Virus record (IMG/VR): IMGVR_UViG_3300042888_003016
Coordinates: 1-50,224 of that record
Length of the DNA stretch: 50,224 bases
DNA from: a virus
Strand: one strand, 5' to 3'
Of the stretch, positions 1 to 50,224 are shown one piece after another. Position numbers and translations under genes: made by a program. Positions within the stretch are counted from its first letter, which is position 1; the number at the start of each line of letters is the position of its first letter. The notes beneath the pieces are model-generated. The model searched no databases and was not told the origin of the DNA. It saw only the letters and a program-made list of their open reading frames with translations.

Positions 1-3000
1 AGTCTGGTTCCTGGAGCCCCCTTGCGAATTACGCACAATCAAGCATGTATTTGGATTATAGAAATAAAAAAAATAGAAAAAATTTAGACATAGCGAATTC
101 CATTGATGCAAGTCAGCAGGAAGTATTCGGCGAGATATCCGAATTGATGCTGACACTAAGGGAGAGGGTTGCCAACAATACCCTCAAGCTTGCTGATTAT
201 GCAAAATCGTACGACCAGAAAACTGGAACCCTTTCACTTGATTTCTACAACCCAAAAAGACCAACTTCGGCACTTGGGGATAGCCCAGGATTACTCAAAT
301 CAATAACAATGCTTCTTGCGATAGCTACAGCAAACTCAAGAAACGGCAAGGAGCGTTCACAGGCCAGACAGGTATTGAACGAATTGCTTGATTGGGCAGA
401 AACATACTTGCCACAGTATTCAAGAATAAGACCAGGTAACAATAAAGAACTGTCCGAATTAATTGCAAACGGCCCAGTCGGAAGAATGGGTGTTCAAGAA
501 GCATACGAAGCAACAGAAAATAAAAAATACAAAACCCTTAGAGGTAGACTAAACGCTTTTGAAAATAAATCACAGAGTATTATTTTTGATTCCGTTGCAG
601 ATAGGAACCCAGTTTCAAAATTAAAAGAACTTGAATCAGAACTTGATGACATAATTTCAGAAGGATGGATGAACAGTAGGGTTCTCGCAAGTCTTTTTGA
701 AACAATTTCAGGCCACATGGACGACGCATTTGAAGAAGGTATTTCCGAAAGAACTAGGAAAAGAATGCGTCCAGTTTTTGACGGATTTGCAAATGTAATG
801 AAGGCAAAATACGACAAAGATTATGCAGAAGCTTTTGGAATGATAAGTCTTGATTCAATCCAGAGAAAACGTCGCAGAGCAAATTCCAGAACAAGACAAG
901 AAACACGAGACTCGTCACCAGTTGGCAGTATGGCGGCTGGATACTCTCCTACGAGGCTTGATACAGCAGAAATGAACAAGGACTCTCACCTCACCGAAGA
1001 GTTCAAGAATAGGTGGGTTGCTATTGACGAAAGCAATCAAAAGGCCGACGAAATACTTAGCTCCAACAATCCAAGTCTTGTAAGTTTCCCTGGAAATGAC
1101 ATAACTTTTAATTGGCAAAATGAAAGTTCAAGACTCAAATACCTGACGACATCTGACAAAAATAGATTAATCAAAAACTTTATCAGAAAACCAAATGGCG
1201 CATCTTTCCCTTCAAGGTTACGAAAAACGCAAGAATTAGACTCTTCCGGGTTGTTGGAAGAAATTGGCGTCTATGGAGAAACTTTTGAAAAACATCCGTT
1301 TTTTGTAACTTTTCATGGTGATAAATTGGTCAAGTTTGCAACCAGCCCTAGTGATGTGAATGCAGACGCAAACACTATTAAGAAAATTCTGGGAGCAATA
1401 CACCCAGAATTAAATCCAGAAACATTTGAGGCAATTTATCAATCGTGGATAAGAAACCCATTTATCACAATTGACACTAATGATGGAAAAACCGTTGGTG
1501 TTAGGTTTGGCCTAAATAACAACGACACAGAAATGAGAAATGAACTCAGAAAACGCATTCGTGATGTTTATGATTTTGTTTCACGTATAACCGGCGGGAA
1601 AGTGCCGAAAGCACAATATCCAGCAGAAAAAGAAAGTGCAGCAACGGCCGAGGCCGAATTCCCGCTAACAATGAGAGGTCTTGCAAATGACTTCTTTAGG
1701 AGAATACAGCCTTCTCTTTTGAATCGTGGTCATTCAATTGAGTCACTATCTAATATTTTTAACCAAAATGCCGAAGAAATGGCATTGCCGGAGATTGCAA
1801 ACCGTGAGCAGCTATTAAAGTTCCTGCAAGAAAACTTTCCTGGAATCATCAAAAATCTAAAACCGGAGTCATCAAAACTTGACGGTTTGACTAGTGATGA
1901 AGTTACCGAAGCTGTGGAAATAGTTTCAATGCTCAACGATGGAACAAGAGTTCTTAATTTTGGAGAAATAAAACAACTCCTTAGCACCAAAGAAAATGGC
2001 TACGAGCTTTGGACCGATGATGCAGTTGAAGAAGTTATCAACACGGTGAACAACTACACCTCGGTCTCTGGTGGCTCGCAGCTGATAGAGACTGGGCCGG
2101 TGGGAAGAATGAGTTTGCCTGGGGAGAAGCCAAGCGAAATACTCAGAGACGAGTTTGAAGCTGCACGCATTCTTCGCTCCATGCAAAAAGCAAAAGATAT
2201 GACCCCCGAGGAAGAAGATGCCTATAGAAAAGTGCAATGGGCTCGTCAGGAGCTTGAGAATGTAGTTGAAGAGGACTGGGTTAGATTTGGGCCATTTGAC
2301 CTAACCAATGCCTATCGCCCTCTTGCGGAGAGACAGTCTGGAAATCTTTCGTTATACATTAGGTCGCTTGGGGATGAAGCTGCCATGGACATGTTTAAGG
2401 AAATATCTTCAAAATTCCCCGATACAGAAAAAGAAGAATCAATCAGTGATTTTGAGTCAAAAATTAGAACTGCTTTATCCAAAGCTGCTCGTGGAGATGA
2501 GATTACTCCAAATTATCCAGACTCATGGCCGCCGGAAATGCTTGATTCAGACTTAAACGAAATACTTTCACCAAAAGAAATGGCTGCTGTTGCACAAGTC
2601 GAAGATGCGCTAGACAGAGAAACCCTGGTTTCAATGCTTGGTGGCGAGCTGCTTGGTTCAGACCCAGAAGAGACAAGACAGGAAATATTAAGAATTGTAG
2701 AGTCTCTTCCAAAAATTAATGTTCCTGAAGAAGACGGTTCTTCTAGTTCTATAAAAACCCCAGAGCAAATGAGTCAAGACATATTGATAGAAGCATTTGA
2801 TGGAACTTTGGCTTCCGCAAAAGAGCTAGTTGATTCCATGTCGGAACAACAGCTTGATTCCCTAAGAAAATCTTTCCCTATTTCTGATTATGCAAAAAAT
2901 TCTTTTAATATTCAAAATCTTCAAGTGCAAAGAGCTTCGTTAATTAGACAAACATCCGTAGCCATGGCCAAACTTTCGCAGACGGAAGATGGAAGAAACA

Positions 3001-6000
3001 AGATAAGACAACATTTGACAGAAGTTGCCGACCTTCTCCCCGATGGAACAAATGAATTGCTGAGAAAAATACAAAATAGTGAAATTGAAGAAGAAGATGC
3101 ATATGAATCTCTTTCTAGATATGTTGGCGATTCAGAATCTACGCAGCCGGTCTCAAAATTGTGGTTCAACACGGCAGCACCATTGTTTTCTGCAAATAAC
3201 GAAACATCCGATTTACTAAAAGTTTTTGAAAACGACAAAAAAAATCAAATTAATAAATTGTTCGCAGAAATTGCTTTTGCAGAAATTAATTTTTCTGAAG
3301 AATCTCCTGAAAAAATAAAAAAACAAATACAGGAATTTGTTCAAACAAATCCAGTAGACGGAATTGGTTCTAGAGGTATTTATATTGAACCAACCACCGC
3401 CGGCAAAACACAAAGCGCACTCGAGAAAAAACAATTAGAATTAATATCAAAATATGACGGAACGTCAGAGTCCGCAAAAGAAATAATTGACTCACTCACA
3501 GAAGAACAGGTAAGAAAACTCTGGGCAAAATACATATTCCCAAGTTTTTATAGAGTCACTGGAACTGGACCAGGCTCATTTATTAGAAAAAGAAATCAAA
3601 AAGCTTCTGCGGAAAGAGCACAGCAAGTACTAAATAGGCTTGAGGATAAGTTCAAGAATTCCATTTATGGTTTGGGTGGTTTCGTTGATGCAGACGGATA
3701 CTCCGCCGATGACGTAAATATGTTAATTTCCGATGCAATTGAAAACTCTTTTGGCGTAGCTTCATTGGAAAGTTTAAGCAAAGAGGAAAAGAAGGAGTAT
3801 GTTTCCCTTGTCGGATATTTCCTTTCCGGCGGCAGGTCTTTGCTCGTAAAAGGAGAATATACCGAAGCTTTGAGAAAAATTGATTTAGAAAAAACCCCAA
3901 AATCCATACAGCAAAGAAAACTTGAGAGAATTGACAATGAACTCTCCGAGATACTAAATGATGCAGGCGACAAAATGGATGAAGCCGTTTCTGATTTGTT
4001 GGGTGAGTATAGAAACATGTCTCCAGAGGAACTTGAAATTCTTCGTAAATTAGAAGAAGAATTTGGTGACACCAAAGATGAAAGCACATCTCAAGGGGGT
4101 GAATTTGCTGATGCGCCAGACGACTGGGAGGATAATGACCCATTTGGTCCTGTCGGCTCAATGGCAAGAAAGCCAGATGGCTTAACCGAAAAAGCCGAGG
4201 CACTTCTTGATGCGAACTTAACCCCTCATAAAAAACATGACCAAAAAGCACAAGATGAATTTGCATATGTTGAGCAAGCGGCAGCGCTTGAACTTAGAAA
4301 ACTTGGCTTGGAAACACCTGGAGGATTCTTCTATACAGACTCTATTGATGATGGAATTGACCCACGAATTGAGGCTTCGTATGTTGCCGAAATAAACAAG
4401 CGTGTTGATGAGCTTTTCGAAAACAGCGAGTTTAGAAGAATGAAGAGTGGCAAGCTTGTTTATATTCCACAAAGACTTATTGGAGGGGAATCAGCAAGTG
4501 CAGAAGATGAGTTAATACCATATAACCCAGAAATGGATGAAGACGAATCACTACGTCCATCAAACTTTAATCCAGATAGACACCCAATAGCATCCGCCCT
4601 GAATGAAAGATATGAGTCATTTATCGGCGGAAACAACAACCACTTTACTAGGGATTGGTTTGGTGAAAATGGAAGATATGGAACAGATGCACAAAATCTT
4701 CTTGGGTTAATCAATAACGAACCCGGGCTTATTGACATGGACAAGATTTTGACTTATGTTCAAAATCAAAGTGGCTGGATTGAGGGTGAGGACCTTGAAG
4801 AGTCAATGAGGGCTGCCGAATCGATAAGTATTCCTATTGTTCCCGAAAGATACAGGTCGGGCGGCAGTAGATTCGGAATAAGTTCATTTTCTTCGCAAAG
4901 AAGGCTTAGTGCTACTGAAAAAATAGAACTTGACAAACAGAAAAAAATAGCTCGCTCAAAAGCAAAGTCAAGCAAAGCTCTCCGCGATGGCTGGCTAAAC
5001 GACATGACAACTGGTTTAATGCTTAGCGAATCAGAAATAGGTTTGCGTGATGGATACTACCCGGATGCAGTCTTGGCTGGAATAAAATCCGCACTTCGTG
5101 AAAATGGGCAAATAGATAACCTTGATTCAGTAATAAGAGCCGCAAAAAATGCATCTGATTCTCGTTCTCAGGCAGAATCAAGAGTAAAAGCTTTGGCAAG
5201 AGTTATTGAGATTACGCAAAATTCGGGTGATTTGATTAGCGAAATATACGACATTGACAATGCCATAAATGAGCTTGATGATGCGGCAGACAGAACATCA
5301 CGCCAGTACCAGGAAAGAATACGCTCCCAAATTCTTTCAAGAGTAAGCGCAACTGCATCATTGATAAAAGCAAGAGAAATGTTTATAGCAGACCAAAAAG
5401 AAAAAATTCGTTCAAGAACAATAGCTCCAAGAGATTATCTAATTTCAATACAAGAATGGGATTCTCGATACGGTCCACAAATTCTTCAAATGCAAGCCGA
5501 AATACAATCATTTTCTACAAAAGCAGAAGCCAGTTCTCGCACTAGATACGACATAATGGTGCAAAAAGATGAGCTACAGAAAAGAGCAGCAGAGCTCAAA
5601 GACATGGTTGCAGACTCAGCAAGATATATGAATGTCTTGATGGCCCAAAGAGCGGTAAACGAAGCAATGAAGAATCTTGCCGACAATAACGGCGACGGAG
5701 TAGCTGGTTCTGGTCCTGTCGGTAGTATGAAAAAAATTGGTCGCTTATTTGGTGAATCTGGTGTGGTGAGTGGTTTTGATGAAAATGTTGATGATACTTC
5801 AAATGTTTATACTCCATTCAATATATCAATGACCAAAAAAGAAAAAGCATTAAGTAATGTGATTTTGTCTCAATTGCGTTCTGTTAATGGAATACAAACA
5901 ATTGACCTAGTAGAGAATAGAACTGCTCGGGCAAGACAGAGAATTGAGTCCTACAGACAGAGCGTCCAGTCTTCTCCGGTCGGGGCGGTTAGGGGTCTGT

Positions 6001-9000
6001 CAAACGAAATACAGGACATTCCCGAAGTGCTCAAGAGCGTATTGCAAGATGAATACAATCGCTCAATTGGCAAAATGCTTGCATTTGAAAACGAAAACGA
6101 TATTAGAAGCCTAGTTAATGCTTCTTATACCCCTCAGTTAACTCCTAATCCAATTGGTCCATATGTCATACGGCCATATGATGACCCATCAGTTACCTTG
6201 GAGCCTGAATCAAGTGGGTATTTTGGGTATGAGGAGATGCTCCCACCAACCGACAAGAGACTGCGTATTTATTACGATGCATTACGCAAAGAAGTTGAAC
6301 GGGTTGGCGGTTTTGTAATAAATCCTGGCGGTAAATCGACAAACGACGAAGGCAATAACCATAAGTGGGTTCAGGGTATGCCTGTTTATCATCAGGCAAA
6401 TGTGGATGCAGTACCATCAATCATCAAAAATGGTTTAAACAGCCGTGATGCCATGCGCATAGACGGCTCGCAGTCGCCTATTGACAAAACCAAAAAAGTT
6501 CCATCCGGGAAAATATGGCTTGCATCAACTCCCGCAATATGGGACGAACAGGCTCCACGTCAATTTGATGGGATAGTTACTATGAGAATCATGCCCGACG
6601 CAGATATGATTTCCACCCTAAATAGACACTATGCAAAAAAAGAAAAAAACTGGGACGGACTTAGCAGAAGTCCAGATTATTCAACAATTGAATTATCTGA
6701 TGCAAATATTTCCCCTAAGACAATAGAGATTCTCAACGAGCAGGGAGAATGGATTCCATTACTGAAGGCATATTTTACGACTTCGCCAGGAATGCCATCG
6801 AGGACATCTCAAATTCTTAACGAAATAGATGGTGGTGCGGATATATATTCCCTTGCAAGAAAAAACAATATGCCGATTACGGAGATTTTTTCAATTGCAG
6901 CAATTAGGGAATCACTTTTGGCGAATGTTAAACACGATATACAAAAACTGACCCTTAGACAACTTATAAATAAATACGGTTTTAGCCAGACAAGACTTAT
7001 AAACGCAATTGATGCTTCCAAAAAAGCTAACAAATTTAGAAAATCATACTCGCAGATGATGAAAAGATTTAACGAATTAGCACCAACAAACACCCTTGCT
7101 TCGTCGTACGAAATTCTAAATGAAGAATTTCCAGAAATTACAAAAATAAGGGGAATGGGTTCTGCAGCCAAGCTAATTACACTTAATGATGAGTTATTAG
7201 ATTCTGTAAGAGAAAAAATATCTAGAGCAATGAGACTTTTTTCAGACTACCCAAACATGGTTCCCCGTGTTGCAGCAGGCCTGACTGGTATTAGTCAGGA
7301 TTCAGCCAAGTCTATTTACAAGGCTTTACTAAATGATGAAAATAGAACTCCAAGGCCGGTGCCAACCGCTATCCGGGCAAGTTCACCAATGCCCGCCGAC
7401 TGGGACTACATGACATATGGAGAAAGACAGGATTGGCTCAGTTCGGATGAAGCAAAGCAGAGAATGGGCGCTCGAGCCAGAGGCTTTGCCGCGCAGCGAA
7501 ATGCAGAAGACATCGAATCATCTGGTTCAATGGATGGCCCATACGGAGCCATTGCTTCAGCTTTGAAAAAAGCAAACTTAGACAAAGATATCTATGGAAC
7601 AAATTCAAGTGACGAAAATGGAGTCAGCCCGACATTCTCCTGGAGGGGTCTAAAGGACTCAGACTTAATTAGAACTGGATTTTTGTCAACATCAAAGTTT
7701 ATTGAATCTATCCCAAACTTGCAAACTCTTAATGATGAAAATTTTGCGGTATTTTTAAACACATCGCCAGCTATTGCCCAAAAACTTAGAAGTGGTAAAT
7801 TCAATCTTTCTTTTAATGCTGCTAGAAAGCTTGCTTACTCAATAGGAAAAAATCCAGAAAATATATGGCCTACATATGCTGCGTCAGAACAGAAAAATGG
7901 CCCGGATGGCGACCTTCTTTGGATTTCAGGCAACTGGTCAGAAATGAAGCCAGTGTTTGAATCAATTGAATCAGGACAAAATGATTCGGAAATATCGGGA
8001 GCACTTGGGCGCGCAATTAACCCCAAAATGGCAACTGCTAGAAAACTTGCGACCAATGGGAAGCTTGAAGATTTCTACAAACAAGTTGGAAAAAAGAATC
8101 CAAGCATTGATGAAGTTTCTAAATTTATGTCTTCTTTAATGCCAGAATCAAGAAGGGAAACTGTTGCATCTTTCGCTAAAGCAGGGTATAGCGAATCTGA
8201 GATTGTTGAAACAACTGGATTTAACCCAAACACGGTAAGAAATCTTCTTCATGAACTGAGGAAGTCCGGTATGGCCCCATCCTCTATTGGCTCACAAGAA
8301 TGGATTGCAAAGAATAGAAAAGCAATCGTTGATGACATAGAATCCGGAATGTCAAAGAGACAAGCAATGCGCAAGTATGGAATAGGCGCAGCTGCTTTGA
8401 ACTCGGTAATTCAGCCAAAAGAAGAAAACGCAAGACCTAGGCAGTCGTTTAGAAATGCATATGAAGAAATGGCTTCTGGCCCTTCGGGTGCAATGTCAAA
8501 TCGAAGAATAGCAAGTGATGCCTCCCAGTCAAATGGCCCAACCCCAGAATGGGACTCGGAAAATCCAGAAGTTGGAGTATTTCTTCCAGATTCACCACCG
8601 GTTATGGTTGGAAGCCCGTTTCATGGGCCAATTGAAGCACGTAAGTTCTCAGACGGAGAACCCAAAGACCAAGAAGCTTTGGATAAATGGTTCCCAGGTC
8701 TTGTAGATTTGCTCAAATATCATGTTAATGGTGGAGAGCTGTTTGATTCCTCGGTTGAGTCAGAAGAAGACGCCCCAAGCGTTTATGCAGAATCAGAAAA
8801 AGACAGAACCAAGCCAGTAAATGAAATGATTAGAGCAAATCAATTCCCTGGATTGATTAGGTCAATGCGGCACATGATGGGCGAATCCTACAAGCAGATG
8901 GTCGCCGAACAGCAGGCAATTGAAGAGTTCGGACCAGATGGGTATTCTGAAAGAGGAGATAGCGCACTAGAGCGAGAATACCAACCAGGTTTTATTGATG

Positions 9001-12000
9001 TTGAGTCAATCACATCTCTTGATAGTCCAATTGCAAAAGAAATCATGATGATTTATCGTTCTCTTGGAAGGGTTACATCGGGTTTTGTTCCTGGGGACTC
9101 AAGCTGGATTAATGATGCAGTTCGTTTGATGTCCAGAGATTCAGAACTTGAAAAAATAGGACTAAATGAGGATTCCCGAAACAAAATAAAAGAGTGGATG
9201 AGAACAGCTACAGCTCGTGAATTTAAAGCTGCGCAGGCCATGTCGGCAATTCACTCAATGATGATTGATGTTGTGAATGATGTCAATAGTGCAATGTTTC
9301 CCAATAATCAATTTACTGGCAGAACAGTTGCGGACGACCAGATGCTCGGATGGTATTTTGACAGAATTTTCAAAGCAATATATGACGAAGCCGATTCATC
9401 ATTTGTTCTTGAGGATATATCTAGAGAAAAAGGTGACAGTTTTGTTCGTCTTAATCCAGAGCAAATCGAAAGATGGTATGACTCCACAAAGGACATTGGC
9501 GAAACAATGGCTGCCCTTTTTGCTGACGCAATAGAATTTTCTTCAACTAATTCAAAGTTTTCAGATGATTCGTTTAATATGCTTTCGGTTGCTCCAAGAA
9601 AAGCAGCAGATGGAAAATTCTCCATATACGGCCCGGACATTGTTTACAGCGGCATGGAGGATTCAAGACCATACAATAAGGCAGTTAAATGGTTTGCTAG
9701 ACCTGGCACGGAAGAAGAAGTTGAATCCCTGTATGATTCTTACGAAAAATCTCCAGATGCTTATTGGTGGCAGGGTGAAGACGGCCAAATATCAACGACT
9801 GAGCCAATCACAACAAAAGACATTCTATCAATGGATTCTGGTGGAGAGTTCTCTGAATACATGAGAATACTCACTGAGTCAATTGCTGAATCACCAGACG
9901 AAAATGCCTCCGTAATTCTCAGACAGCTTTTTGGAATAACCCCGTCTGGTGGAACATCTCTAAATAAAGACGAGCTTGCCCTCAATCAGGCCTACTCTCA
10001 GCTGAGCGGTTTCCTAAGAGGAGAAGTTGATTCTCTTAAAGAAAACAGGACGAGAGTTTCGGAAAATATGACAATGTCTTCATATTTCCCATGGGTAAAT
10101 TGGTCAAATTCATCAGATGCATACCCAGTAATTTCTGGAGACATACAGTCACTGCTTACCCCAGAGCAAGCAGAAAGATATGAGAAAATAAATACTTTTA
10201 CACAAGAAAGAATAGATTCTCTTGATGGGGCAGCTAAAGCCGCATATCAAAAGTATGTGGAATTAGCAAAAAATACATCTGCCATTAACAATTTAAGAAA
10301 AACTCGTGGCAGATTAGACGAATCATTAAAACCATTAGACAAAGTTTTTGAAGAAATAAAAAAATTACAGGAGAATCCTGAAAACGCATCTGAAACAGTT
10401 GGCCTTCTTGCAGAATTACAACAATTTGCCGAAGAAATTGGTGCTCAGCAAATCGCCGACACAATTGACGGAATTGCGATGAAAATTTTTGAAGCGCTTC
10501 AGGGTAATGCAACAGATTATAATCCCAATTTTAAAGATGCAAAAACCCTTATGTTAAATTTAGTACAAAACGAATTTGCTCAATACTTGAAATTTTTTGA
10601 TTCTGCTATGAGCGTAGGTGACGCTTTTGAAAAAATTGCACAATTTATTAAAGCGGAAGACAAAAAAACACGAAGAAATTCATTAATGCCAAGATACAAA
10701 CGAGAAGTCATTGATGCTGCTCCAGCTTCTACATTCTCAACAGATTTCAAAAATATAAGAACTTTTGATTCTTGGCTAAATGACAACGGTTATGAAGATT
10801 TGACATACGAATACTACTCATCGGCAGATGAAATACCTAAAAATTTCTTTGGCGAATCTTCGGAAATAAATGATGACAGAATTGTTCCACCTGGTGATGG
10901 TCCCATAGGCAAAATGGCACTGAATAGATACACCAAACCAAACATCATGTCTGTTGTGCACGCTCACGAAGAAGCAAAACTTGGTAAGTCCAGTGAGGTA
11001 ACAATACCCTACCTACTGCTTGGTCTTGCAAGAGAAAACATCGGTAAAAAGTCTGTTAACCAAAGCATTGCCGGAAGAGTGCTTAATAGACTGGGTATTA
11101 GTGTTAACGACCTACGTGACGCAATAAGTAAAACATTAACCCCAAGCACGAGTGATGATTCAGGGAAAGTTGCTTCTTTGAGTTTTAGCGCTAGAAAAAC
11201 AATGATTAACTCAGTAAGGGAAGCCCTTAATCGTGGTGAAAACATAATTGATACAGAACACTTAATTGCTTCAATTGCCAGAGCAAAAGATGGAAGAGAT
11301 GATGGTCTTTCCGAAATTCTAAAGTCTCTTGGAACCAGCAAGTCAGAGCTACTTGCAGAGAGTGTTTCCACAATGAAGAGATTCTCAATGGGTCGATTCC
11401 CCAACGAGAGTGGCCCAATTGGGAAAATGGGTATTGCGAGAGATGCTACTTTGCAAAGGGATAGAGAAATTGAAGCGCTTAGAGCTGATGAAAACGCATC
11501 AAACCTATGGTTCAACAAAGACAGAAACCCTGGAATCAGAAACAATACAGCCTCCGACTCGGAGCAAGTACAAGAACTACAGAGACTGATGGACTTGTAT
11601 GTTTCTGGTGTTGCAGATAAGAGTATTTCAGCAAACGACTTCAGAGAAGGAACATCACCTTTTTCTTCAGACTCGATTCTTCCTACCAATTCCTCGCTTA
11701 TATATGGAGAAATAGGAGAAGAGCCATCAGATATTATTGGAGCAATTGCATATCGTTCAAATCTGATAGATGCAATGATTGACCGTTCTGGCAAGGATTA
11801 CAAGGATTACACAGACATTATTGCTAAAGCAAAATCACTCTTTAACAATGACAAGCACATTGAGCTATTCAATGATGATTCACCAACCGGCAGAATGTCA
11901 ACATTTGATGGTTTAATTAAGTCCTATGAAGGCATATACGGCATGCCTACGATGCAACCTCAGGACGAGTACTACGAATCTGTTTATGGAACAAGAGACA

Positions 12001-13673
12001 TCGCTTCGGACAGCCTAAGAAGAGCCGCCTACACGGTATCAAAGTACTCACCGCTAGATATAAGCAAAAACCTTACATCTGGCGATGACGATGATGTTGA
12101 ATGGTCAACGAACAACTGGTCACTTGCCAAGAACAGGTTGATGCAGGCATCGGATGCCGTAATCGTAAGAATGAACAACAATGATTTGCGTTCTGCTGAA
12201 GTACTCATGATTGACAGGAAGAGTGGACCATTCACAAACGCAAAAGCACTTGTCGGTGGACTGCGAGATGGCAGCGAAGACTACATGACTACCGCCACAA
12301 GAGAAGGACTGGAAGAGGTTGGTATTGACCTTGAGTCTTCAATCGAAGCAAGACCGCTTGGCATAATAACCTCACCAGACTGGGACCCTAGGTTTGTAAA
12401 AGGTGCAAGAGTTGGTGCCGGTTTGTTTATTGTTCCATGGGATTCAAATGTAACAGCTGCTTCAGACGCAAAAGCTGCAAGTTGGGTACCACTTGAAGAC
12501 ATAGCAAGAGGAAAATATCCAATCGCATTTGGACATGCTGAGTGGTTGAGAAGAGCTGTTGCCAAAATGGGCAAAGATTACGAAGGCTCAAACTCCGCAG
12601 ACCCATTTAGCGACTTGAGACTATCAATAGCGCTGAGACTAAACATACTTGCAAAAGCTCAAAGAATAAGAAATCAAAGAATACTTGCAAGAATAAACAA
12701 AGTACGTTCTGAAAAAGATGCAGAAAAATTCCTGCCCAACGACAAGATGCCACATCCTTTAATGCCGTGGGGTGCAGAATTTAAGAGCGACTCATGGAAT
12801 CCAGATGGTCCTGTTGGCAAAATGGCAAGACCATCAAGACCAATAGTCGACAAGTCACTAGCTCAAGACCTTGGACTTCTTGACTATCAATCTGGATACT
12901 CGATTGATGAACTTAATTCTTCTAGTCCAATTCCTACATCTCAAAAATATAGACTTAGTGGGAATAAAGTTTCCGATGATAGATACAACGGACTCTGGAT
13001 TCCGTATATGGAGAATAGTATTTCCAGAGTTTCAAAGCCCGAATTTAATGAAGGAAAAGAACAGCCAACCGTTTATGTGCTTGGTGGTTCTTCGGGAACT
13101 GGAAAAACTATCGCCAGAACTTCTGGATTTTCGGGGATACCCTCATACAACGATGCTGTAGTTATTGACCCAGACGATGCAAAAATGGTTATGCCGGAAG
13201 CACGCTACTGGTACGAAAGACAACTTCCCGACGCTGCCAACTTAACTCACGCAGAATCTCGTGCTCTGGCGGCTTCATTAATGAGAAGAGCCAGTTCCGA
13301 AGGAATTGATATGACCTACGATACAAGTGGTCAGTTCAACGACGGCAACAAAGACCTGATTAACTGGAGGAAGGCGGGGTACAAAATTGTTGCCCACTAC
13401 TTCTTTTCACCAGATGATGTAATTCTAAAAAGAAACGCAGAAAGATTTGAAAGAACTGGAAGAATGGTCCCTGATTGGATTCCTCCAGTGATAAACAGAA
13501 ATCTTTACTTTCAATTACCAAACCTTGACGCTTTCTTTGATGAGCTGTTTGTCTATGACACAACAAATGACCCGATGAACCCAATAATGGTTGCTCGAAG
13601 GGCAATTAACGAGCAGTTGGAAGTAATGGACCCCAAACTCTTTGATTTTGCCAATTTTGACAAAGGAAGGTAG
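1..13673 (+). CDS. Giant polyvalent (multidomain) phage protein, 5' partial
   Basis: One uninterrupted frame of more than 4540 codons ends just before the capsid gene. The first ATG is at 45, but the frame is open back to base 3 with no stop, so the true start probably lies outside the window. Long helical segments alternate with recognisable domains: ART-like (about residues 2110-2220), several HTH segments (about 2300-2790), two Clp-N repeats (3625-3790), a Nudix hydrolase (box at 4072-4094) and a zeta-toxin-like P-loop domain (Walker A at 4347-4355). A [G/S]PxGxM motif occurs 11 times, mostly at domain borders. Such domain mixes are known as phage 'polyvalent proteins', thought to be delivered with the DNA and cut into effectors. 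The position before the capsid gene supports a virion-associated protein. Delivery and cleavage here are inference. No signal peptide or transmembrane segment is evident. Confidence 0.85.
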   Translation, partial: SGSWSPLANYAQSSMYLDYRNKKNRKNLDIANSIDASQQEVFGEISELMLTLRERVANNTLKLADYAKSYDQKTGTLSLDFYNPKRPTSALGDSPGLLKSITMLLAIATANSRNGKERSQARQVLNELLDWAETYLPQYSRIRPGNNKELSELIANGPVGRMGVQEAYEATENKKYKTLRGRLNAFENKSQSIIFDSVADRNPVSKLKELESELDDIISEGWMNSRVLASLFETISGHMDDAFEEGISERTRKRMRPVFDGFANVMKAKYDKDYAEAFGMISLDSIQRKRRRANSRTRQETRDSSPVGSMAAGYSPTRLDTAEMNKDSHLTEEFKNRWVAIDESNQKADEILSSNNPSLVSFPGNDITFNWQNESSRLKYLTTSDKNRLIKNFIRKPNGASFPSRLRKTQELDSSGLLEEIGVYGETFEKHPFFVTFHGDKLVKFATSPSDVNADANTIKKILGAIHPELNPETFEAIYQSWIRNPFITIDTNDGKTVGVRFGLNNNDTEMRNELRKRIRDVYDFVSRITGGKVPKAQYPAEKESAATAEAEFPLTMRGLANDFFRRIQPSLLNRGHSIESLSNIFNQNAEEMALPEIANREQLLKFLQENFPGIIKNLKPESSKLDGLTSDEVTEAVEIVSMLNDGTRVLNFGEIKQLLSTKENGYELWTDDAVEEVINTVNNYTSVSGGSQLIETGPVGRMSLPGEKPSEILRDEFEAARILRSMQKAKDMTPEEEDAYRKVQWARQELENVVEEDWVRFGPFDLTNAYRPLAERQSGNLSLYIRSLGDEAAMDMFKEISSKFPDTEKEESISDFESKIRTALSKAARGDEITPNYPDSWPPEMLDSDLNEILSPKEMAAVAQVEDALDRETLVSMLGGELLGSDPEETRQEILRIVESLPKINVPEEDGSSSSIKTPEQMSQDILIEAFDGTLASAKELVDSMSEQQLDSLRKSFPISDYAKNSFNIQNLQVQRASLIRQTSVAMAKLSQTEDGRNKIRQHLTEVADLLPDGTNELLRKIQNSEIEEEDAYESLSRYVGDSESTQPVSKLWFNTAAPLFSANNETSDLLKVFENDKKNQINKLFAEIAFAEINFSEESPEKIKKQIQEFVQTNPVDGIGSRGIYIEPTTAGKTQSALEKKQLELISKYDGTSESAKEIIDSLTEEQVRKLWAKYIFPSFYRVTGTGPGSFIRKRNQKASAERAQQVLNRLEDKFKNSIYGLGGFVDADGYSADDVNMLISDAIENSFGVASLESLSKEEKKEYVSLVGYFLSGGRSLLVKGEYTEALRKIDLEKTPKSIQQRKLERIDNELSEILNDAGDKMDEAVSDLLGEYRNMSPEELEILRKLEEEFGDTKDESTSQGGEFADAPDDWEDNDPFGPVGSMARKPDGLTEKAEALLDANLTPHKKHDQKAQDEFAYVEQAAALELRKLGLETPGGFFYTDSIDDGIDPRIEASYVAEINKRVDELFENSEFRRMKSGKLVYIPQRLIGGESASAEDELIPYNPEMDEDESLRPSNFNPDRHPIASALNERYESFIGGNNNHFTRDWFGENGRYGTDAQNLLGLINNEPGLIDMDKILTYVQNQSGWIEGEDLEESMRAAESISIPIVPERYRSGGSRFGISSFSSQRRLSATEKIELDKQKKIARSKAKSSKALRDGWLNDMTTGLMLSESEIGLRDGYYPDAVLAGIKSALRENGQIDNLDSVIRAAKNASDSRSQAESRVKALARVIEITQNSGDLISEIYDIDNAINELDDAADRTSRQYQERIRSQILSRVSATASLIKAREMFIADQKEKIRSRTIAPRDYLISIQEWDSRYGPQILQMQAEIQSFSTKAEASSRTRYDIMVQKDELQKRAAELKDMVADSARYMNVLMAQRAVNEAMKNLADNNGDGVAGSGPVGSMKKIGRLFGESGVVSGFDENVDDTSNVYTPFNISMTKKEKALSNVILSQLRSVNGIQTIDLVENRTARARQRIESYRQSVQSSPVGAVRGLSNEIQDIPEVLKSVLQDEYNRSIGKMLAFENENDIRSLVNASYTPQLTPNPIGPYVIRPYDDPSVTLEPESSGYFGYEEMLPPTDKRLRIYYDALRKEVERVGGFVINPGGKSTNDEGNNHKWVQGMPVYHQANVDAVPSIIKNGLNSRDAMRIDGSQSPIDKTKKVPSGKIWLASTPAIWDEQAPRQFDGIVTMRIMPDADMISTLNRHYAKKEKNWDGLSRSPDYSTIELSDANISPKTIEILNEQGEWIPLLKAYFTTSPGMPSRTSQILNEIDGGADIYSLARKNNMPITEIFSIAAIRESLLANVKHDIQKLTLRQLINKYGFSQTRLINAIDASKKANKFRKSYSQMMKRFNELAPTNTLASSYEILNEEFPEITKIRGMGSAAKLITLNDELLDSVREKISRAMRLFSDYPNMVPRVAAGLTGISQDSAKSIYKALLNDENRTPRPVPTAIRASSPMPADWDYMTYGERQDWLSSDEAKQRMGARARGFAAQRNAEDIESSGSMDGPYGAIASALKKANLDKDIYGTNSSDENGVSPTFSWRGLKDSDLIRTGFLSTSKFIESIPNLQTLNDENFAVFLNTSPAIAQKLRSGKFNLSFNAARKLAYSIGKNPENIWPTYAASEQKNGPDGDLLWISGNWSEMKPVFESIESGQNDSEISGALGRAINPKMATARKLATNGKLEDFYKQVGKKNPSIDEVSKFMSSLMPESRRETVASFAKAGYSESEIVETTGFNPNTVRNLLHELRKSGMAPSSIGSQEWIAKNRKAIVDDIESGMSKRQAMRKYGIGAAALNSVIQPKEENARPRQSFRNAYEEMASGPSGAMSNRRIASDASQSNGPTPEWDSENPEVGVFLPDSPPVMVGSPFHGPIEARKFSDGEPKDQEALDKWFPGLVDLLKYHVNGGELFDSSVESEEDAPSVYAESEKDRTKPVNEMIRANQFPGLIRSMRHMMGESYKQMVAEQQAIEEFGPDGYSERGDSALEREYQPGFIDVESITSLDSPIAKEIMMIYRSLGRVTSGFVPGDSSWINDAVRLMSRDSELEKIGLNEDSRNKIKEWMRTATAREFKAAQAMSAIHSMMIDVVNDVNSAMFPNNQFTGRTVADDQMLGWYFDRIFKAIYDEADSSFVLEDISREKGDSFVRLNPEQIERWYDSTKDIGETMAALFADAIEFSSTNSKFSDDSFNMLSVAPRKAADGKFSIYGPDIVYSGMEDSRPYNKAVKWFARPGTEEEVESLYDSYEKSPDAYWWQGEDGQISTTEPITTKDILSMDSGGEFSEYMRILTESIAESPDENASVILRQLFGITPSGGTSLNKDELALNQAYSQLSGFLRGEVDSLKENRTRVSENMTMSSYFPWVNWSNSSDAYPVISGDIQSLLTPEQAERYEKINTFTQERIDSLDGAAKAAYQKYVELAKNTSAINNLRKTRGRLDESLKPLDKVFEEIKKLQENPENASETVGLLAELQQFAEEIGAQQIADTIDGIAMKIFEALQGNATDYNPNFKDAKTLMLNLVQNEFAQYLKFFDSAMSVGDAFEKIAQFIKAEDKKTRRNSLMPRYKREVIDAAPASTFSTDFKNIRTFDSWLNDNGYEDLTYEYYSSADEIPKNFFGESSEINDDRIVPPGDGPIGKMALNRYTKPNIMSVVHAHEEAKLGKSSEVTIPYLLLGLARENIGKKSVNQSIAGRVLNRLGISVNDLRDAISKTLTPSTSDDSGKVASLSFSARKTMINSVREALNRGENIIDTEHLIASIARAKDGRDDGLSEILKSLGTSKSELLAESVSTMKRFSMGRFPNESGPIGKMGIARDATLQRDREIEALRADENASNLWFNKDRNPGIRNNTASDSEQVQELQRLMDLYVSGVADKSISANDFREGTSPFSSDSILPTNSSLIYGEIGEEPSDIIGAIAYRSNLIDAMIDRSGKDYKDYTDIIAKAKSLFNNDKHIELFNDDSPTGRMSTFDGLIKSYEGIYGMPTMQPQDEYYESVYGTRDIASDSLRRAAYTVSKYSPLDISKNLTSGDDDDVEWSTNNWSLAKNRLMQASDAVIVRMNNNDLRSAEVLMIDRKSGPFTNAKALVGGLRDGSEDYMTTATREGLEEVGIDLESSIEARPLGIITSPDWDPRFVKGARVGAGLFIVPWDSNVTAASDAKAASWVPLEDIARGKYPIAFGHAEWLRRAVAKMGKDYEGSNSADPFSDLRLSIALRLNILAKAQRIRNQRILARINKVRSEKDAEKFLPNDKMPHPLMPWGAEFKSDSWNPDGPVGKMARPSRPIVDKSLAQDLGLLDYQSGYSIDELNSSSPIPTSQKYRLSGNKVSDDRYNGLWIPYMENSISRVSKPEFNEGKEQPTVYVLGGSSGTGKTIARTSGFSGIPSYNDAVVIDPDDAKMVMPEARYWYERQLPDAANLTHAESRALAASLMRRASSEGIDMTYDTSGQFNDGNKDLINWRKAGYKIVAHYFFSPDDVILKRNAERFERTGRMVPDWIPPVINRNLYFQLPNLDAFFDELFVYDTTNDPMNPIMVARRAINEQLEVMDPKLFDFANFDKGR
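6361..6780 (+). other. ART-like domain within the polyvalent protein
   Basis: The translated stretch begins with a YHQAN segment followed by an 'I..NGL' turn and continues with a beta-rich SGKIWLAST segment and a 'GIVTMRI' strand. This order resembles ADP-ribosyltransferase/2'-phosphotransferase-like (ART) folds, which open with a Y/H-containing strand followed by 'I...GL'. ART domains are common in polyvalent proteins. I cannot identify the catalytic triad with certainty, so activity (modifying host proteins or RNA, or removing a phosphate) is unproven. Confidence 0.45.
6940..8420 (+). other. Tandem helix-turn-helix-like segments within the polyvalent protein
   Basis: Several short segments have the spacing of DNA-binding HTH units: LRQLINKYGFSQTRLINAI (about 6955), LTGISQDSAKSIYKAL (about 7280), a Cro/C1-like segment ending AYSIGKNPENIW (about 7780-7868), AGYSESEIVETTGFNPNTVR (about 8182) and SGMSKRQAMRKYGIGAAALN (about 8345). 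All lie between the divergent motif at 5973 and the GPSGAM motif at 8478. If that segment is released as one piece it would combine an ART-like domain with DNA binding. The HTH assignments rest on pattern only. Confidence 0.45.
10917..11429 (+). other. Double Clp-N domain within the polyvalent protein
   Basis: Two repeats match the Clp amino-terminal (Clp_N) pattern. The first has 'VVHAHEEAKLGKSSEVTIPY' followed by LLLGLARE and a GRVLNRLGISVNDLRDAI segment. The second has 'MINSVREALNRGENIIDTEH' followed by LIASIARA and an EILKSLGTSKSELL segment. Clp-N domains bind adaptors and substrates of Clp chaperone-proteases. The segment is bounded exactly by GPIGKM motifs at 10899 and 11412, giving a self-contained piece of about 170 residues. 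A decoy or recruiter of host ClpC is plausible but inferred. Confidence 0.75.
11898..12824 (+). other. Nudix hydrolase domain within the polyvalent protein
   Basis: Codons 12258-12326 encode a Nudix box: G, five residues, E, seven residues, then REGLEEVGI, close to the consensus Gx5Ex7REUxEExGU. A strand-rich segment and a GRxWVPLEDIA-type tail (here 'AASWVPLEDIA') follow, as in ordinary Nudix enzymes. The family hydrolyses nucleoside diphosphates linked to another moiety (NADH, ADP-ribose, capped RNA, damaged dNTPs); the substrate cannot be read from sequence. The motifs at 11880 and 12807 flank the segment. Confidence 0.8.
12825..13670 (+). other. Zeta-toxin-like P-loop kinase domain at the C-terminus of the polyvalent protein
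   Basis: Codons 13083-13109 encode the Walker A loop GGSSGTGKT. A 'VVIDPDDAK' segment follows, then a 'MTYDTSGQF' segment and a 'RNAERFERTGRMVP' helix, the order expected for zeta toxin/PezT-type kinases, which phosphorylate UDP-N-acetylglucosamine or similar small molecules. The preceding GPVGKM motif (12807) would free a piece of about 280 residues. No antitoxin gene is evident next to it. Substrate is unknown. Confidence 0.7.
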
Positions 13674-13682
13674 TATCTAATC

Positions 13683-13889
13683 ATGGCAAAAATGAACAGT
13701 TTTGGCAACCCAATGGCCCGTGAAGGGATAAACCCAATTGAGGCCTTGCTTTTGGCCGCCATGAACGGATATTCCCTTGAGGAAGCCGGACTTCTGGATA
13801 ATAAGGAAAATCAGGAAATGCTAAAAATAGTCAATTTGAGCGTTGCTGAAGCTAGAAAAATTGGCGCAATAATTGACATACCCTCTTAG
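13683..13889 (+). CDS. Small virion-region protein of unknown function
   Basis: A 68-residue product starting MAKMNSFGNP, with a helical central part (PIEALLLAAMNGYSLEEAGL). I recognise no family. The ATG lies 9 nt after the stop of the giant gene, and a purine-rich GGAAGG stretch at the end of that gene could serve as a somewhat distant ribosome-binding site. Its place between the polyvalent gene and the capsid gene suggests a morphogenesis role (scaffold, head decoration or processing), which is inference. It carries no [G/S]PxGxM motif. Confidence 0.7.
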   Translation: MAKMNSFGNPMAREGINPIEALLLAAMNGYSLEEAGLLDNKENQEMLKIVNLSVAEARKIGAIIDIPS

Positions 13890-14018
13890 TAACATACATT
13901 CCCTACATAACTTTTTGGCGTGTTAAATTTGTAACTAAGGCATACGACGCTGGGTGCTTACCTGAGCAGTGTTGACACAAACAATTTCATAACCAAAATC
14001 TCAATAGGGAGAAAAAAA

Positions 14019-15338
14019 ATGTCAGACGATTCACGCGTAAGAGAGCTTCAAGGAGCTCTAAGAGAAAAAATGGCCGACAACAAGACAATTGCCGACTCGT
14101 TCAGAGTTGACAACGGTACAGTTGTTGTGTCCGCAGAGCAGAAGTCAGCCTTTGATAAGAACATGGGCGACATCCGCGAAATCAAGAGCCTCATCGAGGG
14201 CCTTGAGTCAATGAAGGGTGTCCAGGAATGGGGCTCGCAACAATCATCGGACTCTGTAGCAGCAGCAGCAGCAGCTGGCGCATTCAGCGCACAGACAGAG
14301 CGTCATATGAGCATTGGAGACGCATTCGTTAACTCGGCTGAGTTCAAGTCGCTTCAAGGTGGAAAGAATGGCGCAAACATGCCATCAGCTTTCCAGATGA
14401 ACACTTCGCTCACCGGCTACAACGTTAAGGACGTTTACTCAGCATTGCCATCAGGCACTCCTGGCTCGTTCGGAACAATTCAAAGAGACCCAATTGTTAC
14501 GCCTCCAATGCGTACCAAGCGTGTTCGTGACTTGTTCCCAGCCCGCACAACTTCAGCAGCTGTCATTGAATACTTCCAGCACCTTGGCTTCACGTCAACT
14601 GGTGGCGGTACAAACAGTGCGTCATCTGTTGCAGAGCGTTCAGGTGCAAACTTTGGTGCAAAGCCACAATCAAGCTTCGTATTTGTTGGCCAACAGGCTC
14701 CAGTACGCACGCTTGCTCACTGGGAAGCAGCACACAGAAACGTTCTCGCCGATGAGCCACAACTGCGCTCAATCATCGACAACGAGCTGATGTACGGCCT
14801 TCGTTTGCAGGAAGATGACCAGATTCTGAACGGCGACGGCACAGGCGAAAACCTGACCGGCGTTCTTGAGACATCGGGCATCCAAACCTACGACTGGTCA
14901 GACGGCGAAAATCTGCCAGTTGTAGACACGATGGCAGATGCGATTCGTCGCGCTGCAACCTTGTCCTTCTTGGCATACTACGAGCCAACCGGCGTTGTTC
15001 TTAACCCACTTGACTGGGAAAAGATTGAATTGACCAAGGACAGCAACGGCCAATATTTGGTCGCTGTGTCAGTGGCAATGGGTGGCGAGCCACGCGTGTG
15101 GAGACTCCCAGTTGTTGAGAGCCCTGCAATTGCAGAAGGCACAGCACTTGTTGGAGCATTCGGCACCGGCGCACAGTTGTATGACCGTGAGCAGGCATCG
15201 ATTCGCATCAGCGAGCAGCATTCGGACTTCTTCGTAAGAAACGCAGTTGTCATCTTGGCTGAACAACGTTTGGCACTTGCTGTCAAGCGTCCAGAGTCGT
15301 TCGTGAAGGTAACCTTCGACGCCGCTCCAGAAGCCTAA
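14019..15338 (+). CDS. HK97-fold major capsid protein
   Basis: The 439-residue product has the layout of the phage_capsid (HK97 gp5-like) family. An N-terminal charged helical region (about residues 1-80) would act as a scaffold-like delta domain. An Ala-rich linker and the core follow: 'PIVTPPMRTKRVRDLFP', an E-loop/spine region, 'RLQEDDQILNGDGTGENLTG' (the conserved end of the spine helix) and a C-terminal 'FVKVTFDAAP' strand typical of the family. The start follows an AGGGAG ribosome-binding site. A TTGACA box lies at 13972-13977 in the 129-bp leader, but no good -10 box is paired with it. A strong terminator follows at 15353, so the gene may be a monocistronic, highly expressed unit. Codon use is richer in GC than in the giant gene upstream, as expected for an abundant protein. 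Confidence 0.93.
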   Translation: MSDDSRVRELQGALREKMADNKTIADSFRVDNGTVVVSAEQKSAFDKNMGDIREIKSLIEGLESMKGVQEWGSQQSSDSVAAAAAAGAFSAQTERHMSIGDAFVNSAEFKSLQGGKNGANMPSAFQMNTSLTGYNVKDVYSALPSGTPGSFGTIQRDPIVTPPMRTKRVRDLFPARTTSAAVIEYFQHLGFTSTGGGTNSASSVAERSGANFGAKPQSSFVFVGQQAPVRTLAHWEAAHRNVLADEPQLRSIIDNELMYGLRLQEDDQILNGDGTGENLTGVLETSGIQTYDWSDGENLPVVDTMADAIRRAATLSFLAYYEPTGVVLNPLDWEKIELTKDSNGQYLVAVSVAMGGEPRVWRLPVVESPAIAEGTALVGAFGTGAQLYDREQASIRISEQHSDFFVRNAVVILAEQRLALAVKRPESFVKVTFDAAPEA

Positions 15339-15352
15339 TAGCTATTAAGCGG

Positions 15353-15389
15353 AAACCCGCTCATTCCTTCGGGAGTGAGCGGGTTTTTT
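15353..15389 (+). terminator. Rho-independent terminator after the capsid gene
   Basis: Stem AAACCCGCTCA (15353-15363) pairs with TGAGCGGGTTT (15376-15386). The loop contains TTCG closed by TCC/GGA, and a run of six T follows. This would end capsid transcription and insulate the genes downstream. Confidence 0.95.
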
Positions 15390-15411
15390 GCTATATATGA
15401 GAAGATTAAGC

Positions 15412-15945
15412 ATGAAAGAAAATGAAGCATTTTCATACATAGGCAAAATGCCCCTTTTTGAAAACTTACTCAAAAGCGTTCTGCCTATAACGCAAGAGGA
15501 CTGGTTGGCTTATAAAAAACGCAAAACAGCTGGTGGTGCAGCTGCAGAAAATACCGACACAATACCTTTGGTCTACGATTTGAAGCATAGGCTCAACTCA
15601 AGTGTTTTGCACGAAAACCACGAACGGTTTAGTGTGTACATAGACGATGTTTTGCTCTATGCAAAACAACATATTGGTGATGTCACAGTACAGCAAGCAA
15701 TGCTGACCAGGCTTAGGGCCGGCACGGTTATCCCCAGACACAGGGATAGGGGTCCATTGACAGCAAAAACCCACAGAATACATGTCCCCGTAATAACAAA
15801 CACAGAATGCATTTTTAAAGTTGGGGACGAGTCAATGAATCTTGACGCAGGAGAAATTTGGGTGATAGATAATGTCAACAGATACCACAGTGTCAAAAAC
15901 CTTGGAAACACCGACCGAATACACCTAATCATAGACGCTATCTAG
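15412..15945 (+). CDS. Aspartyl/asparaginyl beta-hydroxylase-like 2OG-Fe(II) oxygenase
   Basis: The 177-residue product carries the double-stranded beta-helix pattern of the Asp_Arg_Hydrox family. An H-x-D pair in 'VIPRHRDRGP' would bind iron, followed by 'THRIHVPVITN', the turn 'LDAGEIWVIDN' and the distal His in 'RYHSVKN'; an Arg in 'TDRIHLIID' would bind 2-oxoglutarate. Such enzymes hydroxylate Asp/Asn or related side chains using O2, iron and 2-oxoglutarate. I chose the ATG at 15412, which has AGAAG upstream; an in-frame ATG at 15397 and a TTG at 15388 sit inside or just after the capsid terminator. It opens a run of plus-strand genes (15412-17037). Its target is unknown; virion proteins or host ribosomal proteins are possible. 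Confidence 0.8.
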   Translation: MKENEAFSYIGKMPLFENLLKSVLPITQEDWLAYKKRKTAGGAAAENTDTIPLVYDLKHRLNSSVLHENHERFSVYIDDVLLYAKQHIGDVTVQQAMLTRLRAGTVIPRHRDRGPLTAKTHRIHVPVITNTECIFKVGDESMNLDAGEIWVIDNVNRYHSVKNLGNTDRIHLIIDAI

Positions 15946-15962
15946 TATGAGATAATTACTGC

Positions 15963-16346
15963 ATGCAAAATCCAATTCTACAACTTATACAAAACCTAGT
16001 AAGTGGAGATAACTCTATTCTTGTAGAGGTTGAAAAAATGGAGCAAAAACCAAAACTTGCCGCAGAAGAAGCAGAGTTGGCTGATTCATTACTGAAAATT
16101 GCCCAGAAGTATGGGAAGTTTAATGAAGACGAAACTGGTATATGGGCCGGATATATCGATGCACGAGAAAACGAAGTTGCAAAAATAGGAGTCAAATGCT
16201 CCAACTGTGCTCTCTACGAGGGCAATGGCTCTTGCAAGATTATTAAGCAAAGCGTTGAACCGAATGGTAGATGCAGGTTTGCCGTAATACCAGACGGAGT
16301 CGTAAGTGGCATCGTGGATGGAATGATAAAGAAGGTTAAAAAATAA
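15963..16346 (+). CDS. Cys-cluster protein of unknown function
   Basis: A 127-residue product with a helical, acidic N-terminal two thirds and a C-terminal cluster 'CSNCALYEGNGSCKIIKQ' followed by a fourth Cys in 'GRCRF'. The CxxC...C...C arrangement suggests a zinc or iron-sulfur site. I recognise no named family. Its stop codon overlaps the start of the nuclease gene (TAATG), so the two are translationally coupled and probably made together. Confidence 0.75.
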   Translation: MQNPILQLIQNLVSGDNSILVEVEKMEQKPKLAAEEAELADSLLKIAQKYGKFNEDETGIWAGYIDARENEVAKIGVKCSNCALYEGNGSCKIIKQSVEPNGRCRFAVIPDGVVSGIVDGMIKKVKK

Positions 16347-16747
16347 TGGAAAGATTTTGGTATGGAGCTACAGTTTTAAAAGTTATTGATGGTGACACTA
16401 TCGAGATTATGGTTGACCTTGGTTTTAACATTCACCACAAAATGAGAGTTCGACTTTATGGAATTAATACACCAGAGTCAAGAACTAAAGACCTAGCAGA
16501 AAAAGAAATGGGCCTGAAGGCCAAATCATTCACACAAGACTGGCTGACAAACCATAAGTGGGTTTTTGTTAACACAATCCCAGACAAGAATGACAAGTAT
16601 GGTCGTATTCTTGCAAGAATATACAGCTCAGACAAAATAGAAGACCCATCTACTGCTTGTCTAAACAAAGACATAATCCAGTCCGGCTATGCTCGTGAGT
16701 ACTTTGGCGTAGGCGATAAAACATGGACCGAATTCAAGTCCAAGTAA
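16346..16747 (+). CDS. Thermonuclease (staphylococcal nuclease-like, SNase)
   Basis: The 133-residue product matches the SNase fold: 'VLKVIDGDTIEIMVDLG' with the calcium-binding Asp residues, 'RVRLYGINTPESR' with the catalytic Arg, 'EKEMGLKAKSF' with the catalytic Glu region, and 'NDKYGRILARIY' with the second Arg. These enzymes cut DNA and RNA with calcium. There is no signal peptide, so action inside the host or in the virion is more likely than secretion. The start overlaps the stop of the upstream Cys-cluster gene by one base. It may help degrade host DNA or act in virion DNA processing (inference). Confidence 0.9.
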   Translation: MERFWYGATVLKVIDGDTIEIMVDLGFNIHHKMRVRLYGINTPESRTKDLAEKEMGLKAKSFTQDWLTNHKWVFVNTIPDKNDKYGRILARIYSSDKIEDPSTACLNKDIIQSGYAREYFGVGDKTWTEFKSK

Positions 16748-16761
16748 GGTAGTATTTCCTG

Positions 16762-17037
16762 ATGGACAACAGTAGAGACACGCAAGACTCAATCGCAGAT
16801 TTGAATCAAAAGATAGAGGTATTAAGGTCAGAGGTTGAGCATATGCGCCTGGCAATGAGTCAGCATAATCTTCCCAAGCCGTACAGCGTGACGATTACGC
16901 CAAACTCAACAGACAGTCTCTCGGAGCTAGTAAAGCCTGTTGCAAAACGTATCTCGGATATTGGCCTGCCTTCTATCTCAAAGATATTTGGCGGCACATT
17001 AGCTTCGGAAATTGAAACTAAAGATTTAAAAAAATAA
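16762..17037 (+). CDS. Small coiled-coil protein
   Basis: A 91-residue product. Residues 9-35 (DSIADLNQKIEVLRSEVEHM) show heptad spacing typical of a coiled coil, followed by a Ser/Thr/Pro-rich linker and a C-terminal hydrophobic helix (PSISKIFGGTLASEI). Function is unknown. It lies 14 bp after the nuclease stop and ends the plus-strand run, facing the end of the glycan cassette. No clear terminator separates the convergent units in the 17-bp gap. Confidence 0.75.
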   Translation: MDNSRDTQDSIADLNQKIEVLRSEVEHMRLAMSQHNLPKPYSVTITPNSTDSLSELVKPVAKRISDIGLPSISKIFGGTLASEIETKDLKK

Positions 17038-17054
17038 ATGTAAACATTTTGACA

Positions 17055-18329
17055 TTAAATATCCCTATCTGCTATTTTTCTTTTTTCTACTGGCTCAAGT
17101 CTTCCGTGATGCTTTGCTTCTCCATCTTTCCTTACCCATGTCATACCGTAAGTGGAATCAAGATTCTCAGTCCCCTCTCTACGGAGAAGCCTTTCGGCCA
17201 TTGACTGGAATGTTGGGTCGTCGCTTAGGTTTAGGTATGCGTTGTGAGACCAAGGGAGGTCATAGAAGGCAGGTGCATTAACCAGAAGTGCCCCCGCAGT
17301 GGTCCAGTGTTCTTCGATTCTCGGATTCTCGTTAACAACGGCTCCGGATAGGCAGTATGCAGGGACATTCATACCCACTAACGGTCTATTTACTTCAAGC
17401 ATTTTTTCTATAGTCGAAGAATCAATTGACATGTCTGAATCTATGTATAACACTGCAGAATAATTCGCGACTCCATAGTTTAGTTCAGTGCAATCTTCAC
17501 CCCAGTGGTGTCCACTGGTTATTCTGTGTCTTTGGGCGAACTCTCTTATTAGATTTCTGCCAGTTTCTATTCGAATCCACCTATTGCCGGATTCGACTTT
17601 TTTCTGCATGTCATTTATTGAATACGTCCAGTAGTCGCCATTAATTTCCTTCAGTGCTTCAATCACTTCGGTAAATGGCTCTATGCCTCTGCCGTCTAGC
17701 TCAAAGGCCGCAAACCATTTTACATTTGGAAACTTTCTGCAAATCTCAACCCTGTCGGCGAGCCAGTCCATATGTTCTTTTGCGTCACACTTCCAGGCAA
17801 CTAGTGGAGTTCCTATAACAAAATGCTTATCATAATCAATTGGTTTTAGTACGGGTGATTCGGATAGTTTGTATTTGGGTTTGTTCAACTCTGCAACAAA
17901 ATCTGAACAAACGCCTGAGTACTGAATCTTCCAATCATTGTCCATCTCCCACCAGGATAATTCTGGAAGCACCTTGATGCACTTCTCTGAACTCCTCTTC
18001 TTTCCAGGAAATGCCCAAATGTAGCCTCTGCTAGTAATCGTGTAGTCGTCCGTATTGTGGAAAAAACAATGCAAATTATGCCTCATAGCAAAAGCTAATG
18101 ATTCTGAATTTTTACAATGAATCCATATTTGGTCAGTTCTGTCAATTAGCCATTCATGCGGAACTAGATATTGTGGACCATCATGACCTAGAAAGGAACC
18201 TGATTCATTAACCCACAAATCAACCTCGACATCAAATCCGTGTGCAATTGCTTCCTCTATATATGTTGGGTGATTTTCGAGTTCTGGCTTTGGACCGTTC
18301 AGGTTTCCTCTATGTGATATGTAAATCAT
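17055..18329 (-). CDS. GDPD-like domain fused to a GT-A glycosyltransferase
   Basis: The 424-residue product has two parts. Residues 1 to about 165 begin 'MIYISHRGNLNG' and include 'DVEVDLWVNESGSFLGHDGP', resembling the N-terminal barrel of glycerophosphodiester phosphodiesterases (HRG, ExD and HD motifs). The C-terminal 250 residues contain a 'VLYIDSDMSI' strand (DxD motif for a metal-bound nucleotide sugar), 'TTAGALLVNAP' and 'GMTWVRKDGE', as in family-2-like glycosyltransferases. Such a fusion could make or trim a glycerol-phosphate or sugar decoration. It is the last gene of a minus-strand operon, and its start overlaps the stop of the methyltransferase gene by 4 bp (18326-18329). Activity of the phosphodiesterase half is unproven. 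Confidence 0.75.
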   Translation of the reverse strand: MIYISHRGNLNGPKPELENHPTYIEEAIAHGFDVEVDLWVNESGSFLGHDGPQYLVPHEWLIDRTDQIWIHCKNSESLAFAMRHNLHCFFHNTDDYTITSRGYIWAFPGKKRSSEKCIKVLPELSWWEMDNDWKIQYSGVCSDFVAELNKPKYKLSESPVLKPIDYDKHFVIGTPLVAWKCDAKEHMDWLADRVEICRKFPNVKWFAAFELDGRGIEPFTEVIEALKEINGDYWTYSINDMQKKVESGNRWIRIETGRNLIREFAQRHRITSGHHWGEDCTELNYGVANYSAVLYIDSDMSIDSSTIEKMLEVNRPLVGMNVPAYCLSGAVVNENPRIEEHWTTAGALLVNAPAFYDLPWSHNAYLNLSDDPTFQSMAERLLRREGTENLDSTYGMTWVRKDGEAKHHGRLEPVEKRKIADRDI

Positions 18330-18928
18330 AAATCCCTCGAGAAGTGAATGTCTGCTTCTTTACCGACATTATCAGGAATGACATTACACGAGAATTTGTT
18401 TGACTGAAGCCAAGAAACAATATCTTCAACCCTATTTTCATCGGTTTTATAAAGGTCAACCGTATAGGCACCTTCACATTTTCCTTTTAAAACAATATCT
18501 ATCTTGTCCCCAAGACTCTTGAGAACCTTAAAATCATTTCCCTGCGCATCCACCCATAGGTAATCAATTTTCTCAATTCCATTTTCCAGTATGAAAGTAT
18601 CAAGTCTTATGGTTTGTACTTCGACAGTATGCGTTACCTGAAAATCTGGTCTACCTTCCCACTTTTCGTGAATGTCATCAGCGAATTCATAAAGGGATGA
18701 ACATCCCCAATCTCCGCCTCCAGCAATATTGAATACTTTTGTTGTCTCCTCCATGTCGACAGCCTTGCCAATGAGGTGGAAATTGTTGTTGTCTTTGAAC
18801 CTATTTAGTAAGTGCTCTATTAGCTCCGGGGTTGGTTCAAATGCCCAGACTTCATTGTTTTTATTGTTAACAAAATTTGCTGTGTCATTTCCGTAGTTGG
18901 CACCAACTTCAACAATTACCGATTTCAT
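18326..18928 (-). CDS. FkbM-family methyltransferase
   Basis: The 200-residue product opens 'MKSVIVEVGANYGNDTANF', the glycine-rich SAM-binding loop of FkbM methyltransferases, followed by 'VWAFEPTPELIEHL', 'VQTIRLDTFI' and 'IDYLWVDAQGNDFKVLKSLG', all conserved family blocks. FkbM enzymes O-methylate sugars or polyketides. I place the start at 18928, not at an earlier ATG, because this ATG overlaps the upstream stop as ATGA and has GGAG 8 nt ahead. It lies between the HAD-nucleotidyltransferase and GDPD-glycosyltransferase genes, suggesting methylation of the cassette's glycan. Confidence 0.88.
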   Translation of the reverse strand: MKSVIVEVGANYGNDTANFVNNKNNEVWAFEPTPELIEHLLNRFKDNNNFHLIGKAVDMEETTKVFNIAGGGDWGCSSLYEFADDIHEKWEGRPDFQVTHTVEVQTIRLDTFILENGIEKIDYLWVDAQGNDFKVLKSLGDKIDIVLKGKCEGAYTVDLYKTDENRVEDIVSWLQSNKFSCNVIPDNVGKEADIHFSRDL

Positions 18929-20298
18929 TTGTTGTTCTCCAGGTAGTAATTCAGGTCTTCCGGCGTTCCAATTCCCCACATTTTAGGGACTTCTTTAATT
19001 CGAATCTTTTTGCCATCCTGAATGGCTTCATTAAATACTGGGCAGACATAAAACTCATTATTGGTTCTAATGTCTTTTTTAATCATTTGATTTGCATATT
19101 TAACATAATCAGAGCCATGCTTCCAGTAATAAATTCCAACAGTTGCATTATCTGAAATTGGGTTCTTTTCTGCAACCTCATCTACAAGACCATCGTCACC
19201 AAGTTTTGCGTAAGACCACTTTGGGTGAGTTGCCTTAAATGTAAGTATTCCACCGTCGATACCCTCAGCCCCAAATGCGTAAAGACACTCGTTGCTATTC
19301 CAGTCGACTATCTGGTCAGAGTTCGCCATTAATAATGGTTCTTCATTGTCTATCAATCCAGATGCCAATAATGTCGTGCAAGCAGCGCCATCCGTCATTC
19401 CATCAACCAGGACAATGTCGCACCCTGGTTTGATGAGTCCCAGAACCTGTTTCAAGTTGTATTTTTCGTAGTGCTCTTTTTGTACAAGGAAAATAAAGTG
19501 CGCATCTATGTTTAGGTTCTCGACAACTACCTGAATCATTGGTTTGGCATTAACATCAATCAAGGGCTTCGGGAACGTGTACCCAGCTTGCGCAAATCGG
19601 GAGCCGGCTCCTGCCATCGGTATTAAAACATTCATTTTTTCATTCCTCCACGCAACAGGCTTTTTGCCTCTATTTTCTATTTCATCAACAAAACGGATTA
19701 AACGTTCCTTGTTAAGGTCGGCAGCATTCTTTATTGCATGAAGGTTTGCGCCAGAACTAAGCGCACCCTCCCTGCCGATATGGGAATCCTCAATAATTAT
19801 AGTATTAGCAGGAACTGCATCAAGGGAGACCATGCATTTCCAGTACATCTCTGGGTGTGGTTTGTGGTTTCTTACGTCCTCGTTGCTCATTATGTAGCTG
19901 ACGTATTTGAGGACACCAATTGCATCTAGGGCGGTTATGACCGTATCTCGTATGGCGTTCGAGGCAACAGCAATGCGCCAGCCCTTTTCTTTGAGGGTCT
20001 GCATTATGTCAATTGCTACGTAATTCTTGGGGAAATCTGAGAGTATTTCTAGAGTTGCTTTTTGCTTGTCTTCCCAGATTTGCTGATGTTTCGATTCTGG
20101 GAGACCTTTTTCTTCAGTCAACATCTTCAACTTTGTTGTTGTCCCAAGACCGTCATATTTGGATAGGTGTTCCTCTTGCGAAATTATGTATTTAACATCA
20201 ACCCTACTTAAGGCAATATTCAGTGAATCGTAATGAACGTCGCGTGATTCAATCAAAACACCATCAAGGTCAAAGATGACGAGAAAGTTATTTTTCAT
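18925..20298 (-). CDS. HAD phosphatase fused to a sugar nucleotidyltransferase
   Basis: The 457-residue product joins two enzymes. The N-terminal 220 residues are a HAD-superfamily phosphatase of the beta-phosphoglucomutase/Gph type: DxD motif in 'VIFDLDGVLIESRD', motif II 'VASNA', motif IV 'IIIEDSHIG'. The C-terminal part begins 'MNVLIPMAGAGSRFAQAGYT' and continues 'FPKPLIDV', the nucleotide-binding signature of GlmU/RmlA-like transferases, with 'LLMANSDQIVDW' as the metal-binding strand. Together they could dephosphorylate and activate a sugar as an NDP-sugar. The start at 20298 (MKNNFL) is chosen because the HAD motif normally lies near the N-terminus; a longer frame begins at 20355. It overlaps the upstream glycosyltransferase gene by 11 bp. 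Confidence 0.88.
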   Translation of the reverse strand: MKNNFLVIFDLDGVLIESRDVHYDSLNIALSRVDVKYIISQEEHLSKYDGLGTTTKLKMLTEEKGLPESKHQQIWEDKQKATLEILSDFPKNYVAIDIMQTLKEKGWRIAVASNAIRDTVITALDAIGVLKYVSYIMSNEDVRNHKPHPEMYWKCMVSLDAVPANTIIIEDSHIGREGALSSGANLHAIKNAADLNKERLIRFVDEIENRGKKPVAWRNEKMNVLIPMAGAGSRFAQAGYTFPKPLIDVNAKPMIQVVVENLNIDAHFIFLVQKEHYEKYNLKQVLGLIKPGCDIVLVDGMTDGAACTTLLASGLIDNEEPLLMANSDQIVDWNSNECLYAFGAEGIDGGILTFKATHPKWSYAKLGDDGLVDEVAEKNPISDNATVGIYYWKHGSDYVKYANQMIKKDIRTNNEFYVCPVFNEAIQDGKKIRIKEVPKMWGIGTPEDLNYYLENNK

Positions 20299-20944
20299 TT
20301 GGATTAGGTCCTGCATGCCTGTGCCACTTATTGTGACGAACAATGCTTTTTCCATTGCACTTCATTACATACTTATCACGAACACGCATTGACCATTCAA
20401 CATCTTCTGCTTCGTTCCATCCACGTGATTCGTCAAGGGGTTCTTCAAGCATCACATGTTTCTTAAGAATAAAGAAACCACCAGATATATACATGTATTG
20501 AGTTTGCGTCCAGTCGTTGTAGTCAAGTGACCATGCTTGACCGTGTCCTGGTTTGTCCCATAACGACCAGTCCATTGGGTTTCTAGCGCCATTAATTAAG
20601 TACTGAGGACATGAGCAGATATCCCAGTCTGTACCAAATGATTTAAATTCTTCGTACCATTTTTCATCAAATAAGTGATAGTCATGCATTAATGCAATGT
20701 TCTCGTATCTTGCATGTTGTACAAGAATATTTTTTTTCCTTGTAATCCACTTTGGCTTGACTGACTCATTAAAGTCAATTTTCACAATGTCCTGTCCGTC
20801 TATTCCCGATGAGTCCCCACCTCCAACAATGAGTATCTCAAAGTTTGGAACACGCAAATTGCGAATATTGGCTACCATTTCGGCAAGTCTCTGCTTATCC
20901 TCGTAAACGGTAATTATTCCAAAAGTAAAAGATATATCAGTCAT
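20288..20944 (-). CDS. GT-A glycosyltransferase, short family-2-like
   Basis: The 218-residue product starts 'DISFTFGIITVYEDKQRLAEMV', then 'FEILIVGGGDSSG', the usual first strands of a GT-A nucleotide-sugar fold. Later come 'MHDYHLFDEKWY', an 'YISGGFFILKK' acceptor-side segment and 'WNEAEDVEWSMRVRDKY', resembling the catalytic ED motif of family-2 and galactosyltransferase-like enzymes. It is probably cytoplasmic, with no transmembrane segment. Start and stop overlap both neighbours, so it belongs to the coupled glycan operon. Confidence 0.82.
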   Translation of the reverse strand: MTDISFTFGIITVYEDKQRLAEMVANIRNLRVPNFEILIVGGGDSSGIDGQDIVKIDFNESVKPKWITRKKNILVQHARYENIALMHDYHLFDEKWYEEFKSFGTDWDICSCPQYLINGARNPMDWSLWDKPGHGQAWSLDYNDWTQTQYMYISGGFFILKKHVMLEEPLDESRGWNEAEDVEWSMRVRDKYVMKCNGKSIVRHNKWHRHAGPNPNEK

Positions 20945-22049
20945 GATATTCCTGGATACCGTACAAAATGTGCCTGAATGTTGAGTCCCATTCGGAACCT
21001 CTAGCTTTAACTGTAAAGTTTTTTAGGTTTTCTAGATTTACCTCAATGTCATCTTTTCTCTTTTGTGGGTCAAGAAGCTCATCAAAATGATATTCCCAAT
21101 CATCCCAATTATAGGCAATTCTACCTATTCCCGATTTTGCAAGCTCCAGATACTCTGGTGAGGGTGATGCTATAAAAGGAATACCAGCAGCTGCGTACTC
21201 TAGGCCTTTTATGTAAGATTTGGCGTCATTGAATCTAACATTACTCAAAGGTACTATGCCTATATCCATATGCTCAAACAGCTTTGGGTAATCACTTATG
21301 GGAAGCATATGGGAAACCGTTGAGCGAGCAATGTCCACCCCAACCATCTCGTGTGCCAATGGGGCATCTGAAGTATGTCCAGAATGATGAAAATTTAACT
21401 TATTTTTTTTCATATATTCGCCAAACTTTGGACCAAGAACTTCCAAATCGTTTGACCTCCATGGAGTGGCCCCAACCCAGCCAATTGTTGGTTTATGGGT
21501 ATCTTTAACTTTTCTTCTTTTCCATCTGTCCAAATCTATGCCATTCCTAACAAGGAAAACATTTTTATGAAACTGTTTGTAGTAATCTAAAAGAAATGGA
21601 GTAGAAACAATCAGCGCATCAGCTTGATTGATGATGCTTGCATAATGCTCTCTGTTCACTTCTGGGTTTTTCTTTGGGTCTGTTGTTTCAAATGCCCTAT
21701 TTGTTGGCTCTAACCCATCAAACCAGTCGTCTATATCAACTATTATTTTTTGACCAAGTCCTTTTGCTATGGGCATAAATTCAGAAAAAGTTTTATGCAT
21801 AATTAACTTAATTACTATCAAATCCCATCCGTGAATAGCTTTATCGTTCTCGATTAACATGCCAACACCTTTTGTTGGGTGCAATCCAGGTAGTCCCATA
21901 CCGCAAATCCATCCATACCTAGTTTGAATTTCATCCATTGGCAACTTGCACCTATAGTATGAACAACCGTTTGGTTGAATTGGCTGCAATCCGAAAGACC
22001 AGTCTGTGGTCAAAAATGCAATCGTGGGTTTCCTTATTTCTTCGCTCAT
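20937..22049 (-). CDS. GT-B glycosyltransferase (group 1/GT4-like)
   Basis: The 370-residue product has a GT-B layout. N-terminal strands include 'IAFLTTDW' and 'GLPGLHPTKGVGM', a central 'DADALIVSTPFLLDYY'-like segment (here 'QADALIVSTPFLLDYYKQFH'), then 'FLVRNGIDLDRW', 'TIGWVGATPWRSNDL' and the C-terminal nucleotide-sugar region 'DIGIVPLSNVRFNDAKSYIK' followed by GLEYAAAGIPFIAS. It is the first gene of the glycan operon. The ATG lies 7 nt after a TAGTAT box (22057-22062), so the message may be leaderless. Donor and acceptor are unknown. Confidence 0.88.
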   Translation of the reverse strand: MSEEIRKPTIAFLTTDWSFGLQPIQPNGCSYYRCKLPMDEIQTRYGWICGMGLPGLHPTKGVGMLIENDKAIHGWDLIVIKLIMHKTFSEFMPIAKGLGQKIIVDIDDWFDGLEPTNRAFETTDPKKNPEVNREHYASIINQADALIVSTPFLLDYYKQFHKNVFLVRNGIDLDRWKRRKVKDTHKPTIGWVGATPWRSNDLEVLGPKFGEYMKKNKLNFHHSGHTSDAPLAHEMVGVDIARSTVSHMLPISDYPKLFEHMDIGIVPLSNVRFNDAKSYIKGLEYAAAGIPFIASPSPEYLELAKSGIGRIAYNWDDWEYHFDELLDPQKRKDDIEVNLENLKNFTVKARGSEWDSTFRHILYGIQEYHD

Positions 22050-22051
22050 TC

Positions 22052-22495
22052 TTAAAATACTAGTATATTTTTATTGCTCGATGAATCCGCCGGCCAAAAA
22101 TAAGGCATGTCTGGACCTACTTCGCCGAATATTGGAGCATAGTATTCTGGCATTTTCCGGAGAAGGTTTGATTTATGACTGTCGTGAAGACGCTCATCTC
22201 CAATCCATGGAGGGAGAATCTCCATGCTTGGTTTAACTAACAATGAAATTTTTTCTAGGCATGTATCTTTGTAGCCCATTGCCAGCCATGCTTTGCATAC
22301 CTCAACCCCGTAAGCGGACAATGCCGGCTCAAACCCAACCCACATCTTTACAGCTGGGTGACTTTTCCACCCATAATCTGGGTCCAATAAGCTCTTCAAA
22401 ATCTGAAGAGTCTCGACGCGTTGTTTACCTAACCTCCTGTAGTCCAATACTGATGCCGACTCACGAAAGCTTGAATATGGTAAAAATGTTTGCAT
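22052..22495 (-). CDS. MSMEG_6728/pyrimidine-dimer glycosylase-like protein
   Basis: The 147-residue product begins 'MQTFLPYSSFRESASVLDYR' and continues 'RLGKQRVETLQIL', 'HPAVKMWVGFEPALSAYG' and 'ACKAW'-like segments, matching an actinobacterial and phage family (MSMEG_6728-like) related to T4 endonuclease V-type pyrimidine dimer glycosylases. A DNA repair role is likely by family. I place the start at 22495, where the family's conserved N-terminus begins; this ATG lies 6 nt after TACTAT, with TTGCCG 17 bp further up, giving a leaderless promoter. It ends 3 bp before the glycan operon start. Confidence 0.8.
   Translation of the reverse strand: MQTFLPYSSFRESASVLDYRRLGKQRVETLQILKSLLDPDYGWKSHPAVKMWVGFEPALSAYGVEVCKAWLAMGYKDTCLEKISLLVKPSMEILPPWIGDERLHDSHKSNLLRKMPEYYAPIFGEVGPDMPYFWPADSSSNKNILVF
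22057..22062 (-). promoter_or_regulatory. Candidate leaderless -10 box of the glycan operon
   Basis: TAGTAT on the minus strand lies 7 nt before the ATG at 22049. No convincing -35 box is seen 17 bp upstream (TTCATC at best). No Shine-Dalgarno sequence precedes the start, consistent with leaderless initiation. Confidence 0.45.
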
Positions 22496-22501
22496 GAATC
22501 C

Positions 22502-22530
22502 ATAGTACCCTTTACCCATGAATACGGCAA
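22502..22530 (-). promoter_or_regulatory. Leaderless promoter of the glycosylase-like gene
   Basis: On the minus strand, TTGCCG (22525-22530), a 17-bp spacer and TACTAT (22502-22507) lie 6 nt before the ATG at 22495. The spacing places the transcription start at or next to the A of the ATG. Confidence 0.65.
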
Positions 22531-22539
22531 TGGATTTTT

Positions 22540-22983
22540 ATGGAAATAAATAAAAAAAGCGCTCCGCAAAATACAGTAATTGACATAATTAGAAAAGGTC
22601 AATGGGGTGATGTTGTCTACCTTCATAAGCTCTCGTGCGGGCACATGGAACCACGCAAGCGGCCAGCCAAGACCGAGAAAATAGCGTGCTCAATGTGCGT
22701 TATGGCATCAACATTTACAAAAATGTCTGCAGAGTTTGTCAGGACCGGCGTTGGGTACGAGGGCTACGAAGACATAGAAATAAAAGAAAATCAATCCGAA
22801 ATTGCATTATCTTCTCTTCAGGATGAAGTTTCGAGAATGACTGTATACATCGCCAAGAAACTAAAAGTATCCGCAGACGACATCACTATTTACATCGAGG
22901 AGTCTGATGATGGGTCGAATATAAGTGGTGGCTCAATCTTCCTAGATAGAGACTCTTTATTTAAAATTTTAGAAGAAAATTAA
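22540..22983 (+). CDS. Zinc-ribbon-like protein of unknown function
   Basis: A 147-residue product. Residues 29-53 contain 'LSCGHMEPRKRP' and 'IACSMC', giving a CxH...CxxC set that could bind zinc. The C-terminal half is acidic and mixed alpha/beta ('VSADDITIYIEESDDGS'). No family is recognised. It is transcribed divergently from the glycosylase-like gene, with about 44 bp between the starts, and overlaps the end of the basic protein gene (22980-23195) by 4 bp tail to tail. Confidence 0.75.
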   Translation: MEINKKSAPQNTVIDIIRKGQWGDVVYLHKLSCGHMEPRKRPAKTEKIACSMCVMASTFTKMSAEFVRTGVGYEGYEDIEIKENQSEIALSSLQDEVSRMTVYIAKKLKVSADDITIYIEESDDGSNISGGSIFLDRDSLFKILEEN

Positions 22984-23195
22984 TCTTCGTCGTTCACAGG
23001 AGAGCTTTTTCTGTTTTTCTTTCCAACCGGACCACGCAGGTCATGAGTTCTCTGCGGATGTCCTGTTGGGAGCCGGTTTCGTTTTTTTCCAGCCTTAGTA
23101 CCGGCAACAGTTTCTGTTTCTTTTGTTACTGGATTGATTCTGGTTCTGCCTGATGATTTTGAGTTGTTATTTGCCACAAGTGAATAATAACCCAA
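22980..23195 (-). CDS. Small basic protein
   Basis: A 71-residue product, strongly basic, with blocks 'SSGRTRINPVTKETETVAGT' and 'AGKKRNRLPTGHPQRTHDLR' and an acidic tail. It carries GPVGK followed by K and N, which resembles the polyvalent-protein motif but lacks the Met. It probably binds nucleic acid. No family is recognised. The gene sits 18 bp downstream of the lysozyme-like gene on the same strand and is probably cotranscribed. Confidence is limited by size and composition. Confidence 0.6.
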   Translation of the reverse strand: MGYYSLVANNNSKSSGRTRINPVTKETETVAGTKAGKKRNRLPTGHPQRTHDLRGPVGKKNRKSSPVNDED

Positions 23196-23213
23196 TGCAG
23201 GTAGCGCTGGTTA

Positions 23214-23795
23214 CTACTTTCCCTTTTTGCACCTATGCGCATATTCTGCGCCCCACTGGCAAGGGTCCCATGGGCCCCACCCGGATACCCTCCAGAGCAA
23301 CAGGCCGGCCCTAAGGTTTGTTTCTGCGTCAAGAAGTGGTTTCTGGTTACAAATGCTCATCTCGTTGCACAGTAGCGCCCACTGATTCCTGCTTTTGTCA
23401 TAATTCACTCCATTAATCTGGAGCAAACCACTGTCAGAGGGATGCGACATTGTTGCCATCTTGATGATATTGCAGTCACTATCAACAACTGAGCCGCCTA
23501 TGCGATTAGGACAGCCGCCTGATTCACGTAAAACGATTTTTTTAAGCCTAGGAATCTGCTTTGCCGGCCAGCCCACGCTTAACGCCATTTTCTCAAGCCA
23601 GGAAACATCTCCGTGGCTGAACTTTATTGTTTCAAGACTGTTGATTTCGTTAATTTTGTCATGCTGAATCAGCCTTGCAGATTCACTGCTAATAACCGCT
23701 ACTGGAGCTTTTGCCTCCATTGCGCCTACTGCAGAAAGACCCACCTGGGCAACCATTATAAAAAAAATAGCGTAAATACCAGTTTTGATGTTCAA
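23214..23795 (-). CDS. Secreted lysozyme/lytic transglycosylase-like protein
   Basis: The 193-residue product begins with a signal peptide (MNIKTGIYAIFFIMVAQVGL, ending near AMEAKA). The mature part has 'IPRLKKIVLRESGGCPN', with the likely catalytic Glu, then 'SDSGLLQINGVNY' and 'NLRAGLLLWRVSGWGPWDPC', the order of SLT/goose-type lysozyme folds. Four or more Cys residues suggest disulfides outside the membrane. It would cut peptidoglycan during lysis or entry. The start is TTG: AAGGAG lies 6 nt upstream and no ATG is better placed. A TATAAT promoter lies about 100 bp upstream. Confidence 0.85.
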   Translation of the reverse strand: MNIKTGIYAIFFIMVAQVGLSAVGAMEAKAPVAVISSESARLIQHDKINEINSLETIKFSHGDVSWLEKMALSVGWPAKQIPRLKKIVLRESGGCPNRIGGSVVDSDCNIIKMATMSHPSDSGLLQINGVNYDKSRNQWALLCNEMSICNQKPLLDAETNLRAGLLLWRVSGWGPWDPCQWGAEYAHRCKKGK

Positions 23796-23892
23796 TTAAG
23801 ACTCCTTGTTTAGGTGTATGGGATAGCGAGCAGGTTCGACCCTTGGGGACCTAGCTCAGTTTAAAAAAAACCTTTCGTGTATCCATACATCA

Positions 23893-23922
23893 ATTATAGC
23901 CCTTTTGTCTTATGTTGCACAA
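23893..23922 (-). promoter_or_regulatory. Consensus-like promoter of the lysozyme-like gene
   Basis: On the minus strand TTGTGC (23917-23922), an 18-bp spacer and a perfect TATAAT (23893-23898). The leader of about 90 nt contains a possible hairpin (AGGT...ACCT enclosing CCC/GGG near 23846-23866) and then the AAGGAG ribosome-binding site. Confidence 0.75.
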
Positions 23923-24029
23923 TTTTGTTGTAGTTTTGAGAAAATTAAAACCTTACAGGCAAAGGGTTTGAATTTGATTGCGTAAAAATGTATATCAATT
24001 CACAGATTTTGCTATGAATTCTAAAAAAA

Positions 24030-24455
24030 TCAACCATTGCTAGCAGCAAGAAACTGATTGGTTTTTTCTACTTGCCTATGCTTTGCATATAAAGGACTTC
24101 TCGCAGCATATTCAAGATTGAGCGTCTTGTACGACCCGCCAACCGACTGCATTAATACGCCAGCACAACCTGTTTCTTCACATGTCTCCCTAGAAAGTTC
24201 CTCATATTTTTCAAGAATTGCCCACATGGTGTCCCTCTGTTCTGGGGTCGTGTAATTACTCGGTGCCATGTGGTAGCGAAGCCCACCGAACTTCTGCTTG
24301 ATTTGAAGGATGGTGTATTTTGCGTCAACCGCAGTTAGTTCTTTATCGCAATCAATGATGAGTTGATACCAGCCCTCATCAACCTCTATGGCAGAACGAT
24401 AGGGAGGTTTTATCTTTTCGACAAGCTGCTGGACCTTGGTAAAGGTGTTGTCCAT
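24030..24455 (-). CDS. Conserved phage hypothetical protein, paralogue A
   Basis: A 141-residue product sharing the core 'VDEGWYQLIIDCDKELTAVD' and 'QIKQKFGGLRYHMAPSNYT' with the product of 25121-25531. The later 'CEETGCAGVLMQSVGGSYKT' and 'LNLEYAA' blocks are also shared. The fold appears mixed alpha/beta with two conserved C-terminal Cys. I recognise it as a type seen in phages but know no function. It is the last gene of the WhiB operon, 1 bp after the whiB stop codon. Confidence 0.8.
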   Translation of the reverse strand: MDNTFTKVQQLVEKIKPPYRSAIEVDEGWYQLIIDCDKELTAVDAKYTILQIKQKFGGLRYHMAPSNYTTPEQRDTMWAILEKYEELSRETCEETGCAGVLMQSVGGSYKTLNLEYAARSPLYAKHRQVEKTNQFLAASNG

Positions 24456-24456
24456 A

Positions 24457-24762
24457 TTAACGTTTTACCCTATCCTGAATAACTTTTACTCCACGCTTTG
24501 ACCTCTCTCGCTGCCTCTGCCTGTGCGAAAGGCCGCCCCATATGCCTTGTACATTCATGAATGTAAGTGAGAAATCTAGGCACTCATTTTTTGAAGAACA
24601 TGATTCGCAAATCTGCACAGCTTTTTTGTTGTTTGACTTTTCTTCTCCGTTTGCGCTCTTCTCCGGAAACCACCAGTCGGTAGGCATGCCCCGGCATGCA
24701 CCACTGAACCGTGGAACCTCGGTGTTTGCGCTCAGCAAATCAATATCGTGTACTGTTGTCAT
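24457..24762 (-). CDS. WhiB-family iron-sulfur transcriptional regulator (first of three)
   Basis: The 101-residue product has the WhiB layout: a first Cys in 'ACRGMPTDWWFP', then 'ICESCSSKNECLDF' (CxxCx5C) to hold a 4Fe-4S cluster, the 'GIWGGLS' turn and a basic tail 'RQRQRERSKRGVK' for DNA contact. WhiB proteins bind the housekeeping sigma factor and act as redox-linked regulators; phage versions can block host WhiB2 or sigma function. The start overlaps the stop of the upstream gene (ATGA at 24759-24762). Confidence 0.93.
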   Translation of the reverse strand: MTTVHDIDLLSANTEVPRFSGACRGMPTDWWFPEKSANGEEKSNNKKAVQICESCSSKNECLDFSLTFMNVQGIWGGLSHRQRQRERSKRGVKVIQDRVKR

Positions 24763-25049
24763 TTTGCAACCCTTTCGCTAGACCCAAGACGAATTATTTT
24801 TTCAATCTTATTCCTTATTTTTGACATTTGGTCCCATAGCTCATAGAAATTCTCCACATCATGTTGCGTTACAACAATCAAGTTGTTTTCGAGTTTTGGG
24901 GAAGTTTTGTAAACTTCGTCTGCCAAAACAGCGTGCTGTGCGCGCATTTTGATTATTTCATCCTTGGTTTTATCATCAACTTCTATATCTTTGATGTTTT
25001 TTATGACTGTCCAAAAATTCATTCTGGTTTTGGATGGCCTGTTGCGCAT
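24759..25049 (-). CDS. Helical protein of unknown function, first gene of a WhiB operon
   Basis: A 96-residue product starting MRNRPSKTRMNFW, mostly helical and charged ('KTKDEIIKMRAQHAVLADEV', 'YELWDQMSKIRNKIEKIIRL'). No family is recognised. I place the start at 25049, because this ATG lies 7 nt after a -10 box of a promoter (25057-25085) that occupies the upstream part of the longer frame. It overlaps whiB by 4 bp, so both should be controlled by the same operator. Confidence 0.7.
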   Translation of the reverse strand: MRNRPSKTRMNFWTVIKNIKDIEVDDKTKDEIIKMRAQHAVLADEVYKTSPKLENNLIVVTQHDVENFYELWDQMSKIRNKIEKIIRLGSSERVAK

Positions 25050-25056
25050 AGGCCCA

Positions 25057-25085
25057 ACTATTTCACATTTTTTAAAAAATGTCAA
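25057..25085 (-). promoter_or_regulatory. Leaderless promoter with an 18-bp palindromic operator
   Basis: On the minus strand TTGACA (25080-25085), 17 bp, AATAGT (25057-25062), then 7 nt to the ATG. The spacer is almost wholly a perfect palindrome, ACATTTTTTAAAAAATGT (25065-25082), overlapping the -35 box. A dimeric repressor bound there would shut off the WhiB operon. Confidence 0.75.
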
Positions 25086-25120
25086 ATGTTTAAGACACGA
25101 ATTTTGTTTTAAATTTAGCT

Positions 25121-25531
25121 CTAAATTTCAGTTGGGGTTGGCGTGGTGATTGAGTACTTTTGGTGACGTAGGGACTCTGCTGCATATTCTGGGTTCAGCG
25201 TCTTGCGCCATCCACCAATTGACTTCATAAGAACACCAGGGCCACCAGTGGCGCTACACGTCTTGAATGAAATACCTTCATATTTGGAGATTATATTGTT
25301 GATTTTCTCCAGAGTATCTTTGTCGTCCATATTCGATGGTTTTATGTAGTAGCGAAGGCCGCCAAACTTTTCTTTAACTTGGTATATCTGATAGTTTGGG
25401 TCCACTTCGGTCAGTTCTTTGTCGCAATCTATGACCAGACGATACCAACCTTCGTCAACATCTATTGATTTCCAGTATTCGGGAACTATTTTTTTCTTAA
25501 GTTCCTCTATCTGCAGTTGTATCTCATTCAT
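25121..25531 (-). CDS. Conserved phage hypothetical protein, paralogue B
   Basis: A 136-residue product, clearly paralogous to 24030-24455: it shares 'VDEGWYRLVIDCDKELTEVD', 'VKEKFGGLRYYIKPSN' and 'GPGVLMKSIGGWRKTLNPEY'. The two copies flank the WhiB operon and have the same orientation, suggesting a local duplication. Its start overlaps the upstream small gene by 8 bp. Function is unknown. Confidence 0.8.
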   Translation of the reverse strand: MNEIQLQIEELKKKIVPEYWKSIDVDEGWYRLVIDCDKELTEVDPNYQIYQVKEKFGGLRYYIKPSNMDDKDTLEKINNIISKYEGISFKTCSATGGPGVLMKSIGGWRKTLNPEYAAESLRHQKYSITTPTPTEI

Positions 25532-25682
25532 TTGGATACTTTCCGATTAATTTGTCCAATTCATCATTGCTCAGAAACTTCTCAACCACCTCAACGGCAG
25601 CAATATTTTTGTGCATTATGCACCGCTCTGATTCTCCGAACATATCCAAAACCGTCTTGATTGTTACGTTGAGGTTTTTCAT
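25524..25682 (-). CDS. Small helical protein, 52 residues
   Basis: A short frame starting at 25682 (MKNLNVTIKTVLDMFGESER) and ending KLIGKYPNE. AGGA lies 8 nt before the ATG, and the stop overlaps the start of paralogue B. A competing ATG at 25690 stops after three codons. The protein is helical and amphipathic, with no known family. It begins 35 bp downstream of the tRNA 3' end on the same strand, so it may share the tRNA transcript. Confidence 0.7.
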   Translation of the reverse strand: MKNLNVTIKTVLDMFGESERCIMHKNIAAVEVVEKFLSNDELDKLIGKYPNE

Positions 25683-25716
25683 ATTTTCATCCTAATCACA
25701 TAATGACGCAATTTAG

Positions 25717-25789
<73 letters not shown>

Positions 25790-25794
25790 GGCAT

Positions 25795-25953
25795 TCAGTT
25801 GAGTTTTGCTATTTCCTCTTCAAGAATTGCAATTTCTTTAGCGTCATTGGCTATCTCTTTTTCGAGCGCAGCAATTTCTTTTGTAAGAGCATCAATTTTG
25901 TTGCTTAATTCTTTTTCACTGATTGGCTTACTAGTCTTGTTCTTGGGGTTCAT
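25795..25953 (-). CDS. Small coiled-coil protein
   Basis: A 52-residue product starting MNPKNKTSKPISEKELSNKI followed by near-perfect heptads (I/L at a and d) to the C-terminus, which should form a homo-oligomeric coiled coil. I chose the ATG at 25953 because AAAGGG lies 5 nt upstream; a longer frame from 25992 overlaps the upstream gene by 26 bp. Function is unknown. The gene ends 6 bp before the tRNA 5' end. Confidence 0.65.
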   Translation of the reverse strand: MNPKNKTSKPISEKELSNKIDALTKEIAALEKEIANDAKEIAILEEEIAKLN

Positions 25954-25966
25954 TCTTACCCTTTGA

Positions 25967-26128
25967 TTAGTTCCACGGATTGTTCCATTCATCAGTATCT
26001 AATTCTACTGCGTCCGTGTCGGCATCATTGGTCTTGTCATCTTCTACCTCTTGCCAGTAAGAGACAACATCCTGCTCACTTATGGATGTGCGTTCAACCT
26101 GAATGATTTTTTTGAATAACTTTTTCAT
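25967..26128 (-). CDS. Small acidic-tailed protein, 53 residues
   Basis: A short frame with ribosome-binding site AAGGGA 6 nt before the ATG at 26128. The product starts MKKLFKKIIQVERTSISEQD, then 'VVSYWQEVEDD' and an acidic tail ending DEWNNPWN. The basic-then-acidic design and aromatic residues suggest a soluble binding partner. No family is known. It is the first of several tiny genes around the tRNA. Confidence 0.65.
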   Translation of the reverse strand: MKKLFKKIIQVERTSISEQDVVSYWQEVEDDKTNDADTDAVELDTDEWNNPWN

Positions 26129-26174
26129 TTGTTCCCTTTTTATGCGACAGGAATTAATATTGCTTTCAAAGAAC

Positions 26175-28103
26175 CTACTTTACTGGACACGCCCCTGTTG
26201 CGCAATCATCAAGAGATAGCTCATCCCCAAAAGCTGCTTGTTGCAATGGGGCGGAGAAATCAATTTTTGAAATCAGCTTCTCATAAACTTCCTTTGCAAC
26301 CTCCTCGTATGGTGGAAGTGGGAAATTATGGTCGGCGTGAAGCAGGAAGGATACCGACTTGACACCTTTGTCATAGTTCTTTGACAGCCATTCCTTAATG
26401 AGTTCAAGTTCTTCCTTGCGGTAATAGACAGTCACAGACACGGCATTGTCGGCCCAGACTGTTTGCATCTTTTTGACCCATTCGAGCTGCTCTACCGCAG
26501 TCATCGCAGATGCAAGGATTGCGTTCTCGGGAGATTTGCACGGAAACTCAACCACATATCGTGTGTGGTCTTCTCGTCCATCAATCCCAATATCCCAGAC
26601 AACCTTGTAACCACGCTTGCGACATGCTTCAACTAGCGGGTCGGACGAACCAAAACGAACTCGTCGGATGTAGTGACTTGCAAATGCTGGGTGAATACCA
26701 GGAGTAACGCCAGGAAGCAACGACAGCGTCCCCGATGGTTGTACGGTCGTCAGACGGACAGACTCAGGGAAATCATGCTGAAATGAATAGACTGCGTCCA
26801 CGGACCGCAGGTAGTTGTACCCACCAGACAGCCAGCCAATCTGCTCTTCGGAACACTGAAGGACTCCAGTAATACTCTGTCCGAGTCGTGCGTTTTTTGT
26901 AACCATGGCTACGGTTTTTTCGTATGGATAGTTCATCCGAGTGATGTGCTTCTGGGTCATATAGAGAAGCTTTGATACGGAATGAAGCTGTTCTTCGGAT
27001 TCGATGTTTGGGAGAAAAATTGTTGAGAGGTTGCATGACTCCCCATCGGCTAATGCGATTTCGGCACATGGATTGAAACCCTCAATTGTTGGGTCGGGGC
27101 GCTTTTCACCCAACCGGCCATACTGGCGCGCGAGCTTGCGGTTAACGAGACCGTATGGTTCTCCGGTTCCGTCGTAACCCTTCCACAGCTCTGGCATGAT
27201 TTCATCATAAGCATCGGCATAGATGCTGTTATTTGAATTTGCGCGCCATGCTGGGACACTTCCGGACGCCCAGTTTTTTGCACGAATGAAAAGCACATCA
27301 TCTGGGTCACCAATAGCAATCTGTGCGGAGCGACGTGACGAACCCGAAACAACAACTCGGCCAATGATATTGCAAATGTCAAGCACATCAATTGAGCGAA
27401 GCTTCTTGCCTTCACGATTCTGCATTACCTTGCTGATGTCGGTAATTCCATCAATGAGTGCCCCAGGCCCTGATGCCGTGCCGCCGAATGTCTTGAGTGG
27501 TGCGCCAAACTCACGAATCAAAATTGTCGAATACGAAAATGATTTACCAGTGTCAAAATATGACTTCAAAACTGCGTGCAGAAGGCGTTTCCAGCCCTGA
27601 CGAGAGTCTGGAACAATGATGTCTGCATCATTTGAGCGTTCGTGCGTAATGGATACGCCGGCTTTAACCTTTGGCAAGTCGTGAATCTTGGAGCGTTCTA
27701 CCGAAAATCCGACTCCACCGCCGAGCATCAAATACTCAAAAAGAAGTTCAAAGTCTTCGATTTTTTCAATGTTGGTGAAGTAGCAATTATTCAGGGATGA
27801 ACCACTGAACTTCTTAACCAGCGGGGTGCCAAGCTGCCAAAGGGCACGGCCCGAAAAAGAACAACGAAGATTGAACATGTGGTCAAACAGTTCTTCTGCT
27901 TCTTCTTTTGTGTATGGAACACCAATTTCAATTGCCCCATCAATAACTCGGGTGATTGTTTCTGGCCAAGTTTCGTTTCGCCCGAGTTCTTCAATCCTGC
28001 GGCTGTAGGTTCGTAGGTAAACGACCTCGCCGAGCCCACCAAAACCCCATGGTGGTGTCTTGGTTTTATAAGACGATAGAAATTCTTCGGAAAAAATTGA
28101 CAT
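26175..28103 (-). CDS. nrdJ: Class II (adenosylcobalamin-dependent) ribonucleotide reductase
   Basis: The 642-residue product begins with 'TPPWGFGGLGEVVYLRTYSR', typical of monomeric B12-dependent ribonucleoside-triphosphate reductases. 'NNCYFTNIE' holds an active-site Cys, 'NPCAEIALADGESCNLSTI' is the radical-site block, 'TVQPSGTLSLLPGVTPGIHP' is a conserved loop, and the C-terminal 'CATGACPVK' is the redox-active Cys pair. It makes deoxynucleotides for phage DNA synthesis; the phage thioredoxin at 41334 could re-reduce it. It depends on host cobalamin, common in Actinobacteria. The AGGGG ribosome-binding site can be hidden by a hairpin (28110-28127). Confidence 0.92.
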   Translation of the reverse strand: MSIFSEEFLSSYKTKTPPWGFGGLGEVVYLRTYSRRIEELGRNETWPETITRVIDGAIEIGVPYTKEEAEELFDHMFNLRCSFSGRALWQLGTPLVKKFSGSSLNNCYFTNIEKIEDFELLFEYLMLGGGVGFSVERSKIHDLPKVKAGVSITHERSNDADIIVPDSRQGWKRLLHAVLKSYFDTGKSFSYSTILIREFGAPLKTFGGTASGPGALIDGITDISKVMQNREGKKLRSIDVLDICNIIGRVVVSGSSRRSAQIAIGDPDDVLFIRAKNWASGSVPAWRANSNNSIYADAYDEIMPELWKGYDGTGEPYGLVNRKLARQYGRLGEKRPDPTIEGFNPCAEIALADGESCNLSTIFLPNIESEEQLHSVSKLLYMTQKHITRMNYPYEKTVAMVTKNARLGQSITGVLQCSEEQIGWLSGGYNYLRSVDAVYSFQHDFPESVRLTTVQPSGTLSLLPGVTPGIHPAFASHYIRRVRFGSSDPLVEACRKRGYKVVWDIGIDGREDHTRYVVEFPCKSPENAILASAMTAVEQLEWVKKMQTVWADNAVSVTVYYRKEELELIKEWLSKNYDKGVKSVSFLLHADHNFPLPPYEEVAKEVYEKLISKIDFSAPLQQAAFGDELSLDDCATGACPVK

Positions 28104-28109
28104 TAGGTG

Positions 28110-28137
28110 CCCCTCTGTTGTTAGGGGAACGATAGTA
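28110..28137 (-). promoter_or_regulatory. Promoter box and ribosome-site hairpin of the reductase gene
   Basis: On the minus strand a TACTAT box (28132-28137) precedes CCCCT (28123-28127), which can pair with AGGGG (28110-28114), the likely ribosome-binding site 6 nt before the ATG. A 5-bp GC-rich stem with an 8-nt loop would block initiation until opened. The -35 region is weak (TTTGAT). Confidence 0.45.
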
Positions 28138-28166
28138 CACCTATAAGCGGCAAATCAAACGTTAAT

Positions 28167-28499
28167 TTATAAAACGATTCCAAGTTCTTTGGCACGTTCA
28201 ACCGTGACATACGAACCCTTTTTTGCGAGAATTACTCGTGCAGTTGTGAATGGGGTGATTCTTCTATTTTCGTAAATTGTTTCTTCGACTAGTATTTTTT
28301 GAATATCCCTTAAAGACTCAATGACTTCTGTCGCAAATGCGATTTGAACTTTTTCGTGAGTTTCGGGAGAACAATCACCGGTTGGGTGACCGCAAACAAT
28401 ACAGGCAGACCTATCTGCTCTTATGATTTGTATTCCGTCAGCGGTCTGGTCGGTATTTGAAAAAATACTAAAGCTTGATGAATAAAAGGAGTCGCTCAC
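28167..28499 (-). CDS. Cys-rich phage protein with a CxxCGHPTGDC block
   Basis: A 110-residue product. Its centre has 'ACIVCGHPTGDCSPE', a likely zinc or Fe-S knuckle, and its C-terminus 'ILVEETIYENRRITPFTTAR' followed by 'VILAKKGSYVTVERAKELG', which resembles a head-tail or virion-region family common in actinophages (recollection, not verified). The start is GTG: TAGTAT ends 6 nt before it (28506-28511), and no Shine-Dalgarno site is present. It is transcribed in the same direction as the reductase, 63 bp upstream of it. Confidence 0.75.
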   Translation of the reverse strand: MSDSFYSSSFSIFSNTDQTADGIQIIRADRSACIVCGHPTGDCSPETHEKVQIAFATEVIESLRDIQKILVEETIYENRRITPFTTARVILAKKGSYVTVERAKELGIVL

Positions 28500-28505
28500 A
28501 TATAG

Positions 28506-28534
28506 ATACTACCATCGTTATTCGGGAGAGCTAA
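28506..28534 (-). promoter_or_regulatory. Candidate leaderless promoter of the GTG-start Cys-rich gene
   Basis: On the minus strand TTAGCT (28529-28534), a 17-bp spacer and TAGTAT (28506-28511) lie 6 nt before the GTG at 28499. The -35 box is poor. It is divergent from the promoter at 28725. Confidence 0.45.
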
Positions 28535-28591
28535 AAATCACTAGGCGGAAAACGGCGGCCACACCCAAATCAATGTCAGATAGATTAATCC

Positions 28592-28621
28592 GGGGTTTCC
28601 GGACCACCCCAAAATTCGGGG
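28592..28621. promoter_or_regulatory. Overlapping alternative GC hairpins in the divergent control region
   Basis: GGGG (28592-28595) can pair with CCCC (28607-28610), and the same CCCC can instead pair with GGGG (28618-28621). The two hairpins exclude each other. They lie in the 260-bp region between divergent genes, which otherwise holds no gene, so an attenuator or protein-binding role is possible. Confidence 0.35.
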
Positions 28622-28705
28622 CCTACCCAAAAATCGGAACTAGCCATACGGCGTACCCATATAGAGAAAAAGGAATGTCCTCCGCAAAAATTTTTTCTAG
28701 GACCT

Positions 28706-28753
28706 CTATTTCAGATAAATCTATTTGAAATAGGTTGATGCCTGCTATATATT
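28706..28753 (+). promoter_or_regulatory. Leaderless promoter with inverted-repeat operator
   Basis: TTGAAA (28725-28730), a 17-bp spacer and TATATT (28748-28753) lie 6 nt before the ATG at 28760. A perfect 8-bp inverted repeat, CTATTTCA (28706-28713) and TGAAATAG (28726-28733), overlaps the -35 box, placing a repressor where it would block polymerase. Confidence 0.8.
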
Positions 28754-28759
28754 AGGGCT

Positions 28760-29194
28760 ATGACAAATCAGTACTGGCTAGCTACCTACCCGGACCTAAT
28801 CGAGGGAATCGAGCAGGATGGAATAACAGAGTTCAACGAAGATAACGGCAAGTACTTCTTGACGATGTTCGGAAACGAATATGACGCAGCTGTGATGGTC
28901 GCTGTTTTTGATGGCAAACGATTGGTCGGATTTGAGGAAGCGGACATCAACGGACGCAAATACCAAGTACCGGCATATGTGACGTTCACAGAAGCCATAT
29001 GTATTGAAGTAAATGTCAACAAGATTGTTGAAGAAGGTATCGCAACTATCACTGAAACAGAAATGTTCGATGTACCTGCATACGTGATTACAACAGACTC
29101 CCCCCTAATAAAAGCAGAGAACATCATCAACAAGTCAATCGTCTCAATTAAAGATAAGCGCATTCCTGGTCTAACTGAAAAGTTCATCAAATGA
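28760..29194 (+). CDS. Protein of unknown function under a strong leaderless promoter
   Basis: A 144-residue acidic product with many beta-strand-like stretches ('GKYFLTMFGNEYDAAVMVAV', 'YVTFTEAICIEVNVNKIVEE') and no Cys cluster or transmembrane segment. I recognise no family. The ATG lies 6 nt after the TATATT box of a near-consensus promoter, so the mRNA should be leaderless, and an operator overlaps the -35 box. Its stop overlaps the start of a tiny membrane-protein gene (ATGA). The promoter suggests early, regulated expression. Confidence 0.8.
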   Translation: MTNQYWLATYPDLIEGIEQDGITEFNEDNGKYFLTMFGNEYDAAVMVAVFDGKRLVGFEEADINGRKYQVPAYVTFTEAICIEVNVNKIVEEGIATITETEMFDVPAYVITTDSPLIKAENIINKSIVSIKDKRIPGLTEKFIK

Positions 29195-29319
29195 ACCGCG
29201 CAAAATTCATTGATGTAGTCCTATTGGCCGCAGCCATTTTAGGAATTATTATTGCCGGCATGAAGCTAACCCGGACACCAAAGCTGCTTTCATCATCAGA
29301 TAAATCTATGTGGGAATAG
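29191..29319 (+). CDS. Tiny single-pass membrane protein, 42 residues
   Basis: Starts MNRAKFIDVVLLAAAILGII, with one hydrophobic helix (about residues 9-25), then a polar tail ending SSSDKSMWE. The ATG overlaps the previous stop as ATGA, so translation is coupled. Size and layout fit a small holin-like, superinfection or membrane-anchor protein, but function is unknown. A small hairpin with T-rich tail follows at 29349. Confidence 0.65.
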   Translation: MNRAKFIDVVLLAAAILGIIIAGMKLTRTPKLLSSSDKSMWE

Positions 29320-29348
29320 CGGCTCCAAATACTGTCGTATTGCTCCCC

Positions 29349-29365
29349 ACGCCCTGTGGCGTTTC
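29349..29365 (+). terminator. Weak hairpin terminator candidate
   Basis: ACGCC (29349-29353) and GGCGT (29358-29362) form a 5-bp stem with loop CTGT followed by only three T before C. It may reduce read-through after the small membrane protein gene. Confidence 0.35.
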
Positions 29366-29408
29366 TCAAAAAGTTCGAGCGATAGTTGCTATTTAGAGAT
29401 AAATAAAA

Positions 29409-29540
29409 GCACCTTGCTACCTGTCACCTTGCTTGCCTTGTCACCTTGTCACCTTGTCACTTGCTAACCCCTTGCCTTGTGTCTCACCTTGTTGCTTGTC
29501 TCTCTAATCGCTTGTCACCTTGTCGCTTGACTTGTCTCTA
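29409..29540. repeat. CTTG-rich array 1
   Basis: About fifteen CTTG words, mostly as CACCTTG, GCCTTG or TCACTTG, with irregular 5-10 bp spacing on the plus strand. No gene is seen between 29320 and 29674 apart from this array and the promoter at 29604. The strand bias (pyrimidine-rich top strand) and position just upstream of a promoter suggest a protein-binding or unwinding element. Confidence 0.75.
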
Positions 29541-29603
29541 TATATAGGTATCTAGTGCCATAAATACCCCTTGTGATATATCAAAAGAATTTCTATAAAT
29601 AAC

Positions 29604-29632
29604 TTGACAATATCCCAACTATGCCCTATAGT
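29604..29632 (+). promoter_or_regulatory. Consensus promoter, module copy 1
   Basis: TTGACA (29604-29609), 17-bp spacer, TATAGT (29627-29632). The spacer holds TATCCCAACTATGCCC, nearly identical to the spacer of the promoter at 30022. The first base transcribed would be near 29639, giving a 36-nt leader with AAGGA before the ATG at 29675. Confidence 0.85.
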
Positions 29633-29674
29633 TTTATTTGTGAGGCACACGCCCCACCTAAACAAAGGAATTAT

Positions 29675-29827
29675 ATGAGAGACATCAGCACAGTATCCAC
29701 AAAAGAAATCCAAAAAGACCTAGATTTTATTTCTGAACAATGGGGCGTATTCTCAACTGAAGCCGATATGCGTCAAGCACTTGTTTCCACCATCACAAAA
29801 AGATTGGTTTGGGGCGCAAGCAAGTAA
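29675..29827 (+). CDS. Small helical protein, 50 residues
   Basis: Starts MRDISTVSTKEIQKDLDFIS and ends TKRLVWGASK. I chose the ATG at 29675 because AAAGGA lies about 6 nt upstream and the longer frame from 29621 would begin inside the -10 box. The protein is short, helical and of unknown family. It is a monocistronic unit: consensus promoter upstream, strong terminator immediately downstream, as for a small, highly expressed early gene. Confidence 0.75.
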   Translation: MRDISTVSTKEIQKDLDFISEQWGVFSTEADMRQALVSTITKRLVWGASK

Positions 29828-29841
29828 TTCAGTAGCCAACT

Positions 29842-29880
29842 AAGAGCCACCTAGCACCCCTCGCTAGGTGGCTCTTTTTT
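29842..29880 (+). terminator. Strong Rho-independent terminator
   Basis: AAGAGCCACCTAGC (29842-29855) pairs with GCTAGGTGGCTCTT (29863-29876), a 14-bp stem with a 7-nt loop ACCCCTC, followed by a T run to 29880. It ends the small gene at 29675-29827. Confidence 0.95.
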
Positions 29881-29887
29881 ATTTGCC

Positions 29888-29985
29888 CCTACGCCTTGCG
29901 CCTTGTGCCTTGCCTTGTGCCTTGCCTAGTGCCTCGCCCTATGCCTTGCCTTGTGTCTCGCCCTATGCCTTGTGCCTTGTTTCGT
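29888..29985. repeat. CCTTG-rich array 2
   Basis: Nine CCTTG words as GCCTTG or TGCCTTG, interspersed with related GCCTCGCCCTATGCCTTG units. It lies directly upstream of promoter copy 2, as array 1 lies upstream of promoter copy 1, so array plus promoter form a duplicated module. Confidence 0.75.
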
Positions 29986-30021
29986 GCTACGGGCTACCTA
30001 TCTACGCTTGACAGACAATGC

Positions 30022-30050
30022 TTGACTTTATCCCACCTATGCCCTAAGGT
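30022..30050 (+). promoter_or_regulatory. Promoter, module copy 2
   Basis: TTGACT (30022-30027), 17-bp spacer, TAAGGT (30045-30050). The spacer TATCCCACCTATGCCC differs from copy 1 by one base, more conservation than a spacer needs, so it is probably bound by a regulator shared by both genes. Confidence 0.75.
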
Positions 30051-30082
30051 GTAATCATAAGCAACCAACAAGGAGATACACA

Positions 30083-30325
30083 ATGAGAAGGAAACTAGCA
30101 ATAGCAATAGCGATAGTGATAGGAGTGAGTTTATATTCGTTCTCTAGAGAGAGTGGATACACTTGCTCTAGTAGCCCTGTATTGGTATCACAAGGTGACA
30201 CGATTACAAGTATCGTACACGCTCATTGTGAAGGCAATACACGCCGAGCCATAGACGATACCTATGAGATATATGGCAGTCTCATTATCCCAAGTCAGCA
30301 GATATACCTACCAAGTAGCAAGTAG
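30083..30325 (+). CDS. Membrane-anchored or secreted LysM-like protein
   Basis: An 80-residue product. Residues 1-20 form an N-terminal signal or anchor (MRRKLAIAIAIVIGVSLYSF). The rest, 'VLVSQGDTITSIVHAHCEGN' then 'EIYGSLIIPSQQIYLPSS', follows the LysM pattern (QGDT..SIA...., N/G-x-I-x-P-Q-x-L-x-L-P) that binds peptidoglycan. Two Cys may form a disulfide. AAGGAG lies 7 nt before the ATG. As an early-type gene under a strong promoter it could alter the cell wall against superinfection, which is inference. Confidence 0.75.
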   Translation: MRRKLAIAIAIVIGVSLYSFSRESGYTCSSSPVLVSQGDTITSIVHAHCEGNTRRAIDDTYEIYGSLIIPSQQIYLPSSK

Positions 30326-30332
30326 TGGTAGG

Positions 30333-30364
30333 TGGAGAGAGTGTCATAGGTGGCACTCTCTCCA
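30333..30364. terminator. Perfect 11-bp hairpin after the LysM-like gene
   Basis: TGGAGAGAGTG (30333-30343) pairs with CACTCTCTCCA (30354-30364), loop TCATAGGTGG. No T run follows on either strand, so it may be a transcript-stabilising or pausing hairpin rather than a classical terminator. Confidence 0.55.
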
Positions 30365-30422
30365 AACTGCTTACGGGTGAGAGATTCGATACTACTGAGT
30401 GTTGTGGCAGTAGTGAAATCTT

Positions 30423-30456
30423 GACGGCAGGCGTACCACCCAGAACGCCTGCCGTC
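30423..30456. other. Perfect 12-bp GC-rich inverted repeat
   Basis: GACGGCAGGCGT (30423-30434) pairs with ACGCCTGCCGTC (30445-30456), loop ACCACCCAGA. It is not followed by T residues. It sits in a 240-bp stretch (30326-30566) holding only this hairpin, the one at 30333 and a 9-codon frame. It could be a non-coding RNA structure or a protein-binding site. Confidence 0.55.
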
Positions 30457-30508
30457 GCTTAGTTGTCACTGTGAAGCGCCACACGAAGCATCAGCAAGGA
30501 GAAAGGAA

Positions 30509-30538
30509 ATGAAAACCTTGCCGATAAGGTCAGATTAG
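30509..30538 (+). CDS. Possible 9-residue leader peptide
   Basis: MKTLPIRSD and stop, with strong ribosome-binding sequence AAGGAGAAAGG ahead. GCAAGG (30494-30499) can pair with CCTTGC (30516-30521), enclosing the start codon. It could be a regulatory leader or the remnant of a deleted gene; nothing on the plus strand follows within 700 bp that it could clearly regulate. Confidence 0.3.
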   Translation: MKTLPIRSD

Positions 30539-30566
30539 CAAAGAGCTGCAGTTTGTCGTGGAAGTA

Positions 30567-31208
30567 CTAGACGAAGAACCTAGTAGAGAAGCCATTGGCA
30601 AGTAGTCCGAATACGAGAGCGCTGTAGTAGTCATCTGAGGCAAGCCACATGACCTCATCATCCGGTTGGCTGTATGGAAGTTTCAACGCCGTATGAAAGA
30701 GCAGTGGATACATACTCTCTTCGTTGCGAACGAGCATTCGACCAGGTACGAAGACCTCCTCATGCCAGATGACCTTTCTTGGAACATCGTAGGAGTATCC
30801 CTTACTGACGAATGAGACTTCGTCATTTGCCACATGGGTGACTGTTAGACACTCGTTTACTGCCCTGTTGCCTATAGCGAACTCTTTGGCAAGGTCCTTG
30901 TCATAGGTGTCTATTGGATTAGAACTGACATAGCCTTCAGCAACCATTGAGATGGCATCTAGCCCCCAACCCAGTCTAAGTATGGCTACTGCTGACGAGA
31001 CAGCCATAAAGCGCTCATATGGCGTCTGACGCTGTACTACATCGGTCATCTGTGAAACAACGCTTAGAGAGCCTCCACACCAGCCATAAAGGACCTGATT
31101 TATGTCCTCGCCTATGCCTCCTTCGGCTACCATCTCGTTTTTAGCCTCTACAGCGGTGGCCAATACCATGGCCAATTTCATCATCCTGCTGTCGTAGTTG
31201 TTATCCAC
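30567..31208 (-). CDS. Protein of unknown function, 213 residues
   Basis: A helical, acidic product: 'MMKLAMVLATAVEAKNEMVA', 'ERFMAVSSAVAILRLGWGLD', then a beta-rich C-terminal half ('EVFVPGRMLVRNEESMYPLL'). No family is recognised and there is no signal peptide. The start is GTG at 31208; TAGCAT lies 6 nt upstream, so the message may be leaderless. The gene is monocistronic and points away from the Lys-rich gene at 31288. Confidence 0.75.
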   Translation of the reverse strand: MDNNYDSRMMKLAMVLATAVEAKNEMVAEGGIGEDINQVLYGWCGGSLSVVSQMTDVVQRQTPYERFMAVSSAVAILRLGWGLDAISMVAEGYVSSNPIDTYDKDLAKEFAIGNRAVNECLTVTHVANDEVSFVSKGYSYDVPRKVIWHEEVFVPGRMLVRNEESMYPLLFHTALKLPYSQPDDEVMWLASDDYYSALVFGLLANGFSTRFFV

Positions 31209-31251
31209 AAACCAATGCTAGAGCTTGAAAGCCGGCACGGGTGGCACTTCC

Positions 31252-31280
31252 CCTACAGAGTGATATCACTTGACTAGTAT
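31252..31280 (+). promoter_or_regulatory. Candidate leaderless promoter of the Lys-rich gene
   Basis: TAGTAT (31275-31280) lies 7 nt before the ATG at 31288, with CCTACA (31252-31257) 17 bp upstream. The spacer contains GTGATATCAC (31260-31269), a perfect 10-bp palindrome that could bind a regulator. Confidence 0.5.
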
Positions 31281-31287
31281 TTGCTAC

Positions 31288-31506
31288 ATGACACAGAAAA
31301 AGAAAACACCAAACAAGAAGGCAGCAACTGCAAAGAAGGCTGCTCCGAAGAAGAAGCCTATTCAAAAGAAGATTGCAGAAATCCCGCAGCCAACACAGCA
31401 AGACGTAAAAGAGTTTCAGGTTGTTGTTGAAGAGCTCAAGGATGTTCGAGATGCAATTGTAAAGACTTCGTTCTTTGGCAAACTCACAAAGTGGTTTAGA
31501 AGCTAA
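31288..31506 (+). CDS. Lys/Ala-rich basic DNA-binding-like protein
   Basis: A 72-residue product with a histone-H1-like N-terminus (KKKTPNKKAATAKKAAPKKK) and a helical C-terminus 'VKEFQVVVEELKDVRDAIVK' ending TKWFRS. It probably coats or condenses DNA or RNA. I chose the ATG at 31288 over the TTG at 31270 because the TTG lies within the promoter and the ATG follows the -10 box by 7 nt. It overlaps the end of the convergent gene by 4 bp. Confidence 0.7.
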   Translation: MTQKKKTPNKKAATAKKAAPKKKPIQKKIAEIPQPTQQDVKEFQVVVEELKDVRDAIVKTSFFGKLTKWFRS

Positions 31507-31814
31507 CTTGCGTTAGCCATTTCGTGTGCTCCCAGAAAGGGAGCTACACGCATACCAAAAGACGAGAGACGCCACTTAGTTGTCCCTGCTTTGTCTATTT
31601 GCTCAAACAGCCCACGGGATGTTAGTTCGATTAGTAAAGTCGCCAACTCGTTTGTATCATCAAACATGACAGAGTTGTGCATCAGCACATCATCAATAGA
31701 GAACGCACTCATGCGTCGTTGTTTAAAAATCAATCCACAGTAAACACACATACGCATCTTCTTGTTCTTGTATATTTCGTCAGCAGCGCTCGTCTCATCA
31801 GTCCAACGAGTCAT
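31503..31814 (-). CDS. Winged-helix-like protein with a CxxC pair
   Basis: A 103-residue product: N-terminal 'MRMCVYCGLIFKQRRMSAFS' with a CxxC, then a helix-rich part 'ELATLLIELTSRGLFEQIDK' and 'TTKWRLSSFGMRVAPFLG', which looks like the recognition helix and wing of a small winged-helix domain. I place the start at 31814 (MTRWTDET); it overlaps the end of the upstream gene by 17 bp. It may be a transcription regulator paired with its neighbour. Confidence 0.65.
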   Translation of the reverse strand: MTRWTDETSAADEIYKNKKMRMCVYCGLIFKQRRMSAFSIDDVLMHNSVMFDDTNELATLLIELTSRGLFEQIDKAGTTKWRLSSFGMRVAPFLGAHEMANAS

Positions 31815-32187
31815 AATCCCATTCACCCTTCTTTAATCCGGTACGATACTTCAGTTCGCTTGCCCTCATGTTGGACGCTTTTGCTTCAAGATGCTTCTTC
31901 CGGTATGTCTCGCCAATAGCGACCAGTGCATACTTACCCCAATCAGTGATTTTGTATAAACAGATTGCATCGACTATACGACTTTCAATAAACTCATTCT
32001 TTTCCAATGTCTTCATCGTCCTGTCTAGGTCGATAAACCGCTCACGACGATTCAATTGAAAACGACGATAATCGTCACGGGTGAACCATTCGTGCTTCAT
32101 CCCAGATTTCATTTTTGCATAGCAAAGAACCACATACGCTTTGCTACCGTGCTTCATGACGTTGTTTGGATTTTTGTTTTTGTTCAT
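31798..32187 (-). CDS. Winged-helix-like regulator directly behind a tRNA
   Basis: A 129-residue basic product. Residues 25-85 ('WFTRDDYRRFQL' through 'MKTLEKNEFIESRIVDAICL' and 'YKITDWGKYAL') have the pattern of a winged helix in which a strand reading 'YKIT..G' follows the recognition helix. It could bind DNA. The ATG at 32187 is only 2 nt after the 3' end of the tRNA-like gene, leaving no room for a ribosome-binding site outside the tRNA. 3' processing of the tRNA would yield an essentially leaderless mRNA. Confidence 0.7.
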   Translation of the reverse strand: MNKNKNPNNVMKHGSKAYVVLCYAKMKSGMKHEWFTRDDYRRFQLNRRERFIDLDRTMKTLEKNEFIESRIVDAICLYKITDWGKYALVAIGETYRKKHLEAKASNMRASELKYRTGLKKGEWDYDSLD

Positions 32188-32189
32188 AG

Positions 32190-32266
32190 TGCCCTCGGTT
32201 GGATTTGAACCAACGTGTCACCAACTACGGTTTCTACACCTTATAAGAGTGGGCCGATACGAGGGC
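32190..32266 (-). tRNA. Unusual tRNA-like gene, possibly without a D-arm
   Basis: The ends are canonical: acceptor GCCCTCG/CGAGGGC with discriminator A, and T-arm GTTGG TTCAAAT CCAAC. The middle is not. The best anticodon arm is CACT/GGTG with loop CTTATAA (anticodon UAU, Ile, T33 and A37 in place), only 9-10 nt after the acceptor, which leaves no room for a D-arm. About 22 nt with a small ACC/GGT hairpin fill the variable region. It could be a D-armless tRNA, a degenerate tRNA or a tRNA mimic. No CCA is encoded. Confidence 0.6.
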
Positions 32267-32322
32267 TGAATGAGTAGCCATCCGTACATCGTTCCCACTA
32301 ATGTCAGATGACTACTCAATCC

Positions 32323-32556
32323 TTAGTTGCTTATCTTGTTCTTGGAATTCTTCAATGAATTAAGCTCAACGGAGAACAGTTTGACAAATTCATCTGAGTA
32401 ACGGTGCTGAAGCACTAAGGCTGCTCGACGACGTGCCTCTTGTCGCAAGCGATTCTGCTGTTTCTGGATTTCAACTCGACATTGCTTTTCCTCCAAAGAC
32501 AATGGCTTTCGGCCACGCTTCACTGTTCCCTGAACGACATTCTCGTATTCACTCAT
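32323..32556 (-). CDS. AT-hook-containing basic protein
   Basis: A 77-residue product with 'VKRGRKPLSLEEKQCRVEIQ' near the N-terminus, including RGRKP, an AT-hook core that grips the minor groove of AT-rich DNA, then a long basic helix 'QQNRLRQEARRRAALVLQHR'. It is probably a nucleic-acid-binding regulator or nucleoid-type protein. The start at 32556 has GAGGGA 6 nt upstream, better than the longer frame from 32592. Confidence 0.7.
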   Translation of the reverse strand: MSEYENVVQGTVKRGRKPLSLEEKQCRVEIQKQQNRLRQEARRRAALVLQHRYSDEFVKLFSVELNSLKNSKNKISN

Positions 32557-32632
32557 GATTTTCCCTCTTTCGGATGTTTCTTGTCCCATCAATATAAATG
32601 CTCACGGGTAATAAATCAACCCCAAAACAATG

Positions 32633-32661
32633 TTGACAAAATAAAATCTGACCTGTACAGT
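32633..32661 (+). promoter_or_regulatory. Promoter of the 32705-34850 gene run
   Basis: TTGACA (32633-32638), 17-bp spacer, TACAGT (32656-32661). A leader of about 37 nt ends with AAAAGGAAAC before the ATG at 32705. Confidence 0.8.
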
Positions 32662-32704
32662 TCCATCAACCCAATAAAACAGAGCTACATAGAAAAGGAA
32701 ACAT

Positions 32705-32956
32705 ATGGCATCAAGGACTCATGGCAACAAGGTAGTGAAAGAGCTGTTCAGGCAACTGGCAGCACTCGGCTTTGTAATTGAACACAAAGGAAGCACTGGA
32801 TACAAAATCACACCACCACCGAGTATCCATGGACCCGTGTACTACACGCATGGAACACCACAGGCAGTAAAGCCAATCCTCAATCAGTTCCGCAAAATCT
32901 ATGGAGTAGCACTTCATGACCCGGCGAAACCACCAAAAAGCAAGGTGAAACAATGA
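32705..32956 (+). CDS. HicA-like (YcfA) small protein
   Basis: The 83-residue product reads 'VVKELFRQLAALGFVIEHKG' then 'STGYKITPPP' and 'YYTHGTPQAVKPILNQFRKI', the order of HicA/YcfA dsRNA-binding-like folds (helix, 'G..hhh.KGS.H', strands, terminal helix). HicA toxins cut mRNA using a His in the GSH motif; here the position is GST-G, so the catalytic His appears to be missing and the protein may only bind RNA. No HicB antitoxin is adjacent. Its stop overlaps the next start (ATGA). Confidence 0.65.
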   Translation: MASRTHGNKVVKELFRQLAALGFVIEHKGSTGYKITPPPSIHGPVYYTHGTPQAVKPILNQFRKIYGVALHDPAKPPKSKVKQ

Positions 32957-33417
32957 GCAATGCAGACATTCCATCAAAGAAATTCAACTTTTCAAATGAT
33001 TTGGCTTACGGGCATATGGGTGAGTCTGTAATTAAGGACTTTCTTGAATCTCTTGAGCAAGGCGACTTTGAAGTCAAGACAGACAGGTTTAGGAATGGCA
33101 ACATGGCAGTTGAGCTATACCAGAACCCACGAAGGCAGCTGGACCAAGACCAGAATCAGGTTTGGGTTCCAAGCGGACTGAATATCACAACAGCGAAATG
33201 GTGGGTCTATCAGTTCACTCTGGGCGAATCGTTTATTGTCGTCTCGGTTGAGCGTCTTCGCAGGTTTATCAATATGAACAGCCATGACTTCAATGAAAAC
33301 ACATTTACTCCATTTGCACCCAAAAGCGATAATCCGGCTATGGGCTTCATACTGAAACCACATCACATAATCGAAATGATGATTAGCCCAAAGTACGACG
33401 AGTTGCCGGGGGGATGA
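32953..33417 (+). CDS. Restriction-endonuclease-fold-like protein
   Basis: A 154-residue product. 'GHMGESVIKDFLESLEQGDF' followed by 'EVKTDRFRNGNMAVELYQ' gives a helix with Glu and an ExK-like strand, as in small PD-(D/E)xK nucleases or resolvases, and 'WWVYQFTLGESFIVVSVERL' resembles the later core strand and helix. Catalysis is plausible but not shown. It is coupled to the HicA-like gene by a 4-bp overlap and followed 1 bp later by the next gene. Confidence 0.55.
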   Translation: MSNADIPSKKFNFSNDLAYGHMGESVIKDFLESLEQGDFEVKTDRFRNGNMAVELYQNPRRQLDQDQNQVWVPSGLNITTAKWWVYQFTLGESFIVVSVERLRRFINMNSHDFNENTFTPFAPKSDNPAMGFILKPHHIIEMMISPKYDELPGG

Positions 33418-33418
33418 C

Positions 33419-33847
33419 ATGTCAGTGGTTGATACCAAGCAATACGACAATCATGTTTGCGACGAATGCCATCAACCAATCCTGCTGTTTATGCCAGAGA
33501 ACTACATAGAAGAGGGATACAAGCAAATCATTGGTGGAATGTGCTTTGATGCCGGCGGAGCCTATTCGGAGTTCAATGACACATCTCAGTCGTGGTTGGT
33601 GTCCACATGGGTTGACGGGTACATATCCCTGTGTCATGACTGCACTGCTCGTTTGTGGTCAGTGCTACCTAGGGCCATGACCAAGTTTGGAAAGCCGCTA
33701 CATTTTTCGACTGACCCAGAGAACGCAATGCCTTGTTGTAAATGGGGGTGGACTTGGCGTATGGTTGATGGAGTTAGGAAGCTGTTTTGCGCAGGACAAG
33801 ATGGTCTTGAATGGGAACAAGTAGAAGATTCAGGAAGCCACGAATGA
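33419..33847 (+). CDS. Zinc-binding protein of unknown function
   Basis: A 142-residue product with two Cys pairs, 'VCDECHQPI' (CxxC) and 'LCHDCTARLW' (CxxC), and a later 'MPCCKWGWTW'. This looks like a treble-clef or rubredoxin-type zinc site with an aromatic-rich body. No family is recognised. It follows the nuclease-like gene with a 1-bp gap and is probably cotranscribed. Confidence 0.7.
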   Translation: MSVVDTKQYDNHVCDECHQPILLFMPENYIEEGYKQIIGGMCFDAGGAYSEFNDTSQSWLVSTWVDGYISLCHDCTARLWSVLPRAMTKFGKPLHFSTDPENAMPCCKWGWTWRMVDGVRKLFCAGQDGLEWEQVEDSGSHE

Positions 33848-33874
33848 GCATCATAAGCAATCAAGAATAGGACT

Positions 33875-34084
33875 ATGGGTACTCGCAGTACTAAGATTTC
33901 AAAATGCAACAAGGGACGATTGGATACTATGCCTGAGAACATTGCGACGAAGACATTCACAATCGAAGTAAACAGGTTTAATAGCGACATCCTCACATCA
34001 ATCTATTCAACAGAAGAGCTAATATCCATGTTGTTGCAAAAGGGCGGAATGATGAGTGTCTCGGTGGTTAAGGAAAATGAATAA
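33875..34084 (+). CDS. Small protein of unknown function
   Basis: A 69-residue frame; an internal ATG at 33929 (MPENIATKTF, 51 residues) may be the real start, since AAGGGA lies 12 nt before it and the first ATG has only a too-close AGGA. The shared part, 'FTIEVNRFNSDILTSIYSTE' and 'MMSVSVVKENE', suggests a beta-alpha-beta fold. The end overlaps the oxygenase start by 8 bp, so the pair is translationally coupled. Confidence 0.6.
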   Translation: MGTRSTKISKCNKGRLDTMPENIATKTFTIEVNRFNSDILTSIYSTEELISMLLQKGGMMSVSVVKENE

Positions 34085-34850
34085 AGCTGTTTCGATATAC
34101 AAGAATGTCATTACGGGCTCGATACCTCCTACTCCGATATCACTCGATGTTGATGCTGAGCTTTTTACTGATTGCGACGAGACGCTTCTTAGCATTGCCG
34201 ACACAATTGGTCAACCTGTTGCGTACCAACAGGAACAAAAAGGTTCTCTTGTCCAGAACATATTCCCAATACAGAAAACCGAGACAATGCAAATATCAAG
34301 CAGTTCAAAGGTTGAGCTTGGTTTGCATACAGAGACAGCATTCCATCCATACAAGCCAGACATTGTTGCTCTACTATGTGTTCGTGGAGACCCTACGGGC
34401 ATAACAACTATCGCTGAAGTAAGGGATGTGGTTTCTAAGCTAGATAGTTACTTGATTGATGAGCTGTGTAAGCCGAACTTCACCACATCATTGGACCCAA
34501 GCTTCATGCTTGAAGGACAACAGGATGCCACTATACCCATATCTGTTTTGCGCAATCACAATGATGAGTGGCACCTAACATACGACGAAACTCTCGTGAT
34601 AGGAAAAACGAAGGAAGCAAATCACGCATTACTCCATCTCAAGGTAGCTATACGAGATTCGATTGTTGATTACATACTTGAAACGGGTGACCTGATGCTC
34701 ATAAACAACAACACGGCCGTACATGGTAGGAAACCTTTTATTGCTAGGTATGACGGAACAGACAGATGGCTTAAGCGCGTTCTCATAAGAACCAGCAGTA
34801 CTCCTTCAAATCAAATTGAAGGCAATGTCATTACAACTAAATTTTATTAG
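34077..34850 (+). CDS. Clavaminate synthase/AsnO-type 2OG-Fe(II) oxygenase
   Basis: The 257-residue product has the TauD-like layout of amino-acid hydroxylases such as L-asparagine oxygenase and arginine beta-hydroxylase. 'ELGLHTETAFHPYKPDIVAL' supplies the HxE iron ligands, 'LLCVRGDPTGIT' follows as in the family, and 'GDLMLINNNTAVHGRKPF' supplies the distal His with a 2-oxoglutarate-binding Arg further on ('RWLKRVLIR'). Family members hydroxylate free amino acids, often for antibiotic synthesis; a phage copy is unusual. The start at 34077 has AAGGA upstream and overlaps the previous stop. The first 7 residues of a longer frame are unlikely to be coding. It ends tail to tail with the RHH gene. 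Confidence 0.85.
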   Translation: MNKAVSIYKNVITGSIPPTPISLDVDAELFTDCDETLLSIADTIGQPVAYQQEQKGSLVQNIFPIQKTETMQISSSSKVELGLHTETAFHPYKPDIVALLCVRGDPTGITTIAEVRDVVSKLDSYLIDELCKPNFTTSLDPSFMLEGQQDATIPISVLRNHNDEWHLTYDETLVIGKTKEANHALLHLKVAIRDSIVDYILETGDLMLINNNTAVHGRKPFIARYDGTDRWLKRVLIRTSSTPSNQIEGNVITTKFY

Positions 34851-35191
34851 TCAGTGAACCTCTTACCGCACTTCATGCACCTCTGCATCCACGGGTAAAC
34901 TTTTCTATCTTGAGGTAAATGTTGGCATCCCGTAGTACCTGCAGCTTTGTTGCATACATCCCTAACAAACTCAGCCAAGGAAACCCCAAGCTCTGCTGCT
35001 GCTGACTTCCATCTTTCATGGTCTTCGTCTGTAGCCCTAATTAAAACTTGTTTGTTTGCTGGTAGACCAGGTTTTGCGCCGGTGTTTGCCTTACGGGTGA
35101 GTTCTGTGACACCCATGACATCATCAACAGCTGCTCGAATATTGTCTTGAACCTCTTCGGCACTGTCTTTGGATGATTCATTTTTGTTCAT
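34847..35191 (-). CDS. Ribbon-helix-helix DNA-binding protein with a C-terminal zinc knuckle
   Basis: The 114-residue product contains 'NKQVLIRATDEDHERWKSAA' and 'AELGVSLAEFVRDVCNKAAG', an RHH (Arc/CopG-like) strand-helix-helix, then 'CQHLPQDRKV' and 'QRCMKCGKRF', which may bind zinc. It is probably a transcription repressor or plasmid/phage partition-type regulator. The frame stays open to an ATG at 35395, overlapping the upstream gene by 68 bp; I prefer 35191 (MNKNESSKDS), although no good ribosome-binding site marks either start. Confidence 0.75.
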   Translation of the reverse strand: MNKNESSKDSAEEVQDNIRAAVDDVMGVTELTRKANTGAKPGLPANKQVLIRATDEDHERWKSAAAELGVSLAEFVRDVCNKAAGTTGCQHLPQDRKVYPWMQRCMKCGKRFTD

Positions 35192-35327
35192 AGATAACAA
35201 AACTACCTCATGGACATCTAGTTCTGGCAGTTCTTTGTGTTTATTTATTCCCTTGAACCTGTTGCTGAATCCCAGGAGACCCTTGCCTATTGATATTTCA
35301 AATTCTTTTACTTTTTCCTTTGATGTC

Positions 35328-35981
35328 CTATATTTCCCCTCGGTCGATAGCGACTTCCTCGCCGCCCCCTCCGTTGGATACGGTTTCCGCAACATCGATT
35401 ACCTCTCCATCTTCTATTTCTGATTCACCAAGTATTGAATTAATTACGTCTGATGGAAGCACGCCGCTTCTTCCCATTATCTCCAAAAGCTTACGGGCTT
35501 CTGATTCTGGAGAGAACTGACTAATAGAACTTACATCTATTGCGCCGGAAAGGGTTGACCTAACATTGACCTGCGAATTAACATCCATCTGCACATTAAC
35601 ATTTGTCTGCTCCATACCGAGCAACTTTGAACGCCTATCCATTATAGACAGAACTTGCTGGATGGCTTTTAAGTCTGGCTCTGCTGTCACCTCAGTGCCA
35701 TCATCCATTTCCAACTTTCTATGCTGAGTCATGGGCCATATTGCCGACTGAAGAGAGTCAAGTCTTTCAAGCTCCATTCTCAAAAGCTCTGGATAAGCAA
35801 AGAGTGCTTCTGAGTTGAGCTTTTCAAGCTGTCTTCTAATCGCAGTTCCTACAGCTCTGCTTGACATACCAAACCTACGGGCTATCTCACCATGGGTTAC
35901 ACCGGCTTGTCTTAGCTTGAATATGCGCAAGTCCCTTTCAGCAAGGAACTCCCTAGTTAAACCGCCTTCGCCTTTTGACAC
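35328..35981 (-). CDS. Small-terminase-like helix-turn-helix protein
   Basis: The 217-residue product starts with an HTH: 'RIFKLRQAGVTHGEIARRFG' and 'MSSRAVGTAIRRQLEKL'. A helical part follows: 'LRMELERLDSLQSAIWPMTQ', 'AIQQVLSIMDRRSKLLGMEQ'. This arrangement is common in phage small terminase subunits and related DNA-binding proteins of actinophages. The start is GTG at 35981, immediately after the stop of the primase-helicase gene (TAAGTG), so it depends on that transcript. No large terminase is nearby, so an alternative is a replication-linked DNA-binding protein. Confidence 0.65.
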   Translation of the reverse strand: MSKGEGGLTREFLAERDLRIFKLRQAGVTHGEIARRFGMSSRAVGTAIRRQLEKLNSEALFAYPELLRMELERLDSLQSAIWPMTQHRKLEMDDGTEVTAEPDLKAIQQVLSIMDRRSKLLGMEQTNVNVQMDVNSQVNVRSTLSGAIDVSSISQFSPESEARKLLEIMGRSGVLPSDVINSILGESEIEDGEVIDVAETVSNGGGGEEVAIDRGEI

Positions 35982-37730
35982 TTAGCCAACTTTCATATAT
36001 TCAAGAACTTCAAATGGGAAAATCTTCCCACGCCTCATTTTAGTAGGCCACGGGCGCTCATCGCGGCCACCCCTAAAGTGTCTCACATCGTAGACATATC
36101 CCTCCATTGAGGTTGGGTCTGGTTGTAACGAAATGCCGAACTCCGGCCAACGAGACCAGACTGCAGAGCCGAATGGGCGTAACTCACGGGTTGTAAGGCT
36201 TGAACCAAGAGGGGCGTGGTGTTCGAGCCATAAGGCGCATCCAAACTGGTCACGAATGTAGTCAAGAAAACGAGCCACCTCTACTGCAACAGCTTCGCTT
36301 GTCCTGTTTCCTGAATCAATAAATGACTTATACAAAGGACCAAGAACAAGTAGGTCTGGTTTAGTCTTCTCAACAGTCTCCTCAACTAGGAGCCTGTCAG
36401 AGACGCTAAGCAAATCGATACCAGCCGGCTTGATAAGAAGATGGGCTTCAACTTGCTGAATCCGGTTTCCATTCATCAATTGCGTACGGGCTATTGCGGC
36501 ATTCATGATGCTACGGGATGTTCGGCGGATGATTCGCTCAGGGTTCTCTAGGTCAATAGTCAATGTCCTAATTGGTGGCATTGATTGATATGTAAAAGGA
36601 TTAACTCCAGAGGCAGAAAGTATCGCAACCTGCCTAGCAAGCATTGTCTTTCCAACGCCCTCAGCTGCAACAACTATCACGCGCTCCTTACGCTCCAAGA
36701 GTCCTGGAATAACCCAATCAAATTCGTCGTTGTCTGATTCGGAGATAAAGTTTTCCCAGTTAACCAAACGACCAGTATCGGTGCGCTCACTGATTGTCAT
36801 CGATGTAAGAGCAATGCTTGCCCTGTTCAACTTCTGAGAGTCGCTCAGGTTCTCGGAATCAAAAATATCGTTAATCTTTACAAGGATTGAATCCATCTGA
36901 GATGGTTCTTCTTGCGGTTCCTCTACGGGTGACTCCTCGTAATCGGAGAGGGGGATGAAATCATCAAAAGACTTACCGGCAGCAAAGTGGTCGTATGCAT
37001 CTTTGCCTGAAGCCGAAAGCCATACACCTCCCGTACACCTCGCCTCATCCAGCTTTGAGCGAACAATCATGGCAAAGGACTTGCCGACATCATCGTTATC
37101 AGAAATAATTTCGACATGGGCTCCAGCTAGAGCTTTTGTAAAACTGTCTTCCCATTTGTTATTGCCTGCTCCCCCGGGTCCTGTGGTGGCGATTATTCCC
37201 AGCTCGATAAGAGCATCAGCATCTTTTTCGCCTTCAACAACCCAAATGGGCTCATTGTTTTTTACTCCCTCAATGACTGCGGGCAGATTGTAGAGAATCT
37301 TGTCTATTCCGGAGAGAGAGTAAATCCAATCTCCACTTTTTTCTGGGTTTGGCCGGCGCTGCAAGAAAGACTTGCTCCCATCTTCACGCAAAAACCGTTG
37401 CTTCTCGTATGCAAGATTGCCATTTGAATCAATGTATTTGTAAGTCTTTACAAGACGTTGCTTTGGTTTGTTGTTCTTGTCAAATGTTGCAGACGGGGGG
37501 AAGAGGTCTTTCTGGGTTATGCCAATAGCTTCGCATATCTCTGATGCACTACAGGGCTTGCCCCTATGGCAATACACGACAACTTTTCCATTGTCATCTT
37601 TGACAGAAAGGGACGGGTTGCTGTCATCATTCCTGCACGGGCATCGAGCTTGCCACTGTCCATCACCACCACGAACGCCTTGAAGCTTGCTTAAGAAGTT
37701 TGAAACTGTAAGTGAGGCGGCGTAGGTCAT
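35982..37730 (-). CDS. Primase-helicase (zinc finger, Toprim and RecA-like ATPase)
   Basis: The 582-residue product combines a primase zinc finger ('CPCRNDDSNPSLSVKDD' and 'VVYCHRGKPCSASEI'), a Toprim domain ('IWVVEGEKDADALIELGI', 'VEIISDNDDVGKSFA') and a RecA/RepA-type ATPase ('VIVVAAEGVGKTMLARQVAI' Walker A; 'DLLVLGPLYKSF' Walker B region; 'CALWLEHHAPLGSS' sensor). It would synthesise primers and unwind DNA at the phage fork. It is in a minus operon with a WhiB gene (1-bp overlap) and the HTH gene downstream. Confidence 0.9.
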   Translation of the reverse strand: MTYAASLTVSNFLSKLQGVRGGDGQWQARCPCRNDDSNPSLSVKDDNGKVVVYCHRGKPCSASEICEAIGITQKDLFPPSATFDKNNKPKQRLVKTYKYIDSNGNLAYEKQRFLREDGSKSFLQRRPNPEKSGDWIYSLSGIDKILYNLPAVIEGVKNNEPIWVVEGEKDADALIELGIIATTGPGGAGNNKWEDSFTKALAGAHVEIISDNDDVGKSFAMIVRSKLDEARCTGGVWLSASGKDAYDHFAAGKSFDDFIPLSDYEESPVEEPQEEPSQMDSILVKINDIFDSENLSDSQKLNRASIALTSMTISERTDTGRLVNWENFISESDNDEFDWVIPGLLERKERVIVVAAEGVGKTMLARQVAILSASGVNPFTYQSMPPIRTLTIDLENPERIIRRTSRSIMNAAIARTQLMNGNRIQQVEAHLLIKPAGIDLLSVSDRLLVEETVEKTKPDLLVLGPLYKSFIDSGNRTSEAVAVEVARFLDYIRDQFGCALWLEHHAPLGSSLTTRELRPFGSAVWSRWPEFGISLQPDPTSMEGYVYDVRHFRGGRDERPWPTKMRRGKIFPFEVLEYMKVG

Positions 37731-38083
37731 TATGTACTCATCAATTGTTGTAGTCGGACCGTCTCATCATATCGTCGTGTTTTTAAATTCATCTTCTGCC
37801 TAAGGAATTTTCGCTGACTCTCTGTCATACCTCCCCATATCCCAAATGGCTCCCACTCCATTGCATATGTGAGACATTCCATTTGTATGGGGCATTTAGC
37901 ACAAACGCTTTTTGCGTTGTTTATCTTTTCCAGCTCACATCTAGTTAATGGCGACCCCGGGAAAAACCAATCTGTCGGACAAGAAGTACAAGCTCCACCT
38001 TTTGGGAAGTCTGGAGGGCCATCAAGATTCAATGTTCCGTATCTACCATTGAACTGTTGGTTTTCTTTCTCATCTATTGTCAT
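37730..38083 (-). CDS. WhiB-family regulator (second of three)
   Basis: The 117-residue product has 'ACTSCPTDWFFPG', 'VCAKCPIQMECLTYA' (CxxCx5C) and 'GIWGGMTESQRKFLRQKM', all WhiB marks. The stop overlaps the primase-helicase start as TAATG, so the two are translationally coupled and this regulator is produced together with replication proteins. No Shine-Dalgarno site precedes the ATG. Confidence 0.93.
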   Translation of the reverse strand: MTIDEKENQQFNGRYGTLNLDGPPDFPKGGACTSCPTDWFFPGSPLTRCELEKINNAKSVCAKCPIQMECLTYAMEWEPFGIWGGMTESQRKFLRQKMNLKTRRYDETVRLQQLMST

Positions 38084-38097
38084 GAACGCAAAGAGTA

Positions 38098-38664
38098 TTA
38101 CTTACTAAACCTCAAGTCAAGTGCCTTCCATGTTGACCACAAGAATTTCCTAATTGACGCTCTGGTTCTATCTTCTCGGCTCACGGGTTGCACTATTTCC
38201 TGAATTGCCAAATCTAAAGCTCTACCGGATATGTATGCAACCTTGTAAATTGCATCTTGCCACTCATCACTGTTCTTGACTTTTTCCCAAGCGTACGGGT
38301 CAAACCTGTTGTATTTGCTAATCATTTCGTCATCGACATTTGAACGAGAACCCATTATCTCCATGTGCCAGCCAGTTGCTTTCTCTATTGCGAACAACAG
38401 CTCTATTATTCCACGGTCGCCATCTGAATCCTTCAGATTTTTAGCCATACGATTAAATTTTCGCTCAGTAATCATCTGGCAATAGACATCCAGCATGTTG
38501 GAATAGTCTGTTGCTTCAGCAATAAATGGGTTATTTTCCATGTCAGTAAAAGATGAATCTTCAATCATCTCCTGTATTGCGTCTAGATAGTCAGACTCAG
38601 CTGCGATTGGGTCAATGTCTGCGTAGTCCTCAGAGTCTTCATCCATTGGTTCCCAATCTTCCAT
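38098..38664 (-). CDS. Acidic protein of unknown function
   Basis: A 188-residue product with a very acidic N-terminus (MEDWEPMDEDSEDYADIDPI) and a helical C-terminal body ('GIIELLFAIEKATGWHMEIM', 'IRKFLWSTWKALDLRF'). The acidic head could mimic DNA or bind a basic protein. No family is recognised. It lies 2 bp downstream of the DUF932 gene and 14 bp before whiB in the same operon. Confidence 0.75.
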   Translation of the reverse strand: MEDWEPMDEDSEDYADIDPIAAESDYLDAIQEMIEDSSFTDMENNPFIAEATDYSNMLDVYCQMITERKFNRMAKNLKDSDGDRGIIELLFAIEKATGWHMEIMGSRSNVDDEMISKYNRFDPYAWEKVKNSDEWQDAIYKVAYISGRALDLAIQEIVQPVSREDRTRASIRKFLWSTWKALDLRFSK

Positions 38665-38666
38665 TT

Positions 38667-39686
38667 CTATGTACCAAGCAATGCTCTTTGCACTGCCAAC
38701 TTCTTTTTTGTTGCAGAAGAATTTTCATCCATGCTAGCGATTGCAAGTTCTTCTGGGCTAGTGAATCTATAGTGGTCTAAGTATTCACAAATAGCATTAT
38801 ATACCGACCAAGCGTTGTAACCATATCCGGCAGCATTTCTCTCGTTTTTATAAATAGAGTTAATTGCATCTTCTATAGAGTTCCGGTGTTCTCTTTGTCT
38901 CTTTGTTTCTGATTTTGTTCGAGGTGCAATTATTTTTAACACTGCATCCGAGATAGATGACACGGGTGTCTTTATAGAAAGAAGCTGCTCGGCACTACGG
39001 GTGAATTCATCTCCCCATTTAGTGGAAATTTCTAAAACTTCTTGAGCATCGTCAATTATCGAATCCATGTTTCGAGTATGTCTGGCTGTAAAAACTCTTC
39101 TTGCTGTTTTCTCACCTAGAACAACAGTGTTGTTGCACACCGCTCGTATTTCGGTATTTGAATATCTTATTGGCCACACACCATCGTGGCCTGCTGAGAT
39201 GACTAGGTATCTAGCAAGCTTATCGTTAACACCAAGCGCATCAATCACAAGTGGACCGAGGTCTATTGTTGCAAAAAATCTTGAACCGCCCTTAAGACAG
39301 CCGCATGTATCAATAACTGCGTCACCCTTTGAAGCACCCACTACAGCAAGGGCTCTTTCAAGAACTTCGCTGTTCTGTCTTACTTCGTACCTTGTTCCAA
39401 CTGTCGCCAACGGGTCAAAGGAGCCATCAAAATTCTGTTTTAGGGTCGCCCTACTGTCATTGATGACCACTGGTGAACCATCCGAGTTTCGGATTAGCTC
39501 TCCGGAATCATCTACGGCAGCTACCTTGGTGAGAATAACGTCATAGTTCGCACTGGCGGCCTCAAGCATTGCCTCCATGGTCTGTAGGCCCTTCATGGGC
39601 GTTCCAAGCCGGTGCCAAGGCACCTGTCGGTCGTTGTAGGCCATACGAATCCTGCCATTTTTGGTTTTATCTAGTTCGTGAGCCAT
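38667..39686 (-). CDS. DUF932 / phage-plasmid-like protein
   Basis: The 339-residue product begins 'MAHELDKTKNGRIRMAYNDR' followed by 'QVPWHRLGTPM', a hallmark of the DUF932/phage-plasmid TIGR03299 family, and continues 'GTRYEVRQNSEVLERALAVV' and 'DGVWPIRYSNTEIRAVCNNT', also conserved. Its function is unknown, though members accompany replication genes on phages and plasmids. The start at 39686 has GGAGGA 5 nt upstream; the listed longer frame is unlikely. It is first in the minus operon that includes the second WhiB and the primase-helicase. Confidence 0.9.
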   Translation of the reverse strand: MAHELDKTKNGRIRMAYNDRQVPWHRLGTPMKGLQTMEAMLEAASANYDVILTKVAAVDDSGELIRNSDGSPVVINDSRATLKQNFDGSFDPLATVGTRYEVRQNSEVLERALAVVGASKGDAVIDTCGCLKGGSRFFATIDLGPLVIDALGVNDKLARYLVISAGHDGVWPIRYSNTEIRAVCNNTVVLGEKTARRVFTARHTRNMDSIIDDAQEVLEISTKWGDEFTRSAEQLLSIKTPVSSISDAVLKIIAPRTKSETKRQREHRNSIEDAINSIYKNERNAAGYGYNAWSVYNAICEYLDHYRFTSPEELAIASMDENSSATKKKLAVQRALLGT

Positions 39687-39700
39687 TTTTCCTCCACCCA

Positions 39701-39727
39701 ATTATCCCACAGCATTACTTTAGTCAA
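39701..39727 (-). promoter_or_regulatory. Possible promoter of the DUF932 operon
   Basis: On the minus strand TTGACT (39722-39727) and GATAAT (39701-39706) are separated by only 15 bp, shorter than ideal. They lie just upstream of the GGAGGA ribosome site and overlap the divergent promoter at 39733. Confidence 0.4.
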
Positions 39728-39732
39728 AATAC

Positions 39733-39761
39733 TTGCAATTATTAAAAAGTGGCTGTATTCT
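39733..39761 (+). promoter_or_regulatory. Leaderless promoter
   Basis: TTGCAA (39733-39738), 17-bp spacer and TATTCT (39756-39761) lie 6 nt before the ATG at 39768. No Shine-Dalgarno site is present. Confidence 0.7.
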
Positions 39762-39767
39762 TTTGTC

Positions 39768-40427
39768 ATGACAACAACTTACTCCCCAAAAACCCAAGAA
39801 TTCCTCACTAGCTTTTCCGACCAGGCTATCCAAATGATGATGATGACAAAGCTCATGGGTAGCAAGATTGAGAAAGGCCCAGTAGACACCCCATCTGTGC
39901 TCTTTTATGCAGTTCCGGGAAAAGACAACCCCCTCGAAGAGGAAGTTGGAGTTGTTGAGATTAACCCGGACGACGGGGCACCCGCAGACCACATTTTCAA
40001 CTGGCTCATTGGCGTATACAAGGATGTTTCCGTTGCCCCAATATGGGGAGGAATCATTTCTGATGTCGTAGCCCATTGTGGGAGCAAAAGCGAACACGAC
40101 ACCGTTGAGCAAATGAATGACATTAAGAGCAGGTACCCAGGAAAGAACCTGCAACAGATTTTTAACGAGAATCCGCTTGAGAGCTCGCTGACTGAAGGCT
40201 TGACAACAATCATTTTTGACAGCTACGGGAACTTCGCCACCAATCTCACAACCTATAAGTATTCCGACGAGGGAACCCCTGTTTTTACTTTCAGCAAAAG
40301 CGAATTTATTGGTTCAATGTTTGGCGATAATGCTGAGTCTTACTCAAATCAAAAACTGACCTCACAAATTCAAGCTTTTATCATTGCGGTTGAAGTTTCG
40401 GAAAGCATCAAATCAAATGGAGAATAA
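39768..40427 (+). CDS. Protein of unknown function, 219 residues
   Basis: The product begins MTTTYSPKTQEFLTSFSDQA, with a Met-rich helix 'IQMMMMTKLMG', then a beta-rich part ('DTPSVLFYAVPG', 'EEVGVVEINPDDGAPADH') and helices. I recognise no family. The start at 39768 is chosen because it lies 6 nt after a promoter -10 box; 30 extra residues of the longer frame lie in promoter DNA. It heads a plus-strand set of three coupled genes (overlaps of 11 and 4 bp). Confidence 0.75.
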   Translation: MTTTYSPKTQEFLTSFSDQAIQMMMMTKLMGSKIEKGPVDTPSVLFYAVPGKDNPLEEEVGVVEINPDDGAPADHIFNWLIGVYKDVSVAPIWGGIISDVVAHCGSKSEHDTVEQMNDIKSRYPGKNLQQIFNENPLESSLTEGLTTIIFDSYGNFATNLTTYKYSDEGTPVFTFSKSEFIGSMFGDNAESYSNQKLTSQIQAFIIAVEVSESIKSNGE

Positions 40428-40638
40428 CGAAGCGTACATGGAGTCGGTTCTTGCTCAATCAGCACATGTCTTGCGACGTGTTGCCGTTATCCGAGACCAC
40501 GGGTTCACATTTGATTCAGAAACATCAACTCTCTTGGACCAAACATTGGAACTTATTGATGAAATTTCAGAAAATGAAAGCAAAAAGTGGGGATTCACAC
40601 CAGGACCATCATGCGATGGATACCCAGGTAAGCGATGA
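40417..40638 (+). CDS. Small helical protein, 73 residues
   Basis: Starts MENNEAYMESVLAQSAHVLR and ends PGPSCDGYPGKR. Two helices with hydrophobic faces are likely, and a short Gly/Pro tail. No family is known. The start overlaps the upstream gene by 11 bp and its stop overlaps the next start (ATGA at 40635-40638), so it is translated as part of a coupled operon. Confidence 0.7.
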   Translation: MENNEAYMESVLAQSAHVLRRVAVIRDHGFTFDSETSTLLDQTLELIDEISENESKKWGFTPGPSCDGYPGKR

Positions 40639-40967
40639 TATTTTCATTTGAATTCAACTTGTCTAAGCTGCAGGCAGAACTCATGACCGAAGCGCTTCTA
40701 GGAATGATTAATACGGGTAAACGCCTAGCTGCATCATTGGATGAAGAAGGTGGCTTGCGCACTCATCTGAACGGCCGGAATTTGAGCGAAAACGAAGTAT
40801 CCCAGTTAATTCTTGCTTTTCAGCAGGCTAACTCAATACTCGGAGAGATTGAACAAATTGAAGAAGAAGAGAATAAAGCTGAAGCAAAGAAAAGTGTTTC
40901 TGGAGTGATTGACGATATTTATGAAATGCTTCAATCATCAGAAAACCCTCCACCTTTCAATCTGTAA
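40635..40967 (+). CDS. Helical protein of unknown function, 110 residues
   Basis: A helical product with 'LSKLQAELMTEALLGMINTG', an 'LSENEVSQLILAFQQANSIL' helix and an acidic, Lys-rich part 'QIEEEENKAEAKKSVSGVID'. No family is recognised. It is coupled to the preceding gene by a 4-bp overlap. Its 3' end overlaps the end of the convergent minus-strand gene by 37 bp. Confidence 0.7.
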   Translation: MIFSFEFNLSKLQAELMTEALLGMINTGKRLAASLDEEGGLRTHLNGRNLSENEVSQLILAFQQANSILGEIEQIEEEENKAEAKKSVSGVIDDIYEMLQSSENPPPFNL

Positions 40968-41341
40968 ACTCCGTTCTCTAAATCGCTGCTTAAATATTCC
41001 CTCCATCTAACACTGAACTCTGCATGAGTCTCATTGTCTTTGGGTGAATAATCAAATGCGGTGTTGGCTTCCTTGAGTTTTACTTTTTCATCATTGATAA
41101 TTCCGTGTTTTGAATAAAGGTCAGACAATGCGTCGTTGGGCGAATCACCAACACCAATCATCTTTGCTTCTTCTGAATCCCAAAAATCTAATGCATCACA
41201 GTCATCGCCTGATATGTAATTAGATAAACCTTCAGATTCCTCTGAATAATCTGCAATTGCAAACCACTTGCCACCTTCGTAAACGCCCGAATAACGTGAT
41301 TCCCTTATCACTACTGGGTAAAGGGATATTGCATCACTCAT
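40931..41341 (-). CDS. Protein of unknown function next to thioredoxin
   Basis: A 136-residue acidic product: 'IRESRYSGVYEGGKWFAIAD' and 'GDDCDALDFWDSEEAKMIGV', then 'GDSPNDALSDLYSKHG'. The aromatic strand start and 'GDSPNDAL..LY' motif recur in small phage proteins, but I know no function. I place the start at 41341 because this ATG overlaps the thioredoxin stop (8-bp overlap), whereas the longer frame begins inside thioredoxin. Confidence 0.75.
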   Translation of the reverse strand: MSDAISLYPVVIRESRYSGVYEGGKWFAIADYSEESEGLSNYISGDDCDALDFWDSEEAKMIGVGDSPNDALSDLYSKHGIINDEKVKLKEANTAFDYSPKDNETHAEFSVRWREYLSSDLENGVYRLKGGGFSDD

Positions 41342-41672
41342 CTTCGTATGATTCAGCTGATAAAACTTTCTCGAGTTCCGTAACAATAAAGTCCGGTCCA
41401 GCAGCTCCGACTATCGTTGAGACGACTTCTCCGTCAGCAAATATCAGAAGTGTTGGAATACTCATAACATTGAACCGTTGTGCCAACGCTCTGTTCTTAT
41501 CAACATCAGATTTAACAAATCGTATTATTCCTTCGTATGCGGTACTGAGCTCCTCTAGGAGTGGGGTCATGTATTGGCACGGCCCGCACCATGTGGCCCA
41601 TATGTCAAGGACCATGGGGGTTCCGCTCTCCGCTAGAACTGAATCAAATTCGTCTTGGGTTATTTCTCTCAT
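41334..41672 (-). CDS. Thioredoxin
   Basis: The 112-residue product has the thioredoxin fold with active site 'WATWCGPCQYMTPLL', a 'VKSDVDKNRALAQRFNVMSI' segment with the cis-Pro in 'SIPTLLIF', and the C-terminal helix. It reduces disulfides and could serve the phage ribonucleotide reductase. The start at 41672 is the natural thioredoxin N-terminus and lies 6 nt after TACAAT, so transcription appears leaderless. Confidence 0.95.
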   Translation of the reverse strand: MREITQDEFDSVLAESGTPMVLDIWATWCGPCQYMTPLLEELSTAYEGIIRFVKSDVDKNRALAQRFNVMSIPTLLIFADGEVVSTIVGAAGPDFIVTELEKVLSAESYEDE

Positions 41673-41678
41673 ATGTCC

Positions 41679-41706
41679 ATTGTATTCCCTATTTGTCCAC
41701 CCACAA
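41679..41706 (-). promoter_or_regulatory. Leaderless promoter of thioredoxin
   Basis: On the minus strand TTGTGG (41701-41706), 16-bp spacer and TACAAT (41679-41684) lie 6 nt before the ATG at 41672. It is divergent from the whiB promoter beginning at 41721. Confidence 0.65.
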
Positions 41707-41720
41707 ATATGCCTTGCGGG

Positions 41721-41749
41721 TTGCAACTGGCTATGTGGGTGGCTATATT
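41721..41749 (+). promoter_or_regulatory. Promoter of the whiB-SNF2 unit
   Basis: TTGCAA (41721-41726), 17-bp spacer, TATATT (41744-41749). A leader of about 20 nt with AAAGGAG precedes the ATG at 41778, so this unit is leadered while its divergent partner is leaderless. Confidence 0.75.
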
Positions 41750-41777
41750 GACTGAACACCCATATTAAAGGAGCTTT

Positions 41778-42008
41778 ATGATTTACTCAGGCGATAACTG
41801 GCGCTCATCACGGGCGTGTATTGATGCCAGCACACTTACCTTTTTCCCTAGCAGCCGAAAGGTGCGATTACAGGCTCTTGCCTATTGTGGAATTTGTCTT
41901 GTTCGTGGTGAGTGTCTCAAGTATGCTCTTGATAATTCAATTGAGTTTGGAATCTACGGAGGAAAGACTGAAGACGAACGAAAGGTTATCTTGCGTCGCA
42001 GGCAATGA
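41778..42008 (+). CDS. WhiB-like regulator, short form (third of three)
   Basis: The 76-residue product has 'ACIDASTLTFFP', 'YCGICLVRGECLKYA' (CxxCx5C) and 'GIYGGKTEDERKVILRRRQ'. The GIYGG turn is the GVWGG-type motif and the basic end is the DNA-contact tail. It lacks an N-terminal extension, so it is near the minimum WhiB length. The stop overlaps the SNF2 start (ATGA). Confidence 0.9.
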   Translation: MIYSGDNWRSSRACIDASTLTFFPSSRKVRLQALAYCGICLVRGECLKYALDNSIEFGIYGGKTEDERKVILRRRQ

Positions 42009-43942
42009 ACGAAAAAAGACTCTGGCTAAATGACGACCATCTAATAATCGACTTTCCATACGACCCAGATGAGGTCGCAGCGATTAAAAAGATACCTGGG
42101 GCTAAGTGGGACAAGCTTGCCCATGTTTGGCGTGCTCCCGCTACGAGCCTTTCGCAGGTTCGGGATTTTGCGATACTTCATGACTTTGAAGTAGATACAT
42201 CCATAATGCTATTTGATGAGCCAAAACGACTAAACAAGTCATTTGGTATGTGGAGCGACGATAGCTGGATTTATCTTGGCTTTAACTACGACCAGGTAAA
42301 AGTTCGTTCGGTTAAGCAGCTTCCCGGTGTTACATGGGATTCAAAATCAAAAGCCTGGAAAGTCCCCAGAACGGCAGTTCGTGAAGCAATTCAATGGGCG
42401 ACAATGTTCAAGATGGATGTATCAGCAGAACTTCATCTTGACGCAGAAGAGTTTGCTGAAGTTAGCAGAAAACGAGCAGATGCATCACGCGCTTACAGTG
42501 CAGAAATAGAAATACCGAACATTTCTGGTTCTCTTCTTCCATACCAAATGGCTGGAGTGTCGTATGCACATCAGACTAGAAGGTGCTTCATTGCTGATGA
42601 CATGGGTCTGGGTAAGACTCTTCAAGCCCTAGCAACACTCGAGTACTGTGCGTCTCTTGGAGAAGATGTTTATCCAGCAATAGTTATGTGTCCATCAAAC
42701 CTTGTCCTTAACTGGAAGTCAGAAGTCGAAAAGTGGACACCATCCAGGACCGCTACTGTCGTAACAGACCGTTCTGATTTTCCTGAAGAAGAACACGACA
42801 TAATCGTAATTGGCTATGCAAACATTCATCACTGGGTCAAAAGCCTCAAGGGATACAAGTCATTGATATGCGATGAATCTCACTACCTAAAAACTCCAAC
42901 TGCCCAGCGCACCAAAGCAGCTATAAAGATTTCAAAAACCATTAAGTCTGGAGTTGTTTTGTGTCTTACTGGCACGCCTGTCACTAATAGGCCTGCTGAG
43001 TATGCAAGCCAACTGGAGATAATCGGCCGTCTCAATGAGCTTGGTGGCACATGGGGCTTCTATAGGCGCTACTGCGGAGCATTCAAGGACAAGTGGGGCC
43101 ACTGGAACACATCTGGGGCGACAAACCTTCAGGAGCTGAACGAGATACTTCGTTCTCTTTGTTATATACGTAGGACAAAAGAACAGGTTCTTCCGGAACT
43201 TCCAGATGTCATACACGATAGACATATGGTGAGCCTTTCAGAAAAACACAAACTAGAGTACAAAAAAGCAGAAGACGACATAGTCGAGTACCTTGTGCAG
43301 CGCGCAAAAGAAATTGCTCTAGAAATTGGCAAATCTCCACATTCGGCTGCAGTTGTTGCACGCATAAAAGCTGAATCAAATGTCCACCTTGTAAAGCTGT
43401 CCGTGCTACGCCGGCTGGCTGCTAAGGGCAAGATGGAATCAATTAAGGAGTGGGTTAAAAACCAGATTGAAGCCGGCGAAAAAGTTGTAATTGCCGCACA
43501 CCATAGAGATGTTGTTGATGCCTTAGCAAATGAGTTTGGTGGATTAAAAATTCAGGGTGGCATGGATGTACACGAAGTTGAAAAAGCAAAGAAAGACTTT
43601 CAAAACTTGTCTACGGAAGAAGCTCCTGTAATAGTTCTATCTATGCAAGCTGCAAAAACCGGACACACACTTACGGCAGCTCAGAAAGTTCTGTTCGTGG
43701 AGCTCCCATGGACGCCAGCTGATGTTGACCAGCTCTACAGTCGATGTCACAGGCTTGGACAAAAAGGTTCAGTAATGGTTACCTACGCAATAGCTACGGG
43801 CACTGTTGATGAACAAATCTACGACCTAATTCAATCAAAGCGCTCAATAGTAAATGCTGCCGTTGATGGTTCAGACATTTCTTCTGATGATTCTTCAAGC
43901 AGGCTTGTACTTGACTACCTAAAACAAGGGCTTAATCGTTAA
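42005..43942 (+). CDS. SNF2/SMARCAL1-like DNA translocase
   Basis: The 645-residue product has N-terminal repeats resembling HARP-type annealing helicase modules ('PGAKWDKLAHVWRAP', 'PGVTWDSKSKAWKVP'), then the SNF2 ATPase: 'DDMGLGKTLQALATLEY' (motif I), 'ICDESHYLKTPTAQRTKA' (II, DESH), 'LCLTGTPVTNRPAEY' (III) and C-terminal 'GHTLTAAQKVLFVELPWTPA' then 'DQLYSRCHRLGQKGSV' (V, VI). It remodels or reanneals DNA forks. It is coupled to whiB by a 4-bp overlap. Confidence 0.93.
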   Translation: MNEKRLWLNDDHLIIDFPYDPDEVAAIKKIPGAKWDKLAHVWRAPATSLSQVRDFAILHDFEVDTSIMLFDEPKRLNKSFGMWSDDSWIYLGFNYDQVKVRSVKQLPGVTWDSKSKAWKVPRTAVREAIQWATMFKMDVSAELHLDAEEFAEVSRKRADASRAYSAEIEIPNISGSLLPYQMAGVSYAHQTRRCFIADDMGLGKTLQALATLEYCASLGEDVYPAIVMCPSNLVLNWKSEVEKWTPSRTATVVTDRSDFPEEEHDIIVIGYANIHHWVKSLKGYKSLICDESHYLKTPTAQRTKAAIKISKTIKSGVVLCLTGTPVTNRPAEYASQLEIIGRLNELGGTWGFYRRYCGAFKDKWGHWNTSGATNLQELNEILRSLCYIRRTKEQVLPELPDVIHDRHMVSLSEKHKLEYKKAEDDIVEYLVQRAKEIALEIGKSPHSAAVVARIKAESNVHLVKLSVLRRLAAKGKMESIKEWVKNQIEAGEKVVIAAHHRDVVDALANEFGGLKIQGGMDVHEVEKAKKDFQNLSTEEAPVIVLSMQAAKTGHTLTAAQKVLFVELPWTPADVDQLYSRCHRLGQKGSVMVTYAIATGTVDEQIYDLIQSKRSIVNAAVDGSDISSDDSSSRLVLDYLKQGLNR

Positions 43943-44090
43943 TAACCTTTAAGCACTCTTTGCAGGTAACAAAAGATTTGTTTGCTGTAACATAATATGA
44001 GCCATCATCAAGACCGCAAGAGGTGAGGTAGAAACTAAGACCGTGCCATCCGTTGCTGTAGTGAACAACTTTAATTTCTTGCTCGCTCAC
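43932..44090 (-). CDS. Small CxxC protein, 52 residues
   Basis: Starts at a GTG (44090) with GGAG 5-6 nt upstream, VSEQEIKVVHYSNGWHGLSF, and ends with 'FVTCKECLKVIND'. One Cys in the middle (TSCGL) plus the CxxC could bind zinc. It is the last gene of the ssb-methyltransferase-Nmad1 operon, its start lying 2 bp after the stop of the Nmad1-like gene. Its end overlaps that of the SNF2 gene by 11 bp. Confidence 0.7.
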   Translation of the reverse strand: MSEQEIKVVHYSNGWHGLSFYLTSCGLDDGSYYVTANKSFVTCKECLKVIND

Positions 44091-44092
44091 TA

Positions 44093-44632
44093 CTACTCCA
44101 GGCTAAGTAAGAATGTTCCCGATTCCCACATGATTCCAATTGCTGAGTAACCAATTACATCCATCACATTGTCCTTGATTGATTCGTTGTTGGGGTTTGT
44201 ATTATTGCCAACAAGATTTTCAAGTCTCGCAATCTTGTCGTGAACCCTAACCATCAATCCAGCTCTACCAAATCGCTGAATGTTCTCGTGGCCATAATCA
44301 TGTTGTTTTCTGCACAAAGTTTCGTGCACTTCAGGTGATGTCAAATTAAAACCAAGAGAGCGTGAGAGCATGCTGGCAAGCCTTCCAATCCCCCTCCATG
44401 CCTGTGAGGCATCTTTTGCTTCGTGATGAAACATGTCATCTATAAACACGTCGTGTGAAACTCGGAGCATCTTGATAATGGGCATACTCGCATCTTCAAA
44501 AGATGCAATAATCTTCAAGATGCTGTCCCAGGCCAGGTCTTGTTCTTCTTCTGGCGGGAGTATCTTACTCAACGCAATTGCGGCGGCGGCATTCCATGTT
44601 TTTGGTGTTTCTTTATACATTTGCTCAGTCAT
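44093..44632 (-). CDS. DUF1599/Nmad1-like protein (nucleotide-modification-associated)
   Basis: A 179-residue product. 'CRKQHDYGHENIQRFGRAGL' followed by 'MVRVHDKIARLENL' and 'ESIKDNVMDVIGYSAIGIMW' match the conserved blocks of DUF1599, also called nucleotide modification associated domain 1. Family members co-occur with DNA-base-modification genes in phages. Here the start overlaps the stop of a cytosine-5 methyltransferase by 8 bp, which supports the link. The reaction is not known from sequence. Confidence 0.8.
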   Translation of the reverse strand: MTEQMYKETPKTWNAAAAIALSKILPPEEEQDLAWDSILKIIASFEDASMPIIKMLRVSHDVFIDDMFHHEAKDASQAWRGIGRLASMLSRSLGFNLTSPEVHETLCRKQHDYGHENIQRFGRAGLMVRVHDKIARLENLVGNNTNPNNESIKDNVMDVIGYSAIGIMWESGTFLLSLE

Positions 44633-46118
44633 TTAATAATCCTTTGAAGATTTTTCCAAGCCATTCGGCTACGGGTGCAGCCACTCCATTCCCGGTCTGC
44701 TTGTACCTAGCTGTATCGGGTTGTTCTTTGCCATCCGCACGCCACCTAGTGTGGTCCACGGGCCAGCCCATCAAAATTTCACACTCTTTTGGTAATAAAC
44801 GCCTAACTACCATGTTCTGCAACACTCCGGTTGACTGTTTTGTCCCCGCCCTAATTGCATGATGAATGCCACCATCAACAAGCTTGTCATTGTATTCATC
44901 GTAAGCAATTGCGTCAATCACTAGATTTTCACCTCGGCTCGATGGTACGCCGCCGTCACCACCACTACGAAGTGTCATTGCAACCCCATCATTGAGCTCT
45001 TCCATTTGAGCAACCATTGGTGTGTTTAGTCCACCCGTTCCCATGAATGCAGTCAATGTGTTGATGGTGTCACCCTGTAGTCGTACGCCATCTTGTCTGT
45101 GTGGGTGAAAGACTATTGGTGAGTTTTCATCTTCATAGGCGACACTTGGTGACTGTTGCGTAGCTTTAAGTGTTGGTGAGTGGTCTGTAAAAACATTTGC
45201 ATTTGAACCGAACTGTGTATCAAAAGAAAAAACTTGATTGTCTTCAACAATTAATTTATCTTCGGCAACATACTGAGTGCCAACACCCCTCCAGTCTCTA
45301 GCTTGCAGTGTCCCTATGACATCTTGATATGAATCTGTTGTGGTTTCAATACTGTCAGTTAGTATGGTGCCTGGGCCTTTTGCATCACGGGCACGCAATG
45401 TTAGAGCGGTGTCTGTTTCTTGCCATTTAGCAAAACCGCTATTCTCGTATGCTAGGACTCCCTGTTCGCTACTGCTTCCAATGCTTGACGAAGCTTTTCC
45501 GGAAGCTTTTTGTTTCTCCTGTCGGCCCTTCTGAGAATGCCTTCGCACGCCCTCTTGGACAGGTAATAGCGGGATGGGACTTCGCTCTGCGGCACCAATA
45601 TCGTATGTAGCACACACGAAGATGCGGCGCCGTCGCTGGGCGACTCCGTAGTACTGAGCATCAAGGATTGCCCAGTCAAGCGCCACGCACCCTGATTTGG
45701 CCATTTCATCGAGGACGACCCCAAAGTCAGCACCCTTGTTGGAAGTAAGTGCTCCGGGAACGTTTTCCCAGATTGCGAGTCGTGGGTATTGTCCATTTGT
45801 TGCATCACGCATCTCCTTGATTATTCTCATTGCTTCATGGAACAAACCAGAGCGTGCACCATCAAGGCCTGCGCGTTTGCCGGCCACGGAGAGGTCCTGA
45901 CACGGACTTCCAAAGTTAATGCAGTCAACTGGTTCTATCTCGTTGCCCTTTACATCCCTGACATCTAAGTACTTGGGGATGTCGGGCCAGTGCTTGCTGA
46001 GTATTCGCTGACATGCAGGGTCCCACTCAGCTTGCCATTTGCACTGCCATCCGGCAGCTTCGAATCCAAGGTCGAAGCCGCCGACGCCGGCAAATAGACT
46101 GCCGAAGGTAAGGCTCAG
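44625..46118 (-). CDS. DNA cytosine-5 methyltransferase with a probable CTG start
   Basis: The full frame encodes 497 residues and all C5-methyltransferase motifs: 'LFAGVGGFDLGFEAAGW' (I), 'NFGSPCQDLSVAGKRAG' (IV, catalytic Cys), 'AIWENVPGAL' (VI), 'QYYGVAQRRRRIFVC' (VIII), a long target-recognition region, 'LLPKECEILMGWP' (IX) and 'KQTGNGVAAP' (X). Between the frame's first stop and codon 78 there is no ATG, GTG or TTG. The only fitting start is CTG at 46116-46118, which overlaps the ssb stop as CTGA with GAGGAAG upstream. A start at the GTG at 45887 would remove motifs I and IV. The site methylated is unknown. Confidence 0.9.
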   Translation of the reverse strand: MSLTFGSLFAGVGGFDLGFEAAGWQCKWQAEWDPACQRILSKHWPDIPKYLDVRDVKGNEIEPVDCINFGSPCQDLSVAGKRAGLDGARSGLFHEAMRIIKEMRDATNGQYPRLAIWENVPGALTSNKGADFGVVLDEMAKSGCVALDWAILDAQYYGVAQRRRRIFVCATYDIGAAERSPIPLLPVQEGVRRHSQKGRQEKQKASGKASSSIGSSSEQGVLAYENSGFAKWQETDTALTLRARDAKGPGTILTDSIETTTDSYQDVIGTLQARDWRGVGTQYVAEDKLIVEDNQVFSFDTQFGSNANVFTDHSPTLKATQQSPSVAYEDENSPIVFHPHRQDGVRLQGDTINTLTAFMGTGGLNTPMVAQMEELNDGVAMTLRSGGDGGVPSSRGENLVIDAIAYDEYNDKLVDGGIHHAIRAGTKQSTGVLQNMVVRRLLPKECEILMGWPVDHTRWRADGKEQPDTARYKQTGNGVAAPVAEWLGKIFKGLLND

Positions 46119-46594
46119 AAAGGTTCTTCCTCAAATGAGCCAACATCGTTTCGGCTGGTTGCTGGACGAGCGCCTGCTCGTGCTGGTGTTTTCTGTGCAG
46201 GACGAGCATTGACAGGGTTGCCTGAAGCATTCTCTACCTTTGCTTTGCGCTGCAATGTTTCAATGTTGCGTACAGATACGCCGATTTCGTCAGCAAGGAT
46301 GTTCACTGCTGAACGCTTCTTTCCTGACTCTTTGTCGTCCCATGTTTCTTGCTCAAGACGACCCGTGACTGTTACGCGAATTCCTTTTTCAAGCACTCGG
46401 GCTGCATCTTCTGCAAGGTTTCGCCATGCAATGACATTGAAGTAGGAAGTCTTTTCTTGCTTCTCGCCTTTTGCGTCGGTCCAGAAGTTGTTGACCGCAA
46501 CAGAGAATGAAAGCTTCCCTGCTCCTGAGTCAAAATAACGCATTTCTGGGTCCGCCGTGAGGTTTCCGGTTATTGTTACTGGCGCTGATGACAT
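46115..46594 (-). CDS. ssb: Single-stranded DNA-binding protein
   Basis: The 159-residue product has the OB-fold order of bacterial SSB: 'VTITGNLTADPEMRYFDSGA', 'KTSYFNVIAWRNLAEDAARV', 'KGIRVTVTGRLEQETWDDKE' and 'RSAVNILADEIGVSV'. A Pro/Ala/Arg-rich linker follows, and the acidic tip 'EEEPF' resembles the protein-binding tail of host SSB. AAGGAGA lies 8 nt before the ATG. It is first in an operon with the methyltransferase and Nmad1-like gene. Confidence 0.95.
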   Translation of the reverse strand: MSSAPVTITGNLTADPEMRYFDSGAGKLSFSVAVNNFWTDAKGEKQEKTSYFNVIAWRNLAEDAARVLEKGIRVTVTGRLEQETWDDKESGKKRSAVNILADEIGVSVRNIETLQRKAKVENASGNPVNARPAQKTPARAGARPATSRNDVGSFEEEPF

Positions 46595-46652
46595 GTTCGT
46601 ATTCTCCTTGTGTTTGGTTTATGTATCGCCGAAAGCAGCATATCACTCGTGG

Positions 46653-46658
46653 TAGGCT
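46653..46658 (+). promoter_or_regulatory. Candidate leaderless -10 box
   Basis: TAGGCT lies 6 nt before the ATG at 46665. No good -35 box is present at the right distance and no Shine-Dalgarno site precedes the start. It is divergent from ssb. Confidence 0.35.
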
Positions 46659-46664
46659 CTGTCA

Positions 46665-46883
46665 ATGGCCACTAACCCTTTTGAAATAAGGCTTTCGTTA
46701 ACCAATGCGATTGCTAACTCGTTGTTTGACATTGCTTTTGATGAGAGCATATCGGACAAAGAGCTTGCGCAGCAACTTGAAGATTACAAAGATGTTGCAT
46801 CAATGCTTCTTGAAGACCTCGGGTGCGAGGTCATTGAAATCAAAGACGGAAAGATGATTTGCTCCTTTAGTCCACAAAAATAA
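46665..46883 (+). CDS. Small acidic protein of unknown function before the non-coding array
   Basis: A 72-residue product starting MATNPFEIRLSLTNAIANSL, helical, then 'DYKDVASMLLEDLGCEVIEI' and a short beta hairpin 'KDGKMICSFS'. No family is recognised. Its stop lies 2 bp before the first CGGGACTA unit, so the array begins exactly where coding ends, and the promoter of this gene could transcribe into the array. Confidence 0.7.
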   Translation: MATNPFEIRLSLTNAIANSLFDIAFDESISDKELAQQLEDYKDVASMLLEDLGCEVIEIKDGKMICSFSPQK

Positions 46884-46885
46884 CA

Positions 46886-47104
46886 CGGGACTAGTAAGTG
46901 ACAGGAATAAATTGAAGCGCAGAAGGAGCGAAGCGACTGGTATTCCAAGGAAATACGGAAGGCCCCATTTACTCCATTTACGAATGGCTGTAGGCCGAAG
47001 GCCGTAAGCCTGAAGAGCGAGCAGCGTTAAATGGATAAATGGAGGGAGTATTACTTTGGAATGCGAGCAAGCAATTTTGCCGTAGATTTTTATTCAAATA
47101 TATT
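46886..47104 (+). ncRNA. Structured-RNA candidate, family P copy 1
   Basis: Shares fixed boxes CGACTGGT (about 46935), ACGGAAG and GGGAGTA with copies at 47916 and 48121, but with different helices between them. Here CCATTTA (46965-46971) and CCATTTA (46974-46980) pair with TAAATGG (47036-47042) and TAAATGG (47028-47034). An outer helix pairs ATTCCAAGG (about 46942) with CTTTGGAAT (about 47053). A GCC-rich hairpin caps the stem. Confidence 0.6.
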
Positions 47105-47915
47105 CGGGACTAATAAACAGACTTAGCATTTGCGTGCAAGGTCGCGTGCTGCGTAGTTGTTTATGTCGTTGTGCACGGCTCAGCGTGCAAGCGAAGCGTC
47201 ATAAGACATAACGACGAAGCATCTCGCGGACTGCATGCAATGCGATTGTTGTGATGAGACCCAACACGGGACTAGTTAGTTCATAAACATACAAAGCGAG
47301 TTGTTGCTTTTAGGAGCGGAGCCTTAGCGAAGGTTTCCAGAGCGTAGCCTGGAATCTGAGCGGAGGCTAAGCGATGAAAAGAAACACGAGTGGGAACTGT
47401 GATTAGGCTTTCCTCGGGACTAAATACCTACCGGGAACAGACAGCGAAGTTACTTTCTTTTCGAGCGGTGCGAGAGCGAGAAGGTTCCAGAAGCGGAGTT
47501 ATTTTGCGATTAAAGACTTTATGGGAACAAGCGAAGATGCGAGCGTTGAAGGACGAGAAGCTTGAATGTAAATAGTAAAACTTCGGGACTAGGGACTATT
47601 CAAGCGGTGAGTCGTTTGATGCGAGCAGTGAAGCGCAGTGTACTTAAAGGATTTAAGAGCGGGATAACGAGCAGTCTGGAATTTCGAGCGTTCGCTGAGC
47701 GAGGAAAGAAGTACGAGCAAAAGTTGTGCTGTGAGCCTACTCGGGACTATGAAGTATGTTTTACAGTCCATGTTCAACAAACAAGCTTTATGAAGCGTCC
47801 GGAGCTGCTGAAGACTGGTGGTAGCTCTTTTGCGGACACCGTCGAGGCATCTCCAGGTAAGCGAGTATGCGATAACTTTTATTCGATTCATAGATAGTTT
47901 TTATTCAATACGACT

Positions 47916-48120
47916 CGGGACTTACATATAAAAGGATTGAAGCGTGAACGAGAAGGAGCGCAGCGACTGGTAATTTCGAGAAAAACGGAAGAGACTCTTT
48001 TCTCGTTTTCTGGGTGGCTGCAAGCCCCCCAAGCGATAGCGGGAAAAGGAAAAAGAGAGGGAGTATTTCGAGGAACTACGAGAGAGCGATTCATCCGGGG
48101 ACTTTTCAACAAAACCATTA
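47916..48120 (+). ncRNA. Structured-RNA candidate, family P copy 2
   Basis: The conserved boxes CGACTGGT, ACGGAAG and GGGAGTA flank a helix of different sequence: CTCTTTT (47996-48002) with AAAAGAG (48052-48058) and TTTTC (48007-48011) with GAAAA (48044-48048). The helix is in the same place as in copy 1 though the bases differ, a covariation signature. The outer helix is weaker here. Confidence 0.6.
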
Positions 48121-48341
48121 CGGGACTAATAACCACAGGGTTAGGCGTGTGCCTGTTTTGAAAGGGAGAGAATCGACTGGTGGTTTTTAAAGTTTACGGA
48201 AGAGGCTCTTTTTTGTCTTTTTTGAGTGAGGTACGAGCAAAAGCGACGCTTTTTGGAGCGGTAAAAAGAAAAAAAGAGAGGGAGTAAAATTTAATAAACC
48301 ATGAAAAACGGCACTGCCAGGAGTTGTTAGATAAATCAACA
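48121..48341 (+). ncRNA. Structured-RNA candidate, family P copy 3
   Basis: Same fixed boxes around a third version of the helix: CTCTTTTTT (48206-48214) and TTTTTT (48218-48223) pair with the A-rich strand 48263-48278. The outer helix pairs GGTTTTTAAA (about 48182) with TTTAATAAACC (about 48290), with one bulge. Confidence 0.6.
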
Positions 48342-48484
48342 CGGGACTAACTTCTATAAGCCAACAAGCATTGCGTCTTTCTGTTCGATGTGAATGAGCG
48401 TGCTGGTAACGAGGTACGAAGTTACGCAAAGCGAAAGAACAACGAAAAAGAAAACGCATGCGGTAGCTTTTATTTGATACGACT
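48342..48484 (+). ncRNA. Structured-RNA candidate, family A copy 1
   Basis: Contains AGCATTGCGT and, near the end, ACGCATGC, which can close a long stem, plus hairpin GTAAC (48406-48410)/GTTAC (48421-48425). Family A copy 2 keeps both helices with changed bases. Confidence 0.6.
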
Positions 48485-48735
48485 CGGGACTTATGTGTAC
48501 TAGGACTATTTGAAGAGTCGCAATAGCGACGAAGTGTTATTTCTTGGAACGATACGGAGCGAAGAAGGTATGCGTAGGGAAATGTGAAGCGACGGAGTGC
48601 GACAGCGCTTCGGCGCTAGCATAAGCGAAGTGACCTTCTTTTAGCGAGGTATTGTGTAAAGAAATACACGAGGTGCGTTGTGGCGAAGCAAATGTCCGGG
48701 ATGTCGCAATCAAAGATAAACATCTACCAAAGTCT
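48485..48735 (+). ncRNA. Structured-RNA candidate, family B copy 1
   Basis: Shares long blocks with 49166-49413, including GGTATGCGTAGGG, CGACAGC and CGGCGCTAGCATAAGCGAAG. AAGAAGGT can pair with ACCTTCTT, and AGCGC-TTCG-GCGCT forms a very stable UUCG hairpin near 48604-48617. The unit ends with CTACCAAAGTCT before the next octamer. Confidence 0.6.
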
Positions 48736-48890
48736 CGGGACTAAGTACCTAGGTTGTCGGGCTGCCGACACCTGATGAGGAAGCGTAATTTTCATGGCCC
48801 CTGGTGGCGGACACGGAATCATGTAATGATTTCGAGGTCTTCCGCCCCATGTTAAATTTGCTGGTGCCAAAGCTGTTAGATAAGTCTGCA
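48736..48890 (+). ncRNA. Structured-RNA candidate, family C copy 1
   Basis: GGAATCAT (48815-48822) pairs with ATGATTTC (48826-48833) around a GTA loop, inside an outer GGCGGA/TCCGCC stem. The block GCTGGTGCCAAAG and TGTTAG near the end are shared with family C copy 2. Confidence 0.6.
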
Positions 48891-49025
48891 CGGGACTAAT
48901 AACCAAAAACAGTGAGCATTCCGAACGAAGCGACGTAGCCGCCGAGGCATCCCGTAGCTCGCGTAGGGAGCCTGGCGTCTACCGAGCAAGCGAGGAGGCG
49001 AGGAAAAGTCTCATGTTTGCCTACA
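48891..49025 (+). ncRNA. Structured non-coding unit without a recognised second copy
   Basis: A 135-bp unit beginning CGGGACTAATAACC. It holds several GC-rich inverted repeats (CGTAG, GCCTGGCG, GAGGCGAGG) but I find no paralogue in the window. It sits between families C and A in the duplicated block. Confidence 0.4.
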
Positions 49026-49165
49026 CGGGACTTATCTTTACAAACGAGCAAGCATTGCATTTTCGTTCGACTCGGAGCGAGCGTGCTGTGACAAGGCACG
49101 AAGTCACGCAAAGCGAGCGTAGGTCGATAAGAAAATGTATGCGGTGAGTGAGTAGTAAATGAAAT
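49026..49165 (+). ncRNA. Structured-RNA candidate, family A copy 2
   Basis: Diverged copy of 48342-48484. The hairpin is GTGAC (49088-49092)/GTCAC (49103-49107): the A-T pair of copy 1 has become G-C on both sides. The long stem is TGCAT/ATGTA instead of TGCGT/ACGCA, again a paired change. Confidence 0.65.
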
Positions 49166-49413
49166 CGGGACTTATGTGTAACAGGACTGTTCGACGAAAT
49201 GGTTAGCGACGAAGTGTTATTTTTTGGAACAAAAAGAAGCGAGGAAGGTATGCGTAGGGTAATGCGAAGCAACGAAGTGCGACAGCAATTCGGCGCTAGC
49301 ATAAGCGAAGCGACCTTTTGAGCGCACTTATTGTGCAGAAAAATACACGAGAAGCGGTCCATGAGGCGAATATCCGGGATACCGAATTCATAGATAAATA
49401 TCTATTCAAGTCT
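49166..49413 (+). ncRNA. Structured-RNA candidate, family B copy 2
   Basis: Diverged copy of 48485-48735 with the same order of blocks (TTATGTGTA, AGGACT, GCGACGAAGTGTTATTT, GGTATGCGTAGGG, GGCGCTAGCATAAGCGAAG). The long AAGGT/ACCTT stem is kept; the UUCG hairpin of copy 1 is weaker here. Confidence 0.6.
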
Positions 49414-49641
49414 CGGGACTAGATAATGGTTTGATGGTTGAAAAACAATCACGCAAAATCAACTTAGACAGATAAGAGAATCTAGGTGATTCTGGCGAAG
49501 CGCATGCGTAGACATGAATCAACGGTTGCCGGGTTGAAAAGCGTAGGGTTGTTCGAGCCGAGCAGCGGTGAGAACACACGAGCGTTCAACTCGGCAAAGA
49601 TTTGCTTATGTGGATAAGTTGGAACTCTATTCAAATATCCT
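49414..49641 (+). ncRNA. Structured non-coding unit inserted between families B and C
   Basis: A 228-bp unit with hairpin-rich stretches (AGAATCTAGGTGATTCT near 49478; GCCGAGCAGC and CGTTCAACTCGGC near 49557-49594). No second copy is seen. Its presence breaks the B-C order found at 48485-48890. Confidence 0.4.
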
Positions 49642-49796
49642 CGGGACTTGATACCTTGAGATGTCAGGTTGTCGCGCCGAGATGCTAGGCGTATTTTTAT
49701 GACCCCCCATGGTGCGGACACAAAATCATGTAATGATTTTGAGGTTGTCCGCCGTCATATAAATCGCTGGTGCCAAAGTTGTTAGGGGGGTTAGTA
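49642..49796 (+). ncRNA. Structured-RNA candidate, family C copy 2
   Basis: Diverged copy of 48736-48890, exactly the same length (155 bp). The hairpin is AAAATCAT (49722-49729)/ATGATTTT (49733-49740): two G-containing pairs of copy 1 (G-C and G-U) are A-T here. The outer TGCGGACA/TGTCCGCC stem is kept. Confidence 0.65.
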
Positions 49797-50224
49797 CGGG
49801 ACTTGATAGCGAAGATTTTGCAGCACGGCGGGCGTAGCGTGACTTGAGTGCGAGCATCGCTGTAGCGGACCGGGTAAATCGACTGAAGCTAGTGAGTGAA
49901 TTTTGTGTATACAAAATGATACGAGCGTTGCTGAGGGAGATTTCTCGGGTAGCGGAAGTGGGCGAGTGGCTCAGTCAAAGCGTAGAGCGTTTGTGCTGCA
50001 AATCTGGTAAGTTTTATTCAACTTGCTACGGGGCTAAATAACAAATTCAGGCGTTCGTTTCTTTCTGGGAACCAGAATAAGTGAGCAACGGTCAAGCCTC
50101 TTGACGAAGCGAAGTGGCTCGACAATTAATTGTTGCGGCGATTGCTAAAGGCATTAGCGATGACTAATCAATCACATGTTGGATAATCGGGACTAGAGAC
50201 TTTATACCGGGAAGCGCTAAGGTC

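Follow-up and report, generated by a model that had tools for sequence, protein, structure and literature searches.

What kind of genetic element consists of non-coding units in tandem, each headed by the same eight letters? The question is raised by a stretch of 50,224 bp (hereafter, the window) that forms one end of an IMG/VR phage record. A preliminary description of its sequence reported an array of non-coding, hairpin-rich units of no known kind, punctuated by the octamer CGGGACTW, with 18 exact copies and one variant in one orientation, 135–251 bp apart. A pattern count agrees with this in number and spacing: the window contains 18 copies, all on the + strand and all within 46886–50195, which is too many for chance, since 1.18 copies are expected in the entire window.

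The octamer array and its carriers

Relatives were collected by pattern scans and by scans with neighbouring proteins. The preliminary description had proposed following the array to the right and searching for others like it, and both steps were productive: the same locus was found in other phage contigs, and the array, which runs off the right end of the window, continues in the near-identical locus L257 to 27 octamers, eight units beyond unit 19, and closes there with a small zinc-ribbon-like gene. The complete arrays of the relatives comprise 17–27 octamers and 3.7–5.5 kb. In lineage A, five arrays are available with both flanks (L257, L258, L265, L261 and L264; 17–27 octamers). Locus L264 is located in G001, a genome of 173,962 bp that was taken as complete because of its 123-bp direct terminal repeat. 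The possibility of an assembly artefact, which the preliminary description had left standing, is excluded: different samples yielded several independent contigs with the locus, and this complete genome has it too.

Lineage B, represented by L280 and the near-identical L269, has about 26 units and the same gene order as lineage A: genes of a Dcm-type methylase and SSB on the other strand, an ORF of 72/75 aa, the array and the zinc-ribbon-like ORF. The stop codon of the 72/75-aa ORF is followed by the first octamer after 2 nt in lineage A and after 0 nt in lineage B. The 72-aa ORF shares 46–48% identity with its lineage B counterpart and has no Pfam or PHROG match; its product is predicted to fold as a helix-helix-beta hairpin (pLDDT 73), for which a fold search returned nothing at E < 0.001. 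Lineage C (L284) carries short runs of octamers at 76–541 and 4960–5343, the second of which begins 6 nt past the stop codon of a 148-aa ORF. In all lineage A phages examined, the zinc-ribbon ORF contains CAGTCCCG, the reverse complement of the heptamer (L257:15700-15720 and relatives).

The carriers are uncultured viruses of freshwater actinobacteria and make up a T4-like group. The capsid protein encoded in the window is T4-like, and the presence of WhiB genes in the relatives suggests that their hosts are actinobacteria. The tRNA genes of an array-bearing phage lie close to the array. The window also encodes a protein of 4542 aa (45–13673), which contains zeta-toxin-like kinase, NUDIX and Clp_N domains, and a phage B12-dependent ribonucleotide reductase (26175–28103).

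The full motif reads CGGGACT-W-NNN-A-N-Y and is preceded by W, with a sharp 5′ edge between this W and the core. The 53 non-redundant sites of lineage A give CGGGACT-A/T-R-N-W-A-N-Y after the same W; the motif of lineage B has the core, A+11 and Y+13 in common with it, and lineages other than A also admit C or G at position +7. Uneven conservation of the octamers among close relatives had been named in the preliminary description as a reason for doubt. When strains are compared, 25 of 3031 positions of the 7-nt core are different (0.8%), as against 14.8% in the remaining array, so that the octamers are about 18 times more conserved. A chance origin of the array is ruled out by this conservation together with the octamer count. 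The linkers on both sides of the core (−9 to −2 and +8 to +16) mostly evolve faster than average, with the exception of A+11 (5%).

Table 1. Units of the array and associated features (z, RNAalifold z-score; pair changes are two-sided changes of base pairs)
Feature	Position	Strand	Remarks
72-aa ORF directly upstream of array	46665..46883	+	stop 2 nt before first octamer
Unit 1, family 0	46886..47104	+	octamer 46886-46893; z -7.1; 11 two-sided pair changes
Unit 2, family 1	47105..47266	+	z -7.2; 49 pairs, 7 two-sided
Unit 3, family 2	47267..47414	+	missing from all but near-identical relatives; junctions exactly at octamers
Unit 4, family 3	47415..47583	+	z +0.2; structure signal not above control
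Unit 5, family 4	47584..47741	+	z -0.1; structure signal not above control
Unit 6, family 5	47742..47915	+	z -4.3
Unit 7, family 0, paralogue of unit 1	47916..48120	+	missing from L265, L261, L264
Unit 8, family 6	48121..48341	+	z -2.7; closing stem CUAAUAAC/GUUGUUAG
Unit 9, family 7	48342..48484	+	z -2.8
Unit 10, family 8	48485..48735	+	z -13.4; best-supported structure in window
Unit 11, family 9	48736..48890	+	z -2.4
Unit 12, family 10	48891..49025	+	z -3.8
Unit 13, family 7, paralogue of unit 9	49026..49165	+	
Unit 14, family 8, paralogue of unit 10	49166..49413	+	
Unit 15, family 11	49414..49641	+	z -5.1
Unit 16, family 9, paralogue of unit 11	49642..49796	+	
Unit 17, family 12	49797..50028	+	z -7.5
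Unit 18, family 13	50029..50187	+	z -1.4; starts with variant octamer
Variant octamer CGGGGCTA	50029	+	reads CGGGACTA in relative L258
Unit 19, family 14	50188..50224	+	cut by contig end; whole in L257
Three-box copies	L270 (G001) ~1608-1622, 2676, 5248, 5612, 5864, 8443	array strand	similar in L258, L261, L265, L286

Structured RNAs between the octamers

The array of about 19 units given in the preliminary description stands as an array, although not as one repeated unit: the units of lineage A, which are 120–330 nt long, fall into about 21 families of structured RNA, several of them with scattered paralogues (Table 1). A single fold common to all units was not seen, as the families differ, and no common unit sequence was detected between lineages A and B at BLAST sensitivity. 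Structure was assessed in 20 lineage A families, with family 2 left out, by comparing RNAalifold results with column shuffles. In 16 of the 20 the z-score is below −2.3 (−2.4 to −14.0), and families 3, 4, 13 and 14 give no clear signal. Both sides have changed in 140 of the 970 pairs. In family 8 (units 10 and 14), 96.7% of cells are paired, compared with 90.0 ± 0.8 in shuffled and 35–43% in slid alignments, and 19 of 74 pairs show two-sided changes, compared with 9.7 ± 1.9 in shuffles; the family surpasses 500 of 500 shuffles in percent paired, two-sided changes and covariation score, and the controls for family 1 agree. The compensatory changes characteristic of structured non-coding RNA are present, as shown by the 140 pairs and by the family 8 shuffles.

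Summed over families, the + strand folds contain 173 G-U-variable and 32 A-C-variable pairs, and the − strand folds 69 and 73, respectively. Because G-U rather than A-C variation prevails in the + folds, the structured strand is the + strand, i.e., the strand of the octamer. Coding or decayed genes between the octamers, another objection foreseen in the preliminary description, are ruled out by base-pair covariation and the G-U bias on the + strand, and the covariation and the folds bear out its portrayal of hairpin-rich non-coding units. Comparative sequence evidence thus gives good support to the RNA part of our reading, namely that the units are probably structured non-coding RNAs.

The lineages are connected by a preference for certain loops. 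In lineage A, the word CGNAG occurs 75 times on the + strand and 12 times on the − strand, and GCGNAGC 17 and 0 times; the corresponding counts for lineage B are 80 and 20 for CGNAG and 27 and 3 for GCGNAGC. In the consensus folds of lineage A, 105 of 182 3x3 internal loops are GNA/GNA, and the GNA motif, judged by eye, is also present in lineage C. Lineages A and B share a structural grammar of GNA/GNA 3x3 internal loops without homology of unit sequence. C(GNA)G triloops and GNA/GNA loops are very stable in DNA as well; both occur in the array, and G-T pairs are tolerated in DNA, so the structured molecule might be + strand single-stranded DNA. This is highly improbable: the array lies downstream of a + ORF and before + genes and is expected to be transcribed, and nothing points to a single-stranded DNA stage of the locus.

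Compared with control points, the octamers are spanned by fewer base pairs (medians 20 versus 37, p 4e-4; in the other two comparisons, 23 versus 42, p 3e-4, and 24 versus 51, p 6e-8). The octamers lie at the boundaries of RNA structures, inside fast-evolving linkers. The 5′ and 3′ ends of units pair better with their own partner than when swapped (p 0.012 in lineage A and 2e-4 in lineage B). In lineage A this signal fades beside the motif, and a closing stem was rejected as the reason for the motif on this ground. The motif is not always a free linker, because in some families it can pair with the 3′ end of its own unit, as its GGACUU/GGACUGG part can in family 8 and in the lineage C unit 300–373.

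Role of the octamer

We infer the role of the octamer, for which a promoter, an operator and a recombination site are live rivals, and likewise the transcription of a precursor, cleavage or binding at the motif and a role of the RNAs in infection. Our preferred reading, proposed tentatively and with a chance slightly short of even, is a phage non-coding RNA operon, in which a single precursor would contain about 17–27 RNAs and the octamer would be a mark for processing or protein recognition. Transcription of the + strand would start upstream of the 72-aa ORF, in the divergent region, and yield a long untranslated transcript with about 17–27 self-contained structured RNAs of 120–330 nt, joined by flexible linkers that each bear W followed by CGGGACU-W-NNN-A-N-Y. 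Most likely, the motif would be read in RNA by a phage or host protein, either a nuclease or an RNA-binding protein. Cleavage at the motif would release single RNAs and free the upstream mRNA, and the motif would remain as a common 5′ handle on each RNA. A single marked + strand precursor would explain the orientation of the motif, its position at boundaries, the constraint on the motif and not on the linker, the link with the stop codon of the ORF and the lack of terminators and promoters between units; intrinsic terminators and sigma-70 promoters at unit ends are not above chance. No processing nuclease was identified in the phage, and RNase III (PF14622) was not found there. The heptamer CGGGACU is complementary to AGUCCCG, a conserved stretch of 16S rRNA around position 1100. 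Pairing with rRNA was rejected, as the match stops at the heptamer, without extension at −1 or +7, and a match of seven letters is probably due to chance.

The distribution of the motif in the complete genome bears on its role. In G001 the array-type motif occurs in the array, with six sites of CGGGGCT variants on the other strand in the next few kb downstream, and none was found in the remaining ~160 kb, so that every copy lies within ~11 kb of the 174-kb genome. The sense strands of the 185 predicted G001 genes contain no CGGGACT, compared with a mean of 5.9 for permuted words; this avoidance is suggestive only, as 6% of permuted words are also absent. Downstream of the array, on the array strand, there is an intergenic element of three boxes: GCTATTYAGCCCCGC, which is the array motif inverted, CGGGACTGC and GACGGTGGCGGATGA. 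The spacing is variable, and the layout is GCTATTYAGCCCCGC - N36-81 - CGGGACYGC - N29-49 - GACGGTGGCGGATGA. The element is unstructured as RNA and is found in several copies per record (Table 1), some of them right behind a stop codon; the inverted motif reads GCNNNNNAGCCCCGC in these unstructured, repeated downstream elements. The three-box element suggests that the octamer word is also used at the DNA level, and this is the strongest reason for caution. In lineage C, a three-box-like piece (TCATCCGCCACCGTCATAAAAAATCC...) adds about 12 codons to the helicase gene (L284:2137-2178), an insertion that is missing from the helicases of L280 and the window; judging by this insertion, the element may be mobile. 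A further feature of the region, conserved among lineage A phages, is a pair of hairpins on the − strand (L270:1640-1700) with stems GTGCAG/CTGCAC and GCTGGTATGC/GCATACCAGC and GTCGGGA(CT) in or beside the loops.

The apparent DNA-level use of the word is compatible with the octamer being a promoter, or part of one, for a phage-modified or phage-encoded RNA polymerase, which would make each RNA its own transcription unit. T4-like late promoters can be only 8 bp, and the array motif is likewise short, a compact asymmetric sequence of ~15 bp that marks the 5′ edge of every unit, always in the same orientation. However, no other gene in the complete 174-kb genome is preceded by the motif, terminators between units were not found, and an upstream box is not shared beyond weak T-rich positions, with −9 to −2 evolving fast. 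There is no match to sigma-70 region 2, and a search for a single-subunit RNA polymerase, whose control gave no signal either, yielded no match. A promoter is an unlikely role for the octamer.

The sites are asymmetric, oriented, repeated and intergenic, and the phage, to judge by the WhiB genes, has actinobacterial hosts; the sites thereby also resemble operators or roadblocks, and the octamer may be a DNA-binding site of this kind between RNA genes. The stoperators of Cluster A mycobacteriophages, described in PMC9283540, are a precedent of short asymmetric oriented sites in an actinophage, and the inverted copies in the DNA-like elements fit this. In contrast to stoperators, which are spread across the genome, the octamers are confined to one locus, all copies being within ~11 kb; in lineages A and B they are set at RNA-structure boundaries, with the first copy right behind the stop of the 72/75-aa ORF. 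We consider this role improbable.

The turnover of units raises the possibility of a recombination site, with the units as cassettes in an integron-like arrangement of RNA genes. A comparison of the five arrays shows that whole units were gained or lost at least six times. Every junction falls inside the octamer, with tails and heads that otherwise differ on either side of it, and families are present as scattered paralogues. Integron cassette arrays likewise consist of modules joined, gained and lost exactly at a short conserved site; the modules of the present array, unlike theirs, are non-coding RNAs, no attC-type site was noticed, and no integrase was found among the array neighbours examined, nor any recombinase gene between the two small flanking genes. 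Furthermore, the unit order is conserved among lineage A arrays, partial (chimeric) exchanges of units occur too, and deletion or duplication between the 7-bp repeats of a recombining phage would account for the changes. The strong continuing constraint on every octamer would be needless for a used-up insertion site. Such a role is quite improbable.

Known systems and biological meaning

Within the collections and sensitivities searched, the array matches no known RNA family or genetic system. Neither cmscan with Rfam 15 at the gathering score nor the same search of both full lineages at E up to 5 gave a match in the array; on the full lineages it returned only tRNAs and weak sub-threshold matches overlapping them. 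No related locus was found in INPHARED, none was found with a single spacing pattern in a set of one genome per bacterial or archaeal species, and no similar arrangement was met in the open-access literature searched. Several candidates were rejected on inspection. The octamer pairs of L121 and L034 resemble coding Gly-Thr repeats, and L281 carries a 147-bp repeat inside an ORF. In a scan of 34 loci of bacterial genomes, the multi-match loci inspected are tandem or coding-like repeats with long identical units, and L294, L296 and L318, from a Desulfobacterales genome bin, are ordinary repeats of GCCTGAAGGCGGGACTACAAACTTT or similar that contain the octamer by coincidence.

The statement of the preliminary description that the array is not CRISPR, tRNA, GOLLD- or ROOL-like in unit size agrees with the results of ARAGORN and Rfam and with the repeat size. 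The tRNA arrays of large tailed phages also line up numerous short structured RNAs along a single strand, with cassettes gained and lost, but the present units, in which ARAGORN and Rfam found no tRNA, are 120–330 nt long, belong to about 21 unrelated families and have a common octamer linker. GOLLD and ROOL are large ornate phage-associated RNAs (PMC12286853). They resemble the array as large structured phage-linked non-coding RNAs, and the name of GOLLD derives in part from lake DNA; however, each is a single large RNA, whereas the array consists of 17–27 short units without an Rfam match. A CRISPR array also has a short common sequence at regular intervals that may serve as a processing mark and 5′ handle. 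Its repeats are ~23–47 bp, whereas the repeat here is 7–8 nt, of which only ~7 nt are invariant, and the spacers are conserved structured RNAs of 120–330 nt; no cas-like genes were present among the Pfam and PHROGs matches of the neighbouring genes examined.

Taken further, the operon reading becomes that of a new class of viral genetic system, which we put forward with somewhat less than even confidence: an RNA-cassette operon of about 17–27 different RNAs, mostly helices interrupted by GNA/GNA loops, which would be released or bound at the octamer, be reshuffled by unit and act together on the host. The RNAs could, for example, capture host RNA-binding or defence proteins as decoys or sponges, or they could be components of a single RNA-protein assembly. 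None of the units matches a described RNA family and, if they are expressed, the number of structured non-coding RNAs made from one locus would exceed the number known for most phages as a whole. The common loop grammar, the constrained octamer and the turnover of cassettes suggest a system under selection, and the set of RNAs is perhaps an arms-race repertoire against hosts.

Follow-up and report, generated by a model that had tools for sequence, protein, structure and literature searches.

Using a virus record of 50,224 bases as our window, i.e., the whole stretch of DNA that was analyzed, we identify in a lake bacteriophage genome a non-protein-coding array of nearly 6,000 bases (~5.7 kb), made up of ~27 units that are each opened by the heptamer CGGGACT. 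We give a probability of roughly 0.7 to the reading that this is a phage-encoded noncoding RNA array, which is cut or bound at the heptamer and which forms a modular RNA or ribonucleoprotein assembly. The units and their linker, a conserved structure that is specific to one strand, duplexes between neighboring units, a recurrent G.A joint and the turnover of whole units are all observed, and are described below.

The window holds 18 whole units (46886-50224) and its edge cuts through unit 19, with the array continuing in the near-identical contig L128 for ~9 more units. The units are ~119-360 nt long and fall into more than 20 groups that are unrelated in sequence, with CGGGRCT as the sole repeated stretch. 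As RNA, each start reads (A/U)CGGGACU(A/U). Exact copies of CGGGACTWR number 17, against 0.64 expected in the whole window, and all of these are on the + strand and within 46886-50196; CGGGACT itself occurs 18 times on the + strand and never on the - strand of the window, and only within the array. The positions of all units, and of the open reading frame (ORF) directly before them, are collected in the table.

Table. Units of the array and the preceding ORF, in window coordinates
Feature	Position	Strand	Remarks
72-aa ORF	46665..46883	+	Conserved; directly 5' of the array; candidate partner protein of the RNA
Unit 1	46886..47104	+	First copy in the sequence-only reading; R1 family core 46934-47062
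Unit 2	47105..47266	+	Self-folding; orthologue group z = -8.8
Unit 3	47267..47414	+	Only in window-like phages; absent from L130, L134, L136 and L177
Unit 4	47415..47583	+	z = 0.1 alone; pairs along its length with unit 5
Unit 5	47584..47741	+	Partner of unit 4; own CGGGACT in apical loop of the joint rod
Unit 6	47742..47915	+	Self-folding; z = -3.8
Unit 7	47916..48120	+	Second copy in the sequence-only reading; R1 family core 47964-48077
Unit 8	48121..48341	+	Third copy in the sequence-only reading; R1 family core 48174-48298
Unit 9	48342..48484	+	Paralogue of unit 13; family z = -3.8
Unit 10	48485..48735	+	Paralogue of unit 14; family z = -11.8; both-side changes in 19 pairs
Unit 11	48736..48890	+	Paralogue of unit 16; z = -2.3
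Unit 12	48891..49025	+	z = -3.6
Unit 13	49026..49165	+	Paralogue of unit 9
Unit 14	49166..49413	+	Paralogue of unit 10
Unit 15	49414..49641	+	z = -5.5
Unit 16	49642..49796	+	Paralogue of unit 11
Unit 17	49797..50028	+	z = -8.6
Unit 18	50029..50187	+	Linker reads CGGGGCT; forms a joint rod with unit 19
Unit 19	50188..50224	+	Truncated by window edge; continues in L128

Orthologue groups of the units were aligned and folded, with column shuffles as controls, and 14 of 21 groups gave z values from -3.6 to -16.2. Alignments of coding flanks from the same phages (n = 36) had a mean z of -0.8 and a minimum of -3.2, so that these 14 groups surpass each of the coding controls, even though the units of the array are mostly without sequence similarity to one another. 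Another four groups are unstructured when folded by themselves: three come from units that pair with a neighbor, and the fourth holds the terminal ORF; two further groups give no clear signal. The fold of most units is a rod, sometimes branched, in which the helices are short. Among the consensus pairs there are 754 G-U cells and only 65 A-C cells, and folding favors the + over the - strand in 20 of 21 groups, the exception being the group with the terminal ORF; both observations point to the + strand as the functional single strand. The base pairing of the array is therefore of the kind by which a structured noncoding RNA is recognized, i.e., it is conserved beyond chance.

Units 1, 7 and 8 are one RNA family (R1). 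A sequence-only reading had placed their starts, exactly, at 46886, 47916 and 48121, and had described three fixed boxes, each of which we find in all three units: CGACTGGT at 46934-46941, 47964-47971 and 48174-48181, ACGGAAG at 46955-46961, 47985-47991 and 48196-48202, and GGGAGTA at 47044-47050, 48059-48065 and 48280-48286. It had also proposed that each unit uses different bases for the helix that lies between the last two boxes, and this is the case, with CCATTTA opposite TAAATGG, CTCTTTT opposite AAAAGAG and CTCTTTTTT opposite an A-rich partner. Its central claim, that sequence changed while pairing was kept, holds in an alignment (A3) of nine distinct sequences, comprising the three units and their orthologues from related phage contigs, in which 18 of 31 pairs are altered on both sides; the covariation signal is strong, where its absence with more homologues would have told against the claim. 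We judged covariation by column shuffles, strand slides and coding controls. Paired cells make up 93.8% of A3 against 77.6 +/- 1.7 in shuffles, cells altered on both sides number 50 against 20.3 +/- 3.5, and the covariation score is 0.483 against 0.213 +/- 0.026, with none of 500 shuffles reaching the observed value in any of the three. The pairing signal is also lost when the 3' strand is slid by 1-3 columns, a lenient control, since the pairs counted are the RNAalifold prediction from A3 itself; the shuffles are less affected by this origin of the structure, as are the orthologues of unit 8 (~90% identity), in which the pairs beside ACGGAAG flip from TTT/AAA to AAA/TTT. Two further helices covary: one encloses the boxes from outside, and the other is long-range and lies close to the ends of the unit. 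A covariance model of R1 finds exactly three places in the window (93.8-134.8 bits) together with the orthologues, and has one weak match (24.1 bits, E = 0.0065) in a unit of the array of the distant phage L141, which otherwise looks unrelated. The pattern CGACTGGT followed by ACGGAAG was too loose as a search key by itself, returning 120 stretches, nearly all by chance.

That these units bear the signature of a functional RNA can be upheld in part: covariation, the excess of G-U over A-C and the comparison with coding flanks establish a selected structure of the + single strand, which in all likelihood is RNA. The same reading took the fixed boxes to be an active or binding core, and here our analysis departs from it. 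The boxes look like structural joints, since CGACT makes up the 3' half of the mini-hairpin AG-GA-GC-GNA-GC-GA-CU, whose GA/GA joint is found again across the array, and ACGGAAG and GGGAGTA frame an asymmetric, purine-rich internal loop; CGACTGGT is part of the G.A joint in the mini-hairpin. Nor are the three copies the whole feature, being 3 of ~27 units. An ordinary small family, in which these three units are structured and the remainder is filler or decayed sequence, would account for their being the most obvious paralogues by eye, but signals are stronger in other groups (z of -16.2, -11.8 and -8.8) and the G.A joints are common to a second phage lineage as well. We regard this explanation as refuted by the folding of the other groups, the joints in both lineages and the two-unit rods, and give it almost no credence.

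The joint shared by many units is a 2x2, 2x3 or 3x3 internal loop with a 5' G and a 3' A on both strands, in the forms C-GA-G/C-GA-G and C-GNA-G/C-GNA-G. A 5' G and 3' A on both strands of a loop is the signature of sheared G.A pairs. In minimum-energy folds, we count 44 small G.A-closed loops in the window lineage, against 3.9 in dinucleotide shuffles, and 50 against 3.75 in L141; in the consensus structures there are 30, against 1.5 in shuffles, distributed over 13 of 19 groups. On the + strand of the array there is 1.0 joint per 200 nt, and on its - strand there are none; the density is 0.06 in the rest of the window and 0.058 across unrelated viral contigs together with three actinophages. 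A 174-kb relative contains nothing comparable outside its array, and stretches of the actinophages Cantare, Gilgamesh and GMA6, which have related capsids, contain no joint arrays above background; the lone background peak, in L078, is a G-rich coding region. This count in folded structures replaced a search for 3x3 GNA loops flanked on each side by a 4-bp stem, for which the enrichment was weaker (6 vs. 0.55 and 3 vs. 1.2) because the helices between joints are short.

When concatenated units were folded, most linkers were crossed by few pairs, with the exceptions of those between units 4 and 5 and between units 18 and 19. Units 4 and 5 form a rod with 93 inter-unit pairs (joint alifold z of -9.9), 6 of which are altered on both sides, and units 18 and 19 form one with 92 inter-unit pairs (joint alifold z of -13.0), 13 of them altered on both sides; in the concatenated folds, 93 and 99 pairs cross the two linkers. 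Folded alone, the units that form these rods are unstructured or nearly so (z of 0.1, -0.6, -1.8 and -0.5). In every phage that has them, both pairs gain -36 to -63 kcal/mol by cofolding, against a mean of ~-6 over all pairs; L136 has neither unit 18 nor unit 19. The top cofolding pairs in L141 are likewise adjacent units (15 with 16 and 2 with 3, -21 kcal/mol). The linker heptamer thus sits either between folded domains or, where two units form a long rod, in its apical loop, and the latter position suggests that it is more than a mere spacer between domains, which would have no reason to lie there. By partition function, the unpaired probability of the heptamer is 0.41-0.61, rising to 0.8-0.9 just 3' of it (mean over all positions, 0.455); the linker is predicted to be only moderately unpaired, and its constant single-strandedness is not proven. 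Unit ends have no specific pairing with their own unit, and a terminal helix between the 5' start and the 3' tail of the same unit was rejected, being no better than pairing with the ends of other units.

Comparison of related phages showed that whole units are gained and lost at linker boundaries. The window, L124 and L128 carry unit 3 with one linker, which L130, L134, L136 and L177 cleanly lack; three of the latter four also lack unit 7. Units 9-11 (48342-48890) and units 13, 14 and 16 (49026-49796) are a block duplication, with unit 15 amid the later copies, and the two blocks have diverged to ~73-89% identity. This turnover between phages, as if targets change, would suit a decoy array, in which rods mimic double-stranded RNA, occupy the host nucleases or RNA sensors of anti-phage defense and stay uncut, with the G.A joints interrupting the perfect helices so that most are no longer than 8 bp; a decoy would also fit the many different rods of one material with short helices. 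Across relatives, however, single units are kept in sequence and structure at roughly 70-90% identity, which is more than a mere decoy needs, and we consider this explanation unlikely.

The reading that we prefer, an RNA array cut or bound at its linker, has the + strand being read, probably as one long transcript that starts with the 72-aa ORF. The stop codon of this ORF is followed by the first CGGGACT after 2 nt in the window and 0 nt in the distant phage L141, and promoters and terminators are not in excess in the interior of the array, which together favor continuous transcription. As candidate roles of the linker, a per-unit sigma-70 promoter was rejected (no excess over shuffles, and no second box at a fixed spacing), as was a per-unit terminator (no excess over shuffles). 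Most units fold into rods with G.A joints, with some neighbors pairing lengthwise, and CGGGACU would act as a recognition site, at which the transcript is cut or is bound by one common partner. Cutting appears somewhat more likely than mere docking. The resulting RNA strands may join up into a multi-part assembly, of RNA or ribonucleoprotein, that the phage uses while infecting and that would serve as a scaffold or sink rather than as a catalyst. In its most specific form, which we put forward only tentatively, the cassette array would be a new kind of genetic element that yields several dozen different RNA strands, cut at the heptamer, that fold and pair via G.A joints into a natural multi-strand assembly. 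It is also possible, if doubtful, that the array remains one uncut RNA of ~5.7 kb, in which CGGGACU recurs as a docking site, for a phage protein or some other RNA, along a scaffold built like beads on a string. The lack of excess promoters and terminators agrees with an uncut RNA, as do the extended linker motif WCGGGACTANNNA and the location of linkers between domains or at the apex of two-unit rods, where a docking site would be; by contrast, units that are gained and lost singly and that differ widely between lineages suit free-standing products better, and a linker at the tip of a two-unit rod suits strand ends.

Scans based on the gene for single-stranded DNA-binding protein (SSB) and on the linker identified the array in 16 other viral contigs, which belong to two phage lineages. 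The window-like phages have ~18-28 units where the array is complete, and the second lineage (L140/L141) has at least 26, with no blastn similarity to units of the window lineage. Selection keeps the array in two lineages that have different sets of units and the same linker and joints. The array lies upstream of, and divergent from, the SSB gene, and in both lineages is closed by a small C-x2-C zinc-ribbon-like ORF (complement of ~1722-2081 in L128), in or just behind which inverted AGTCCCG copies occur. Among the neighbors scanned against PHROGs are SSB, a DNA methyltransferase, a helicase and two small ORFs without assigned function; the 174-kb relative gave no match to RNase III. The 72-aa ORF was found at 18 loci, all in array-bearing phages or their fragments among viral contigs, with none in the bacterial and archaeal genomes scanned and no convincing relative in PHROGs or PDB sequences. 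Searches of viral contigs for further arrays with this ORF returned the same phages only, and searches with the linker-spacing pattern returned the same phages, chance matches and protein repeats. Other phages with a 60-70% identical SSB are without the array. The L141 SSB led to further SSB relatives, and those scanned for G.A joints (L227, L228, L232, L233 and L237) contain no array. In its major head protein, the phage is similar to actinobacteriophages (best, ~49%). Elsewhere, the window encodes a single ORF of 4,542 aa (45-13673) beside structural genes, and L141, of the second lineage, carries at least nine tRNA genes (12399-14244) on the far side of its SSB gene.

The heptamer also occurs outside the array in relatives, where CGGGRCT is enriched (24+25 and 23+23 copies, whereas the reversed pattern has 5-9). 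It forms convergent pairs (AGYCCCG..CGGGRCT) with center spacings of ~24 and ~33, often within ORFs; divergent pairs within 60 bases are never found in these relatives. Some convergent pairs adjoin a conserved GAACGGTGGCGTATATA-like box, and in an array-bearing relative they precede a TGACGGTGGCGGATGA box and promoter-like sequence. Such pairs are seen in phages related by SSB (the L157/L164 records, i.e., G002 and G003; L154, L169 and L175; and L246 at 1-8600). The heptamer may thus predate the array in this phage group and have been taken over by it. Cluster K mycobacteriophages reportedly carry comparable elements, SAS and ESAS, which are short repeats, with inverted pairs among them, dispersed between genes of these actinophages; they resemble the dispersed pairs described here, but their sequence is different, and we know of no array of structured units there.

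Convergent pairs that often lie inside ORFs have a DNA-like look. Tandem sheared G.A pairs and GNA loops are stable in DNA too, so that a single strand of DNA with structure would be consistent with the covariation and the G.A joints as well. In such an explanation the units would be single-stranded DNA hairpins, comparable to integron attC sites or to replication or recombination cassettes, with CGGGACT as a crossover or nick site; unit gain and loss exactly at CGGGACT, the inverted pairs in relatives and the adjoining SSB gene all fit. However, the units have no regular AGTCCCG mate inside them, their long multi-helix folds and two-unit duplexes far exceed what a recombination site needs, and they lie directly 3' of an ORF on the same strand, and we consider DNA hairpins very improbable. 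We infer instead an array that works as RNA, and its transcription, cutting, assembly and function are likewise predictions made from sequence.

Searches against Rfam 15, with all families including GOLLD, ROOL and OLE, left the array unmatched at the gathering score and, in three array-bearing loci, at E <= 3, and a degenerate known RNA or ribozyme was rejected at the latter threshold. ARAGORN and Rfam detected no tRNA in the array, the Rfam matches being tRNAs outside it only. Phage tRNA arrays are similar to the array in that many different small structured RNAs lie head to tail and are presumably cut from one transcript, but they are punctuated by folded RNA, and the array by a sequence heptamer. 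The toxI arrays of type III toxin-antitoxin systems, CRISPR arrays and TIGR arrays are tandem noncoding units from a precursor, as we propose here, but consist of near-identical short repeats, whereas the array has unlike units with 7-8 repeated bases, and its lengths (119-359 nt) and more than 20 groups are not those of near-identical, fixed-length repeats. Such arrays also come with a cognate protein (Cas, Tas or ToxN), for which the neighbors scanned here are those listed above. Integron attC cassettes share turnover at a short conserved core and conserved hairpins of variable sequence; the core of the array has one orientation, without the inverted mate that would pair core sites in each unit (18 + and 0 - copies of CGGGACT in the window), and its units contain no ORFs.

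In the open literature on phage RNA arrays and large phage RNAs, taken without most subscription papers and preprints, the nearest systems are GOLLD, ROOL and OLE, and a phage block of 5-6 kb with many structured RNAs has no counterpart there or in Rfam. The array appears new in kind because these three differ from it in the features tested. GOLLD and ROOL are large RNAs of phages and prophages that build nanocages from RNA alone (PMC12286853). Like the array, they are phage-encoded, large, noncoding and highly structured, and often lie near tRNA genes, and RNA-RNA assembly is a live possibility for the array likewise. They are, however, single RNAs of ~600-900 nt that assemble as identical subunits, whereas the array combines ~27 different units, punctuated by a heptamer, with G.A joints and duplexes of two units. 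A conserved heptamer at unit boundaries, combined with G.A-closed internal loops, provides a key with which further arrays can be sought. If our reading is correct, the array allows one to test directly whether natural RNA assemblies are made of interchangeable parts, and a modular, perhaps multi-stranded RNA architecture would join GOLLD and ROOL among the few large phage RNAs known.
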